A stretch of 64,000 nucleotides of DNA, taken from Bryum argenteum (Eukaryota; Streptophyta; Bryopsida; Bryales; Bryaceae). The position numbers and the translations under genes are program-made. The notes beneath the pieces were generated by a model, which saw nothing but the letters and a program-made list of their open reading frames with translations, ran no database searches and was not told where the DNA came from. Of this stretch, positions 1-64,000 are shown piece by piece. The stretch covers positions 5,996,727-6,060,726 of the forward strand of contig CM073327.1 of NCBI GenBank assembly GCA_037043015.1. The letters are read 5' to 3'. Position 1 is the stretch's first letter. The number at the start of each line of letters is the position of its first letter.

Positions 1-768
1 TAACATGTTGGTTAACTTCATTGTTCACTTATTTACTTGTCTACATTATACTTCATATAATTTTTATATATGAGTTCTGAAATATTGTGTGGCATTTTAT
101 TTGTTGATACACATAACATAAATGAAAAAAATTTGTTGTGAAATACTACACACAATAATATTAGAATGGTCAAAGACTTGCTGACAGGTTTGGCGACCTT
201 CTCATTTGCAAGCCATTCGAGCCACCACGACTTTGGCTAATCGATAGGCTATTTGAGCCATTGTGAATAGGTCGGCTAGCCATTTGAGATGTTAGAGGCC
301 TGCCAATAGTGATATACTCGGCGTTAGGTTGGCCAATTGGTGAGCCATGAGATACTTGTTGATAGGTTGGCAAGTTGGGGAGCCATTCAAGCCATTTGTT
401 TTCAGATGAAGTGTCATCTTTACTAGTACATAGGATAAAACTATATAGTCTTATCCACGTTCCAATCACTTTGAACAACAAAAATATAAACCAACTCATA
501 TCTTAATGATACTTTTTAATGATTAACATTGATGATAAATGTTCCTTATAAATGCTTTTAGAATGTAATCCACAATGTTGGAATTAGATACTTATTTTGG
601 ACTAATATTGAAGATTAAATTAGATATTTATCTTGGAATAAGGGGAGTATTCAAAACTATTATATAATTTTTTTTGTACAAACCCTAATGTTATGCAAAA
701 AGAAGTAAGATTCTTTATACTAAACGGGTATTTAACTAATTCTGGACAATTTGACAGTCCAGAAATCA
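1..768. other. AT-rich non-coding stretch with degenerate short repeats
   Basis: No gene is recognised. Between about 190 and 405 a loose motif related to GAGCCATTTGAGCC recurs several times in imperfect tandem, which creates a 109-codon minus-strand open frame without family features. The rest is AT-rich. The first palindrome-like site of the region appears just after this stretch, so this may be the left flank of the composite element. Confidence 0.4.
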
Positions 769-970
769 ATCGGCTTCCATCCGACACACCTCGAAGGAGC
801 AAAACAAGGCAAGGTAGAGAATGAGAATGATTGACATTATTAGCAAGTCGGAGAAATTATAGATGAATACGCTCTTAGAGTTAGGAAACAAATCCGTTTC
901 ATTAAAAGAATAAGCGAATATTCCAAACGAAGCTCGTCCCACTAGCATGTGGTATCGGCGCGCAGCCGAC
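769..970. repeat. Left-most palindrome copies (769-784 degenerate, 953-970)
   Basis: The site at 953-970 reads TATCGGCGCGCAGCCGAC, and a degenerate relative lies at 769-784. Both share the half-site TCGG/CCGA layout of the 19-bp palindrome family that fills the window to 19.5 kb and that I do not see farther right. They may mark the left edge of the composite element. Confidence 0.5.
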
Positions 971-999
971 TGCACTAACTTCGTATCAATAAATATTAT

Positions 1000-2458
1000 A
1001 ACACCCTATACAATATACAAAGAACACTAGGTATCGAAGGCATGTAAGTTTAACATAGGTGAATCTGCGGTGGTGTCGGCTCGCATGATAATAAGTAGCA
1101 ACGCGACTCCATCATCGACTTCCTCCTTTCTCGCGCTCCATATTCAACAATCCAGGATATTAATCCCGGCAAATCTCGATTTGAAGACCGACAATGACAA
1201 GTCGACGAGTCGCGAGTCTTGACCACTCATCGCAGTTGTCTTCTGCCGACCGGCCGATCGCTCAAGTGTCGACTCAATGATAGGCATGCGGACTAAGTGA
1301 AACCTAGTAACACCGCGATTTGAGAGGAAACACCGCATCTTGAGGGAATGAGCAAAACTTCATAATGAAGTTGACCGGGTCTATTAGAAAAGACTCATAT
1401 ATTGACTAATGATTCGAACCGGTATAAGGAGTAGATGAACGGAAGAATATCTCGTAGCTACATTGGGAATAGTAGTACTTGAAGACGTCAAATCACCTCG
1501 AAAAAGGATAAGGCATGTAGCGCGCAAAGATCCGCGCCAACCTTAATGCCAGGTGGAGAAACATCAACGGGAGAAGTTTGGTCGGGCTCGCACACACCTC
1601 ACTTTAACGACGCTTGCAATAGAGAGTCTTCAAGAGCTTGTAATACCACGGAAAATTCATAGGACGATCACAAAATTCTCTACCATAAACAAAGGATAGC
1701 CTGTCGATGACGCGCCTAAGGTAGAATGTAAGATAGAAGAGGCTTCAAGTCACGACGGCGCATCGTACACCGTGAGACCAACATGGAAGCGCTCCAACAA
1801 CATGGCAAATAACTTCGTTACACCTAGCCGCTGATTACATTACGGTGAGCGTTCCAACGATCCGTCGGAATATTAGGGGCGATGTAGCATAGCAATCCGG
1901 ATATGGATAGAATGATACATTTCTTGGGGGTAGAAGTATCGGCAATGTCATAATCCAAACGGCAATCGCGCCCCAACAATACAAGCCTCGAAATAAGTCG
2001 AACGATGATTAGAAACGAAATAGACAAAGAATAGAATGATAAGGGCGGATCGGTCGGCGTAAATGACAAGAAGACAAAACCAAAATAAACATAGAAGTGT
2101 CGGGCCGGCAAATGACATAAGAAGAAAACAAACAAGAGAGTCCATGAGTAAAGACGACAAGGAGACAATGACAAGAAGAAGCCATGGATCCTAAAACAAA
2201 AAGGAAAACAAAAGAAAACACCATACATAAGAACCGATACCAAGAAAGGGAATATGATAGAAAACTCTCCACGTTAAGATTAAGAGAGTCTTCACAAATT
2301 AAACATCCTCGAAATATACAGTTAAGAAAAAGTCTCGAGTGGAACCCTAGAAAATTTACAGAACTAGAAGAAAATCTAAATGATCTACAAATTCTAGCTC
2401 GCTAGATCATCGAATTGGATGACTGAAAAATCTATACACCCATGCTAAGGACATGTAT
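1000..2458. other. Unassigned stretch, 3'-flanking to gene A
   Basis: This stretch has moderate GC content, unlike the AT-rich DNA on its left. The minus-strand open frames near 1824-2272 are Phe/Leu/Ser-rich and look like the complement of an A-rich purine tract. I recognise no domain. By position it would be downstream of the FCP1-like end of gene A and may be 3' sequence of the same element. Confidence 0.3.
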
Positions 2459-2480
2459 CTATGTAGGGTAACAAGAGGTG

Positions 2481-2499
2481 TATCGGCCGGCAGCCGACA
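2481..2499. repeat. 19-bp palindrome just downstream of gene A's FCP1-like end
   Basis: The site reads TATCGGCCGGCAGCCGACA, a member of the palindrome family. It lies about 70 bp beyond the stop codon of the FCP1-like open frame, on the opposite side of the gypsy insertion from most other copies. This ties the two sides of the retrotransposon to one older element. Confidence 0.75.
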
Positions 2500-2570
2500 A
2501 CTGGAGCATCTTGAACTTGCTCCACCATCTTGAACAACTCGAACGCCAAGCTCGAGAAGTAATCAATCCA

Positions 2571-3270
2571 TGATCACTCCCTCCTACCAAAATCAAGCGT
2601 CTTGTACTTCTCGTACAACGGATTTCCGGGAGCATACGGCGCTTCCCTAACCTTGCGTGCTCCAAACAGAAACTCGTGAATATTTTTCTGAGAATTATAG
2701 AGCTCGAATAACAAAGGCTGCAGAATCCTCTGAAAGTAAGGCTGTCCACTCACATTTTGCTCCGAGGTCAAAATAGAGGTGTGAGGGTGGAACGCATTGT
2801 AAGGATTGTTCAAAACGTTCTTGTAGGGGGAGTCGTCGATGAGAAGCATATTATCGGGATTAGCACCACGAGCCCTGAGGTCAGGACTCATTTCCGGAGA
2901 TCTTCAATCGACTTAATAAAGAAGGGCCGGTCATGATTATCGCGGCTCCCGGTAGCAACTCGGAAGAATATCCCCGATCAAACTCCAAGATGTTCCTAGG
3001 AGCCTTGAAAACGGAGCGAATAAATTCGATCCTCGGAGTAAGGTTCTTCGCAGCCGATGGGACAGAAAACAAATTTGCTACTGCATCGACGCAAAATCAA
3101 GATTGAAGGAAGGCCGCGCTCGCCCTCGCCTCTTGCTTCGCCACCGGGGACGATCCCCACCAAAAATGATCCTATTTAGAACGTAGTGAATGAGAGTGCC
3201 ATTCACGTCGAATGTAATAAAATATTTACAACGGACTCACCCGCCTCCGATTCTGAGAGGAGTCGATATG
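2571..3270 (-). pseudogene. FCP1/NIF-type HAD phosphatase-like 3' part of gene A (decayed)
   Basis: Read on the minus strand from 3270, this continues gene A beyond the gypsy insertion. HAD motif I is visible as DVNGT at 3209-3195, with Asn in place of the second Asp, as I recall from some plant FCP1-like proteins. About 100 residues later come DNHDRPFFIKSIEDL and then ANPDNMLLIDDSPYKN at about 2850-2820, the characteristic acidic C-terminal motif of FCP1/NIF domains. An intact 105-codon frame (2891-2574) holds the last motif and the end of the protein. Upstream the frame is broken: a TGA about 13 codons after the gypsy junction, a TAG near 3080, stops near 3000 and a shift near 2890. Family members dephosphorylate Ser/Thr residues such as the RNA polymerase II tail; activity here is unlikely. 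The match is to conserved motifs, read by eye. Confidence 0.65.
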
Positions 3271-3275
3271 GAGGT
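3271..3275. repeat. Left 5-bp target-site duplication (GAGGT) of the Ty3/gypsy element
   Basis: GAGGT immediately precedes the TGTCA start of the 5' LTR and recurs at 9837-9841 directly after the 3' LTR. Five bases is the usual duplication for Ty3/gypsy elements. Confidence 0.8.
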
Positions 3276-3388
3276 TGTCATGGACATGCCATACTGGGTA
3301 TTATCCACACCCCATGAGTTTACCGTGATCGACCTTACTACTGGAGATTTCCTAGATTCCGTATATTTTGCAAGTTGAAGTTTTCCTC

Positions 3389-3560
3389 GGAAGGTTAGAA
3401 CCTTCCACTAGTTTCCAAAGCTTCCTCAAGCTTCCGTATAGCTCTAGTAGTTTCCGGAAGCTTCCACAAGCTTCCGGATAGTTCTAGTAGTTTCGGAAGG
3501 TTCTCTAAGCTTCCTGGTTCCATAAGGATCCAATTGTTTCCGGAAGGTTCCATAAACTTC
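3389..3560 (+). promoter_or_regulatory. Heat-shock-element-like array in the 5' LTR
   Basis: Alternating TTC and GAA triplets spaced by two bases recur, for example TTCCGGAAGCTTCC near 3452 and TTCCGGAAGGTTCC near 3538. This is the nTTCnnGAAnnTTCn arrangement bound by heat-shock factors. The best 3' LTR site is damaged here by a 2-bp deletion. Confidence 0.55.
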
Positions 3561-3663
3561 CGGAAGGTTCCGCTGACCTTCCTAGATTCCTAAGTTCCCA
3601 CGAGTCTCCGGAAGGTTCCATAGGAGCTTCTAGGACCTTACTTGGAAGTTTCTTCTAGCCTAG

Positions 3664-3671
3664 TATATATA
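3664..3671 (+). promoter_or_regulatory. TATA box of the 5' LTR
   Basis: TATATATA lies about 100 bp downstream of the TTC/GAA array and is conserved in both LTRs (9627-9634 in the other). A start of transcription some 25-35 bp downstream, in ...TTCACTCTCTTCAACACC, would be typical. Confidence 0.65.
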
Positions 3672-4194
3672 GAGAGTTGAAGGTCGTTGTTCTTCACTCT
3701 CTTCAACACCAACTTGTACCTACTTTTCCAAATCATCAATACTACTGCTTCTTACTACTGAGTGTCGTTTCAGTCTTGTGTGAGGAATCCCCTCACTTCT
3801 AGTTTATCTTGGTCTCCTTTTGAGTCTCCTCAATCTTGTCTTTGATCTCGCTTGAGTTCTTTGTCCCAAATGCAGTTTGAAGAGAGTGATCGACTACATT
3901 CTCGTCCGAGAGAGATTCTACGTTTAGTATTTCCTATGAAGTTTCGTTTTAGAATTTTCATGAAAGTTTTTGACGGACTTGAACCGATTTCCGTTATCAC
4001 CAAGTCCGCTTGTTCTAGAAGACGTTTTCTCTTTTGATCAAAGATCGAACTTAGAGACGCCCTCATCCGGCTGCAGGTGAAGAATTCTATTTGACCTCTC
4101 TTGAGATCACCTCTTCCGCCATTATCCCTGAGCATTTAACGGAAATCTTTGTTACTTCATCTACTTGTGAATCTTCAAGCTTTTGTATTCCAAG

Positions 4195-5100
4195 ATGGGC
4201 GAGTTATCAAATCTCGAGATGCACGATATGATCGCCACGATACGACAACTACAAAGCAGGAGAATGCCAACATACGGCACGCCATGGAACAACACCAAGC
4301 GGCTCTCACTCAAGTCCATGCATGCGGCGCCTTGCCGCAAAACCAAGTACCACATCTACAAGACCTAAAGAGCCTCGAGTGAGCTTGCTGCATAAGTTTG
4401 ATGGCGATCGCACTGCTTCGAGATTTTGTAATCAAATTCGACTTGTCTTTCGTCTCCAACCTCAAAGATACTCAACGGAAGAAATACAAGTCGGGTTCAT
4501 CGGGACCTTGCTTCACCGGAACAGCGTTGTCGTGGTTCTCATCGCTCTTGGAGAAAAACTCTCCAATCTTGGCAAGCCGCGACCGGCCAAGAATCGAACC
4601 GCGAACGTTCGGAGAAAGAGACGAAAGACCGGTAGCGATCGCAAAACTCCGTTCCTACAACAACGTTCGCGCCCACCTTCAAGATACGTTGCAGAAGTTT
4701 CAACAAATTTCGCGACTTGATTGGACGATCTGTACTCATCATCACCACGCGATGGGACTTCGTGACGATATCAAGACCTTGTTCTTTGAACTCTGCTGCC
4801 CAACTACGCTATCGGAGGCTATTACTCAAGAATCGATCGCGACAACCGATTGTTCGAAAGAAATGGCAAGAGCGGCGATTGCTCTTTGGATCGTGTCGAG
4901 CGGACTACGCGCCCCATCTCGCCGTACACCTCCCCACACTTCAACGATGGAACCTGATGCAAATCGACACTTCAAAAGTTAAGAAGTTGTCCGAAAAAGA
5001 GAAAGAACGACGTCGCAGAGAACACCTATCTTGTATTGTGGAGAAAAGGACCACGGTTGGAGAATCGCCTGCAAAACTTCGTGAGGTCAAAACCGCATAA
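4195..5100 (+). pseudogene. gag-like region of the Ty3/gypsy element (frameshifted)
   Basis: A start codon at 4195 opens a Gln- and Met-rich N-terminus. Two overlapping frames (4322-4720 and 4398-4982) together carry capsid-like segments, including ALSWFSSLLE. Near 5028-5075 a zinc-knuckle remnant reads YCGEKDHGWRIACK; the first Cys of the expected CCHC knuckle is not present. At least two frame changes interrupt the region, so no full-length Gag can be made as written. Confidence 0.7.
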
Positions 5101-5379
5101 GTTTCGAGGCACTTCGAGCGCTTCCGGCATAACCACGAGGAGTTCATGTCGGAAAACGACAACGGCCACCACAAGAGGGACCGTCGGCGGTCGACAAATG
5201 TTGCCACGTCATCGCGCCCTATCTTATCTTCCTCAACTCGTTGTTTTAATATCCCGCTTATAATAGATTTTTATCCGCATAGTATAAAAGTCAAAGCTTT
5301 CTAGATTCTCGAGCATCTGCTTGTTTTATTGATAGGGACTTTGTCAAACGTCATAACCTCGCCTATAGTTCCTAAAAAT

Positions 5380-5580
5380 ACCCTCAGAGCAAAGAGGTTA
5401 TTGACGGTAGACCGCTTGGTATCGGGAGATGTTACCCACGAAACTAAACCTTTGAATATTATCCTAGACGGTCACCAAAGATTGTTGTTTTCAATATCAT
5501 TAGTTCTCCTCGAATCCTCTTGTCCTAGGTCTTTTCTTGGTTAAAAATGGTCAATCCGGATATAGACTGAAAAAACGTAA
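5380..5580 (+). pseudogene. Retropepsin-like remnant of the Ty3/gypsy element
   Basis: The segment DGHQRLLFSISL followed by a leucine-rich stretch matches the C-terminal half of plant Ty3/gypsy aspartic proteases. The catalytic Asp-Ser/Thr-Gly part is not recognisable in frame, so the domain is broken. It lies between the zinc-knuckle remnant and the reverse transcriptase, as expected. Confidence 0.5.
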
Positions 5581-5691
5581 GCTAACGTGACGCTTTAGCT
5601 CCCTATATGCCTTCAAATAATCAAGTCTTGCTTCTTACCAAGTCACAAAGATCCGAGGTCAAAATTCGATGGTGGTCGGTGCAGAGCCTTT

Positions 5692-6574
5692 ATGAGGGCT
5701 GCCAAAGACGGGAGTATGTTTGCAATTTATGCAATTCCGTCATCACAACCTGTTCAAAAACTAGCTAAACTACCAGCACAATATGAAGAGTTTTCGGACG
5801 TGTTCGAGAAGAAGAATGCTGACACACTTCCTCAACACCGACCCTATGATTGTGGCATCGAACTTCAAGAAGGAGCGCAACCGCCATTTGGTCCGATCTA
5901 CAGCCTTTCGCAGAACGAGCTTGCTGCATTACGAGAATACCTTGATGAAAATCTTGCGAAGAATTTCATCCGACACTCCAAATCACCTGCCGGAGCTCCT
6001 ATTTTATTCGTCAAGAAGAAGGACGGTTTCCTTCGGATGTGCGTGGACTATCGCGGCCTGAACAAGGTTACAATCAAGAATCGGTATCCATTGCCACTTA
6101 TCTCGGACTCCTTGACCAACTTTCAAAGAAAGATCTACACCAAGATCGATCTTCGTGGAGCGTCTAACCTAAGTACGTATCAAAGAAGGTGACGAGTGGA
6201 AGACGCATTCGAACGAGGTATGGACATTTCGAATACAATGTTATGCCTTTTGGTCTTACCAACGCTCACCGCCATCTTCCAAAGACTTAATGAACGACGT
6301 GTTCGAGAGTTCCCGGACGACTTTGTTGTTTGCTACCCTCGACGACATATTGGTGTTCTCCAAGAATGAAGAAGATCACACCAACCATGTCCGATTGGTA
6401 TTGAAGAAGCTACTGCATGCCGAATTATACGCCAAGTTGGAAAAGTGCGTCTTTCACCAACCTCAAGTCGAATTCCTAGGCTACATCATTTCGGAAGAGG
6501 GTCTATCCATGAACCCACGTAAGATTGAAATAATCGTTGATTGGCGGAAACCAACTACCGTTCGAGACGTCTAA
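5692..6574 (+). pseudogene. Reverse transcriptase of the Ty3/gypsy element (frameshifted)
   Basis: The first open part (5692-6192) carries [14 protein letters not shown] and [20 protein letters not shown], the fingers and palm signature of Ty3/gypsy reverse transcriptases. After a break the frame resumes at 6290 with the active-site loop at 6335-6346 reading TLDD, followed by ILVFS. The usual aromatic first residue of the YxDD-type loop is replaced, while the two Asp residues remain. The break around 6193-6290 removes continuity, so the enzyme is inactive as written. Confidence 0.88.
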
Positions 6575-6599
6575 TGTTTCCTTGGTTTCTGCAAACTTT

Positions 6600-7080
6600 T
6601 ATCGAATCTTTATTCGAAATTACTCTAAGATTGCTTCTCCGTTGACCCGATTGACTTGCAAGGACAAGCTCGAGTGGACTACGAAGCCGACGAAGCTTTC
6701 GAGGTTTTGAAGAAGGCGTTCTGACGGCCGCCTATACTTTCACGCATCCCGATTTCCGTAAGCGCTCTTCCTAAAAACGGATGCTTCGATTTTGCCTTGA
6801 GCGGTCCTTTCACAATCCGGACGACGACGGACGCCCATCCCGTCGCGTTCCACTCGCGAAAATTTACCGCCGCCGAGATCAATTACGAGATTCACGACAA
6901 GGAGCTTTTTTAGCTATCGTCGACTTTTCCAAGAATGGCGTCGCTTCCTCAAGGTGCTCGATCCCGTCACAGCTTCATACCGATCACAAGAACCTTGAGT
7001 ATTTCATGTCTCCGCAAGTCTTTGAATCGTCGATGCTCGTTGGAGTATATCGTTGTCGCGATTCAACTTTGTAATCACGC
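6600..7080 (+). pseudogene. RNase H remnant of the Ty3/gypsy element
   Basis: Short matches to the tether and RNase H domain are scattered over several frames; the clearest is [10 protein letters not shown] followed by an [10 protein letters not shown] segment around 6830-6905. Stops and shifts separate the pieces. It follows directly after the reverse transcriptase remnant. Confidence 0.65.
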
Positions 7081-7275
7081 ATCGCCCGCTCTCAACAAAT
7101 TCGCTCCGATGCACTTTCTAGGCGAACATACCTTGCGCCAAAGAAGGCGATGCAAAGATAATGACCAACAGAGACTACCTCATCAAGCCTCGAGCAACTT
7201 CAAACCAAGACCACGCACAAGACAAATGATGCATCTTTTCTCGAAGATATCCGAGTAAGTTTACAATCTGATCCT

Positions 7276-8200
7276 TTGGCCTTGAAAGTCAAGAGTAATC
7301 CTAGCGTCTCCAATGTTGAAGAATCTCCATGTCGGGACTCTCAAGTCTCAGATTCAGAGGTTATAGATTCGGATTCCCCGAATCAACCTGCTTCCAGTTC
7401 ACGGGCTTCCAGGTCACGTGAAACTCCCCAAGATGATGCAGATCCAAGATTCCAGTTTCGAGATGGGCTACTATATTATCAAGGACTACTCTATGTCCCT
7501 GAAGGCCCATGCCGACTTCGAGTGCTCCAGTCTCGACACGACTTTCCATCGGCAGGACACCTTGGTTACAACAAGACCATGGAACTGTTATCCAGAGACT
7601 TTTGGTGGTCTCAAATGTGGAAAACCGTGAAAGACTATGTCACAACGTGTGACATTTGTTCTAGATCCAAGATCCCTCGTCATCGGCCGTACGGGTTGCT
7701 TCAGCCGTTGCCAATTCCAGAAACCCCATGGACATCCATATCCATGGACTTTATTGTGGACCTTCCAATGTCCAATACCTTTGATTCCATCTTCGTTGTT
7801 GTGGACCGGTCGACCAAGATGGCTCACTTCATTCCGCCACAAGACAATTCACGAGAGAAGAAATAAAGAAGACTTTTTGTAGACAATGTCTACGACACTC
7901 CACGGCCCCCCAACAACATCATTTCCGATCGTGAACGCACCACATCGAAATTCTCGCGCCTTTGTTCAAGATTCTGGCGTGGAGATCGTTTATCTTCAAA
8001 GATACCATCCTCGGGACCGACGGACAAACCGAAATACAATCAAGTGTTGGAAGAAAAAAACTTGCGCGCACCATCAACTACCATCAAGACAATTGGGTGG
8101 AGTTGTTGCCGCTCGCCGAGTTTGCCTACAACAACACGTTGCGGGGTCTACTCAACACTTTTCTTTGCAAACTACGGTCATCATCCCGCGATTGATCAAT
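7276..8200 (+). pseudogene. Integrase of the Ty3/gypsy element (N-terminal half open)
   Basis: The open frame 7276-7866 contains a His-His-Cys-Cys zinc module (SAGHLGYNKTMELL to TCDICSRSK) and the first catalytic Asp in SMDFIVDLP. The second Asp region (NNIISDRE) follows after a frame change near 7870, and the later core is in another frame (7886-8209). The Ser/Glu/Asp-rich stretch before the zinc module is a linker. Breaks fall in the second half of the catalytic core. Confidence 0.85.
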
Positions 8201-8250
8201 TCAATCTAAACATTTCTCGGTAATCCACCGCCACGGATCTTGCTACTCGA

Positions 8251-8787
8251 TTGTCTGATATCCAGAAGCAGATGAAGCAGAGCCTCCTCGAAGCCCAAGA
8301 GCACCAGAAGACAAATGCTGACAGGTCTCGTAAGGAACATCCAGACATTTCTATTGGTGATAAGGTATGGCTACTGCGTCGAAATTTGAGAACTCGCCGG
8401 CCATCTGATAAACTCGACTACCGTCGCCTTGGACCATTCACAGTGGTCAAACAAATCAACAAGGTGGCTTACCGGTTGGAGTTACCGGCCACTATGAAGA
8501 TTCATCCAGTTTTCCATGTATCTCTCCTTGAACTGTACAAGGAATCTATGTTACCGGGCAGGATTCAAGAACCTCCTCCACCGATCGAGATGAAAGGCGA
8601 TGAAGAATTTGAAGTCTCGGAGGTTCTAGACTCTCGCATCCACCATCGACAACTCGAATATCTTGTGCATTGGCAGGGCTACGACGTCAGCGAAAGAACC
8701 TGGGAGCCTGCCTCAAACCTCAAGAACTCTCCTGAGTTAATTCAAGAGTTTCATCGCCGATACCCTCGAAAACCTAAAAGCGTTTAG
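8251..8787 (+). CDS. Integrase C-terminal GPY/F module plus chromodomain (intact segment)
   Basis: This 178-codon frame starts with a basic segment and GDKVWLLRRNL, continues through LDYRRLGPFTVVKQI (GPY/F module) and IHPVFHVSLLE, and ends with a chromodomain: EEFEVSEVLDSR, LEYLVHWQGY and RTWEPASNL. Phe, Trp and Tyr stand at the three aromatic-cage positions of HP1-type chromodomains, so methyl-lysine binding is plausible. In this element class the chromodomain steers integration toward marked chromatin. The segment belongs to the pol polyprotein and is not expected to have its own promoter. Confidence 0.85.
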   Translation: MSDIQKQMKQSLLEAQEHQKTNADRSRKEHPDISIGDKVWLLRRNLRTRRPSDKLDYRRLGPFTVVKQINKVAYRLELPATMKIHPVFHVSLLELYKESMLPGRIQEPPPPIEMKGDEEFEVSEVLDSRIHHRQLEYLVHWQGYDVSERTWEPASNLKNSPELIQEFHRRYPRKPKSV

Positions 8788-9219
8788 GTTCAATGCATCT
8801 CGCACGCCACCGCACCAAGTCTGTAAGTTTTTCTCTTGTGCGGTGCGGATCGAGACTTTGAACCAAAACGATGGGGGGTATCGACGAGGCGACGCGCGCG
8901 CTTGTCTAGCTTCCGATTTCAGGGCAGCCATCGAACTCACGTCGCCTGAAAATTTGGTAAGGCCGCGAGCGCCACCTCGCCGATGTCTCAAGTCGCCAAC
9001 CACATTGTTTTATACCACCCGTCCGTTCTTTGCGTTCTCTACCACGTATCCGTAAACAACTCACTTTCTTTCGCCGCAGCCGCCGACATTCGATTTTTAC
9101 GGTATTCGTATCCCGTATATTTACTCCTTTTGTCTAGTCCACGTGAAACCCACGTGAACATTCTCGTTTTATGTTTTATTATTCGTTTGTGTGGGAACTC
9201 GTGGAACTCGTTCCTTGCA

Positions 9220-9230
9220 GGGGGGGGTGA
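9220..9230 (+). other. Polypurine tract before the 3' LTR
   Basis: A run of eight G followed by TGA lies directly against the TGTCACGG start of the 3' LTR, the position and composition of a plus-strand primer of LTR retrotransposons. Confidence 0.75.
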
Positions 9231-9342
9231 TGTCACGGACATGCCATACTGGGTATTATCCACACCCCCATGAGTTTACCGTGATCGCCTTTACTACTGG
9301 AGATTTCCTAGATTCCGTATATTTTGCAAGTTGAAGTTTTCC

Positions 9343-9500
9343 GGAAGGTTCTAGAACCTTCCACTAGTTTCCGAAAGCTTCCTCAAGCTTCCGTATAGCT
9401 CTAGTAGTTTCCGGAAGCTTCCACAAGCTTCCGGATAGTTCTAGTAGTTTCCGGAAGGTTCTCTAAGCTTCCGGAAGGTTCCATAAGGATCCAATTGTTT
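9343..9500 (+). promoter_or_regulatory. Near-perfect heat-shock-element array in the 3' LTR
   Basis: At 9343-9362 the sequence GGAAGGTTCTAGAACCTTCC gives four alternating units GAA-TTC-GAA-TTC at exact two-base spacing. Further three-unit sites (TTCCGGAAGCTTCC, TTCCGGAAGGTTC) follow at about 9409 and 9447 and beyond 9460. This is the consensus for heat-shock factor trimers. Confidence 0.6.
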
Positions 9501-9626
9501 CCGGAAGGTTCCATAAACTTCCGGAAGGTTCCGCTTGACCTTCCTAGATTCCGGAAGTTCCCACGAGTCTCCGGGAAGGTTCCATAGAGCTTCTAGGACC
9601 TTACTTGGAAGTTTCTTCTAGCCTAG

Positions 9627-9634
9627 TATATATA
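9627..9634 (+). promoter_or_regulatory. TATA box of the 3' LTR
   Basis: TATATATA at the same LTR position as 3664-3671. If active it would drive transcription rightward into the antisense strand of gene A. Confidence 0.6.
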
Positions 9635-9836
9635 GAGAGTTGAAGGTCGTTGTTCTTCACTCTCTTCAACACCAGATTGTACCTACTTTTCCAAATCAAT
9701 ACACTACTACTCTCTCTTACTGAGTGTCGTTTCAGTCTTGTGTGAGAATCCCTCACTTCTAGTTTATCTTGGTCTCCTTTTGAGTCTCCCTCAATCTTGT
9801 CTTTGATCTCGCTTTGGAGTTCTTTGTCCGCAATGA

Positions 9837-9841
9837 GAGGT
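9837..9841. repeat. Right target-site duplication (GAGGT)
   Basis: It matches 3271-3275. When the element and one copy are removed, the codons of gene A join without a frame change (...GGC ACC TC|C ATA TCG...), which independently supports this assignment. Confidence 0.8.
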
Positions 9842-10057
9842 GCCCTGCCGTGATCCATGAGACGCGGAGTCCACGAACTCCTCGTTCTCAGATTCACCGA
9901 CTGCAAGAGATTAGGGCATTTGTACAATAAGCAAAAAGCGCAAAGAATTACACAACAAAGTGAGACACGAGCGATACAGAGGTGGCAGTGGATACAAATA
10001 ACATCAAACACCATGACAGAAGGGAGAATAATAGTGCAAAGAAAGGACATGATGACT

Positions 10058-10170
10058 TGTCGGCTGGCAGCCGATAAGACGAAAAACACTGTTGAGAGAA
10101 ATCGACATCGGAGACAAGGGATACAGGCGGAAACGTGAAACGATAGTAGGGAGTCGGCTGGCAGCCGATA
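10058..10170. repeat. Two palindrome copies in intron 5 of gene A
   Basis: Copies at 10058-10076 (TGTCGGCTGGCAGCCGATA) and 10152-10170 lie inside the 398-bp intron between exons 5 and 6 of gene A. Confidence 0.85.
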
Positions 10171-10596
10171 CAGTCTTACAGGGGAAGGAACTGGCCGAGC
10201 ACGTTGCAACCAGGAGATTCTAATAACAAATCCATTCTAGAACCTAAAATGCTTATGCAATGGTGAGAAGAGACTATATACAAGAAACGCCGTCGTCTAT
10301 GACAAACCTTCATGTAATTGTTGTTGCTGCGGGGAAACATGATCCGCCGCAGGTGGAGACAGAGCCTCGTTCGGGGCGTTGATGGCGAACTCATTGTCGT
10401 CTACGAGGGCCGCCTCGGTTGGGGCGCTCATGTTGTACACGTCGTCCTCCTGATGAGCCTCCTCATTTGTTGCGCTGATGTCGTTTGCGTCGTCCTCCAG
10501 GAGGGCCGCCAAATCAACAGCAACTTCCCTTCGTGTATAGAACGCCTGCAATGCCGATTGAGCCCTCTGAACTTCCCTACATGAAGGAGCGGGAGA

Positions 10597-10805
10597 TGTC
10601 GGCTGCCGGCCGATAAGGGCAAGAATGGATTGCGAAGGACTCTGAGGGGCACGAGACAGAGGAACCTGCTCAACGACGATCACCTCTTCCTCCGGGGCGT
10701 TTTGCAAATCAACCTGCATCGTGGTCGCAGCACATGCAGGCAAATCTGTTGTAGTATCAGGAGGCGGTGCTGACACGGTGACAATGTGTCGGCCGGCAGC
10801 CGATA
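10597..10805. repeat. Two palindrome copies within coding exon 5 of gene A
   Basis: Copies at 10597-10615 and 10787-10805 are read through in frame, encoding IGRQPT and SAAGRH in two different frames of the palindrome. They sit in the low-complexity acidic linker, where an insertion of six or so residues would be tolerated. Confidence 0.8.
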
Positions 10806-11198
10806 CAGGAGAAGGGATAAGTGTGGCAGTCGATTCAGGTGGAGCCGTCGGCGTGGTTGCAGGTGTGAGTGACAAAGGAGTAAGATCAATCTCATCTAGC
10901 ACTTCCTGAATCCTAACACCAGAGGCGGGACGTCGTTCAGGGTTGGCAGGCTCGCGAGACGAGACTGAGGGACCAGCGTCGGTCTCCATATCCTCGGAAG
11001 ACGACGGTGGAAGCTCGACCCTATCCAGGTTTAGTCCCTTTGCACGTTGGACTGCCAACTTGACATGGTCCTGACTTCTGACGAACTCGATCACGGAACT
11101 CCCATTTCTCTGCAAGACCATGAACAAGAGTAAGAGACAGAAGGGAACCAAACAAGTACTGGTAAACGAATAAGGTGAAATAGACAAATATTAGAAGG

Positions 11199-11217
11199 TG
11201 TCGGCTGGCAGCCGATA
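11199..11217. repeat. Palindrome copy in intron 4 of gene A
   Basis: TGTCGGCTGGCAGCCGATA lies inside the intron 11242-11110, whose donor GTAAGG and acceptor TCTTGCAG are clear. Confidence 0.85.
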
Positions 11218-12611
11218 CAAAGCAAAAGAGAGGATGCCTTACCAATCCAAGCTCGGTGACGTTTCCGCCACCCCAGACGTTGATGACGGTGACCTTCTTC
11301 GCGGTGAGAGTTGGCTTCAGCAACTTCTCGAGCGTTTCATGGTCAACACCGCAGAACCCCCCGTTCCAATCGACAGCACTTTCAAGAGATGCCTGGAACC
11401 AATCTACTGGCTTTGCGATTCCAGTATACTTCCTGAAAGTAGTCCAACGATCATCATCCCCGCGTACCTTTGGGTATGTCATGTTGAGCGTAACAAGCGG
11501 GGAAGATTCCGTCACCGTCTTCTTGAACCCTCCCCGAAGACACGGCTTGTAATAGACCGTCTGGACATACCACTCCGTATCTTCGGTTGTCCAGACAGCA
11601 CAAAGGAGATCCCGTTGCTTCGCGCTCGTGATGAACAACATCGGGATTGGATAGAGAGGCCGAGTCGGAGTGTCGTCGTCAGCGTCCATCGTGAGGTCCT
11701 GATCCGTGAGTGGGACCTTCGACCGTTCCGCGAGCGCACGAAGCTCCGATCTATTGGTTGGAACCGAGACTCCGCCATGACTGTACCCGAAGTAGACAAT
11801 TAGGAGTGGGTCCTTTGCAATGCCGGCATGGCCAACAGCTGCGTCGATCTCGTGCAAGACGTCTGCAACTGTGTCCGCGAATTTGCACTCGAAATGCGCC
11901 TTCTCGGAATCGACCTCCTCCGTCGTAACCTCGACCTGAGAATACGCTTGCAGAATGGTGCTGAAAATGGGCGGCGCAACACCATTCTTCGACTTGTCAG
12001 TCGTCAGATTCATTGCGCTGGCGCATCCATTAAGCCATTCATTTCCATCCGTAAATTTCTTCAGGTCTGTCCAGATGTTGCGAACGACACTCGGGGTGAA
12101 ATGGTGCTCCTTCGCCAACTTGTCCCAGTCTGAATCTAGGTATGGCGACCAGTTCGCATCCTTGCAGGGAAGCGGATGCCTATTGAGCTGATACATAAGC
12201 TCGTTCATAATCACCCGGTCGAGCTTCTTGTCGCGGCACCAATCTGGCAATGTGAGTCTGTCCTTCGTTCTGCTGTTGGCCTTGATGCAGACACGATTCG
12301 CGATCACCTCCGCTGCAAGCTCTTCAAGGTCGCAGTCACGGAGACCGAGTGTGGGGACAAGGTCAGTCTTTGTTATGTTCGAGATTGGCGTCCGCTTGAT
12401 CAGTCCCGGCTCTTTGCCGTCGTCGCCAATGAGTTCACCTGCTTCCCAGGCATTGAAGACCTCAATCCAAGTATTCCAGGCCTTGTCACCGACAAACACT
12501 AAGGGGAGCTTTGTGGACACCTTCTCGTTCACGAAGTGCGCCATGACTTGCGCCTTCGCAGCCTGAAGAACAACCATAAAGAATTAGTTGTATGAAGGCA
12601 AGAAGAAGAGT

Positions 12612-12668
12612 TGTCGGCTGGCAGCCGATAGCTCTAGATTAAAGAAATGTGTCGGCTGCCGGCCGATA
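12612..12668. repeat. Two palindrome copies in intron 3 of gene A
   Basis: Copies at 12612-12630 and 12650-12668 occupy much of the 128-bp intron 12691-12563. The second has GG in place of AG in one half-site. Confidence 0.85.
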
Positions 12669-13242
12669 GATAAAGCAGAGGGTAACGATACCTCGAAGGT
12701 CGGCGACGGCTTCCCGCCTCCCTTGTGTGGCTCGGGGCACCCGAGACGCTTCCATGCCGCCCTCCCGAGTTCCGCGCACGATCGGAAGTTCTCTTTGGCG
12801 ACCTTCTCTGCGATATTGAGATTGAGGGCGTTCGACACCCTCACAAGATCGATGGGGTCCCTTGAGAACACTGGGATGATCTCGAATTCAAGAAGCTCCT
12901 TCTTGGCATCCGATCCCTCGGGGTACTCGTCCGCCAACTCGCGGCAGGCTGTCACTGTATGCTGACCACCGATGATATACCAGTGGACGGTAGGGTGTTG
13001 CCACCAGGGGATTTTCGGGGCGGTGTCGGGGTCTGTGTCGTTTAGCTTCCACATATCCAACTCCCCTGGCATGGAATCCATCACAGCCATCATCCCGGTA
13101 TCGGTTTCAAGTGGTTCCCGTTTAAGCGGGATACCATGGATCTCAGGATTCTTCCGGATCGCCCCATAGCCCTTGTAGATGGCCTTCACCTGCGAAGAAC
13201 ATAACAAATGAACAATCATGAATCAGAGATGATCAGAGGATG

Positions 13243-13261
13243 TATCGGCTGCCAGCCGATA
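13243..13261. repeat. Palindrome copy in intron 2 of gene A
   Basis: TATCGGCTGCCAGCCGATA, the consensus form, lies inside the intron 13305-13190. Confidence 0.85.
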
Positions 13262-14233
13262 CACAGAGCAGAACCTCATAAGAGCAGGTGAGAAAATCAA
13301 AATACCTGGCCCAGACGATCTTTCGCGATGCGTCTGTACTTGAGCTCGTCCGGAGCGATGTGTAGCTTCTCGCTAGGAATAACCCCCCGACAGCCTCCGC
13401 TTCTTGTAGGGGAACAGGTGACCAAGACCAGTCTCTAATGCCTTGTAGATTGCGTCGATCTCGACGTCCTTCATCTTCGAGGTCATTTGGTTACCCTTAG
13501 ACAGGGCCTCGTCTAAGGAATACTCGATGGCATCCTTAGTCGATTTCGCCCGTCTCTTGGGCTTGCTGGGATCTTGTGACCCCTGGACGTTTTCATCGCC
13601 GTCATCGCCAAGATCGACCATCTCTGCTGCAGGTCGCTTCTTTTTTGAAGGAGTTGGCTTCCTCTTCGACGACGACGGAGCCATAGCCGCTGCTGCATCG
13701 ATGGCGTTGTTAATAGCCAACCTTGCGTAATCGATAGCGGACCACGCGTCCATGAACTCCTCGATGGTAGCAGGCGCAGCTCCATTGAAGGTCATGCCCT
13801 CCTTATTCGCCGGCTCACCGCAAACCGCCTCAGTGCATTGTCTCCACGGCATTGATACGGCGATGTAGTCGGTCGGGGCAGAGGGATCTCTCAGGGCCGG
13901 TAGGCTTATGAGAATGTCGACGTGCTCCACATTCTCCAAAATTTCGAAAGACATCACCGTACCTAGGGATCATATTACCCAGAGAGTGAGAGCAAGCAAT
14001 CTCGATTCGCTGGCTGGGGAGGACTCTCCAGCATAGTCCCCACTGCTGGATGACTGGATTACCCGCCCATACTGCACGCGGGACGATGTCTCCATGCTTG
14101 ACATCCGTGTGTGCAAGTTTCACACGAAGCAATCTAGCTAGGGCTGGTGGTTTTCTGCAGAATAAACACATGTGAGGGTATATTAGTAAACGCCAGTAAA
14201 CGTACATTACTGTATATCAGTAAACGAATATCT

Positions 14234-14397
14234 TATCGGCTGCCAGCCGATAACAACTATGGTATCGGCTGCCAGCCGATAACAACCATGGTATCGGCTG
14301 CCAGCCGATAACAACCATGGTATCGGCTGCCAGCCGATAACAACCATGGTATCGGCTGCCAGCCGATAACAACCATGGTATCGGCTGCCAGCCGATA
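14234..14397. repeat. Array of six 19-bp palindromes at exact 29-bp period
   Basis: TATCGGCTGCCAGCCGATA starts at 14234, 14263, 14292, 14321, 14350 and 14379. The ten bases between copies are nearly identical (ACAACCATGG), so this is a tandem repeat with a 29-bp unit. It lies in the 661-bp intron 1 of gene A. The two halves TATCGGCTG and CAGCCGATA are perfect inverted repeats around one base. The layout is that of a multi-site protein-binding array; nothing in the sequence proves binding. Confidence 0.95.
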
Positions 14398-14474
14398 GCG
14401 ACAATGCACAAATATTCAGCGTTGACATGCAATAGTTGCGATGATAGTCTAATGACCTACAGCAAATAGCATGC

Positions 14475-14633
14475 TATCGGCTGCCAGCCGACACAATAGA
14501 AGCTATCGGCTGCCAGCCGATACACAAGGCAGTGTAAGGCGCTAAGGCAGAGGAGCTACTAACGACCCGCGAGTACACTAAGCATTACAAGAGAACATGC
14601 TACAGCAAATGGGCTATCGGCTGTCAGCTGATA
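14475..14633. repeat. Three further palindromes in intron 1 of gene A
   Basis: Copies at 14475-14493, 14504-14522 (again 29 bp apart) and 14615-14633, the last degraded in both halves. A still weaker relative follows at about 14673-14692. Confidence 0.85.
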
Positions 14634-15059
14634 CACTAAGCACAACGTTCTAAGTTAATACATCACTCGAGCTATCGGTTGGCGGTAACCGACAACATAA
14701 GCTATCGGGCAAAATGACACACAAGGCAAGAGAACCTGACGAAAAGATGCAAATGAAACGACGCCAATCGAAACGGCGCATACTCAAACGTCACAGAATA
14801 GCTAAATCGGCTTACCTCTTCGACGACGCCATCGGAGATGTATCGGCTAGCGAGTGCTCGATGTCGGCTGGTGCGTAACGAGTGCTCCACTCTCCCGCAA
14901 AGTCGCCGGCCGGTGCGTGCGTAAGGTGTGTCATTCTTTGCCTCCGCTCCCCCAAGTAAAGTCGTGGACTGACCTTAAAAATATCGGCCATTTAAAAACC
15001 CTAAACCCTAAAACTGAATACTATCGGCTGCCAGCACAGAAACGGCTAAGGCAAGAAAG

Positions 15060-15260
15060 CATGCAAGCAGAGAGGAGAGGAGAGAAGACAGCAAGAAAGC
15101 ATCAAAGCAGAGAGGAGGGAAGACAGCAAGAAAGGAGAGATGAGAGAGCAAGTAGCAAATGAGAGGAGAGAGCAAGTGCAAATGAGAGAGGAGAGAGCAC
15201 AAGTGAGAGGAGAGCGCAAAAGTGAGAGAGGAGAGCAAATTACAAATGAGAGCAAATGAG
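15060..15260. repeat. Purine-rich GAGAG low-complexity tract
   Basis: About 200 bp almost exclusively of A and G on the plus strand, built from GAGAGGAGAG, AGCAAG and CAAATGAGAG units. It creates Ser/Leu-rich open frames on the minus strand that are not genes. GA tracts near plant promoters can bind GAGA-type factors; that role is speculative here. Confidence 0.8.
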
Positions 15261-15956
15261 GGAGGGTGAACGGTTTACCCCCTCCGCAATTTTCGCAATG
15301 ATGGCTATCGGCTGCCCGCCGATTTGCGCCTTGCCCGCTTTTCAATCGGCTTGCTCGCTCTCGCATCCGCTTGCCCGCCCGCCAAAAATTTCTGAAGCTC
15401 GCGCCGCCAAAACGTTAATTTAAATTTTTTCATCCGTTTCATCATGCTTTTCATCCTGCCTATCAATTAGCCCTCCAAAAATTCAAAATCATTTGAAATT
15501 TGAGTTTGAAATCTTCTTGATTTGAGCGCCACCCACGCTCTCGTCATTTCGAGATGGCTATCCATTCCCAATCAAGCTTCGACATTTTATTTCATTTCTC
15601 GCGTGTTTCCTGACGCTCTGAGCGATTTGCTTTGCTGTTTTTGTAGTTTTCTCTGGCCAGAAATAGTCAAGAATTGCGTCATTGTGTTCCCCGTGTTAGT
15701 GCGCTTCTTTCTATACAAAGAGCGGTAGATAGCAGCCTTTTATTACTTCAATTTGCACGATTTAATAGCTAGAGGCTCAATACCCTGGTATTAGACGCCA
15801 GCCGACATAGTGAATGTCGCCAGCCGACATAGTGAATGTCGCCAGCCGATACGATTCCTTAGGACTCAGTCGGATCTCCTTATATCGGCTGCCAGCCGAT
15901 ATAGAACTATCACGTGTCCGTCATTGTCCTGACTCCCGGGAGCTTCAGATCAAGGT

Positions 15957-16158
15957 GTTGGCCGGCAGCCGATACCTCAGGTGGTTGTGTCTACTGCAGC
16001 TGTCTCATTATTTCCTACGTCTCCTCAACCTTTTAGATTCGCAATTGTGTCGGCCGGCAGCCGATACCTCAGGTGGTTGTGTCTACTGCAGCTGTCTCAT
16101 TATTTCCTACGTCTCCTCAACCTTTTAGATTCGCAATTATGTCGGCCGGCAACCGATA
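15957..16158. repeat. 91/92-bp tandem duplication bounded by palindromes
   Basis: The unit starting with TGTTGGCCGGCAGCCGATA at 15957 is repeated nearly exactly from 16048, and a third palindrome begins at 16140. The duplicated unit is therefore one palindrome plus about 72 bp of spacer (ACCTCAGGTGGTTGTGTC...). Unequal exchange or slippage between palindromes is a simple explanation. Confidence 0.9.
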
Positions 16159-16167
16159 GATCAATGA

Positions 16168-18470
16168 AGAGATCAAGCTCCATCATGCTTGAAACCGAAC
16201 CGATTGACAGCTTTCTCAAGAACGGCGGTTCCGGGAGATGGCGTATAGAAAAGGGCGCAATTGTCGCTCTCATCATTCGCAAAATTTTATTATCTTGAAA
16301 TCGCTTCCATCAACCGAATTATCTCGCGAAAGCCATTCCTTTTAGACGTCCATGATATTGACGTCGCTCCAAATATTGAGATGATCATTCCGTTTCCCAC
16401 TCCTAGCGTTAAGTTTCTTAGTCAGTGTCCTAGTAACAACATTACATGGGACGTGAATGACGTGAGACCCTTCGTTGATAACCTCGATGAATCATCCGAG
16501 CCTATCGGCTGCCAGCCGACACCGGGCGCATTAGATGAGAAGCCCATAAATCAGTTCCTCACTCTCTCTGTTAACATGGAGGTTGCTCTATTGCATGTTG
16601 ACGGGACCGATCATCACTGTGTCGAAGTGGGCGTCATCGTTGAGTACTCGCCTAAGGGCACCTGGGAGGGTTTTCGCGTCCCGCATAGCTTCTTTGCAGT
16701 TGTCAAGCTCACTACTGTGTATAAGGACTTTGTTGGTCTTGTAGCTTACTGTGAGAATCCTTCTCTCACTCTACTTGGAGAGTGCCTTGGGTACAAAATC
16801 CTTTGGAGCGGTTACAAACTTCGTCCCCTCGACGCTACGCCGCTGAATGGCAACTCTATCGGCCGGCAGCCGATACACCCCACGCTGAGGAGTGTCAAGG
16901 TTGAATCAACCAGCGATACATCCCAGAATGCAAAGGATTACAAAAGCCACTGCTGGCCTTGGACAGATTCCGGTCTCTGTTACCGACATGTTGACACACG
17001 ACCACGGTGATGGTGCGTACGCACACTACTCCACTGCGCTCTGGCCGGGGGATTCCAACTTCACCATCTCTTCTTTGTGTGCGTGTCAGATCGCGAGCGC
17101 TGAGAAAGCCACCGCACGAGAATCCCGGGAGCTCTTTCCCACACCTCCACGCAATGCCTTCTTCCAAGCTTTGCTACATGGAAAGTCTAGGTGTTTCGCA
17201 TCGATCCCACCCGCCACCGGGACTCACCCGGTCCTTCACAACCTCGGACGTCCGCTCGTTCCGCTTCGCGTAAGCTATTCCCGCAACTTGATAATTCCGC
17301 GAAGGACAATAAGAACAGATTTGTGATGGCCTTCGCTCTTTCTTTGTGACCGCTCGGCGCATTTTTTTAAGGAGGTCATTTGTTGGGTTCCTCATTGTTG
17401 GCCACACTCACGAGGATATTGATGCCCATTTCGATTACCTTTCCAAGCTCATCAAGCGGAAGAACACGTGACGTTCTAGGCGATCTCATGAAGGCCTTTA
17501 TGGACTCGCAGAAGACGGTCGCCTTCATTCCTGAATTCGTTCAAGATGTTGCGGATTTCAAATCCTACGTCAAGGACTTTCATCACGACGGTGTCAACAA
17601 AATTGTTGGACTTGGTGATATGCATCTTTTCAAGTTAAGGTCGAAGAGGACGGTGACGATCGCGGGCCGGCTGTCATGAGGTATAAGCGGAAATCCACTA
17701 ATTCTTCATGGCTCCCACCCGGTCCCCCCGTCAAGATGTGGACTTCTGACGAGCAATGAAGACCTAGAATTCCATCTGGCGACCGACGTCCTGTTCCATT
17801 TAAGCCGTTATGGGGCGTCACGGAGGTGAACCCCAACAAGTTGAACTTTGTGAAGGAGCAAGCTCGTGCCTCGGAGTGCAATGACAAACAGGGTTTCATC
17901 AAGCACGGTATATCTAAGTTCATTGAGTTCTAGAAGTCCGGTATGGCGCGTAACAGACGTTACTGCGAGGAGATGGCTGGACCTGTTGGTTACTGGGAGC
18001 GAATCAACCGAGAGATCAATTCACCATTACCGTCTACCCCTGACGTTCTTGTCGAAGGATTTTGGCCTATTTAAGACTGGACTCATGATCATTCTCAAGC
18101 CTCCCAAGATTCTGGATCTAGCTCCTCTTTCTCACAGGACATTACGCCTGAGGATGATGCAGATGCTTATCCTTACTGTGGTTCTGCTAAAGACCGACCG
18201 AGGCTTAGCTTTAATCCATTCCGTGATGTTCTTCTTGGTGACTTTGTGTTATGCCGCCCCAGCGACGACCATTTCCTTCCCTTCCAGGTGGGCGTGTCCT
18301 TGAGTGTTGATCGACGCCTTGGTCCTACCTATGGCAATTTCAAGATCGAATGGTGGACCCCTATGCGAGCTAAGAAGGAAGTAAAATCGATCATCGCTAG
18401 GAGAGTCTTTGGACTCGCTTGGCGGCATAAGGAGCCTTGTCTTCCTCAGTTGTGAATGTCAACATTGTTC
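16168..18470 (+). pseudogene. Gene B: DUF7869-type protein of the palindrome-rich locus (decayed)
   Basis: The gene opens near 16168 (MKRSSSIMLETEPIDSF) and continues, with frame changes, through 16261-17010. The conserved part lies at about 16985-17660: a HDHGDGAYAHYS...WPGDSN segment, QLDNSAKDNKNRFVMAF at about 17284-17336, and FLIVGHTHEDIDAHFDYLS at about 17381-17437. These are hallmarks of the DUF7869 family, common in transposon-like multigene families of plants, animals and protists; my view that it is an RNase-H-like transposase is inference. A C-terminal piece near 18240-18455 (GDFVLCRPSDDHFLPFQ, then NFKIEWW) completes it. Stops near 17347, 17469 and 17757 and several shifts break the frame. 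Two palindromes (16503, 16857) are read through in frame as IGCQPT and IGRQPI. It is divergent from gene A. Confidence 0.7.
16503..16875. repeat. Two palindromes within gene B coding sequence
   Basis: Copies at 16503-16521 and 16857-16875 lie in the open frame of gene B and keep it open. Confidence 0.85.
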
Positions 18471-18606
18471 GTTCTCTCATAGGATGCCGTCACATGCAAA
18501 GAAAGGTCCACCACTACACATATCATTCCCGAAAGCGTGCAGCTGCAATGCAATGTCTAACCTTGAGGCCACTGGAGTCGTTTCGAAGTCGCTCATCATA
18601 CATTTG

Positions 18607-19491
18607 TATCGGCTTCCGGCCGACACGCTTCATGTGAGCCTCCCTCGCATCCTCTCACTCTATGACGGACCTGCTCTGCACTTGTCGGCTGCCGGCCGAT
18701 ATTGATCTCATATGCTTTCCCACCAGCAACTCCGACCTCCTATCGGCTGCCGGCCGACACCATGCTCTACCCGCTGGTTCTTATCCGACTCACCTCACTA
18801 CTGCGATTAGTGTCTATAATCCATGCATACCCGTTGTGTTTTTGCTTCGGCATACTCATCATTATCAATATGCTACAGCTCATTCCTTTACTCTTGTTTT
18901 CGGTCTTTCCTATCCATGACAGTTGATTGGAGTATATTCATCGTTTTCACGATTGTAGCGTTCATTGGTTGCTTTGTTGTACTTCCTCCTTCTCTATAGT
19001 TTACTGTTTCTCGGCTGGCGGCCGATAAGTGACTTAGCTACCTATGGCTTTCCGATACACTATATCCTACTCTCTCTTTAATGTAGCGATCATTGTATCG
19101 TACACTTTTAATGTAATCCGCTTTTCTCGGCTGGCGGCCGATATTGGACTTTTCTGTTCATGGCATTGTATCCATGTATCCCTCTGAATCATATTAAATT
19201 GATCTGTATATGAATGAGTGTGCAACCTTTTGGATTCCTTTTCTAAGTTGAGTTCTGAAATTGTTACTACTACTTCGTCATATTCCTTGGGCTTCTATCG
19301 GCGGCCGTCCGATACAGAATTTCAGCTAATGTGGGTTGAGGACGTGAACTGTAGTCTACGGTCTAAGGTTCGGGGTTTAGGGTCTAGGGTTCAGGGTCTT
19401 TAGGGTTTAGGGTTTAGGGTTTAGGGTTTAGGGTTTGGGGTTTAGGGTTCAGGGTTTAGCGGTTTTAGTTGTATTGGCCTTCGGCCGATAT
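18607..19491. repeat. Palindrome cluster downstream of gene B
   Basis: Copies at 18607-18625, 18683-18701, 18741-18759, about 19009-19027, 19125-19142, 19296-19314 and 19474-19491. They grow less perfect to the right; the last reads TTGGCCTTCGGCCGATA. I see no member of the family farther right, so the composite locus probably ends here. Confidence 0.8.
19370..19458. repeat. Interstitial telomere-like repeat (TTTAGGG)n
   Basis: Five perfect TTTAGGG units run from 19399 to 19433, flanked by variants (TTTGGGG, TTCAGGG, TCTAGGG). This is the common plant telomere unit. The tract sits at the right margin of the palindrome-rich region, just before the last palindrome. Confidence 0.9.
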
Positions 19492-19499
19492 AATTTAGA

Positions 19500-21033
19500 T
19501 AGTTTTTTGTTTTACATGCACTTTTCAATATATAACGCTTGATTTTCAATATATAATGCTTGATTTTCAATATATCTTGCTTGGTTTTCTATTATTTATT
19601 AATCTGCCATACATTTTGATACTTTTGTTGTTAGTGAAAATATCCATAAGTTCGGAATTTGTCCATAATTAGTTAAATATCCGTTACTACTATGAAGATT
19701 TCGTAGTGTACATAGCTAAAAATCTACCCCGCATCTCCTATGCCGCACTATTGGCCTTGGCTTCACCTTTCATTTGTCGTGAGAATCCTCCCTGCCGCTT
19801 TTTCATGCATCCTTGATTGCAAGAGGATCTATTCTATAATTTTCAGGCATTCATTGCTTGTTGTAATAATACCATAAATGACTGGAAAAGATATAGCAAA
19901 TAGATAAAGTATATCTACATTTAAATCTGACAACACCATACCATAATCAAAAGTAGGGGTCGGAGAATTCCCCGCCCTCCCAACCATACCCGACAGTTTT
20001 GGTGAATAAGGCTCATGGCCTTCAATTGTGTGGTATGTAATTTCTAACCCCATGTTGGCGTGATATTCATTATCATAACTCACCCAAATACGGTATGGGT
20101 TAATGAATTTCATTGTATGAGTGTTCTCAAGTCCATTGCAATGATGCCATATTAATCGTACTTCATGTAATTATAAATACATTCGAACTACTCCATGTAT
20201 AGGTCAAATTTGACATACATCAATCATTTCAAACAAAACATCCTTGTTCTCCTATAAGTGTCACAAAAAGACATGAACCTCACGAAGTCCTATTTAGAAA
20301 TTGAATTCAGAGACTCTATCAAAATTGCCCTCCAATTACAATATTGTAGTGTAGTGCTCACATGGACGATGATTAGTAGTTTTACCATTGATGCTATGAC
20401 ATGCAAGCAAACAAACAAACAAACACTTTGTTCACACCAACCTCAAAATAAATTTAACCTTCTACTTTTTCTACTTCTCTCACCAATACTCTTATGACCT
20501 GCAAACATACATTCAAAACAGGAAATACTCTATTCACACCAACCTCATTAAGTTCTCCTTATCGCAAATGGTGCAGGCCACAGTACACGGTGATCCGGAA
20601 AAGGAATGAAAGGAAGGCAAGGTCACCTGGTTCGGCGAAGCCACCTCCCTACCGTCATTCCCCCATCACTGGCCCCTCCCTGTTCCTGTTCCTCCTCTCT
20701 CTCTCACGCTCATGCAACTTGGATACGCTACCCCTAAGCTACTTCACACCAAACCTCCACATTCACAGGCAGCACCAGGCGGGAAACAAACAAAACAAAC
20801 AAGCGCTAGCTACCGTCAGCCCCCTCAAAATAGTCCAAACCTCTCAGTTTGCAGCACACCAATTCCTCACTTTCAATGCCAGGAGTTACCAGCTCCAGCA
20901 GCTCGTGGAAGAATTCGTGCCCAAATGCAGCTCCATCACTTCCCCGCACCAGGTGAGAGTCTCTGATACAATGTTGGCTCCAATGGGGGTAGCTCGCCAA
21001 TGTGGGTAGTGCGAGTGCTAGTGCTAGCCAGCC
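19500..21033. other. Intergenic region and promoter side of the PP2C-CNB-kinase gene
   Basis: AT-rich to about 20480, including two relatives of the string TTCACACCAACCTCA at about 20420 and 20535 and a short AAAC repeat at 20405-20425. From 20580 to 21033 the DNA is CT-rich and probably contains the promoter and 5' untranslated region of the next gene. The 171-codon plus-strand frame at 20494 has no protein-like features. Confidence 0.5.
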
Positions 21034-24000
21034 ATGGGGTGTGTCAATGGCAAAAGGTCGGGGGCGGAGCGACGAGAGGCAAGCAGGAAAGGAGGAGAGA
21101 AACCAGTAGCAAGCAAGGTGGTGCAGGAAAGCGGAGATGATGTGCTTACAAGCGACAGCAGCAGCGACGAAGACGACGCCTTCGTCGCTGGAGATGGTGC
21201 CGGTGGTGGTGGCGGGCTCAGCATATGCTTACCAGCAGCCAGCAGCAAACCGAATTCCCGTTCCACAACCCCGAAGCTCCAGTCAGAATCCGGTACTCCC
21301 CGCGTCACTACACCCAAACTAGGCTTGACTTCGTCGAAGCCTGCAAGCTCCAAGTCCACACCCAAAACTAGGTCAGACAGCAAAACCTCCACTCCCAAGT
21401 CCGGGACCTCCCCACTCCCAGAACTCGATCTCGGAATCTCCCGTCTCTCCCGAATCAGCGACCAGTACCTCCCTGCAAGCGGCTCCAAAGTAGTCCGAGT
21501 CCCCGACAGTAACTATGAGCTTCGATTCTCGTACCTCACCCAGCGCGGGTACTACCCTGAGGCTCTCGATAAGGCGAATCAGGACAGTTTCTGTGCACAT
21601 ACACAGTTCGGTGACAATCCAGACGACCATTTCTTCGGCGTCTTCGATGGACATGGCGAGTTCGGTACCCAGTGCTCACAGTTCGTGAAAAGGCAACTCT
21701 GTGAAACGCTTCTGCGCAATCGGCACTATCGTAACGATCCCGTGCAAGCTTACCACGAAGGGTTTCTGAGCACGAACGTGCAGTTGCATCAGAGCAGTAC
21801 CGTCGATGACTCCATGAGTGGGACGACGGCCATTACGGTGCTCGTGAGAGGACGGAAGTTGTATGTGGCGAATGTGGGCGATTCCCGGGCAGTGATTGCG
21901 GAACGGAGAGGGAACTCTCTCGTGGCGGTGAACTTGAGTACTGATCAGACACCGTTTCGGGAAGATGAGTGTGCGCGTGTGAAAGCTGCCGGTGCTAGGA
22001 TTCTCACTCTTGATCAGCTGGAAGGGTTGAAAGATCCGGACGTAAGGTGTTGGGGTGGTGAAGATGACGATGACGGTGATCCGCCGAGACTGTGGGTGCA
22101 GAATGGAATGTTCCCCGGGACTGCCTTCACGAGAAGTATTGGTGATAGCGCTGCTGAGGATATTGGCGTTGTTGCTGTTCCTGAGGTTCTCGTCATGGAG
22201 CTTTCTTCGAAGCATCCATTTTTCGTTATCGCTAGTGATGGGGTTTTCGAGTTTCTCAACAGCCAAAGCGTGGTTGACATGGTGCGTTTCTCACATTCCT
22301 TTTCCAAAACACACACCTTTTGTGAAAAATGCTAAACATGAGGCTGTTTTGCAGGTTGCGAAGTACAGTGATCCGAAGGAGGCTTGTGCAGCAATTGTGG
22401 CAGAATCATACCGGCTATGGCTGCAGTACGAAACGCGAACGGATGATATCACGATCATCGTTGTCCACATTGAGAACCTCGATGACGTACGTGAGCCTCG
22501 AACATTTCATTCTCTTATACAAAAGTGAGGATTGTTTCGAACACTTGAACCTCGATCACTTCATTTTCCTTATAGAAGTTGAGGTTTTTTATTGTTTTGT
22601 ATTATATTTTTTGATTGATAGCAGGATTCGGCGGTGGAGTTGTATCAGAGAGAGTCACCCGTGATGCCTGTAAAGGTGGGGACCAAGTCACCGATTCGAA
22701 ACAGCAATAATAATAACAATAGGGATGTATTCAAACAAGGTACTCGACCTGTTCGGCAAGACTTTTCACGAGCAAAAGCTCGTGCTATTGAAGCTTCCTT
22801 GGATCCTGAGGAGCCTTGGGTGCCTACTAGCGAGCCTCATGCAAAAACTCCAGAGGAAGAGGTTCGTAATGCTCCCTAAACCCTAAAACTTGTTTTCAGA
22901 ATCTTGTGCCTATTAGGGTTTATCCTTTGAAGTAAGTAGGGTTTGTATATAGCAATGCTGTTCTAGATGATGATTTAGTGTTCATTTTTAAGTGCAGGCA
23001 CAGATCAAGAGAGCTTTGCAAGGCAATTTCTTGTTCCAAGGATTGACAGAAAAGCAACGAATGACACTGATCGAGAGTATGGACTTGCTCGAAGTGAACG
23101 CCGGTGATGTTATAATCCGACAGGTAGGTACTAAAGTTCACCTTCTCGAATTTCAAATCTTTTCTCCTCGTCTGTTGCTCACTGGAATGAGGATGTTTTA
23201 ACTTCCAGGGCTTCGAGAGCGATCTGTTCTACATCGTAGAATCCGGCGAATTCGAAGCCACATTCTCTCAGGTTCGGCAAACATCCATCCCCATATATGA
23301 ATAAGAGTTTTATATCTACCCCCTTTAATATGTCCCGTTTCTATTGTTACTGTATTTCAATTCTCAAAAGGATGGTTGTGTTTTCAGGGTGGAGGTGGTA
23401 GTGGTCAAGAGGTGGGGACGGTGGTTCATGTATATAACGCAGACACGAACCCCTGCTTTGGAGAGCTTGCACTCATGTAAGCTTTCTCATCTATCTCAAA
23501 CAGAGCTTCATTAACATAGCCATATCAGATCGAGTAAACTATTTCTAATCAACAGGAGTGCGTTATCGTACAATAATCGAAATATCAAATGAATTGCTAC
23601 AATACAGCTTCTACATAGTATTGAAAATAGTCCAGTAGTTTGAATTCAAGCATTCTCGACTTCGTAATCTGAGTGGCTTTCATCTCAGATTTTCTTAGTT
23701 TCTATTCCTTGTAACTGCCATTCATGAGCTTTTAATCTCTAAAATGGTGTTCTCTGCTATAGCTGTATCCTATGATAGATAGGTTTGGTAGCAGGAAGAG
23801 TATTTAGTGTTTGGATATGTATGTTGTTTTTTCAGGTATAATAAACCAGGGCAGGCAACAGTGCGAGCATCAACAGATGGAAGCCTATGGGTATTGGAAC
23901 GAGAAGCCTTCCGAGGCATTCTTTTAATGAAGTTCATGAAACGACCATCACTGAAGATCTTACGATCCGTGGAGATTTTCTCGAAGCTTTCGTTATCGCA

Positions 24001-27000
24001 TCTGCACAGCTTGTCGGTAGCTCTCACCGAAGAAACATTCGAAGAAGGCCGAACCATCGTCGAAGGGGTAAGATGCACACTCACATCAACCCTCCAATTA
24101 CTAAAACCACTAAAAATACAACCTACATGGTTTCCGAATCACCATTCCAACACATGTTCTCAGGTCATAATGTCCCTAAATTCCTCCGTAATGACACAAG
24201 AGTGCCTATGACAGGATGAGCCTGTGGATGCATTCTACATAGTCAACAGAGGCGACATTCACGTGACTTGCCACGACGGAGACCATGTAGAATCAGGGGA
24301 GTTTCAGTTACCAAGGGCGAGCTTAGAATGGACAGGAGAGAGATGTGCATTCGTCGCTCCCGCACAAGACCTTCCGAAAGTGAAGTGTTTTGGTGAATGG
24401 GTGCTCACAAAAGCGCCTCCGAGACCCATCACAGTTGTAGCCGTCACCGATGTGGAGTGCTGGTACATCACTCGACAAGCATTCGAAGAAGCTGTTGGGC
24501 CTTTGAGCATGATCCTCAAGGAAGACGCCAAGTAAGCTCCTTCCATAGAGTAGTCTTTGTAGAAACTGCTTTTGGAGGTTTTATGTTAGCTTATGATTAT
24601 GGTGTGATTATTGTTGCAGGTATATGGAGAAGATGTCGCATTTGCGGAGATTGCAATTGGCGGAAGTGGATGAATATGCTTTTCAGAGAATCACACTCAA
24701 GGATTTGGTAGGTTTTCTTCCTCTCTAAACAAAACTGTTTAACCGTAATGACTTCAACAATTGTAAACCAGAACACTGGTTCATAATTGTTTGAGTCATC
24801 ACGAATAAGTCGTAATGAACAGTTTTCTTACTAGTGTTTTGAGTAATGGATACTTTTTCTACTGGTGTCTTGGGTTGAAGCTGAATCACAGAAGTGCTAA
24901 TGTGATTGTGGTCGTTTGCAGGAGTGGCAAGAGACTGTGTACTCAACCGATTGCTGTGAAGTTGGGGTAGTTGTCTGCAAGAAATCAGGTGAGAAATTGC
25001 GATAAATTTCTTCGATTTCCTAGTAGCGATTGTATTGCATGGCTTAATGTCACCCTACTTTATATGGCAAGTAACGAGAAGTTCTATCTTCTGCTGCAGT
25101 TAGTTCATTCAGTTCTCGTGAGGTTATTACATCTGTGATCGAAGCAGTTAAGAATCACCCTGATTCGAAAAGAAAAATCAATCGCATCATTGGTTAATAT
25201 GAAGCATCTCTTCAAGTGGGAGCTTCACAGTATGCATATTTGCATTGATAGTTGATAAATTCTTCAGTTACGATAGGAAACATTCCGCAAAATGGGAACT
25301 TTCGTAAGAAGTCACAAGCTATGCAGTTCAATACATGCAAATTCTACTTCTTTAGTCACGATTCAAAGCATCTCTTTTTTGTTTAGAACTCACAAGCTAC
25401 AGGTCAAAGTAGTACAGTCCAGATCATGAATATAAACATTGTTGCCTCTTAAGTTACTGTTCGAAGCATCTCTGAAATCGGAGGTTAGGGTTTGAAGATT
25501 AGCATTCAAAGTATCGTTCAGATTATGCTTACAAGATGTATGGAATGGGTGCAGAGGACGTGGTGAGCATGAAGAGGTACCAGAGACGAAAAGTGCAGAG
25601 ACTAGGACGCGAGGGGCAAGTGCTCTTAGAGAGATCGCTCTTCAAGCAACTGAGACCATCGCCATTCGTGCCGCACTTGTTGGCCACGCCCATCGACAAC
25701 GACAGTGTCGCGCTCGTGCTCAACTGCGTCTTGGCTGGGCCTCTGGAGCTTCTGTTGCGATCGCCTCTGGATGAGCGATCCTCGCGCTTTCTCGTTGCCA
25801 GTGTGGTGCTTGCCCTCGAGCTCCTCCATAAGGTCGGTCGGTTGGTCCTTCCTTGCTTGCCTCCCTCCCCATTCTTTTCTTTCAGTGTATATACTCCTGA
25901 GCACAATCCACAGAAACCTTCCTTTACTATGAAATTATGCATATTTTAGTATGGGTATCAACTTCAATGATTCATTTATCTGTAACATACAGAGCATCTA
26001 ATGATAGTGAATCATGAACTGCAGGATGGAGTTGTGTATCGTGGGATATCGCCGGATGTTTTGATGATTGATCGGAAGGGTCGCCTTCAGGTACACTTAA
26101 CCTATTATGCCTTACTATCGTTTACCTATGCTTTGATATATTACTGTAGTCTACCCATAGTCCACTTAATCATGGTGGGGTACATAGATTTTGTTGGATA
26201 GGTACTCTCGAAGTTCTTTTCGGAATGACATGATTGACTAGGTAGGAAATAGCAAAGTGTTCAACCTGTGAGGGATTAGTAGTTTTTCACCATTGCTGGT
26301 ATTTCTTGTAGTGACATCTTTATCTTAGGTAGTACTAGGTAGTAACTGGTATAGTGTTCGCCTTGTGAGGGGTTAGTACTGTGAGATGTTCGTAGTTGTT
26401 CATCATTGATCTCCTGTTCCTGGAGGCATAAACATCAAGAACGAACAAAGGCTACTCACAACAGGCGTGGAGTTCTTCTGTGAACTTTATTATCACATGT
26501 ATATTATCGGGGGGGTCGACTTATGGACTGGGAGGTTTTGCAGTTGATCGACTTTAGATTCGCAAAGCAAATGAGCGACGAGCGCACATTCACAGTATGC
26601 GGCATGGCTGATTTCTTAGCACCAGAGATCGTCCAAGGACGAGGCCATGGCTTAGCTTCCGACTGGTATGCCACCCTAGGCTTCATACTTCGTATCATTT
26701 TAGAGTCAGGAATGATCGCAGGTTCGTGGACTAAGAATTGGGCTGGGCATTGCAGGTGGGCGGTAGGCGTGCTCATGTACTTCATGTTGCAAACGGAGCT
26801 CCCATTCGGATCATGGCGAGACGACGAGCTGGAAATTTTCGGGAGAATCGCACGGAGACAGCTCACGTTCCCGTCCACTTTCAGCCCCGAAGCCAAAGAC
26901 CTCATCGACAAGGTAAGCAACCCCATCTCCTCTATCGCCCATCACTCCCTCACCCTGTCCGGCAACTGCTCCATCAACACTTATTACAAATATTGCCGAA

Positions 27001-27432
27001 AAATGTCAATCCGTAATGACATAAATACTTTGTCATTATAGACATACTTATGATATCACCACAAACATAAATCTCTTATGTCATTTCCGTCAAGTTAGTA
27101 TTTGTCCGATACTTACATCAGTAGAAGTATCCAGACAAGAAGTTGATGAGGTATTGACCATGGGATGGGTGGTGGTGGTGGTGGTGCAGTTGCTGGTGGT
27201 CGATCCAAACGAGAGACTGGGTTGCGACAGTCAAGGAGCAGCAGCAATAAAAGAGCACCCATGGTTTCGCGGCGTCAACTGGGACGCGCTTCTAGACTGC
27301 AGCGTGGAGGTCCCCTCCGAGATCATGACGCGGCTACAACTCGCCATCGATTTCCTTCCCGTCGACGATAGCTACCAAGTATTCGACCTCCAGCCCGATG
27401 AAGACGACCCTCCCTGGCTCGATGGCTGGTAA
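21034..27432 (+). CDS. PKG: PP2C + two cyclic-nucleotide-binding domains + protein-kinase-like domain (plant PKG-type)
   Basis: Fifteen exons join in phase: 21034-22281, 22355-22486, 22625-22861, 22998-23123, 23209-23271, 23388-23476, 23836-24067, 24215-24531, 24620-24707, 24922-24988, 25555-25832, 26025-26090, 26544-26665, 26756-26912, 27190-27432, giving 1154 residues. The start MGCVNGK is a myristoylation/palmitoylation-type end. A low-complexity Ser/Thr/Pro segment leads to the PP2C domain (about 162-460: FGVFDGHGEFG, TRSIGDS, ASDGVFEF, RTDDITIIV), all metal-ligand motifs present. Cyclic-nucleotide domain 1 has FGELALMYNKPGQATV, lacking the phosphate-binding Arg; domain 2 has FGEWVLTKAPPRPITV, with Arg. 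The kinase-like domain (about 845-1110) has YRGISPDVL instead of HRDLKPEN and DFRF instead of DFG. Domain order matches Arabidopsis At2g20050 and rice PKG, reported (from memory) to act in gibberellin and salt responses. It is the best-supported gene here. Confidence 0.95.
25100..25197 (+). other. Possible alternative terminal exon in intron 10 of the PP2C-CNB-kinase gene
   Basis: A strong acceptor (CTGCTGCAG) ends at 25099. Joining exon 10 (ending TCA G) to 25100 keeps frame for 32 codons (VSSFSSREVITSVIEAVKN...) and ends at TAA 25195-25197. Such a transcript would encode PP2C and both cyclic-nucleotide domains without the kinase-like domain. The main isoform skips it by joining to 25555. 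Confidence 0.35.
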
Positions 27433-27767
27433 CCCAAAGTCCCATTCCGATGCCGACAATGAAGCTCTCAAACTCGTAGTTTACTGATTTATGGCTCCTA
27501 TTAGAGTGCAAGATCATGATGGCTATGTACTGGTTGTACTCATTTTGAAGGAGTTACTCATTTGTAAAGCAAAAGTGTTACTTTCTGTTGCGGTGTCGGC
27601 TGTCTGGTGATTTGTCAGTGCAGAAATCATCGGTGTACTGTTTTATTCTGACTGATTTCACTTTCTCATGATTTTCTTATGTCGTTACTATTGACATCTG
27701 AACTCTTTCTTGCAGCGCTGATTCTGTTGATTGCTGTTTTTTTATGAAATGATTGTGGTACTATAGA

Positions 27768-28060
27768 AAGGTGGCTAATAATGGCGCAATTTTCAGCACG
27801 GGAAATTACCACTGCAAGCAATTTTCGTGCATGGGAAAAATTAGTATAAAGATAGAGCAGGTGGAATCATCCATTTTGGACTCTTCTACAATGAGGAATG
27901 AATTTTTGAGGTTGGATATATGGGTGTAAAGTGATGCCTTGTAATGTTTGTAGTATATGGTATTGTTGCATGGAGAAGTTATTATGTACCTTTGAGTGAA
28001 GATCATTATAGATCCATTATGGGACTTGCTCCATTTTGGACCACTCGACTATATGCATAC
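27768..28060 (+). repeat. Dispersed repeat R1, copy 1
   Basis: The stretch from GGTGGCTAATAATGGCGCAA to about TGGACCACTCGACTA matches 53613-53935 in the same orientation with scattered substitutions and gaps (shared blocks include CAATTTTC, AGAGCA, ATGGAGAAG, TATTATGTAC, GACTTGCTCCAT/GACTTTGCTCCAT). It is likely an old non-coding transposable element. Confidence 0.75.
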
Positions 28061-29097
28061 TATGAGTTAGATGAATGGTGTGTATAAGGTATTATTATTT
28101 CTCAAGTTGCACTTGTTGATTATGTTCAATTCTTTTCAAGGTAACTTGCTGAAAACTTAAGCAACATCAAGAAACTTTTCAGTAGCTAGAAAGTATTCAT
28201 TAGGCTTGTTTGCTCATGATACCATGAGGAAGATTCTAGCCTCCAAGTCCATATTCAAATGTACAGCATAGTTACATTGGTTCAGAAAGTCCCATGGGCA
28301 TCACCTCCCAAGGTTCGTAACTAAATAAAGAGAAGTCTAGAACTGATGATTCCTTGAGAACTTGTCCATTACCCACAAACTTTGCACGATCTTTTCCACT
28401 CCGCAAGAAACATGCCATCTCTAATCTTGTTTGATTGATGAGCACGTTAACTTGTATATACATTCAAGAATACAAAATATATAGCTCGATTTCAAATAAG
28501 ATTTATATAATATTCTTCATATGTTAGGAGATAATGTAGAATACGCTACAATACTTGGAGACTACAAGGTCCCCTTTATCTATTGTTTATTATATGTCAC
28601 TCTATTTACAAGGTATCCCCTATACATTAGCATTCAATCTTTATTATACTTGTTTATAGACATTGATGATTTGGATTAATTTTGAATAGGAGACAATGAC
28701 TTTTGCATTAGTCATAAGATTCTAATAGTGTTTTCGTATAGAAAAAAGTTTGACATCTTAATTCTTCCTTAAGTCAGATTTAAAGGTGATGAATAGGAAT
28801 TGCATATTTTCTCGCATACAAATACCATTTATACTAGAACATTAGATATAGTTTTAGAAGCTACTTTTCTACAAAAACGTGTGAAAAAAAAGCTCAAGCT
28901 ACTCCCCAAATGTGGCTTATATGAAAACACAAATGGCAAATGGGGTCAAATTGTAATAGTGAGTTCTATGAATGAAATATAAACTATTTTAACCAAATGA
29001 CCTTGCACCCAATATGACGTTATCAACACCAAATCCAATTGCTCACATGAAGAACCTCAGATCAACATATGACTGAGAAAGTATAATATCCTTGATC

Positions 29098-29209
29098 ATA
29101 TTAATTATAGATAAACAGGGTACAATCCTCAAGGTGAAAGGATTAGAACCTTCATATTAATTATAAATAAACGGGGTACAATCCTCAAGGTGAAAGGATT
29201 AGAACCTTC
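29098..29209. repeat. 56-bp tandem duplication
   Basis: Two adjacent 56-bp copies (29098-29153, 29154-29209), each containing GGGTACAATCCTCAAGGTGA, differ at only a few bases, so the duplication is recent relative to other repeats here. Confidence 0.9.
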
Positions 29210-29318
29210 AGAGCTTAGAAGGTGACGTTGCCTAACTTAGATATGCTCTAGAAACATGAAATGCAAACCTCAAATAACATAATCTATACAAAGTTGTAGA
29301 GATGTTTCTTGTCTATGA

Positions 29319-32315
29319 TCACTCAATGACGAAGACGTCCTCTTCGACGTCCTCTTTCATCAAAATAGCCCAAGGCCCCGTGGCTGTACCAATCCTGCCA
29401 ACAAAAACACTCAGTTAGTAAGACTCAAAGAGTTCAACTTACAAAGTTCTCTCTACCACCAAAACTTCATAGAACTTGCATGATGAAGAGAACGGTACCT
29501 GTATATTCCAACACCCAAGCACAGACTCATAACAAAAGCTAAGCCTGCCCATACTACTGGAAGGCCCCAAAAATGAGGCAACACAAGCAGAAATGCAATG
29601 GAAGAAATCGCAACCAGTACCTGCAACCAAATTATATCTTCAATCAATATAAATAAGTGAAAGACCATTTAGAAGATGCATGAGAAAGAGCACTCACCAT
29701 TGAGTAAGCTGCGTAGGCGAAGTCGGAGGCTCCATAATGGAGACCATCAAAAACGAATGCTAAGGAGTTGATTGGTTGAGTTATAGCAACAACCTGCACA
29801 ATTGAACAACTAGAGATTTCTGAGGAAACAACTCCTTTTAAGATAGTTTACAAGGAAGAAGAAAGAAAAGAGCGGTGTGGCGTACCGGAATGAGACCCAT
29901 GATGATGCTCAAAACGTTAGCATCTGATGTGAAAATCCTGGAGAAGCTAGGCATGGTTACTCCCGATAGAACTGCTATGAACAACCCAAATGCAGCTGCA
30001 ATCTGCAATGACATGAATCTCGTTAGTACAACTTGTCTAGCACGTCAACAACGTTTGACTAGATCAGGATGGTGAACATTAAAATTACCTGGAGGATGCG
30101 GAAAGAGGCCTCCTTGACACGCTTGTGGTCTAGTTGAGCAAATGCAGTAGCAATTATTGCCTGCACTCAACCCAACACCAAAAGAAGCTTTAGTACAGGC
30201 AGCATGATTTTCATTCTGTTGGAAAATATCAATAACTTCTATCAATAATTCTGAAAAAAGTCATGAACAACCAGAGAGGTAAACTCTCACGGACCTGCCC
30301 GGCCAAAGCAATTGAATCAGAAAGCAAGGACGCAGCTAGCCAGACTTGCAAGCAGATTTGATGAGCAGCTATTTGAACAATGCCTTGTCTTGCAGCCATA
30401 GATGTTGCCAATGTCATCATGAAGAGGACTCGATGGTCCTCGCCAACAGATAACCACCTGCATCATGAGAAAAGGCTTGAGAATGTTTCATGAAAATACA
30501 AGCAGTACGTAGTAAAAGGGAAACTTTGTGTCATCTTAACCTGATTTCAAGAAACGACCCAGGCTCAGATCCGCCAAACGAGGAGGTATTATGGTAACTT
30601 TGAGTGCCAAAACCCATAGTAGCCACACCAAGATCACGTACCTTCCACATTGAAACATCACATTATTTAGAATTCTCCGTATCATTTCAGCCTAGAGAAA
30701 TACTTGAACCATAAGTAAACCACGTACTGTGAGATGATGTTTGAAACAGCTGCCCCCGTCACACCAAGCTTCAAGTTGAAAATCAGAATGGGGTCCAAAA
30801 TTATGTTGACAATGTTTCCTGCCACTGCAATCGGCAAGATCGTAAGTGGAAACAGAGATGATGTCATCAAGTTATTATCAATATAATGAATGTCTAATAC
30901 CAGCTGAAACAACGATTTACCTGTGGCATAGAGAGGTGTTCTAGTGTCCTTGAAACCTCGAAATACACCTTGGATGGCCAGTGCAACCACCACGGCTGGG
31001 GCACCGACAGCCCTCCACCTCAGAAATTGAGCAGCTGGTAGACGCATTGGCGACGACTGCAATTTACACCTTTTTCCAATCAGTTCAAGAAAAGAGAATC
31101 AAACTTTTTGCAATGAGCTGATGAAATGCTCAACATAGAGTGACATAGGCCCACCGCATTGACACCCATTGCTGTCAGAATCGGTCCTGGAAAGTACATA
31201 AGAATCATAGCTTCTGCCAATTCGAGAGCCGTCCCTAGAACAAGTGCACTTGAGACCGAAGGGAGACTCGGCTTTTGAGGAATGTCATTTAGTTCCACAG
31301 ATTCTCCAGATTCAATATCATCCTCCTCAATTTCGTTAAAAGCTGAGAAAGACCGACACAAGTATAATGAGAGCTGAGATCACACCTAAATTCGATATAT
31401 GACGGAAGTTATGCAAACAAAGTTCGGCAACTGCCAACCTCCCGGTGACAGAAACCCTTTCTCGATGGAAGGGGCAGCCTTGAGTACTTCTTCGTTGTTA
31501 GAAGCATCTTCAGCTACGAATGAGGTCGTGATGTTCAGGAGGGGAAGGTTGAACATCTTCGATACCAGATTGATGATTGAAATGGAAACACCGACTGCTC
31601 CAAGCTCTACCGGACCTGGAATCAAACAGCACCATTGCAGGACATTGAAGCTACCGTGCTAGGGACCTAGAAAGAAGGTTAGTATGCAACCTGAATGTCA
31701 AAACTCAATGCTGATTTTCTTATACTAATATTTCTAGTGATAGCATTTAACAAAGCTTTAGCCAGGTTTGTGCGGAGGAAAAACATGACCTGATCCAGAC
31801 GATCCTACAGTCAGATTTTGCATATGAAATGTTAAAATTATTCAGGAAAAATCAGATCATGCTTAAATATACCACCTGATGTTAAACTTTGATAACCAGA
31901 TCTTGGTGAGTATCAAGTTGCTAAATGACATACAGACCAAGACCTCGATTGAGAAGTTATGAGCCACTTGAGCTAGAATCATACCTAAGTGTCCTATGAA
32001 TGCAGTGTCTACCAACATGGCAAAAGGGTCGGAAGCCAGAGCCATGAGTGCTGGTAGTGCAATTGTAGCGATCTCCTTACCGAGTTCATCCACCTTGAAC
32101 GCATCTCTGCATACAAGATATACAACAGAGGATTGCATGTCAGAAAACAGCAGCACAGAAGCATACTTGAGAAACCGCTTCCATCAACAGGGCGTTGATT
32201 TTCACCGTATATTCGCGAAAAGCCCACTCAAGGGGTACACCGTCTTTGCCACAACAGGTTTCTCACACTCGCCGATAGTGCTCAGAGGCGCAACAGGCTT
32301 TGCACTTTGTGTCAT
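29319..32315 (-). CDS. MATE efflux carrier, DETOXIFICATION/EDS5-type (plastid-type subfamily), one apparent frameshift
   Basis: About 13-14 exons on the minus strand. Recognisable exons in order: 32315-32206 (or longer), 32106 to about 31987 (DELGKEIATIALPALMALAS, DTAFIGHLG), 31615 to about 31440 (PVELGAVGVSISIINLVSK, TTSFVAED), about 31336-31150, about 31060-30922 (GVFRGFKDTRTPLYAT), 30830-30728 (NIILDPILIFNLKLGVTGAA), 30643-30541, 30457-30297 (MTLATSMAARQG, HQICLQVWLAASLL), 30160-30088, 30001-29886, 29793-29699, 29620-29500 and 29394-29319. These motifs are those of plant MATE carriers related to DTX44/45 and EDS5, membrane transporters of organic molecules coupled to ion gradients, usually in the plastid envelope. 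The exon at 30457-30297 lacks one base near 30430 (the frame hits TGA TGA before MTLATSM). The N-terminus and any transit peptide are uncertain; an ATG at 32315 is the nearest in-frame start. Confidence 0.8.
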
Positions 32316-32400
32316 TCTCACGAACACTTCACGGAAGATCTCGTCAAGGACGAAGATTTAACCATTTAACCGTTGATACGACGTCACGAGCAGCTCACTG

Positions 32401-32589
32401 CTATGCGATTCTCCAGCGCTTACGGTTAAACACGGGACGAACAGCAACTCCTGCACCACCTACATGATCAGAAATCGACATTAGAGGTACTGAAGTTGCA
32501 AAAGTCGTACTAGTTGCATTCACGAACGGCAACGATAAAGTCTGAGTGCAAGTATCATACAATTTATGCACATGAAGCATCTGGAGCAC
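32401..32589 (-). other. Possible 5' exon of the MATE gene
   Basis: A 62-codon frame rich in Ser, Thr and Val and ending near a GTAAGC donor lies just upstream of the first secure MATE exon. It would make a reasonable transit-peptide exon. The phase to the next recognised exon does not fit cleanly, so the link is only suggested. Confidence 0.25.
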
Positions 32590-32766
32590 TAAAATATTGA
32601 AGAGCTGGCTCTATACAAGCAATCAGGAACTGCTAGAATCAGAGGTACATCCACATTCAGAAATGAGTAAACTCGGATATTCCTATCCGTGCTCAAAACG
32701 AATCTGATTTCCTACTGGCTCTTTGACACTGAGAGTGTCTACCGGCTAGAACTACAGAACTACATG

Positions 32767-32896
32767 CACTACTAGAAAAGAGGGGGGTAAGTAATGTGAC
32801 AAACATTGCTTTTTGTGCAAACATTGCTTACTTGGGCAATGTTTGAACAAAACGCAATGTTTCTCACATTGCTTACCCCCCTCTTTTCTAGTAGTG
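32767..32896. mobile_element. 130-bp CACTA-type MITE with ATG target duplication
   Basis: The ends are perfect inverted repeats beginning CACTACTAGAAAAGAGGGGG on the left and ending in the complement on the right; the inversion continues inward for about 40 bp. CACTAC(T/A)AGAAAA is the terminal signature of plant En/Spm (CACTA) transposons. A 3-bp duplication ATG flanks it (32764-32766 and 32897-32899), the size expected for that superfamily. It has no coding capacity. Confidence 0.92.
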
Positions 32897-34507
32897 ATGC
32901 TGTATAGAAACCAGTTCAACACAAAAAAAGAAGCAAAGAAGAACGATCGGGAAGGCAAGAAACAAAAAGTACACAAGCGAGTGCATCAAGAGAAACATGA
33001 ATGTTTGGTGATGAGCGTCATGTGGTGCGATCCGTACCTGGAGGAGGATCATGCTCAAACTGAACCTGGATATCTGCTTTTTGTTCAGTTTCAGAGATTC
33101 TAAGACTATTTACAACAACACAAAGCTACAGAACTTCACGATCATATGCATTGAAAGTTACAAGCGCAAGAAGCAAATTTTGATGAATGGGAAGGCAAGA
33201 AACAGATGTGAAAGTACTCGCGCGAGCGAGCACTAGAAGAGCAACACAGATAGTTTGATAATGAGCGATGATCTGTACCTAGAAAGATCGTGCTCAAAAA
33301 GAACCTAGACTCCTGCTCTTGGCTAGTGTTATTTGATTCTAGGAGTGTAGAAAAACTTGAAGCTACAACATCATATAATGACTCGAATCCACATTAATCC
33401 AATCAAGAAGCGTCGGGAAGAAAGAAAAATTCACTGGAAACAAAAGAAGTAAATAAGTGAGGGCCACGGCACGATCTGACCCGTGACGAAGAATCGTGCT
33501 CAAAAATGAAGCAAAACATATGAGGGAAGCGGGCACACCGACAGGGGCCATCACGGCGCCCTGCCCACCAGGTCGGGATGGACCCGCCTGGCCCGCGCAT
33601 TGCGGCTGCGTCAAAGGCTACCCTACACATGCATTCACTCATGCACCATTTGGGGGCGTGTCCGGAGAGAGTTGTTTCACCGATCGCCATCGCCATCGCC
33701 GACCTGCTCCTTCTTTCCAGTTGCTTTGCTCGGCAGGTAATCGTGTCCTGGCTCTGGGACGGGGTCGCCTCTGAAATCTATCAAATCTCGAATCTACGAT
33801 CACTTTCCGTAAGAACAGTTGGTGGACTGGAATTGTGACTGTAGTTTGAAAGCGAATGAGGTACATGCACCATGGCCAATCATTTGAATGTGTTGGGGTC
33901 AGAAGGGGAGAATTCATATTAAGATAGGGGAGAGAATGAGAGATAGGAAAGACAATACTATAGAACTTTTTGGAGAGTTGTGATTGAACTAATTTAGAAT
34001 AAAGGTCTCATCTGAAAAGTTAATCCTCACTTGGTGATGAAGAGATTCTTAACCCCAAGAGTTTCAAGAAAGTCAAAATGGAGATGGCTTATTGGGTTAT
34101 TCATAGGAACAAAAACTCAACCAACTTTGACCAATGTAATTTCCAAATGAAGAAGAATTGAAGGTTCAAATTTGAGCTATGTGTCTCAGATCAAGTTAGC
34201 ATTGAGATCATACAGTTAATTTTAGAGGTAATTATTAGATTGAGCTTTTTTGAGCGTGAATGAGACAAATGCCAAACTTTTGTAATTTAGGAACTTTTGC
34301 ACCAATGATCTCTAGGGATCAAACAATAAGCAAGAGACATATGGCTAATTTAGGTAATATGAAAACTTTATCACACACATGATATTATTCCACAATAGGA
34401 TCTCTATATTGAATTAAAGGGCATGGTTAGGAATAGGTGCTTCTTACTTGAGTTGCAAGACAATGAAAAGTTTATGCATCTTAAATTGAAAAAATAAAAA
34501 ATAAAAA

Positions 34508-34509
<2 letters not shown>

Positions 34510-34571
<62 letters not shown>
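34510..34571. repeat. (TA)n microsatellite
   Basis: About 31 uninterrupted TA units. Confidence 0.97.
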
Positions 34572-34577
<6 letters not shown>

Positions 34578-36829
34578 AAAGAAGTATTGTTAATTGTATT
34601 CTTCTTCAATGACGAGGATGTAATGTTTGATGCCACATATGCGGTCAAAATTCAATATTTTTTTGGTAATTTAAATTTTATTCTCAATGAATTTCTAAAT
34701 GAAATTTTTGAAAAAACATAAAAATAAACCACATGTGCTTGTGAAATTAATGAGCATTGCTCCTCAAAATAAGACTTCATACGATTTTAGAGATTTTGTC
34801 ATTCAATTTTTGATACAATGGAAGTGGTTTGAAACTGGAGTTTAAGATTCTCTAGAGTAATATATATATATATATAGAAGTACTTTAGATTCTTGTTGCA
34901 TTAAGAATATTTTCACATAGTTGGCTACAAGTGGTTCAGGCTTTATGAGGTTTTATGAAAGGTTTTACATGAACTAAGAATTTGGAAGATTGAGATAATC
35001 ATATCATATGTAAATTCAAGTTATGGTAGATTACTTACTTTGGTCTTCCATAAAGGTAAATAAAATATGGTTTTTATTTTATTTATTGTACCTCAATATA
35101 ATATAGTTCTTCTAATATAATTGAAGGATTTGAATGATGATATGTGCTTAAAAGAGATGAATGATTGACAAGAAATAAAATTCCTCGTTTATAAGGTCCT
35201 CTTTATGCAATACCAATCTCTCTTTGTTTTACTTCATTTTTGATATATATATAGAAAATGAGAACTTTTCGGCTAATGAACAACTAATATTCTTCATTAA
35301 ATTGTGAGATTCTATAGTTATTTCAATAGAAGAATAATTGTGAAAGCATAATCCCATTTTGTGATTGTGCATGAAAGTACTCATAATGACTACAAATTGC
35401 CTTGCAAAGACCAACCTTTTTGTATATTTTTAAGATTCCAAAGTTGTTTAAAGTAAGGATTTAGGTAACAGTTGAATTCATTTCGAGCATTTACGTAAAA
35501 ATTATAGATAATGACCGCAAACTGTCTTTCTTGGATCAACCCTTCCAACAATAGTATTATGTTGTTATTATATTGATTTCTCAGCAACTAAGACAGAGGT
35601 GATCAAGAGCACTTTCCTTGATACACAACAAGTGACATTCTCGTTGAATTGATGATTAAATAAGATATTGTGTTATTATTCTAGAGTTAAGATTTCGTAA
35701 AGAGTAATAATTTTAACTACTTCAAAATTACATGCATGATCACAGTTGTTGAGTACACTATGGGCAAAAGTTAAAATATACGACTATTATGTGCATGTAC
35801 AATGTTTATACATAGCAACTTCTTTCTTATGACATAATACTTATACTGTTCTTGAAGATTCTTTAGAGTGTTGATTTTGGTAAGTTTTTATAGTTAGTAT
35901 TTCATTAACTTTGTCACGTGATATACTCCACTATACTTATGAGATGAGGTCCTATCAAACACACACTTATTACACCTCCAAATGATATACTTCTTAGTGG
36001 AAAGTACCTAATCAAATAAGTGCAAGACTGACAATCTAATAATGTAGGTGATGTTTGAATTGTATATTGGTAGCATGAGATTGAAACTCTTGCATTCATT
36101 AAAAGTAGGATCTTGGCGCAAATAATAGCCTTTTAATGGTGAAAACTACCCCAAATTTTTATTAGGGTCACTAGATCCAAAAATAAACACCTTTCCCTTA
36201 ATGATAGCCATATCTTTATGGCATCTAAAATTGAGCTCAGATTTTCACCAAGAAAACTAAATTCAAATTGGAATTGGAATCCAACCCAACCCAACAACTA
36301 AAGTTGATATCCAACACCAAATAATTAAGAAGTTTAACGTTTCATTATGAGTATGCTCCATTTTTTAGCACTCTCCCTTATAGGTATACGAGGTAGAATG
36401 AGTCATTTTTACCGTCGTGCTGTAAAGAGCCCTCATTTCTTTACAGTGAGTGGTTTCAAGAATTGGAAAGGTTAGGTGAAGGATCTATTTTCTCCCTACC
36501 ACCTTTCATAAATAAAAAAGAGGATATATATTTATTTTTCTTTTGACTTACTATATGTTCAAATGTGACCTCAGAGTAGGTAACAGTCTTCTTTTGGTAG
36601 CCAACAGTGGCTTTGTCATCACTTTCACTTTGAAAAATTGGTTGTAGACTTGTCAATCATAGGTAAAAGAAGGTATAATTGCTTTTCATTCCCGTTTGGT
36701 ACACATAGAATTTTTTGTGCTTTGCGCATTATGTATAGGATATAGGGTGTGTCGTTGTAAAACGTTAGCTTGTGCACAATCATTATGATAGTGTAGATCT
36801 GCATTGTTTAGATTTGCATGAGTTTTTGC

Positions 36830-37090
36830 TTTCAACCCCTAAAGTCAAAATCAACCACATTGTAGTCAATTTGACTTGAGTGAGGCTATTTAGTTATTAA
36901 ATTTAAGTTGTATGAAGTTGCTATTATGGCACATTGAAGAGTTTTCCCATACCTATCCGGAAAGACATTATGTGCTTCAAAAGTCCTTCTACTATAGGAG
37001 ATAGTCATGGTTTGAAAAGACTACTTGGAAGCTACCCAAATCTGCCCATAATCAATTAAATTGTAGAAACTTCAAAAATTCTCCAAAATT
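36830..37090 (+). repeat. Dispersed repeat R2, partial copy 1
   Basis: The block from TTCAACCCCTAAAGTCAAAATC onward (anti-parallel to 58460-58190) includes GAAGTTGC, CCCATACCT, AGTCATGGTTTGAAAA and AATCTGCCCATAATCAATT. It is an old non-coding repeat shared with 42480-43020 and 57760-58460. Confidence 0.6.
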
Positions 37091-37100
37091 TGATAATTTA

Positions 37101-37109
37101 CTTTTTTTT

Positions 37110-37148
<39 letters not shown>
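37101..37148. repeat. Poly-T tract
   Basis: Nearly 50 bases of T interrupted once by AGC. It adjoins repeat R2 copy 1. Confidence 0.95.
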
Positions 37149-37149
<1 letters not shown>

Positions 37150-38119
37150 GTACTTGTAAGCAAGGTTTTAGGGGATGATATTTTTCTCTGGATCTTCAAT
37201 CCAATAAGTCTTCACATGCCATTTTTCTTGTCAAAGAGCGGCCTTTGTATTTGAATTTCAGCCTACCTCCAGGTGAAGATTCAAGCATTTCTTTAGGTCT
37301 TATTAACTGCTTGAGGGTCAAAATTGCATAGAAACTATCCTAACTCACCTAGGCACAAAAATTTGAATAGCTTGAGTTCAAATTTTCTCACATATTTCTA
37401 ATAACATTCTTAAACTCCAACAGCCTTAAATGTTCCAATTTTCTATGAAATACCTCCAATTAAAAAAGTAAGTTGTAAAATTATTTTTGATATGTAACCT
37501 AACTCAAAAGTGATACAACAATATTTTGTGTTACAAGTTTTGTAGTATTTTGCATTATAAGAATCAATGAGGTATACTAGGATAGTAGTATTTAAGTTGA
37601 AACATTATTACTATGTGTGGATTTCAACATTGATATTTTGCTTACCATGGTTGTGAATAGAGCTTATAGATAACTGCATTTGTTTAGTATGATATTCGTG
37701 ACATGAATAATGGTTATAGATAATATCTAGATAGTGTTTCAAATGATGTATCGTAACAAGTTTTATTTATTTTTATTATACTACACAATTCTTACTTCAG
37801 AATTCCACTGCTTTTACATCTCTTGCATAGGTAAACAAATATTTTTATTGCAGAAAAAGGTACATCTACAAGGAGAGGTCCACCTTGCCAAACCAACAAA
37901 CTGAAAATAAATAATTTCTCTTCAAGTAGATGACAAGCACCAATACCTTACACGAATGCTATCTATTCATGTTCTCCACTTGGTATCCTATACCACTGTT
38001 GTTATGTCCTATGGATATACCATCAAGTGTAGGTTGAACAGACACTTTATTCACACCAACCCATAGGAGTCCCCTGTTCTTCTTCTTCTCCACTTAGCTT
38101 GTACTACTATAAAAGCAAT

Positions 38120-40445
38120 TTATCCAAGGACACCGGTAAAAATAGACCCATCTTTTTGGAGAACTTGGTACTTGGCTTTGGTTTCTTCATCAGGCCAAAT
38201 TTGTGTGGGTCGGTTGATAGGCACCCACACACATTCGCCGGACATGTTCTCATTGTCCAATAAGGAGAAGGCAGCTGCACATACCAACAATGAATAAAAA
38301 ATAAAAAATAAAAAACCCCACAAATTTCGCGGTGAAAGAAAATGAATTATTTAAGTATGTATAAGAATATAGGAAGAGAGTTTGCTAAAAATTGAGGAAC
38401 TATGTCATGTGAGAAATAATATCTTTTAAATTTCCATCGTAGGTGATGAACATTTCAAAATCTCGTATTCCATGTAAGCACAAGAAGCCAAAGTGAGGAG
38501 AGATTATTTACCATCTAGAACGCGGTCCATCTTCACAAAGCCTATGTTGTCACGTAGAAAATCTATGAGGTAACTTGGTACATCGTCTAAAAGTGGCGTT
38601 TCCACATACTGCAAGAAATGTGTCATGCATGAATCATCTTATTTAATTCAAATATAATTCATCACATTAACACTTCTTAAAGAGAAGATATACATCAAAA
38701 GCAATGTTAAAAAATAAAAAAATAAATAATAATCTCATACTTACCTCCGCACAAAGACAATTCACCCGAATTCCCATGCCTATATGAGCCAAGGACCTTG
38801 TGAACATGGCTACTCCACCTATACATCGAAAAATGTGTAACATCATCAACAAAAGTAGCCATAGGAAGCAGAATTAACAACTTAAGCGGACCTTGTGAAC
38901 AAGTTGTCAATTTCCACCCTTTGGTGATAGTGTTGGCAATCCTGGTAACACTAAAATGGCATGTCTCAACTTTCTGAACTGCCATTTAGAAACCATGTGA
39001 TATTATAGAATTCAAAGGTGATATTGAATGATATTGCATAAATAAGAGTGATATTACAGAGATTCTTATTATTATTACATAGGCGTAAAAATGCAAGTTG
39101 TGGTGTGACAAAATTATCAATTGGAATAGGGTCATTTTTAATAGGAAGTGGGGGTTTAGTGTACATACTTTTGCTGGCGCTGTAGATGGGCATGTACGGC
39201 GTAGGAATCAAGCTGGACGCCGACCCCAGATTCAGAATCAGACCTCCTTTCCCTTGCATGGCTTGAATCTGCAGATCCACAAATCAGTAAACAAAACATG
39301 CTTGAAACCTCACTTTCATTAAATCAACTGAAAGATGGAGCTAATGATAAGAGTAAGGTACAGAAAGAGGAAAGATTTCTAATCAGAAAGTGAACATAGG
39401 AAGAACTAGTGAAGATTTTGTGATGGAAAACGAAAAGATGGCCGATCAAGAGTAAGGTAAGGAAAGATGATAGATTCCTGATTAGAAAGTGAACTAGTAT
39501 GGAACTCATGTGAGAGTGCCTGGGCTATTACATGGTTGCAGAAATCAATATCACTTCATGTGTCAAAATGGCAGGATCGATTTGAGCAAAGAATGTGAAA
39601 TGGTGAGTAGTACCGCTTTGCTGGTACCGTCGATGACAGCAATGAGATTGACCTCAATCACTTTACGCCAGTCTGCACCGGCGAAGAATGGCTCACCACC
39701 TCCAATACCCGCATTATTGATGCAAATATCAAGTCTTCCGAACACTTCCTGGTGGCGAGCAAACGCGGCTGCAAGCTCCTCTGCATCGATCACTCGCACC
39801 GAAAACACTCAAACTCTGCAATTCCAAAGACCAATTGCTGCAGCGACAATCCCAGAACCACTCCTTTTCCCATTGACTCTGAATGCAATGGGAAACTGAT
39901 CGTTGTGGCAGCAATGACGGGCATAGTTACAAACTGGACCGAATCGAATCTTTCAATCTGGTTTCGGGTTAGAATTCGATGAACATTGAAACTCTGATTA
40001 ATCATGGCTTAAACGTGCCACTGTAACTATGCTGGTGGGGATGAATGCTATGGTAACAAATTTAGAAGCACTGCCACTCGATTCACATCCCTGTAATTCT
40101 CAAGAGACTGATTGTTGTGGCGGCGATTCTGGAGGTACTGGGAGGGATTATTGGGGAATGAGAGGGGGTGTTACCAGTTTTGGTGACATCGCAGTGTATG
40201 TAGATGGCGGAAGGAGAGCTGGGTTTGTAGGAGATGGCAGCGTGCTGCTCTTCTACGAGACGGATGGTTTCCTTGGCTTCGTCATCTTTCAAGTCTAGTA
40301 CTGTCACTTGCACTCCTCGGGCCGCTAGCGCCACTGCTAATGCTCGACCGATCCCGCCGGCTGCTCCCGTAATGAACGCCGCTTGTCCCTTCTCAACCTT
40401 CATCTTTCTAAGCTCTGCAATTGTAGGATAGTAAACCATCAGCAC
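38120..40445 (-). CDS. Short-chain dehydrogenase/reductase (15-PGDH-like, classical SDR)
   Basis: Six exons join in phase: 40445-40175, 39807-39614, 39268-39169, 38818-38745, 38608-38512 and 38274-38120, giving 296 residues. Visible features are the nucleotide-binding TGAAGGIG (26-33), an acidic VLDLKDDE end of the second strand (favouring NAD), CDVT, INNAGIGGGEPF, the catalytic Ser in NLGSASS (about 171-173) and YSASK (Tyr184, Lys188). The C-terminal WVPINRPTQIWPDEE is followed by a short tail. Classical SDRs of this type oxidise secondary alcohols; the substrate is not evident. The start could also be the Met at 40403 (MKVEKGQAAF), which sits right before the fold. The gene has the same orientation as its MATE and HP30-like neighbours but clear spacers separate them. 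Confidence 0.88.
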
Positions 40446-42479
40446 ACTTCCTCATCATAGTCCCCTCAATCTTGCATACGACCCCACGAAGCTTCGACTA
40501 CGCAGACTAGTCATCGAGAAACCTCGATTTCATTAATTCGACTTGTATATGATGTTGCAAAAAACTGGAAAGATGATGAGAAGGGACTAAAAGAATCTGC
40601 AGGCAAACTACTTACACTTCCACGTCAAAATAGAAAGGTTCAGTGAGAGCAGTTTCACGTAAGACTCAAAACTTCAGAACAACTCCACAAGCATTCGCAC
40701 ACTAGATCAGACTTTGATCAATGGCTCCGAGGTTGAGAACATAGTGCAATGTAAACTAGAAAGTGGAATTAGAAACTACCCTAGATTATGTAGCTTACGG
40801 CAAGATACAGTAGCTGTAAAATTGACACACACAAAAAACACATAATCACTTATGGCACATGAGGTTCAGAGCAGCTTAACATTTCAGGCACATACACAGG
40901 CAGTCGTACTAGATACATTCATTCATGAATGTATCTGCTCTAGTATTTTTACTCATTGGATCGTCACTCGATTGAGAAACTGAATCAACTTAGTTGCCTC
41001 AACATCTAGAAAGGGACCAGCAGAGTCGAGGCATGTGACGATTCCTGCAGGGACGAAGCCAGGTAGAAAGCATAATGTACCTGATATTCGAAGCTCGATC
41101 AGCAAGTGCAACTGTAGGTACAGAAAAGCGATTTAGAATCACGTCCGATGCCTGGAATGACGCATTACCTCGTTCTCGTCCGATTTATATACTCTCCGGC
41201 AACTGAGCTGATATAATAATCTAGACTGCCTCGATTGATGCCCAGGAAGTCGTCTGCAGTATGTGTGATCGACCAGGTCAGGAATATGCAGCGATCGATG
41301 AAAATCCGGACGAAAGATACCGTGCAATTCTTGCTGCCTACTCCGGACCCCAACTTGGAGCCCGTCATAAAGAGGGCTCTGTGACGTCGCACGCCGGATC
41401 GCGTTCTGGTATAGGAGTGTTGACAATGGCGGCACTTGGCGTCTGGCTCTGCGGCAGCTTCGCCATGCCTTACCGACCGGCCGCAGTCGCCGCTCTTGTC
41501 TCATCCGCGGCAAGTTGGTGAACCTGTCATTATACATGTGCTTATATAAATTTTGGGTTTACTTCCTGGCCCGGGTTATGACTCATGAGAAGAGCCAGAA
41601 TACAAAATTGGGCAATTGGACAATTTATGAATCCACTTTGATCATCCTTCCTCTTACTTTCACCATGCAAAAAACTTACTTACAGGGTTTACTTCACAAC
41701 AGATTAGGAAATCTGAAATTTAAGCTATTATTGAGCACTCTCCCTTACCTGATACATATTGTGCAAATGTTGAATCTACTTCTATAATAAAATATTGTAC
41801 AGCGATCCTTCCTACCCACCACCGTACCAACTTACCAACCTACAAACCTACCTGCCTTCTTTTATGTTTTTTGGATTATGCACACGGACATACATAAAAA
41901 TATTGAACATAATAATTATGAGGAAATGATATACACGGGATAATTTTATAAAAGTACCGTATAAAGAGCTTTCCCGTCGGGACGACAGGTACATTGCTAG
42001 TTGTAGATAACATTTTATTTACAAGCAAGGAATTTCGCTTGTATACACTTTAATATTTAGCAGGGTCAAAGCTAGCATTCTCCATGATTTCCTGATCAGG
42101 GGCAAAATCAGCATTCTACATGTTTATCTATGGTTTTAAGATCAAGAGTAGCATTCTATGTAAATGTCTAATTAAGATCAAAGAAAAAATCAATATAATA
42201 CGAGTTTTAAAAATATTGTCTAGAATAATGTGACAGAATGAGATAAGATATTCATGTTTGAGATGACATATTAAAATTAGTCGTTGTTGTATGGTAGGAA
42301 CACTTGTTTTTGTCTATTTAAAGAATGCACTATACTTGAAATATCGGAATGAATAGCTTACTATGTGCAGCGATTAGCAAGAAGAAAAGAGTAGGTTTCC
42401 CTATTTTTAGGAGATTTTTGAGCATTTTAAAAAATAATCACAAATTTTAGAAAGTGACCACACTAGGTAAACCCATAAT

Positions 42480-43020
42480 TGGGCATGGGGTACATTACTA
42501 ATTTTAGCTCACATGAAGTTGAAAGCTTTTGCACGTTGAAAATTTGTCCATACCTTTCGAAAAAGTTATAAAAATTCCTCATACTTGAAGAGATTTTCAT
42601 AGTCAAAGTTTGAAAACACTATTTGAAATCTACACAAAATTGCGGTATCTACTCATTCATTCTCATGAATTTGCCCAAAATCAATTTAATCGCAGGAACT
42701 ATAAAACTCACCTAAAAAACAATAATGTAAAGAGCCACCAAAAATGGTTTTTTTTTGGCCCTCAAAAAAGTTAGTTACCCTTCTGACAATATGAGGGAAA
42801 AAGCAATTGAACATTATGATATCACAATTGGTAAGGAATTTGAATATGAGATTTGATATACATACACACATACAAGCTACGTACTAGATCGTATGGTTAC
42901 ACACCTAAAATTTTGTCAAATTTTGAAAACTTGCATCTTGCATCGAAAGTGGGTAGTTTTGCCAATTCTCAGACTTTCCGACACTTTGAGGCCCAATCGA
43001 ACTTAAGGGGTTAAGGTTAC
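42480..43020 (+). repeat. Dispersed repeat R2, copy 2
   Basis: It resembles 57760-58460 in inverted orientation: shared pieces include CAAAGTTTGAAAACACTATTTGAAAT (58275-58250 on the other strand), TGCCCAAAATCAAT, ACCAAAAATGGTTTTTTT and CTTAAGGGGTTAA. A shorter copy is at 36830-37090. No coding sequence is seen. Confidence 0.65.
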
Positions 43021-43129
43021 ACATAGGGCAATCATTATGTTCAAATGAGGAAGAATCTTGCCTGTACGCTTACACGAGAGCGCTTGCTTTTAGGTATTCC
43101 TACCATATACGTAATCTTGACTATGCTTT

Positions 43130-43170
43130 ATGATCCTTTTTTGATATTTCAAATATCAAAAAAGGATCAT
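43130..43170. repeat. Perfect 41-bp palindrome (20-bp arms, 1-base centre)
   Basis: ATGATCCTTTTTTGATATTT is followed by C and its exact reverse complement. As RNA it would fold into a tight hairpin with a U-rich arm; as DNA it may be a transposon fold-back remnant or a transcription end for flanking non-coding RNA. No gene ends next to it. Confidence 0.95.
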
Positions 43171-44202
43171 AGTGTCCTTCAATTGTCCCTGTACCCATAA
43201 CACCTAATTGGCATGTGGCTATAAAAATAAAAGAAAATAACCTGAAAATTTTATTTTTTCAAAAAAAAAATTAAAAAAACTAAAAAAAATCATCCCGGCC
43301 TCCAAAGTCATGAAATCATAAAAGTGGCAGTTTAGGGAGCCGCCCCAAGCGTCAACGGTCGGTATAATTTTATTGCACCAACAAAACAAGGAGTAATGAA
43401 TTGGTCTGCATCAGAAAATCCTGCGGAAGAACCCTATCCTCACCTGACTACTGTAACAAGTGATTAAGCACCTTTGACTTCAGCAGAAGCTCTGAATTTT
43501 TGGTGTGAGGTCTATCCATGAATTAATGAGCTCCTCACCAAGTGGGAGAATATAAAACCTTCGAAAAACTAAAAAATTCAGAACTTCAGACTCACTTACA
43601 TATGGAGCCACTTTGAGAGCCAGAATTCGTCTTATTGCACGTTCAAAGGGCATTTTTGAACGTTATGATTTAGTTAATGTTAAACAGCTTGATAATAAGA
43701 TATAAGTTTACAAGCAACTGTAGCTCTTCTTAGGAAAGAGTCTAGCAATCCTATGCTCCTTGGGTTTGAGTTTTACCACTCCAATATTGACTACAACACG
43801 AAGGGAATGGATGTCGACTCTGGATATCCATTTGCTTCCACCACAGAGTTGAGCCCCAGACATTCCGAACCACGAATAGTATTCAACTCTGGCATAAAAC
43901 TGACAAAATTCTCAGAAAAATAATTGTTCTGTCATTTCATCGATTCGGTGGCAAGCTCCTGTTTGAGAAAATTTGTAGAACTGATTCTCTTAAGATCTTT
44001 TTATGGAAAACTGACATCTTACATCTCTACAATATGTGATTCAAAGAAGTAACAAAATCACAACCCATGAAACAGGGTAATGCATTTCAGCATTACTCGT
44101 CACACCAATCCCAGCTGAATGGCAATGTAAATGTTCAATAAGGTCCAACAGCACAAATTCGCTTAGGTTACAATTTCCTCCCTCTATTCTACATGTTACC
44201 CG

Positions 44203-46486
44203 TTAAGTGGATCTCGTGGAATCGGCAGACCTGCAAAAAAGCATATCCGAAATTTGATCATTCAGACACAGCAACTCATACGTCTAGGAAATAATAGAAA
44301 ACCTCAATGCAACAATAGGAAGCTGGTGGATTCTGCAGTAGAAGGTGAGGAGAGGAAAGGGAACTACTATAGATTACGTAGTTTCTATGCAGTTGATGGC
44401 AAGAGTGAGCAGCTGAGATTTGGCACAAACTTGGCCCAAAAAGATCAATTCCCTTGTCAAGATAACGAAATTGAGGTTGAAAGGTTCTAAATTGTTGATA
44501 CAACATACCTTCGTAGATAATCCAAAATCAGAAGCCTGGGTCCTGGGGGAATTTGTACATCTCTCAAGGCACTGCACGAACACCAATTAAGCTTCTCTCA
44601 GATCATGAAGTGGAGCATTGACCAAGAAGTACAAGCAACGTAGATTTAGTAATTACAGAACGTACGTAAGGGCAGAAACGAACCTGTCATTTACAAGGGG
44701 AAGAGTTTCATCTGTAAGCATGCCCTTCCTAAAGTTCTTCTCGTACTTTTGCAATTCGAGTTTTTGCAGCATGTTCTTTCCTCGCAAGTAATCTTTGTCC
44801 TCAGTTGGCGTTTTAGCAAACTTCTTGCCTACCTGCAGCCAAAAAAGACGATAGTCAACATCTCGATAAAAATATCAGTAACGAACTAATAACTTAGTCA
44901 ACAGCATGTAAAAGAGAGGAATTTTTCGATGAGCAACGGAATCACTACTAAATCCATACAAAAATCTGGTAGATAAGGTAACTGTAAATGTCATTTTCGT
45001 ACCTGGTATAAACCTCCTTGGACAACGGCAAAGAAAAACCCAGTGGTCAATGCATTGCCAAGCACGTTGGGGCCACCCATACCACTCACTGCTGAAAAGA
45101 CAGCGCCCGAACCGAAAGCAGCCACCGCACTGCGATCCAGATGCAAAACATCAACACAAAATGTGCACATTGTATTGAGCAAACTACCTGTTTGGGGACT
45201 TAGTTGATCATAAGCATTAGTAGGTCATGTACCTAGTTTGTAGATCTTCCACACCGCCACGGGCTCGCTTCATCGCACATGTAATGCCTGCGTTAACACC
45301 CGTCATAACAGCGAAATTCCGTGCTTGGATCATAGGCCCACCTGCAAAAGCCTGCCATTATCACATACATTAGAACGGGTAATGCGAAGCTTTCTATACA
45401 ACAACTATGAAGATATTAGATCCGGCAGAAACAAGTGATAGATGGAATTTAAGTGTCCAAAATAGATCGAGAGGAACGTATCACTTGTGACGTTTCTCTC
45501 AGGCAGCATACTATCAGAAAAAATGGAAACCGTAATATTAGCACTTAATTTTTATTCGATACAGGGTAAGAAAACTTCTTAATGTACACTTTTCAGACAC
45601 CAGCTCCCGCCCCCTCCCATTCCGTTCTCTTCAAACAATAATTAAATTGAGTCTGGACTTGATATAAGAATCCCTCAAATCAATTAGCTGATTCTTCAGT
45701 AAAGTCCAGCGGCTATTCCCATGGAGCAACTGGCAGATTCATGGCATATATCTGCATCTGTTCCTTGTACTTTCAATAGAAACTGAAATAAAAGAAAGTT
45801 ACGATATCGGATAAACCCTCCTAAATCTCTCCTCGATTAGGTTCTCAACATCGAAATTCAAGAATTTTGCATCCTTCAATGCATGAATGAAATGGATAAA
45901 GCGATCAATCTCCGTGAAATCAACTGAGATGGCAGCAGACTTAACGTTTCCCGCCTCTTGACTCCCATACACTTAATCAGAATTTTCAAGAAAATTCGAG
46001 ATTCACAGAGCTCACATCCTTCATTTCATGAATAAGATGCGGCCAATTCACGTTAATTCAGGAACAGATGGCAGTAGACTTGAGGTTTCCCGCAATTCGA
46101 CTCTCGTTCGCTCAATTTCAAAATAGCTTAGCAAAACAAACTTTCGACATCGAGATTCATGAAGCTTACGTCCTTCAATGCACGACTAGGAACAGATAAA
46201 GCGATGAATTGCGACTTACTTTGGCTTGTTGGAGGGAGGCAGCGGCGTCAGGGTTGAGTCCAGGCGGGGGAGTAGGCATGGTGGTGGCCATATCAGCACT
46301 GAAGGTGCCCATGAGGGCACCAATGGCGCCTCCCTGGACTGCGCTTCCAGCCGTGACGACGGCGACTTCCACAGCCGCGGGCTGCTTCTTGAGCCATTGC
46401 TTCACCGAGGCGTCCAGCTGCTTCACCTTGAGCTGCACCATCTCAATAGGATTGCCCCCCGCATCCTTTTTCGTGGCCTGCATCAT
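44203..46486 (-). CDS. HP30: Tim17/Tim22/Tim23-family protein with C-terminal SAM domain (HP30-like)
   Basis: Six exons join in phase: 46486-46220, 45351-45233, 45129-45003, 44832-44684, 44571-44509 and 44230-44203, giving 250 residues. The protein has a Lys/Gln-rich N-terminus, then a four-helix Tim17-type membrane region (AVVTAGSAVQGGAIGALMGT, ARNFAVMTGVNAGITCAMK, AFGSGAVFSAVSGMGG, TTGFFFAVVQGG), and a SAM-like end (LEKYEKNF-type segment, LPLVNDSALRDVQIPPGPRL). This order and these motifs match the plant HP30/PRAT proteins of the chloroplast inner envelope and mitochondria, which take part in import of transit-peptide-less proteins or of tRNA (family knowledge, from memory). Donors and acceptors are all GT-AG. 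Confidence 0.92.
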
Positions 46487-49387
46487 GACCGGTTTGGATT
46501 CCTGTCTAACCCCAAAACCCTAGAACAGGATAACTACGAACTTGATAACAACGACAACTGCAGCGGCGATTGGAACTTCGGCGCTTCAAGCGAAAGGATG
46601 AAGATGACGAACTCGCGATCCGGGTGTCATCCGGTTCTTTATCCCGGGTATCCGTATTCCTGGGATTACGTTTGCCAGGATCCGGCTCCTGTTTTGAGGT
46701 ACCTAGTAGATACTGATGCCTGGAATCATGGTCGTCGGGATCCGGTTCTCGTACCGGGGTATCTGTATAGATATAGATACCCGGGAGGATACGTTCGAGG
46801 CAAGGTTATCGGAGTACAGGAATCTTCCTGTATTTTCATATTTCGGCTACGTACTTCTGGCCAAATTCATACGTACTTATATACTATTTTTGTACTTGTA
46901 CATATCCATCATCAGAATATTTCAAGTACTTCAAAGGTACAAAAAATTCGTTTGTATGAGAAAGATTCATGAAACAATTATGGCACATTATGGGTCGAGG
47001 GGGTTTTTAGTGAAGTAGGTGAAAGGATTTGTAACAATGTAGTTCTAAGGTGAGGGTTGCAAATTTCTTACCACGTCAAAAGTGGTTTCCTACTTACTGA
47101 AAATATGTTTGCCTTGTGTTGTTCTTACCCTTATCTCTATGTTTACTTTGAGTGTCATATTTTGTGACTATTGGGGCTATATTGCATAACTTCCATTGTT
47201 GTTTTTTGAGGTTTACTTTCGTTCAAAATCTTGTATTGGTAAGTATACTAAATTCTTAATAGAAACAGCTCTAAAAGGTGCAATGATGCATAAATTGAAT
47301 GCATATAAGATATAAGACTTTTTCACATGTTACTTTATAAAAACATGAAAACTATAATCATCTCATATAGACCAATTTAATTATAATCAAAACATGAGAC
47401 AATTTTGAAAACGCTTATATGTTCCACTTTCAAATTTCATAATTAATCTAAGACAAATCAAAATTTTATATTACACCTAGTCCAAATTCCTAAATACTTG
47501 TGCAAATTCCTAAATACTTGTGCAAATTCCTAAATACTTGTGGCTTGAGCTATTTGGACAGTAAAGATGCTCCCTACAGCCTTATGGCCAAATGGATGAT
47601 AAGAGTCTTTTTGCTAGGGTCTTCCAATATGCAGATTCTCTTGAGGAATACAATCTTGCAAACAAAATTTGGAGAAGATGGTCGATGGCCAGCATTACCT
47701 AAATGGATTCTCTTCCACAAGTTCATGCCACTCGAGGACCTCGTTTCTGGGATAGCATGATTAAGGCATGGCGAGCGCTTGCTCTCTATATCTCCCCAAA
47801 TGACAATCCTCATTGAGTTCTACCTGTAGCATGCAAGAAACCTCTAAACAAATTTGACAAGAAGTGGATGCCGACAATGCGATATGTCGAGCAGCAAGGC
47901 CTGCAACTTCTTGACTATCCAAGGCCTGCAACTTCTTGACTATCCTCCACCCTGAGTTGCCAAATGAGTTTGTAGTGCCAAGCCTTTGGTTACTTGGCTA
48001 CTAGTTGTTTGGATTGTGTAGGAGCTATTTTTGACCTAGGGCTACATCCTATCCAAGTAGTAAGGTACTTTTATTTCACAACATTGCTCTAACTTTGTTA
48101 GTAGAGTTTTGCAATATTTTCTTGCCGCACAAGAAATTATTCCAAATCTTGATGTATTTCTCAAATGATAATACATTTTTTGTTTCAAAATAAATAAATA
48201 ATCCTAATTACTTTGCGCATTTTCCAAAGTTGATTTTCTTGGCCGCTTCCCAGTATGCTTACCAATCTAAAATTTGAGAAATAACTGTATTGAGCTTCTT
48301 ACCTTAGTGAAAGAGAGAACATGTTTTATTGTTACGCCTTAGTGTCTTATGAGACCAATCTTACATGCTTCACATATGAAGCATGACCATACAAAATTTG
48401 GTCCATTCTAAGTTGAATGGCCACTTTTGACTAGGCTCCAAAGCAAGGGGATATCCACAATCATTTTCACACTTGAATCACTTTCTTAATTCTCATAGCT
48501 ACTCACGTCACACAAGCATTCACAAGGAACCGTCCAAGGTCGTTTCATAAAAGCTAAATTAAAATTACATTAGAACCATGTCTACCCAGAGAAAACTCGG
48601 ACTCAGTGACAACACATGAAAGAATTGCTCCATATCTCCAGGCCCATAGATTACCAATTCAAATGAGACGGGTTCAACCCACCTCTTTACATAAAGTGTT
48701 TGGATAATTAAAGCCACGACAAGCCAATTCAAACTCTCACTTTCAGCCAAATGAGTAATTGCCCCACATTATTGACATGTGGAGATATCGATTTGAGAGA
48801 TATCACTGACATGTGTGTGAAGTTATTGAAAACATCATCTGGACGTTATCTTCCAGAGTTCCACGTGTGAAGTCATTGACAAAATCAATGCCATATGACA
48901 GATGACTGGTTCAATGCACGTAACATAATCACTTGCCACTACCACACCAGCAGTGACACATCAGCGTGGTCGGTAGCAAGCAAAAAGCAAAAGGCCTCCC
49001 CCAAACATGGAACAGAAAAAAAACCTCAAGTTGGCACATGACACGATCTCACACAAAAAATTATGGTGATTTTTGCTCACTTGCGTTGAATAACGCACAA
49101 TGAAATTTTACAAAGCTGGGACAGGAGGATCCCGGCGTTCTAGACAACGAAGCCTTATCCAGGGTACAGGACACTAGGGTATATAAAAACCAAAGGTCAA
49201 AAAACCCAGAGACCTCTCGTTCATAGTAATTTGGTTTTCTTAGTACAAGCAAGTATTATTGGTTATCGTATGAGAGTTTCAGAAGAGCACCTTGAAGATG
49301 GATCGAGGGTCTTTACCATGCTAGAATCCCTCCTCTGGGTCTTCTATGGTACAAACTAAGCCACAAGGTATTCATAACAATACATGG
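46487..49387. other. Intergenic region with short tandem repeats
   Basis: Three degenerate units of about 61 bp starting with GGATCCGG-type strings occupy 46616-46800 and end in an inverted repeat CCGGGGTATCT/AGATACCCGGG. Three perfect 20-bp units CAAATTCCTAAATACTTGTG lie at 47483-47542. Two 25-bp units AAGGCCTGCAACTTCTTGAC... lie at about 47897-47946. No gene is recognised; the last few hundred bases are probably the 3' end of the next gene. Confidence 0.55.
47483..47542. repeat. Three tandem 20-bp units
   Basis: CAAATTCCTAAATACTTGTG is repeated three times without mismatch (47483-47502, 47503-47522, 47523-47542). Confidence 0.95.
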
Positions 49388-52264
49388 TCATTGATGCGGT
49401 TTCGTTTCCACCGACTGCTGCGAGAGGCCATGAAGTTGCTTCAACTCTTCAATTTCTCTCCTTAACGCCTCGTTGGTCTTCCTCAAGATATACCTATCAG
49501 CCTCAATAACTTTCAGCCGATGTATAAGCTCTTGTAATCCTTCCGCTTGCACTTCCAAACTGGACGGTTCCCGAGGTCCAAGTGACTTGGAGGCTCGCAG
49601 GGTCCTGTTCTTCAGTGAGCCTAAGCTTGCCCATTGCTGCGACTCCTTTCCAGCATCCTCTACTTGTTCGTGAAGACGCGAAGGGTGAATCATCGACAAG
49701 TAATCCCTTGCCTCATCCCTTTCAAAAGTCTGCAAATCTGGCTTGCCAAGGCGGTCTGAAGGCGTTGCTGGTTGCTGTGCCTCTGCATCTCCCGTAACAT
49801 GTAATGTGATCTTGTATGGCGACTTCTGTACCTCATACACATCGTGCACAAACACCGGTTCCTTTGCCCACTCCTGTGCATCCTCGGTGCCCCTGTCTAG
49901 TTCACTGGCCCTTGACTCGTTTCCATTACTAGGACGTTCCTCATCTTGTACCTCCCCTTCAGAAGACGATGTAATGCTTCTGCCTTGTACCTCCTCTACC
50001 GAAGACAATGCAATGGCACTGTCTCCTACCTCCTCTACCGAAGACGATGAACTAGCTCCATCTACTACCTCTTCTACTGAAGACAATGCATTTACTAATT
50101 CCTGTTCGCCACAGTCAACTTCCTCAGGTAATCTTCTATGCAAAGATTCGTCACCTGTGAGACCACTCGACGTCGGTTCATCGTCTCCTGTGGGGAATGA
50201 GGCCGTCCTGTCATCAACATCATCACTACGCATTTTAGATCCAGAGTCGCCGGCAGTTTCAGGGTGGTTGATAACAGAGTCAGTCTGAGCAGGATCTCTT
50301 ACTCCATGCTGCTGCTGCTGCTCAAATTTCTTGACATAATCCAGCACTGAGACCCTTTTCTTCTCTTCTATCCGTCTCTCTTCCTTAGTTTTTTCCAAAG
50401 TCTTCAGCGTGATTTCCTGGGAACCCCATTTCCTTCTCAGGCTGACAAATCCAGGTGCTTCTGATTGTGTACCAACTTTTTCTTCGAGTTTTCCCCCTTT
50501 TCTGCTGATAGCAGTGGGAGCCCTTACCCCTGATTGGGCTTCCATCATGCGAAGCCTATCTTGCACACTTGTAGAAACAGGCTGAGTATTCTTAGTAAGA
50601 TCCTTCGATTGCTCGTCTTGTTCGATTCTGGGCGCCGCGTTGACCTTCTTGTGAGCTTCAGGTTTATCGCCATCTTTCAGTTCCAAGTTCCCCCCCGTCT
50701 TGTTCATCCTATTGGAAATCTTCACCCCTGACTGAGCTTCTTTACGACGACTTCCATCTTGCACTGGTGCAGAATGAAGGTGATTTTTGATGGTGCTGAC
50801 CTCGTCCACATGCTTGACTTGCTCGTCTTTTTCAACTTTGGGAGCCGCGACGACCTTCTCCGGCAATTCAGGTGTTCCATTGGCTGTCTCAACCAATCCT
50901 ACCTCTTTCTTTTTGATTCCGGTAGAAAGCCTTCGCCCTGTTCCGGTGGAAAGCCTTCGCTCTGATCCAATAGAAAGCCTTCGCTCTGATCCGGTAGAGA
51001 GCTTTCGCCCTGGTTGAGTTTCCGTACCACGGCCTCCATCTTGCGCAAGGGCAGGGAAAAGCCCATCAGCAAATTTGGCTTCCTCTTCTCTACTGACTTC
51101 GGAAGCCGTGCCGATCGTCTCTGGAAATTCAAATTTCCAACCATCTGTCTCTTCGGTCTCTACCACTTTCTTTCTCATGCCATTTGAAAGCCTTCGTACC
51201 AATTGAGCATCCATGACACGACCTCCCTCTTGCACAAGTGCAGAGAGAAGCTGGCTACTGGTAGTGCTGAACTTGTCAACGAATGTGGACTGCTCCTCTC
51301 TTCCAGCTCTAAATGTCAGGTCGATTTTCCCATCTTCGACCGAAATTGACGATAACAACTTCGGAGAGACTCCGCCTTCATCAGCTTTCGTTTCGGGCAG
51401 CAACGACTGCCTCCTCTCTTCCTTCACAAGAGCGTCCAACTTTTCCTTACAAACGCGAATTTCTTCCTCCAAAGCACTTCTCTCTTGTTCACGGTTGATA
51501 AGAAGCTCATTCAAAGCTTCAATCGCCTCTTGGTCGTACATTGCCTTCTCGAGGACCATCCGCTCAAATTGGCGAGCCTCCATCTGCACAGCAGCCTTCT
51601 CTTCTTGCAAACGAGAAATCATCGCCATAGCTTCACTAGCGGCTGTCGCGGAGAAATTCCTCTCCTCCTCCAACTCACTGTACAGAGCAGCGACCGTCTC
51701 ACGCTCCCGTTGAAGCGCCTCCACAAGCTCCCTGTCCTTCAAGTCCTCCCTGTCCTTCAGATCCTCCCTCTCCTTTGATTCCTCTCTCTCCTTTGATTCC
51801 TCTCTCTCCTTCAGATCCTCACTCTCATCCTTCACATCCTCCAAATCATCGTCACTATCCACTTCCAAATCAGCGAGATCCTCAACCGGCGAACTGTAAC
51901 CAGAAGAACTTTCATCGCCGCTAATTTCACTCACTCTCGTATTCCGTCTATCTAATTCAATCAAGTAACTTTTCAACGCCGTTTTCAACTTTTCGAACCG
52001 CTCGGCTCGATTTCTTTCCTTCATGGAAGAATCTGTAGCATGCTTCCCACACCGCGCAGGGCAAGAACATGGAGTATTCAATCCATTTCTCCGTAACACT
52101 CGAGAAACGACATAGTGAACAAAACAGCATAACAAGACCATAACACTAAGTTGACCAGTCAACTTAACGTTGTCTAACCTTCTTTGACTAATAGGGAGCG
52201 GATTATACCCCATCACACCTAGTTCTCTCCTCAACGCTCTTGATTCAAGCGTACTATTGAGCAT
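49388..52264 (-). CDS. GTD-binding (DUF593/zein-binding) coiled-coil protein, candidate myosin receptor
   Basis: A single uninterrupted frame of 958 codons. A hydrophobic segment at about 38-56 (LSVMVLLCCFVHYVVSRVL) is a likely membrane anchor, followed by a Cys-rich CSCPARC patch. An acidic stretch and Glu/Lys/Asp-rich tandem units (REESKE, REDLKD; 148-180) precede the GTD-binding domain at about 178-270 (LVEALQRERETVAALYSELE, ATAASEAMAMISRLQEEKAA, MYDQEAIEALNELLINREQE). The rest is low-complexity and repeat-rich (ERRLSIGS/ERRLSTGT units, SSVEEV units) and ends in a coiled coil (YILRKTNEALRREIEELKQL). In seed plants, such proteins bind the globular tails of class XI myosins and recruit them to motile vesicles (family knowledge). 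The intron-free structure is unusual for a gene of this length here. Confidence 0.92.
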   Translation of the reverse strand: MLNSTLESRALRRELGVMGYNPLPISQRRLDNVKLTGQLSVMVLLCCFVHYVVSRVLRRNGLNTPCSCPARCGKHATDSSMKERNRAERFEKLKTALKSYLIELDRRNTRVSEISGDESSSGYSSPVEDLADLEVDSDDDLEDVKDESEDLKEREESKEREESKEREDLKDREDLKDRELVEALQRERETVAALYSELEEERNFSATAASEAMAMISRLQEEKAAVQMEARQFERMVLEKAMYDQEAIEALNELLINREQERSALEEEIRVCKEKLDALVKEERRQSLLPETKADEGGVSPKLLSSISVEDGKIDLTFRAGREEQSTFVDKFSTTSSQLLSALVQEGGRVMDAQLVRRLSNGMRKKVVETEETDGWKFEFPETIGTASEVSREEEAKFADGLFPALAQDGGRGTETQPGRKLSTGSERRLSIGSERRLSTGTGRRLSTGIKKKEVGLVETANGTPELPEKVVAAPKVEKDEQVKHVDEVSTIKNHLHSAPVQDGSRRKEAQSGVKISNRMNKTGGNLELKDGDKPEAHKKVNAAPRIEQDEQSKDLTKNTQPVSTSVQDRLRMMEAQSGVRAPTAISRKGGKLEEKVGTQSEAPGFVSLRRKWGSQEITLKTLEKTKEERRIEEKKRVSVLDYVKKFEQQQQHGVRDPAQTDSVINHPETAGDSGSKMRSDDVDDRTASFPTGDDEPTSSGLTGDESLHRRLPEEVDCGEQELVNALSSVEEVVDGASSSSSVEEVGDSAIALSSVEEVQGRSITSSSEGEVQDEERPSNGNESRASELDRGTEDAQEWAKEPVFVHDVYEVQKSPYKITLHVTGDAEAQQPATPSDRLGKPDLQTFERDEARDYLSMIHPSRLHEQVEDAGKESQQWASLGSLKNRTLRASKSLGPREPSSLEVQAEGLQELIHRLKVIEADRYILRKTNEALRREIEELKQLHGLSQQSVETKPHQ

Positions 52265-53420
52265 TTTACCTAAGAAAACGAATTGTCCAAAGAAAATTCG
52301 CTCGATCGAAGCGAAACAAGCCTAAAACACTGCGCCTTGAAGAATATGCTCTTGAATCACACGAAAATAGTCGCATTATGTCCAAAACCACCTCGACTCC
52401 CGAACCTTATCACGCGCTTCAAATCCACACATGGAACCAAGGCGACTGCGGCTCGAGAACAGAAACATCCTCCAAATAAATCTCGAGCGATATTCTCACA
52501 AATACCGATCCAAAGAATAAGCGAAAGGGGAAGAGTCTTTCTGCCAAAGTGGATAGCGCTCACATACGAGAACGAAACGTCCACTCCACTCGCCACCGCA
52601 GCTTGGATCACCTAATCACCTTCACACGCGCTTCGGGGGCATTCTCTAAACAAATTTCGATCTAAGAAAGGCGCCAGTTCTCACAAATTCCGATCCGAAG
52701 CATAAAACCGTTCGCCGCCGCAGCTCATATCAAAATCCTTCAAGAAAGCCTTCTCACACGCTTCAGATCGGTCATGGCTCCACAAAACTCGAAAGGCGAT
52801 AAAATTCTTTTGCCACTCCACTCGCCACCGGCGCTTTGTATCAGCTATCTCACGTTCCCACGCGCTTCAGATCGGTACTAACTCCAAAAAAGAATCAAGA
52901 ACCGAAAGGCAATGAATTCTTTAACAGGAAAAGGTACGTTCACTGCAATCGCCGCCGCAGCTTGTACTACGACGTCATGAGAAAGAGCCTTGTCACGCTT
53001 CAGATCGGAATTGACTCCAAAAAAGAAGCATCCTTCACAAAGCGAGAAATCGATTCAAAAACAAGGCCAGTTTTCACAGGCTTGGATACAGAAAGGGAAG
53101 AAAGGAGCGAGACGAGATGAAAGTGTTAGCTATAGTGGATTGCTCGTTCACTCACTTGTATTGGCGATCCTTGGAGCTAGAGGACGGTGTACAGAGTGCG
53201 AGAAAAAAGAGCGCAGTGCCCTAAACCTTTGGAGCTGGGTACGAGTGGCAGCGGATCTGGCTATGGTGCGAATCCCTTGCTGCTGGTTGGCGGATTGCGG
53301 GGAAGCGTCCCGTGGCGGGGAAGACAAGGAACACGGAGGAAACGGCAGTAGGGGTCGTATCCGCAAAGCTCGCGACCTGGTCTTCTTCGTGGGGTTGGCA
53401 GTGTGAACGCGACCCCAAGA
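52265..53420. other. Upstream region of the GTD-binding gene, with decayed tandem repeats
   Basis: Between about 52400 and 53010 the string CACGC(G)CTTCAGATCGG, followed by a GACTCCAAAA-like block, recurs at about 52409, 52627, 52757, 52861 and 52997 with unequal spacing (218, 130, 104, 136 bp). This is a decayed tandem array in the presumed promoter or 5' untranslated region. The 138-codon plus frame at 52990-53406 has no family signal. Confidence 0.5.
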
Positions 53421-53612
53421 CCGTCCGTGACATGAGTCATTGACGTGCGCTGACAGCTGTAACTAATTTAAATACCACGTCGATTTTTTAGTGAGTTGGG
53501 TCGTACGGTAGTAAGTTGTTGACGGGTGCTTCTTCTTTTCTTTTTTGGGCGTGGAGATAACTTTTTATAAGTGAAATTTGGAACGTCTTCTCTTTTTCTT
53601 TTTGATATACTA

Positions 53613-53935
53613 AGGTGGTCAATATGGCACAATTTTCAGGACAAGAAATCTACAAGATGTTACCACTGAAAGCAATTTTTGTGTGTGGGGAAAATTAGTA
53701 GAAAGCTAGAGCAAGTGAAATCATCAATTTTTGAACTCTTCTACATTGAGTCATGAATTGTTAAAGTTGGAAATATAAGTGTTTCAAAAATGGTGCCTTG
53801 AAGTGATGTATGCGGCGAGTACAAACATGGTATAGTTGTATGGAGAAGCTATTATGTACAAGTCTATCAGTAAAGATACTAAAGCTCCATTGTAGGACTT
53901 TGCTCCATCTTCGACCACTCTATTGTAATAGTAGC
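53613..53935 (+). repeat. Dispersed repeat R1, copy 2
   Basis: It matches 27768-28060 in the same orientation, starting GGTGGTCAATATGGCACAAT and ending near CGACCACTCTATTG. The copies differ by substitutions and short gaps throughout. Confidence 0.75.
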
Positions 53936-56900
53936 AACTACGTTTTATCAGAATAGTGTGATTTCTCAACTATGGTTAAAGGTTGTATGGTACACATTAA
54001 TCAATGTGAATTGTAGGGCAATCCTGCCTAAGGGAAGGATTGCGGAAATCAAAATCATGACGAGGAGGAAGAATCTTGACAGTTACCAACAATGAGGGCA
54101 TTGAAATACATATATTATGCACATTATTTAGGGTAGATGGGAAATGTAGTACAGTAGTACATGGTTTCTCCTTGCTAGCCAAGGATTACGTGAAATATGT
54201 GATTTGTTATATGAATAGGAATCATTCTAGAATAGTTGTCGATACGAGTTGTGGACATGGCTCAAACGGCCACATTGTAATCATAATGTGTCATTCACGA
54301 TTGCACTACATGGTCATAATATGTTCGTTCAAGTCATGTGCACAAGTCATATCGACAACATTTCTTATAATGTATTCCAAGTAACGATGCAACTATTACA
54401 CTTACATTTTTTCAAAAGATTATTGTTCAAATCATTAACCTTTAATTGGTTTCCAATTTGAACAAGAAGTAAGCATTATTAATATAACTTAAGGTGCCTC
54501 TACTTTTTATTTTCCATCCATTCAATTTATAATACGCTCACAAATACTATCACGGAACCTTGTTTGAACAAAACATTGCAACTACTTCATTAACCTGTAA
54601 AGGTTAGAAGGGTTTTGAGAAAACTTAATTTTGTTACACACTGTGTTTTCAATAAGGAAACTTAACATTTAAGTGGCCAAGCAAGCACCTCGGGCACTTT
54701 TAGTGTATTTTTAACAAGGCGTTTAAGTGCTAACACAAGGAGTCAAGATACCTATGGAGCAAATTTCCTCTCATGTGATACATTCATGAAAAAAAACCCC
54801 AAAAATTAACTCAATCACATGACCGAAGCTTTTTGACCTCCTTGTGCCCTATGAACGAAATGACTTCCCACATAAAACATACCGAACTCTTGTACAAATT
54901 TTGGAACAAACGCTAAAACAAAGATCTTGATACTTAAAAATTATAAATATCATAAAAAAATTCTTTAATATTTTGGTTTGTGATAAATGAAACTCTCCTA
55001 AGTCATCTGAAACTCAAGAACAAGAATGAATACTTTTACCAAATAGACCATTATCTATCCTCCAAAAAGCAACTTAAAAAGAGAAAATCTAATAAAAAGG
55101 TTGGATGTCGCAGAAACAATTTTGCAACACAATCAAAAACACTTTACGGCCCACCTACTTCCAACAGAATTGAGCCCCACTCACCTGGAATGAATTGAGA
55201 ATTCTGCATGGTTGTTGAGAAAGCTCCACAAAGTTTTAAATGTAGCCATCATTTGTCACATGAAATTTAAAGAGCAGTCTATTGAAGTGAATTGAAAGTG
55301 GACTAAATGAACGCTACCTTGCATTTTTCTCAACAATGAATGAAATATGATTGCTTGAATTCATTAATATTAAGATATGAGCGCATCAAAGTTTTGGTGT
55401 AGTGGATTGGCACCACAATGAGGTGGTTGGTTATTCAATTCTTGTTGGTGTCTATGAAGCAGCAACCTTAGTTCATACAAAAATTGGTGGGGTTTTGACC
55501 TAAACCAACAATGAGTGGATATATCTCAAGATTTGTACAATCAAATTTAATAAATATGGAAGACCTGTAGACGAAGATTCTATGGTTGTGATTCTCAAAA
55601 TCAATTACACATTGATTTTAAAAGGCATCATTTGGAGGTCTTTAGACAGATTGGTTTTAGAAATTGGATACAAAATTAAAAATTAAAAATATTAAAAAAA
55701 AAAAAGAAAGAAGAAGGAGAAGAGTATGAAATGTGATGAAAGTCCGTGATGCGCTCATACCAAGGCTACTACACTAGATCCCATCAGAACTCTTACTAAA
55801 GTTAAAGCCTGTGGGCATATTATCAAGGTTAGGTCGAACGGACACTATATTCACACTAAGGGTATGGTGTTCTTCTTCTTCTGATGAAAGTCCAGATTCT
55901 CTGGTTTGTCAAAAAAGTTTCACTGTAACAGAATTGCCGAGGAAAAAGCACTGGACAATTCTGTCAAAAAGCAAGGTCCAAGTTGGTTCCTAGCCATTCA
56001 GTCAGCTCGATCTCAACTCAGATGCTTGCTTCGATGGACCGTCGTTGATTCATGTGCCGGCCGTGCCATGATCCTGCACATGGGGATTCCTCTAATTCAA
56101 GTCAGAGCACTTTCTGCATGTGAGTGGAACAAGTCAGTCTTAGTTTGCGGAGAATCCTATACCGCCAAACGGAGCTACAGTACAGTAGTGAGGCTGACCT
56201 CGATGCAGCAACCTCGGATTCCTGCTGCTAAGTTCTAGAATCTGGATTCACGAATACAATGCTGCAAACGACGACGAAAGGGCTGATCGCAGACCATGAA
56301 CAAGCTCAAGAATCTTCTTTCGGGACGATCCGAAAGATTAATGGCAGCTCGAGTAGATGGTTGCCGTATCACTGATGCAGTCGCGAAGAGTGAAATTCAA
56401 GTGCAAGAACTCGAGATAAAATGAGGCGCGACGGTCGAAGCAATTTGATCAGTGGTGGTTAGCACTTAGCAGGGAGGTAAATTCGATTACATGGAATAGA
56501 GCACAGTCAGACAGCAGTGCGAGTGCTTGAATACGACGGGCCCATTTTAGGAAGGAGATTAATTGCGCATGTCACCAGTGAAGTAGAGGTCTACCGAGGA
56601 ATTCGGCTTGAAAAATGGAAGGAGCTTTTAGCAGCATTCATACAGTACCCGTGTGGATGGAAACGTACGTGTGCTCAGGTCGATCACCGCTGGAGCAAGT
56701 TCACACATGCTACTTTTGCCGATTGGGCGCCTCGTACCCCGGTAATGTGGCATCTGGTGGGTACACAATCGCGGCCAACTCGGTGACCTCGATCATGGTG
56801 GCGGTTGCCGAATCGATGAGATATCGACACTCTCGGTCTTGTGGACGGGGAAGCGATGGAAACGGAGGACAGCGTAGCCTCTCCGGCGTTTGCATACATC

Positions 56901-57759
56901 TCTGTCTTTTGCATACATAATGGCAGTTCAGGCAAAAACTATAGAGGTGGCACCTCCGGACAAGGGAAGGGTGTTGTGGCCGGACAAGTCCTCCAGTGTC
57001 TATCTCACGGTTTTCTTGTGTTGTTTTGTATAGGGCAATTACCCACAACCAGGGTGATATGAAAATAAATCTCTCGATGAGGAGGTCTGGCTCCGCCTTC
57101 CGAGGAGGGGGATTTATTTTCATATTATCAGAGGAGGCGGTGATTGATCGACGTAAACCGTGCCTTATTAACAAGAATTCATCGAGGAATTGAATGAGAA
57201 GTGGCTCTGTGGATGAATTCCCGTAGTCCCCGTATGGGAGGAAAATACCGCGTAACCAAAGATTACGGGCCATAACCTGCCCACCAAATGAATGGGGATT
57301 TCTGCGGCAAGTGTTTATGTAGGATGGAAGGGGGAGGGATTTTTATACCTTGTTTTTTTTTTTTTTTTTTTTTTTTTTTTCCACCACTAATTAGTATGGG
57401 CTAAAAGATTTTTTTTTTAATTCAATTTTTTTTAAAAAATAATATATATATATATATATATAATAATAAAATTGGAGGAAGACAATTGAGTTGATTCCAA
57501 CTTTCTGCAATTTTCATAAGATTTTTTTGGAGATTGAATGATTTTTTTAACTAAAAATTTATCATGCCGCTATGAGGGATAGTTTAATTACTTTTAGAAG
57601 TTTTAAACTGTAGTTATGCTAGGGAACCCAAGAGGAGCCCCTAGATATTGAAAATAATCAGTGCGGCACCTTCCTCGCCGCTCTTGCGACTCGGAATGAT
57701 GTCCTGCTCTTTATTTTCTATAACTAGGGTTCCTTTTGAGTTACCTAGTACGTTTCGGT

Positions 57760-58460
57760 GGATCCATTAACCCCTAAAGTGGACTAGCCTCAAAATTGTT
57801 GTAAAGTCTCAATAATGCCAAAATCTACCCTCTTTTGATGTAAGGTGAAAAATTTCAAAATTTTGAATATACTTAGGGATGTAACAGTAGGATCTAGTAC
57901 CTAACTTGTATGTACATGTGTATATTAAATCTCAAATCCAAATTGTTTACCATTTGTGAGATCATAGGAAGAGAAACAAGTTATTTGTGAGCCAAAAAAA
58001 CCATTTTGGTAGAAAATGAGACTTGAAGCTATTGAGTTAGGAACATGAATATGCAATTTTTACCCTCATGCGACCTTTAAAACCTAAGGAAATGCTCGAT
58101 TGTTCACTTGGAAGTAGGCCGATCTTTGACAATAAAAATGTCATGTGAAGGATAATATCTCAATTTTTGGTGAATTTTTGCATTTAATGCGATTTGATTG
58201 ATTTTGGGCAGATTTTGAGAATGAAAAGAGCATATACCTCAATTTGGGGAAATTTCAAATAGTGTTTTCAAACTTTGACTGTGAATATCTCCTAATGTAT
58301 AAGGAATCTTGAAGGCACGAAATGACTTTTTGGAAAGATATGGAAAAACTCTACAATGTGCCAAAGTAACAACTGCATATGGTTTAAATTTAGTAACTAA
58401 CAGCGTGACCAAAGTCAACTTGAACATTATGTGGTTGATTTTGATTGTAGGGGTTAAATT
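57760..58460 (-). repeat. Dispersed repeat R2, copy 3 (inverted)
   Basis: The reverse complement of this stretch parallels 42480-43020 and, for its right part, 36830-37090. The 58430-58460 end (GGTTGATTTTGATTGTAGGGGTTAA) corresponds to the start of copy 1. Confidence 0.6.
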
Positions 58461-58999
58461 AGTTGAGTATTTACATTTGCAATCTCAAGTGCGACAAAGA
58501 GAGTATATTGCAAGTGCATAAGATAATGAAACATATATTTATTATTTACATGTTGACTTGACCAAGTGCAAGCATTGAACACAAATCACCCAATATTCAT
58601 AAAATGGGAATTATACTATGCCAAAATGGTTCAAAATTCCTCTATATTCATGTAAATTCTCAAAAAATCATTAAAAAAACTAAAAATGCAAAGCCAAAGA
58701 AATCTCCACAAAATAGTGAAAATACCATAAATCCTCTTTGAACCTTTATGATTTATCATAATAATGTTAAAATTCCAAGATAAAAAATCTCTTATACTAT
58801 CATTTGAAAACATGGCATTTCAATATTGTATATCAAACTCATAATTGATTATGTTCTTTAACCCCTAAGAGCCCAATCGACCATTTTATGATCGATCCAG
58901 AATTTTGATAAGTTGGGAACCACATCCAATTTACAAAACCCTGTTTGGATTCATAGATTGTTCAGAATAAGTCTTCAAACACAAACAGGGCAAAGTTTT

Positions 59000-59318
59000 T
59001 TTAGTGTAAGAAAACTTACTATTTTGAGAAACTAATAAGGTTCCTCATAGGTTACTTGTTGTAAGAGTCTAGCTGTCAAAACAAGCAAAAACTACAAAAG
59101 AAATATATTGATCCAAGACTTAGGTTTACAATGAATAAGAGTCCCTTATATACTAATCTCTTGGCTCAACTGCCGAGGCTATACTTTAGCTCTCTCATCC
59201 GAGGCTATACTTTAGCTCTATCGCCGGCGCTATACTTTAGCTCTCTTCACAAGTTCCATTTATAAAATTAATAGCGAGTGAACATCCGAGCTTATCAACG
59301 AGGCCTTGGCCCACGACA
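59000..59318 (-). repeat. Probable 3' LTR of a second Ty3/gypsy element
   Basis: Read on the minus strand it starts TGTCGTGGGCCAAGG at 59318, directly after a purine-rich stretch (GAGGAGGAGGAGGATGAGG). It contains three copies of GCTATACTTTAGCTCT (59178-59193, 59204-59219, 59229-59244 on the plus strand) and a TATA box (TATATAAG on the minus strand, 59152-59145). The left end, near ...CTTACA at about 59000, is a guess because the partner LTR lies outside the window. Confidence 0.55.
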
Positions 59319-59646
59319 AATGCCTCATCCTCCTCCTCCTCATGTCTTTGATAAATTAACAAGTGTCATACAAGAGAATGTGCCCAAGGAATATCAAGAT
59401 TTCCACGCGCGCAAAATAAGCGCTCGTAATCGCTCTAAGGCCATGACATTTTGAAATTGGCAAACAGTGTTCCCAAGAGGCTCCGCCATCCCGTCCACTT
59501 TACAAGTAGTTGCTAACCGCGCCACGACGTCGATGTTGCAACACTCTTTCAACAAAGATACTCGTCCCTCGCTAGTGGATGCCTCCGAAAGCGGATTGCT
59601 CAAAACAACACCGGCCATTATCACGAGGTAGTTGGGAAGGCAACGG

Positions 59647-59820
59647 ATCCTCAACCGCCTTCTTCACTAAACTCACATGAAAAAACAGGGATGAATACCG
59701 ACGGTGTATTCAAACGAACCGCATGTGTACCTAAGCAAACGGATCCTCACCGCCTTCTTCACTAAACTCACATGAAAAAACAGGATGAATACCTGACGGT
59801 GTATTCAAACGAACCGCATG
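59647..59820. repeat. About 88-bp tandem duplication in the second Ty3/gypsy element
   Basis: ATCCTC(A)ACCGCCTTCTTC and the following 75 bp occur at about 59648 and again at about 59740 with a few single-base gaps. The duplicated unit is the end of the integrase C-terminal coding region. Confidence 0.85.
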
Positions 59821-60069
59821 CACACTCACGCACTCCAATACACGATAAGGAAGAGCAATCCAATCAAGCTTCGATTGGCGGGACGTGTTGATGTTCTTCA
59901 ACTTCAACCACACACGATCACCCGGACGAAAATCCTCGCCACCGAAATACGTCGCAGATTTGATCGACGTTTGAGTCTCTTCGCGAATGGCCATTGCCGT
60001 TGTTGCCGCTTCACTTGAATTACGCCAATCTTCCAACAAGCTTGCGTCCTTTTTCGCCGCCGGTGACAA
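59731..60069 (-). pseudogene. Integrase C-terminal region of the second Ty3/gypsy element
   Basis: The frame contains FRPGDRVWLKLKNINTSRQ, LDWIALPYRVLECV and TPSGIHPVF, the post-core segment with the GPY/F-like position altered. It ends shortly after, without a recognisable chromodomain. Confidence 0.75.
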
Positions 60070-60167
60070 CGAAGAACCCGCTTCCTCGGTATAGTAATAT
60101 TCATGACCGAATGATGATAACCGTGAGTCATAAAAATGCAGACATACCTATAGATCGCGACACACGA

Positions 60168-61243
60168 TTATTCAACGCCATCATCGCGATCGGCAAATCG
60201 AAAAGCCCAATCTTCTTGCTCAAATGTCGTTAAAATACGAAGATATGTTTCAAGCTCTTGATTCGCCCTCTCTCTGTTGCACCATCTGCCTCCGGATGGA
60301 AAGTCGCCGACAACCGACGCGTAATCTTCATCAATCTGCATACTACTGGCCCAAAGCAGACTAACAAATTGACTACCACGATCCGACACAATTGCTGCAG
60401 AATCCGCGATCTTAAAACTTGCTCTAAAAGTTTGTGAGCCACATCAAGCGCATTTAATTGTCTTCATAGGACAACAATGATAGATTTGGACAAATGATCC
60501 ATCACAACCATGATATTTGTGCAGATCGCCGCCAGCGCCAATCCGTAATAAAATCAATAGAGAGTTCACCCAAATCCGTGCTGAATTGGCAAAGGTTTTA
60601 AAGAACCTCGCTTCGCTTCTCCCGCCAAAATCTTCGATTTTCCACACACGCTGCGCCCGCATAAATCTCCGAACATCTTGTGTCAACCTGCGCCACGATA
60701 TTCACGCGCAATCAAGTCACGCTGCACTTCTCACGACCTGGATGTCCTGCTAGTGGTGAATCATGAGTAGATTGGATCAAACGCGCGTCCGAAGAGGTTC
60801 GCGCGCGAATCCATATTCGTCCACGCCAACGCAATCGACGACCAATCTACGTAACACTCACTAATCGCGATAGGTAAGCCCCATTCTTTAGGTAGTCGGC
60901 GCCACCATCCATAACCGCCGCATCTTCCAATAACGATGATTTGTTTGCGGCAACATCCCATAACGCAATCATCTCTCTCAATAAAAATGGACATATGGGA
61001 CGCGGCCATTATCGACTCAGAAGCGAGCTTTTTTCTCTCGATCGCATCACCATCTCGCGATCCATGCGATTTAGCGACAACCTTCAAAGCGCTTATCATC
61101 TCCGTCTCAAAAGTTCGATGATATCGATTCACGATTCGATTATCATCTCGTGTTATTGTAAGATCATGTTCCCGACGAGAAAGTGCATCCGATTGAACTT
61201 GATCCTCGCTGCGCTTGTCTTTCGATCTCAAAGTCAAAATCAT
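60168..61243 (-). pseudogene. Integrase core and zinc module of the second Ty3/gypsy element
   Basis: From right to left: SDALSRREHDLTITR marks the RNase H/integrase junction (about 61200-61160); the His/Cys zinc module is badly altered; DVRRFMRAQRVW and PARIWVNS fragments follow; the catalytic core shows SDRGSQFVSLLW near 60385 and ATERANQELE-like pieces. At least three frame changes separate these. Confidence 0.75.
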
Positions 61244-61539
61244 TCAACTCAGAGGCCCAACGATTTCGCTTTCTCGCTCAAATGTTGCTTCTTCCGAAAA
61301 TAAGCCAAATGCGATGATCCAACTCACTTCAAAATGTTGGCCAACAAGAATGTACGCCACTCGCGGATGCAATGTACAATCAAGCAAGATTTCCTTGTCA
61401 TGAATCGGATAATTGGACTCACGGATCGTTGTGTTTCTTCGAGAAATAAGAAACCGCGACGCCAAAGTCCGTCCACCTTTTGCATTAAGGTGTCACCAAC
61501 AAAGATAACCAGAGGAATCACATTCAATGGTTGTTTCAA
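61244..61539 (-). pseudogene. RNase H remnant of the second Ty3/gypsy element
   Basis: Segments SNYPIHDKEILLD and LVGQHFEV, in different frames with another HDKE-like copy, are typical of Ty3/gypsy RNase H. Confidence 0.7.
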
Positions 61540-61599
61540 ACCCGAGTCCCATTTAACGAAAGACCGCGCATTTAATTAACGCCTCCTTCAATCGATCAA

Positions 61600-62420
61600 A
61601 GGCATGTTGACATTTCGATGTCCAATGGAAAGGTTGATCTTTCCGCATTAGTCGAGAAGAGGCCTCGCAATGTTAGAATATCCATCTATGAATTGTCGAT
61701 AATAATTGCGAAAAACCTAAAAATCCATGAACTCCTTTCACTTTTGTTGGCGGCTCCCATCGACGAATTGCTTCAAGTTTTCTTTGATCACCGCAAACCC
61801 CAACCGGTCTTCACAAAATATCCAAGATACTTAATAGCGCCTGCTTAAACTCGCTCTTATCAAAATCAAGTTGAAGTCCTCACAAGCGAACTTACGGATG
61901 ATCCTCGAAATCGCATCACGATGTTCTTTTTGAGATTACCATAGATCACCACGCCATCAATATACGCGAGCAAAGATATATCCAATTCGTCACAAGATCC
62001 AATTGATATATCAAAAAAGTTGCGCAGTGCGCTACCGTCACCCAAACGGCGCGACTAACCACTCATATAAGCCAAAACGCGTGTTTTGAACGCCGCCTTC
62101 CACTCGCCACCTTCTTTCACACGTATCCGACGAAACGCAGAGATTACATCAACCTTGAGATATATTTGGGTCAGCAAAGAATGGATCTTAACGCCTCATC
62201 AATGCGCTGGAATCGGATAGTCGCCCTTCCGATCGATCTCGTTCAATCGCCGATAGTCAACACGTAATCGCAATCCTCCGCCAGGTTTCTTCATCACAAA
62301 TATGACCGAGCCGCTGCAGTGAATTACTTACGCGAATAAATCCATTATCCAACAACTCCGTAAGGGTCTTGCGAAAACTAATAATTGATCCTCGACATCC
62401 GATACAACGGCGTACGGCGG
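61600..62420 (-). pseudogene. Reverse transcriptase remnant of the second Ty3/gypsy element
   Basis: On the minus strand GGLRLRVDYRRLNEIDR lies near 62280-62230. The active-site loop at 61964-61953 reads YIDG, so the second catalytic Asp is lost. IKYLGYFV follows near 61825. Many stops separate these blocks. Confidence 0.75.
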
Positions 62421-62804
62421 GGATGTCATCATTAGTCTTCCTTCAATAAGATTGATCTCGTGATCAACTCCTTTCCTATGCAAAAAGAACGACTTTCAGA
62501 TCTTGTCGATTAAAAGCGCCAATAATTGGCGTGAGCCAGTCGAGCATGTTGTGCGGGTCCCCTATACACCTTTCTTGTCAGAGCGCTCCTGATGTCAACC
62601 AAGTTCTGGCACTAAAACCTCTACTCTGCTTCACCGCTTCTCGCAGTTTGAATCACTCATGACGATCTCTCAGATTGGCTCCAACGTAATCGGGCCGAGT
62701 CTTCACAATCATCTTGAAAGGTTTTGAACGCAAACCTCTTCTTTAGCAAGGCCGAACACTCAGATCATGCCGCCCCATCCAACCTTTTCCCAAGATTATA
62801 TCAT

Positions 62805-63101
62805 CTATCCGTCCCGGAATAACATAGGCAACAATCTTCTCCTCATACCATCAATATCGCCATAAAATTTGCAATTTGGCAAATCATAGGCCGCTTTTTC
62901 ATTGTCGTAATTTCGCTCCAAAGATCTAGGTTGAATAGATGACGATCCAACCCTCTCCGTCGAACAAATTGCTGCATACGCTTCAAAAGCATTGGCATCC
63001 GTAATCACACAAAGACGAGTAGATATAATTGAGTTTATTAAAACATCAACATACATACCACCCATGTCTAAGTTGTCTCCTGATTTCTTCAACTTTGACA
63101 A
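62805..63101 (-). pseudogene. Protease-region remnant of the second Ty3/gypsy element
   Basis: A 98-codon frame between the gag-like and reverse-transcriptase parts contains DVLINSIISTRLCVITDANA and CKFYGDIDG. Its position and the alternating hydrophobic pattern suggest the retropepsin region; the catalytic Asp-Thr/Ser-Gly is not visible. Confidence 0.4.
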
Positions 63102-63401
63102 CCCGCTCCACGCCTCCGATCGAGTCTTATGCCGGAAGTCGCTGCGTTTTCCGACTCTACATCGTAGTCACTACTCTCCATCTCTTTGACCTCCTCTATC
63201 TTGACATTGCTTCTTCTTTCTCATCATCACGCGCACTATCGAAGTTTTATCCGCGCTCTTCTTTCTTCTTCTTCTCATTGCCTTCACTCTTGCTTTTGAT
63301 GAATAAATCGTTTGACGGTGGCCGCTTCAAACACAAAAACAAATGGTCCTCTTGGCGACACCGTTGTTGTTCCTCCAAAGTCGACGCGTCTCGAAGCTTG
63401 C

Positions 63402-64000
63402 TTATTTGGACCAGAGGCATCCAATCCATCTCATCTCCATCCGCCATACGCGATTTGATGTCGCGATCGGAGTCGCACGACGACTTTCCGATATCGCAAA
63501 GAATCGCTTTGAGAGTCGACCACCAACAAAGCTTGACAAACATATCATAATCGATGTCGCTATAGGTCCAATCATCGCGTTGCATCTCTCGAAAGTTGAG
63601 AGACCGCGAAGATATCTTATCTTCACCATATCCGGAACCATGGTAAGTTGACTCTCACCAAGCTCCTTCTCAAACTTGGGCAAGAATGTTGCGAATGACT
63701 CCCTACCCGCTTCATTGCTTGAAGCCGATTCAATGCTCATTTCTTTGATTCGGTCGATGTAAACGTCAAGATGTTGAATAAAAGTCGCCGCATTGCAACC
63801 ACGTTGATTTTGGTAGAAAGATACTACCATCATCCGCGCCTTCGCGTCCATCCTCGAAAAACAAGTATGCGGCTGATCTTGAGGTGTACCAAGATACCCC
63901 ATCAATTCAAGCTTGTTATCCGCTTCGACCTTCCATATCGGGTAGCCCTTGCGACTCCCCGTCAACTTTGAAATATCCGCAATCGCTTGCGCAATGCGAC
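63402..64000 (-). pseudogene. gag-like region of the second Ty3/gypsy element (partial at the window edge)
   Basis: A 187-codon frame (63965-63402), open to the window edge on its upstream side, includes CFSRMDAKARMMVVSFYQNQ and RDSFATFLPKFEKEL-like text, a helical capsid-like composition of the kind seen in Ty3/gypsy Gag proteins. After about 63600 the frame is probably shifted. Confidence 0.55.

Follow-up and report, generated by a model that had tools for sequence, protein, structure and literature searches.

Palindromes that recur along a dispersed DNA transposon are probably the self-recognition sites of that transposon family, here called F1, and sequence comparison predicts that they are bound by a protein encoded by the element itself. 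The host of the palindromes is a DNA transposon with TIRs, a 4-bp TSD and two divergent genes, A and B, and F1 is a dispersed family of tens of copies. A literature search found no such element described in titles or abstract starts.

Palindromes in the window

The whole stretch of DNA analysed (64 kb, called the window) was scanned for the F1 palindrome, TRTCGGCYGNCRGCCGAYA, at ≤3 mismatches. The scan gave 66 matches, which reduce to 34 distinct positions between 768 and 19,314 once the two strands of each palindrome are merged; over 100 dinucleotide-shuffled sequences the mean was 0.02. No match at this threshold was found beyond 19.7 kb in the scan of the other 44 kb. An earlier note on this DNA, which had counted about 30 palindromes at 0.77–19.5 kb and none in the remaining 44 kb, therefore described the window correctly.

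The same note had placed palindromes on both sides of a nested gypsy element, in every gene A intron, in coding exons of both genes and in the spacer, and all of these placements were recovered. Three sites (768, 953 and 2481; 768–2499) lie left of the gypsy element and the others, from 10058 onward, to its right. Two are downstream of gene A (10058 and 10152; 10058–10170) and two in its last coding exon (10597 and 10787; 10597–10805). All four introns recognised in gene A carry sites: one at 11199–11217 (intron about 11110–11242), two at 12612 and 12650 (12612–12668; intron about 12563–12690), which are more conserved than their flanks, one at 13243–13261 (intron about 13191–13306), and nine at 14234–14633 in the first intron (about 14155–14815, splice signals by eye). 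The earlier note had probably taken this intron for spacer; six of its nine sites form a 29-bp tandem array, the size of which differs from copy to copy. The A–B spacer itself holds six palindromes (15022, 15306, 15883, 15956, 16048 and 16140; 15022–16158), the last ending 5 bp upstream of the gene B ATG (16164). Two more fall in the first coding exon of gene B (16503 and 16857; 16503–16875), and the stretch from gene B to the right end has six (18607, 18683, 18741, 19009, 19125 and 19296) and a weak one at 19472 (18607–19490).

The host transposon and its genes

Alignment to a second copy, C8, delimits a degraded F1 copy at 723–19685 (TIR pair C7:5997449 and C7:6016411). Its 30-bp TIRs, 90% paired, occupy 723–752 (forward strand, starting AACGGGTATTTAACTAATT) and 19656–19685 (reverse strand), and are flanked by the TSD ACTA at 719–722 and 19686–19689. 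A Ty3/gypsy insertion with approximate limits 3276–9828 is nested in it; it shows as a gap between aligned blocks, being missing from C8, and contains ORFs that by eye resemble reverse transcriptase and integrase. Genome-wide, exact TIR matches number 62 forward and 57 reverse (reversed control, 0), and one TIR pair is just 1.3 kb apart (C8:12437191–12438510). The TSD is 4 bp in all 10 fetched copies, which were picked because both TIRs were exact, and by eye also in the window copy, that is in 11/11; copies C8 and C4 were likewise read by eye.

Gene A lies on the reverse strand at 10297–14832, with exons, splice sites being set by eye, at about 14816–14832, 13307–14154, 12691–13190, 11243–12562 and 10297–11109; relative to C8, the frame of the second exon breaks near 13386 and 13948. 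One exon (12692–13177, reverse strand) encodes an IIxGQHxV motif, ParB/DGQHR-like by appearance only, and we take this GQH motif to resemble the ParB/DGQHR superfamily. Searches of Pfam, NCBIfam, PHROGs, PADLOC and PDB sequences returned no significant match for gene A; within PHROGs, one of five proteins matched a ParB-like entry at E=0.41 and two of five an entry of unknown function at 0.014–0.03. For ParB family membership in particular, Pfam gave nothing, no ParB profile or protein matched significantly, and hhalign against F-plasmid SopB found nothing (probability 0.2). The F-plasmid and P1 par regions and the SopB plasmid search were used solely for this comparison. The structure predicted for one gene A exon from a single sequence was uninformative (pLDDT 39.8), and a scan of viral contigs for relatives of gene A and DUF7869 gave pattern matches and no relative.

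Gene B (16164–18580, forward strand) encodes a putative transposase and is broken in the window: an internal deletion at 16917/16921, where about 1.79 kb is present in C8, is followed by further frame breaks. Its product matches DUF7869 with E=6.9e-41; a search of PDB sequences gave nothing useful (best E=0.47).

Distribution of the sites in the genome

The exact core of the palindrome, TCGGCTGNCAGCCGA, occurs at 666 sites of the genome, compared with 0 for the reversed control pattern. A repeat restricted to a single locus, as the earlier note had proposed, is ruled out by this number and by the palindromes present at all of 60 fetched gene A/B loci. The further suggestion that the sites spread with the locus was upheld, and the palindromes are found together with the two genes: each of the 60 loci carries 3–14 sites. 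These loci are the 30 best gene A and the 30 best gene B matches; two are the window itself and several share one copy. Among the first 50 listed of the 666 sites, 45 are <10 kb from a gene A or B match, compared with 4.5% of random positions, so that a uniform spread independent of these genes was not observed for those 50 sites.

Placement and conservation of the sites

In two copies from different subfamilies, every gene A intron holds sites and none was found in three conserved gene A exons or in the DUF7869 exon, the segment limits being hand-set. In copy C10b, no site was present in the 3.7 kb read left of the last gene A exon, compared with nine in 3.0 kb in C8.

F1 sites are kept where most of the neighbouring noncoding DNA has diverged past alignment. 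Both coding sites of gene B occupy homologous codons, in the same frame, in two subfamilies that are 51% identical in this exon and whose noncoding DNA is hardly alignable. Major-allele frequency was higher in the site than in its flank in 15 of the 17 site rows scored (four further array sites were left out), several of the differences being <0.02, and lower in two (15022 and 16503). For three isolated intron sites, it was 0.984, 0.977 and 0.970 vs 0.885, 0.907 and 0.907 in the flanks. CpG retention tends to be weakly higher inside sites in every comparison, with 0.870 in sites vs 0.835 in exon and 0.686 in noncoding DNA at gene A loci, and 0.932 vs 0.864 and 0.847 at gene B loci. Finally, among 527 F1 site matches, which are related by descent, joint deviation of both halves is rare (G–C at positions 2/18 in 5, C–G at positions 8/12 in 3), as expected if one half-site must remain intact.

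Related families carry different palindromes

The DNA adjoining three more distant gene A relatives bears three other palindromes: GCATCGGKCGATCGMCCGATGC, TTATCCCCGGNCCGGGGATAA and TTATCGTCGNNNCGACGATAA. The third of them, belonging to F4, came from a stretch beside a gene A relative which was fetched as a test of this expectation, and which contained four perfect copies. All four palindromes have in common ATC...GAT half-sites 14–15 bp apart, and their inner arms are family-specific. At ≤3 mismatches, the DNA scanned of each family held no palindrome of another: in 255,585 bp of F1 DNA from 66 loci, some of which overlap, there were 707 F1 matches and none of F2, F3 or F4, and only own matches were found in F2 (21 in 3 loci), F3 (10 in 1 locus) and F4 (4 in 1 locus of 600 bp). 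Exact sites in the genome number 666, 60, 693 and 127 for F1 to F4, with 0 for each reversed-pattern control. Tandem arrays occur in F1 (units of 29 bp), in F2 (72 bp and about 30 bp) and in F3 (about 62 bp). Of the four families, two showed a DUF7869 match in the neighbourhood of gene A: F1 and, at a distance of about 10 kb, the F2 copy on C3. For F4, 17 of 50 listed sites are without a listed gene A match within 20 kb. That related families carry different palindromes in the same frame suggests a family-specific marking of DNA for the family's own encoded protein.

Interpretation of the palindromes

A dimeric element-encoded protein would bind the palindromes along the element, the gene A product being a likelier binder than gene B's DUF7869 protein. 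Sites may be gained through tandem duplication, and the motif would diverge together with the protein when families split. The likeliest purpose of the predicted binding, by analogy with Arabidopsis VANDAL/VANC, is anti-silencing or self-regulation; less certainly, the protein might act against silencing and maintain the activity of the genes that the element itself carries, in the way VANC does for VANDAL.

Two other readings also posit a bound protein, and we consider each of them rather unlikely. CACTA and Ac elements have subterminal repeats bound by transposase, and the palindromes could similarly serve the gene B protein in transposition. The DUF7869 domain agrees with this, as does the stretch from gene B to the right end, where sites are dense (6.8 and 8.2 per kb in two copies), but subterminal repeats are usually confined near element ends, whereas here the sites extend over most of the element, including the first coding exon of gene B and every gene A intron, where they reach 7.5–18 per kb (two copies). 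If they were instead operators through which a repressor or activator regulates its own genes, anti-silencing playing no part, their density over the first gene A intron and the A–B spacer (7.2 and 11.5 per kb) would be accounted for, and dyad-symmetric sites of 19–23 bp suit a dimeric regulator; nevertheless, promoter control would not need the sites that lie close to the two ends, within coding exons or in the distal introns.

A functionless minisatellite or hitch-hiking repeat that merely duplicates is improbable. The 29-, 62- and 72-bp arrays do attest duplication, yet conservation at the three isolated intron sites exceeds that of their flanks, the gene B coding sites keep codon and frame despite the divergence of the exon, and each of four families has a palindrome built on one frame. 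Hairpins in transcripts, to which inverted repeats within transcribed regions might point, are the least probable: the loop would be a single base, sites are present outside genes too, and the variable pairs, read in the gene A sense, are mismatched in 25 cases vs 7 wobbles. RNA hairpins were rejected on these gene A pairs, although gene B leans the opposite way (two variable pairs in the sense strand, 10 wobbles vs 6 mismatches).

Comparison with known systems

Two papers on VANDAL/VANC (PMC5735166, PMC10398659) describe family-specific short motifs, dense in introns and upstream regions, that are bound by a protein encoded by the element, differ among related families and change via gain and loss of tandem repeats; they are 8–9 bp long, non-palindromic, in a single orientation and mainly noncoding, and target tandem arrays are described in the first (PMC5735166). 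The motifs described here are alike in being dispersed, dense in introns and upstream regions, and family-specific, with tandem arrays in F1–F3, but differ in being palindromes of 19–23 bp with one shared frame; in F1 they are present also in coding exons and are accompanied by a DUF7869 protein and a 4-bp TSD. VANDALs are Mutator-like, and the TSD of the Mutator type is about 9 bp; no such TSD was found in F1, where it is 4 bp in 11/11 copies.

CACTA/En-Spm TnpA and Ac/Ds offer another parallel, with many short subterminal sites for an element-encoded protein; there the sites cluster subterminally, whereas the palindromes cover most of the F1 element. Bacterial ParB–parS also has palindromic sites, and gene A has the GQH motif but lacks a significant ParB sequence or profile match. 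Lanisha, whose authors are reportedly moss researchers, and the CMCT group share with F1 the DNA transposon type and a TSD within 2–5 bp. These elements have a 2–5 bp TSD, transposases with C(2)C and H(3-4)H motifs and, in most cases, CA..TG termini (PMC12730594). Such termini were not found in F1, which has AACGG..CCGTT.

Tentatively, the four families might belong to an uncharacterised, probably plant, transposon group with a group-wide code: the gene A protein (ParB/DGQHR-like) would bind TATC-N11-GATA-type palindromes with family-private inner arms, cover the whole element and protect it from silencing, with at least four mutually exclusive codes in one genome. The rule derived from one odd repeat anticipated the next case, since a fourth palindrome was found beside another gene A relative. 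If an element protein does read the motif, this would be a second, independent VANC strategy in a different type of transposon, and the four natural protein–site pairs would make a DNA-recognition code readable.

Transposon copy carrying the palindrome

The locus in the window is a copy of a transposon with two divergent genes, A (−) and B (+). Alignment with a copy on contig C8 places sharp element ends at 723 and 19,685, with terminal inverted repeats (TIRs); the genome contains exact matches to the TIR AACGGRTATTTAACTAATT in forward (62) and reverse (57) orientation. A 4-bp target duplication was found in the window copy and in 10/10 fetched copies, picked because both their TIRs are exact. 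The window copy is degraded: a gypsy element has inserted at ~3,276–9,828, gene B has lost 1.79 kb from its interior relative to C8, and the reading frames of both genes are broken. In a set of 30 gene A loci, the most similar pairs share 97–98% identity across ~3.4 kb, which suggests that the element moved fairly recently. A TIR pair just 1.3 kb apart (C8:12437191-12438510) is likely a non-autonomous derivative of this family, called F1. Telomere-like TTTAGGG repeats lie within the element near its right end (19357–19465) and in the A-B spacer (~15000–15012), and the copies on C8 and C10b have a similar array close to their right end; we take these repeats to be a possible telobox recruiting host factors. 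A plant-type, protein phosphatase 2C-like gene, named by eye from its translation, adjoins the element (21034–22335, + strand).

Genome searches with gene B (window 16,498–17,010) and with an exon of gene A (12,692–13,177) gave 150 and 151 scored matches, respectively, counts that take in fragments and distant relatives. A gene B match in divergent orientation lies no more than 6 kb from 48 of the top 60 gene A matches (median 3.7 kb, based on 84 typed gene B matches); the other 12 lack one. The second half of gene B matches DUF7869 (E=6.9e-41), and we infer that its product is a transposase. In gene A, an IIxGQHxV motif is invariant across 20 aligned sequences of F1 and two related families, F2 and F3. 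By eye we presume a resemblance to ParB/DGQHR proteins, which found no support in any database or profile comparison run. Of the top 60 gene A matches, 32 lie on contig C1 (44.1 of 258.8 Mb), possibly a repeat-rich or sex chromosome, as do, by eye, most of the 150 listed in another search.

Distribution of the palindrome

With up to 3 mismatches, the window holds 34 distinct palindrome positions (shuffle mean 0.02), all within 768–19,314 and none elsewhere; a degenerate-motif scan gave 36 sites in 1–19,700 and 0 in the remainder. The confinement to one stretch of the window described in the earlier note is thus upheld. Its restriction to a single locus is not: the genome contains 666 exact core sites, and 60/60 fetched loci (the 30 top-ranked matches for each of genes A and B, two being the window itself and several drawn from the same copy) hold 3–14 sites each, as expected if the palindrome spreads with the locus. 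Co-occurrence with genes A and B, which the note suggested checking, was also observed in the sites sampled: 45 of the first 50 listed (C1:0.9-7.0 Mb) have a gene A/B match no further than 10 kb away, versus 4.5% of random positions. Of the other five, three have a TIR match at 1–4 kb; two have no explanation. Sites at C1:3077728, C1:3912095 and C1:3247399-3247840, with no gene or TIR detected nearby, may be remnants, derivatives or host sites.

Site placement and conservation

The C8 and C10b copies share 50–70% identity in gene A exons and 51–82% in gene B, and their noncoding DNA aligns only at a palindrome array, at telomere-like repeats and over ~60 bp at the right end (blastn, pieces >60 bp). 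The placement reported earlier, in gene A introns, coding exons of both genes and the spacer, recurs in both copies: each has sites in all of the introns examined, in the spacer (counted with gene A first intron, known from splice signals), in the last exon of gene A and twice in the first exon of gene B, and none lies in the three conserved gene A exons or the DUF7869 exon. Against this shared pattern, C10b, whose left end was not located, has no site across the 3.7 kb read on the left side of the last gene A exon, versus 9 in C8. The two gene B sites occupy homologous codons in the two copies (113/116 and 231/234), with the reading frame unchanged. In 30-locus alignments, sites exceed their flanks in conservation in 15/17 rows, some by small margins and with four array sites that could not be scored left out; sites 15022 and 16503 are less conserved than their flanks. 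Among 527 F1 site matches from the 60 loci, which share descent and hence are not independent counts, positions 2/18 and 8/12 seldom deviate jointly (G-C 5, C-G 3), so that degeneracy usually affects no more than one half-site.

Distinct palindromes in related families

No F1 site was found at L071, the locus of a gene A relative with 36% identity. This F2 locus carries 20 matches to GCATCGGKCGATCGMCCGATGC (up to 5 mismatches; 0 in 20 shuffles), variants of which occur at L072 and L094. At L073 (gene A relative, 33%), the F3 palindrome TTATCCCCGGNCCGGGGATAA is arrayed in steps of ~62 bp. Expecting another palindrome, we looked upstream of a gene A relative 49% identical to that of L073; four perfect sites of TTATCGTCGNNNCGACGATAA, defining F4, lie there within 600 bases (C4:24814600). 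In the genome, the search cores have 60 (F2), 693 (F3) and 127 (F4) exact matches, versus 0 for the control, and cross-scans, in which F2, F3 and F4 are represented by 3, 1 and 1 loci, detected no family's motif in another family's DNA. For F3, 43 of the 50 first-listed sites have one of five close gene A matches no further than 15 kb away (2.9% at random) and 5 have none of these within 20 kb. For F4, 33/50 first-listed sites are within 10 kb of F4-like gene A matches, numbering at least 18, against 2.3% for random positions; another 17 lie more than 20 kb from any of the matches listed. The inner arms differ among the four families; the ATC-to-GAT start distance, read directly from the motifs, is 14 bp in F1, F3 and F4 and 15 bp in F2.

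Possible role of the palindromes

The palindromes are very probably bound by a protein encoded by the element. Such a protein, binding along its own element, would explain the family specificity, the intron and spacer placement, the avoidance of conserved exons and the spread by tandem duplication. In Arabidopsis, VANC proteins encoded by VANDAL transposons bind motifs of this kind, and silent marks are lost as a result (PMC5735166, PMC10398659). By this analogy an anti-silencing role is conceivable, if somewhat short of an even chance; we lean towards element-protein binding combined with anti-silencing, some mix with self-regulation being allowed. Sites for the transposase, the putative gene B product, and plain operators are alternatives that we consider unlikely, both to the same degree. 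The principle of self-bound family motifs is already known from VANDAL. In the literature searched, outside which lie subscription journals and Repbase, we found no description of this element type, its palindromic code or the four-family series, and no publication on DUF7869. The common ATC/GAT frame is consistent with a single ancestral site and a single homologous binding protein, whose specificity would have changed among the families.
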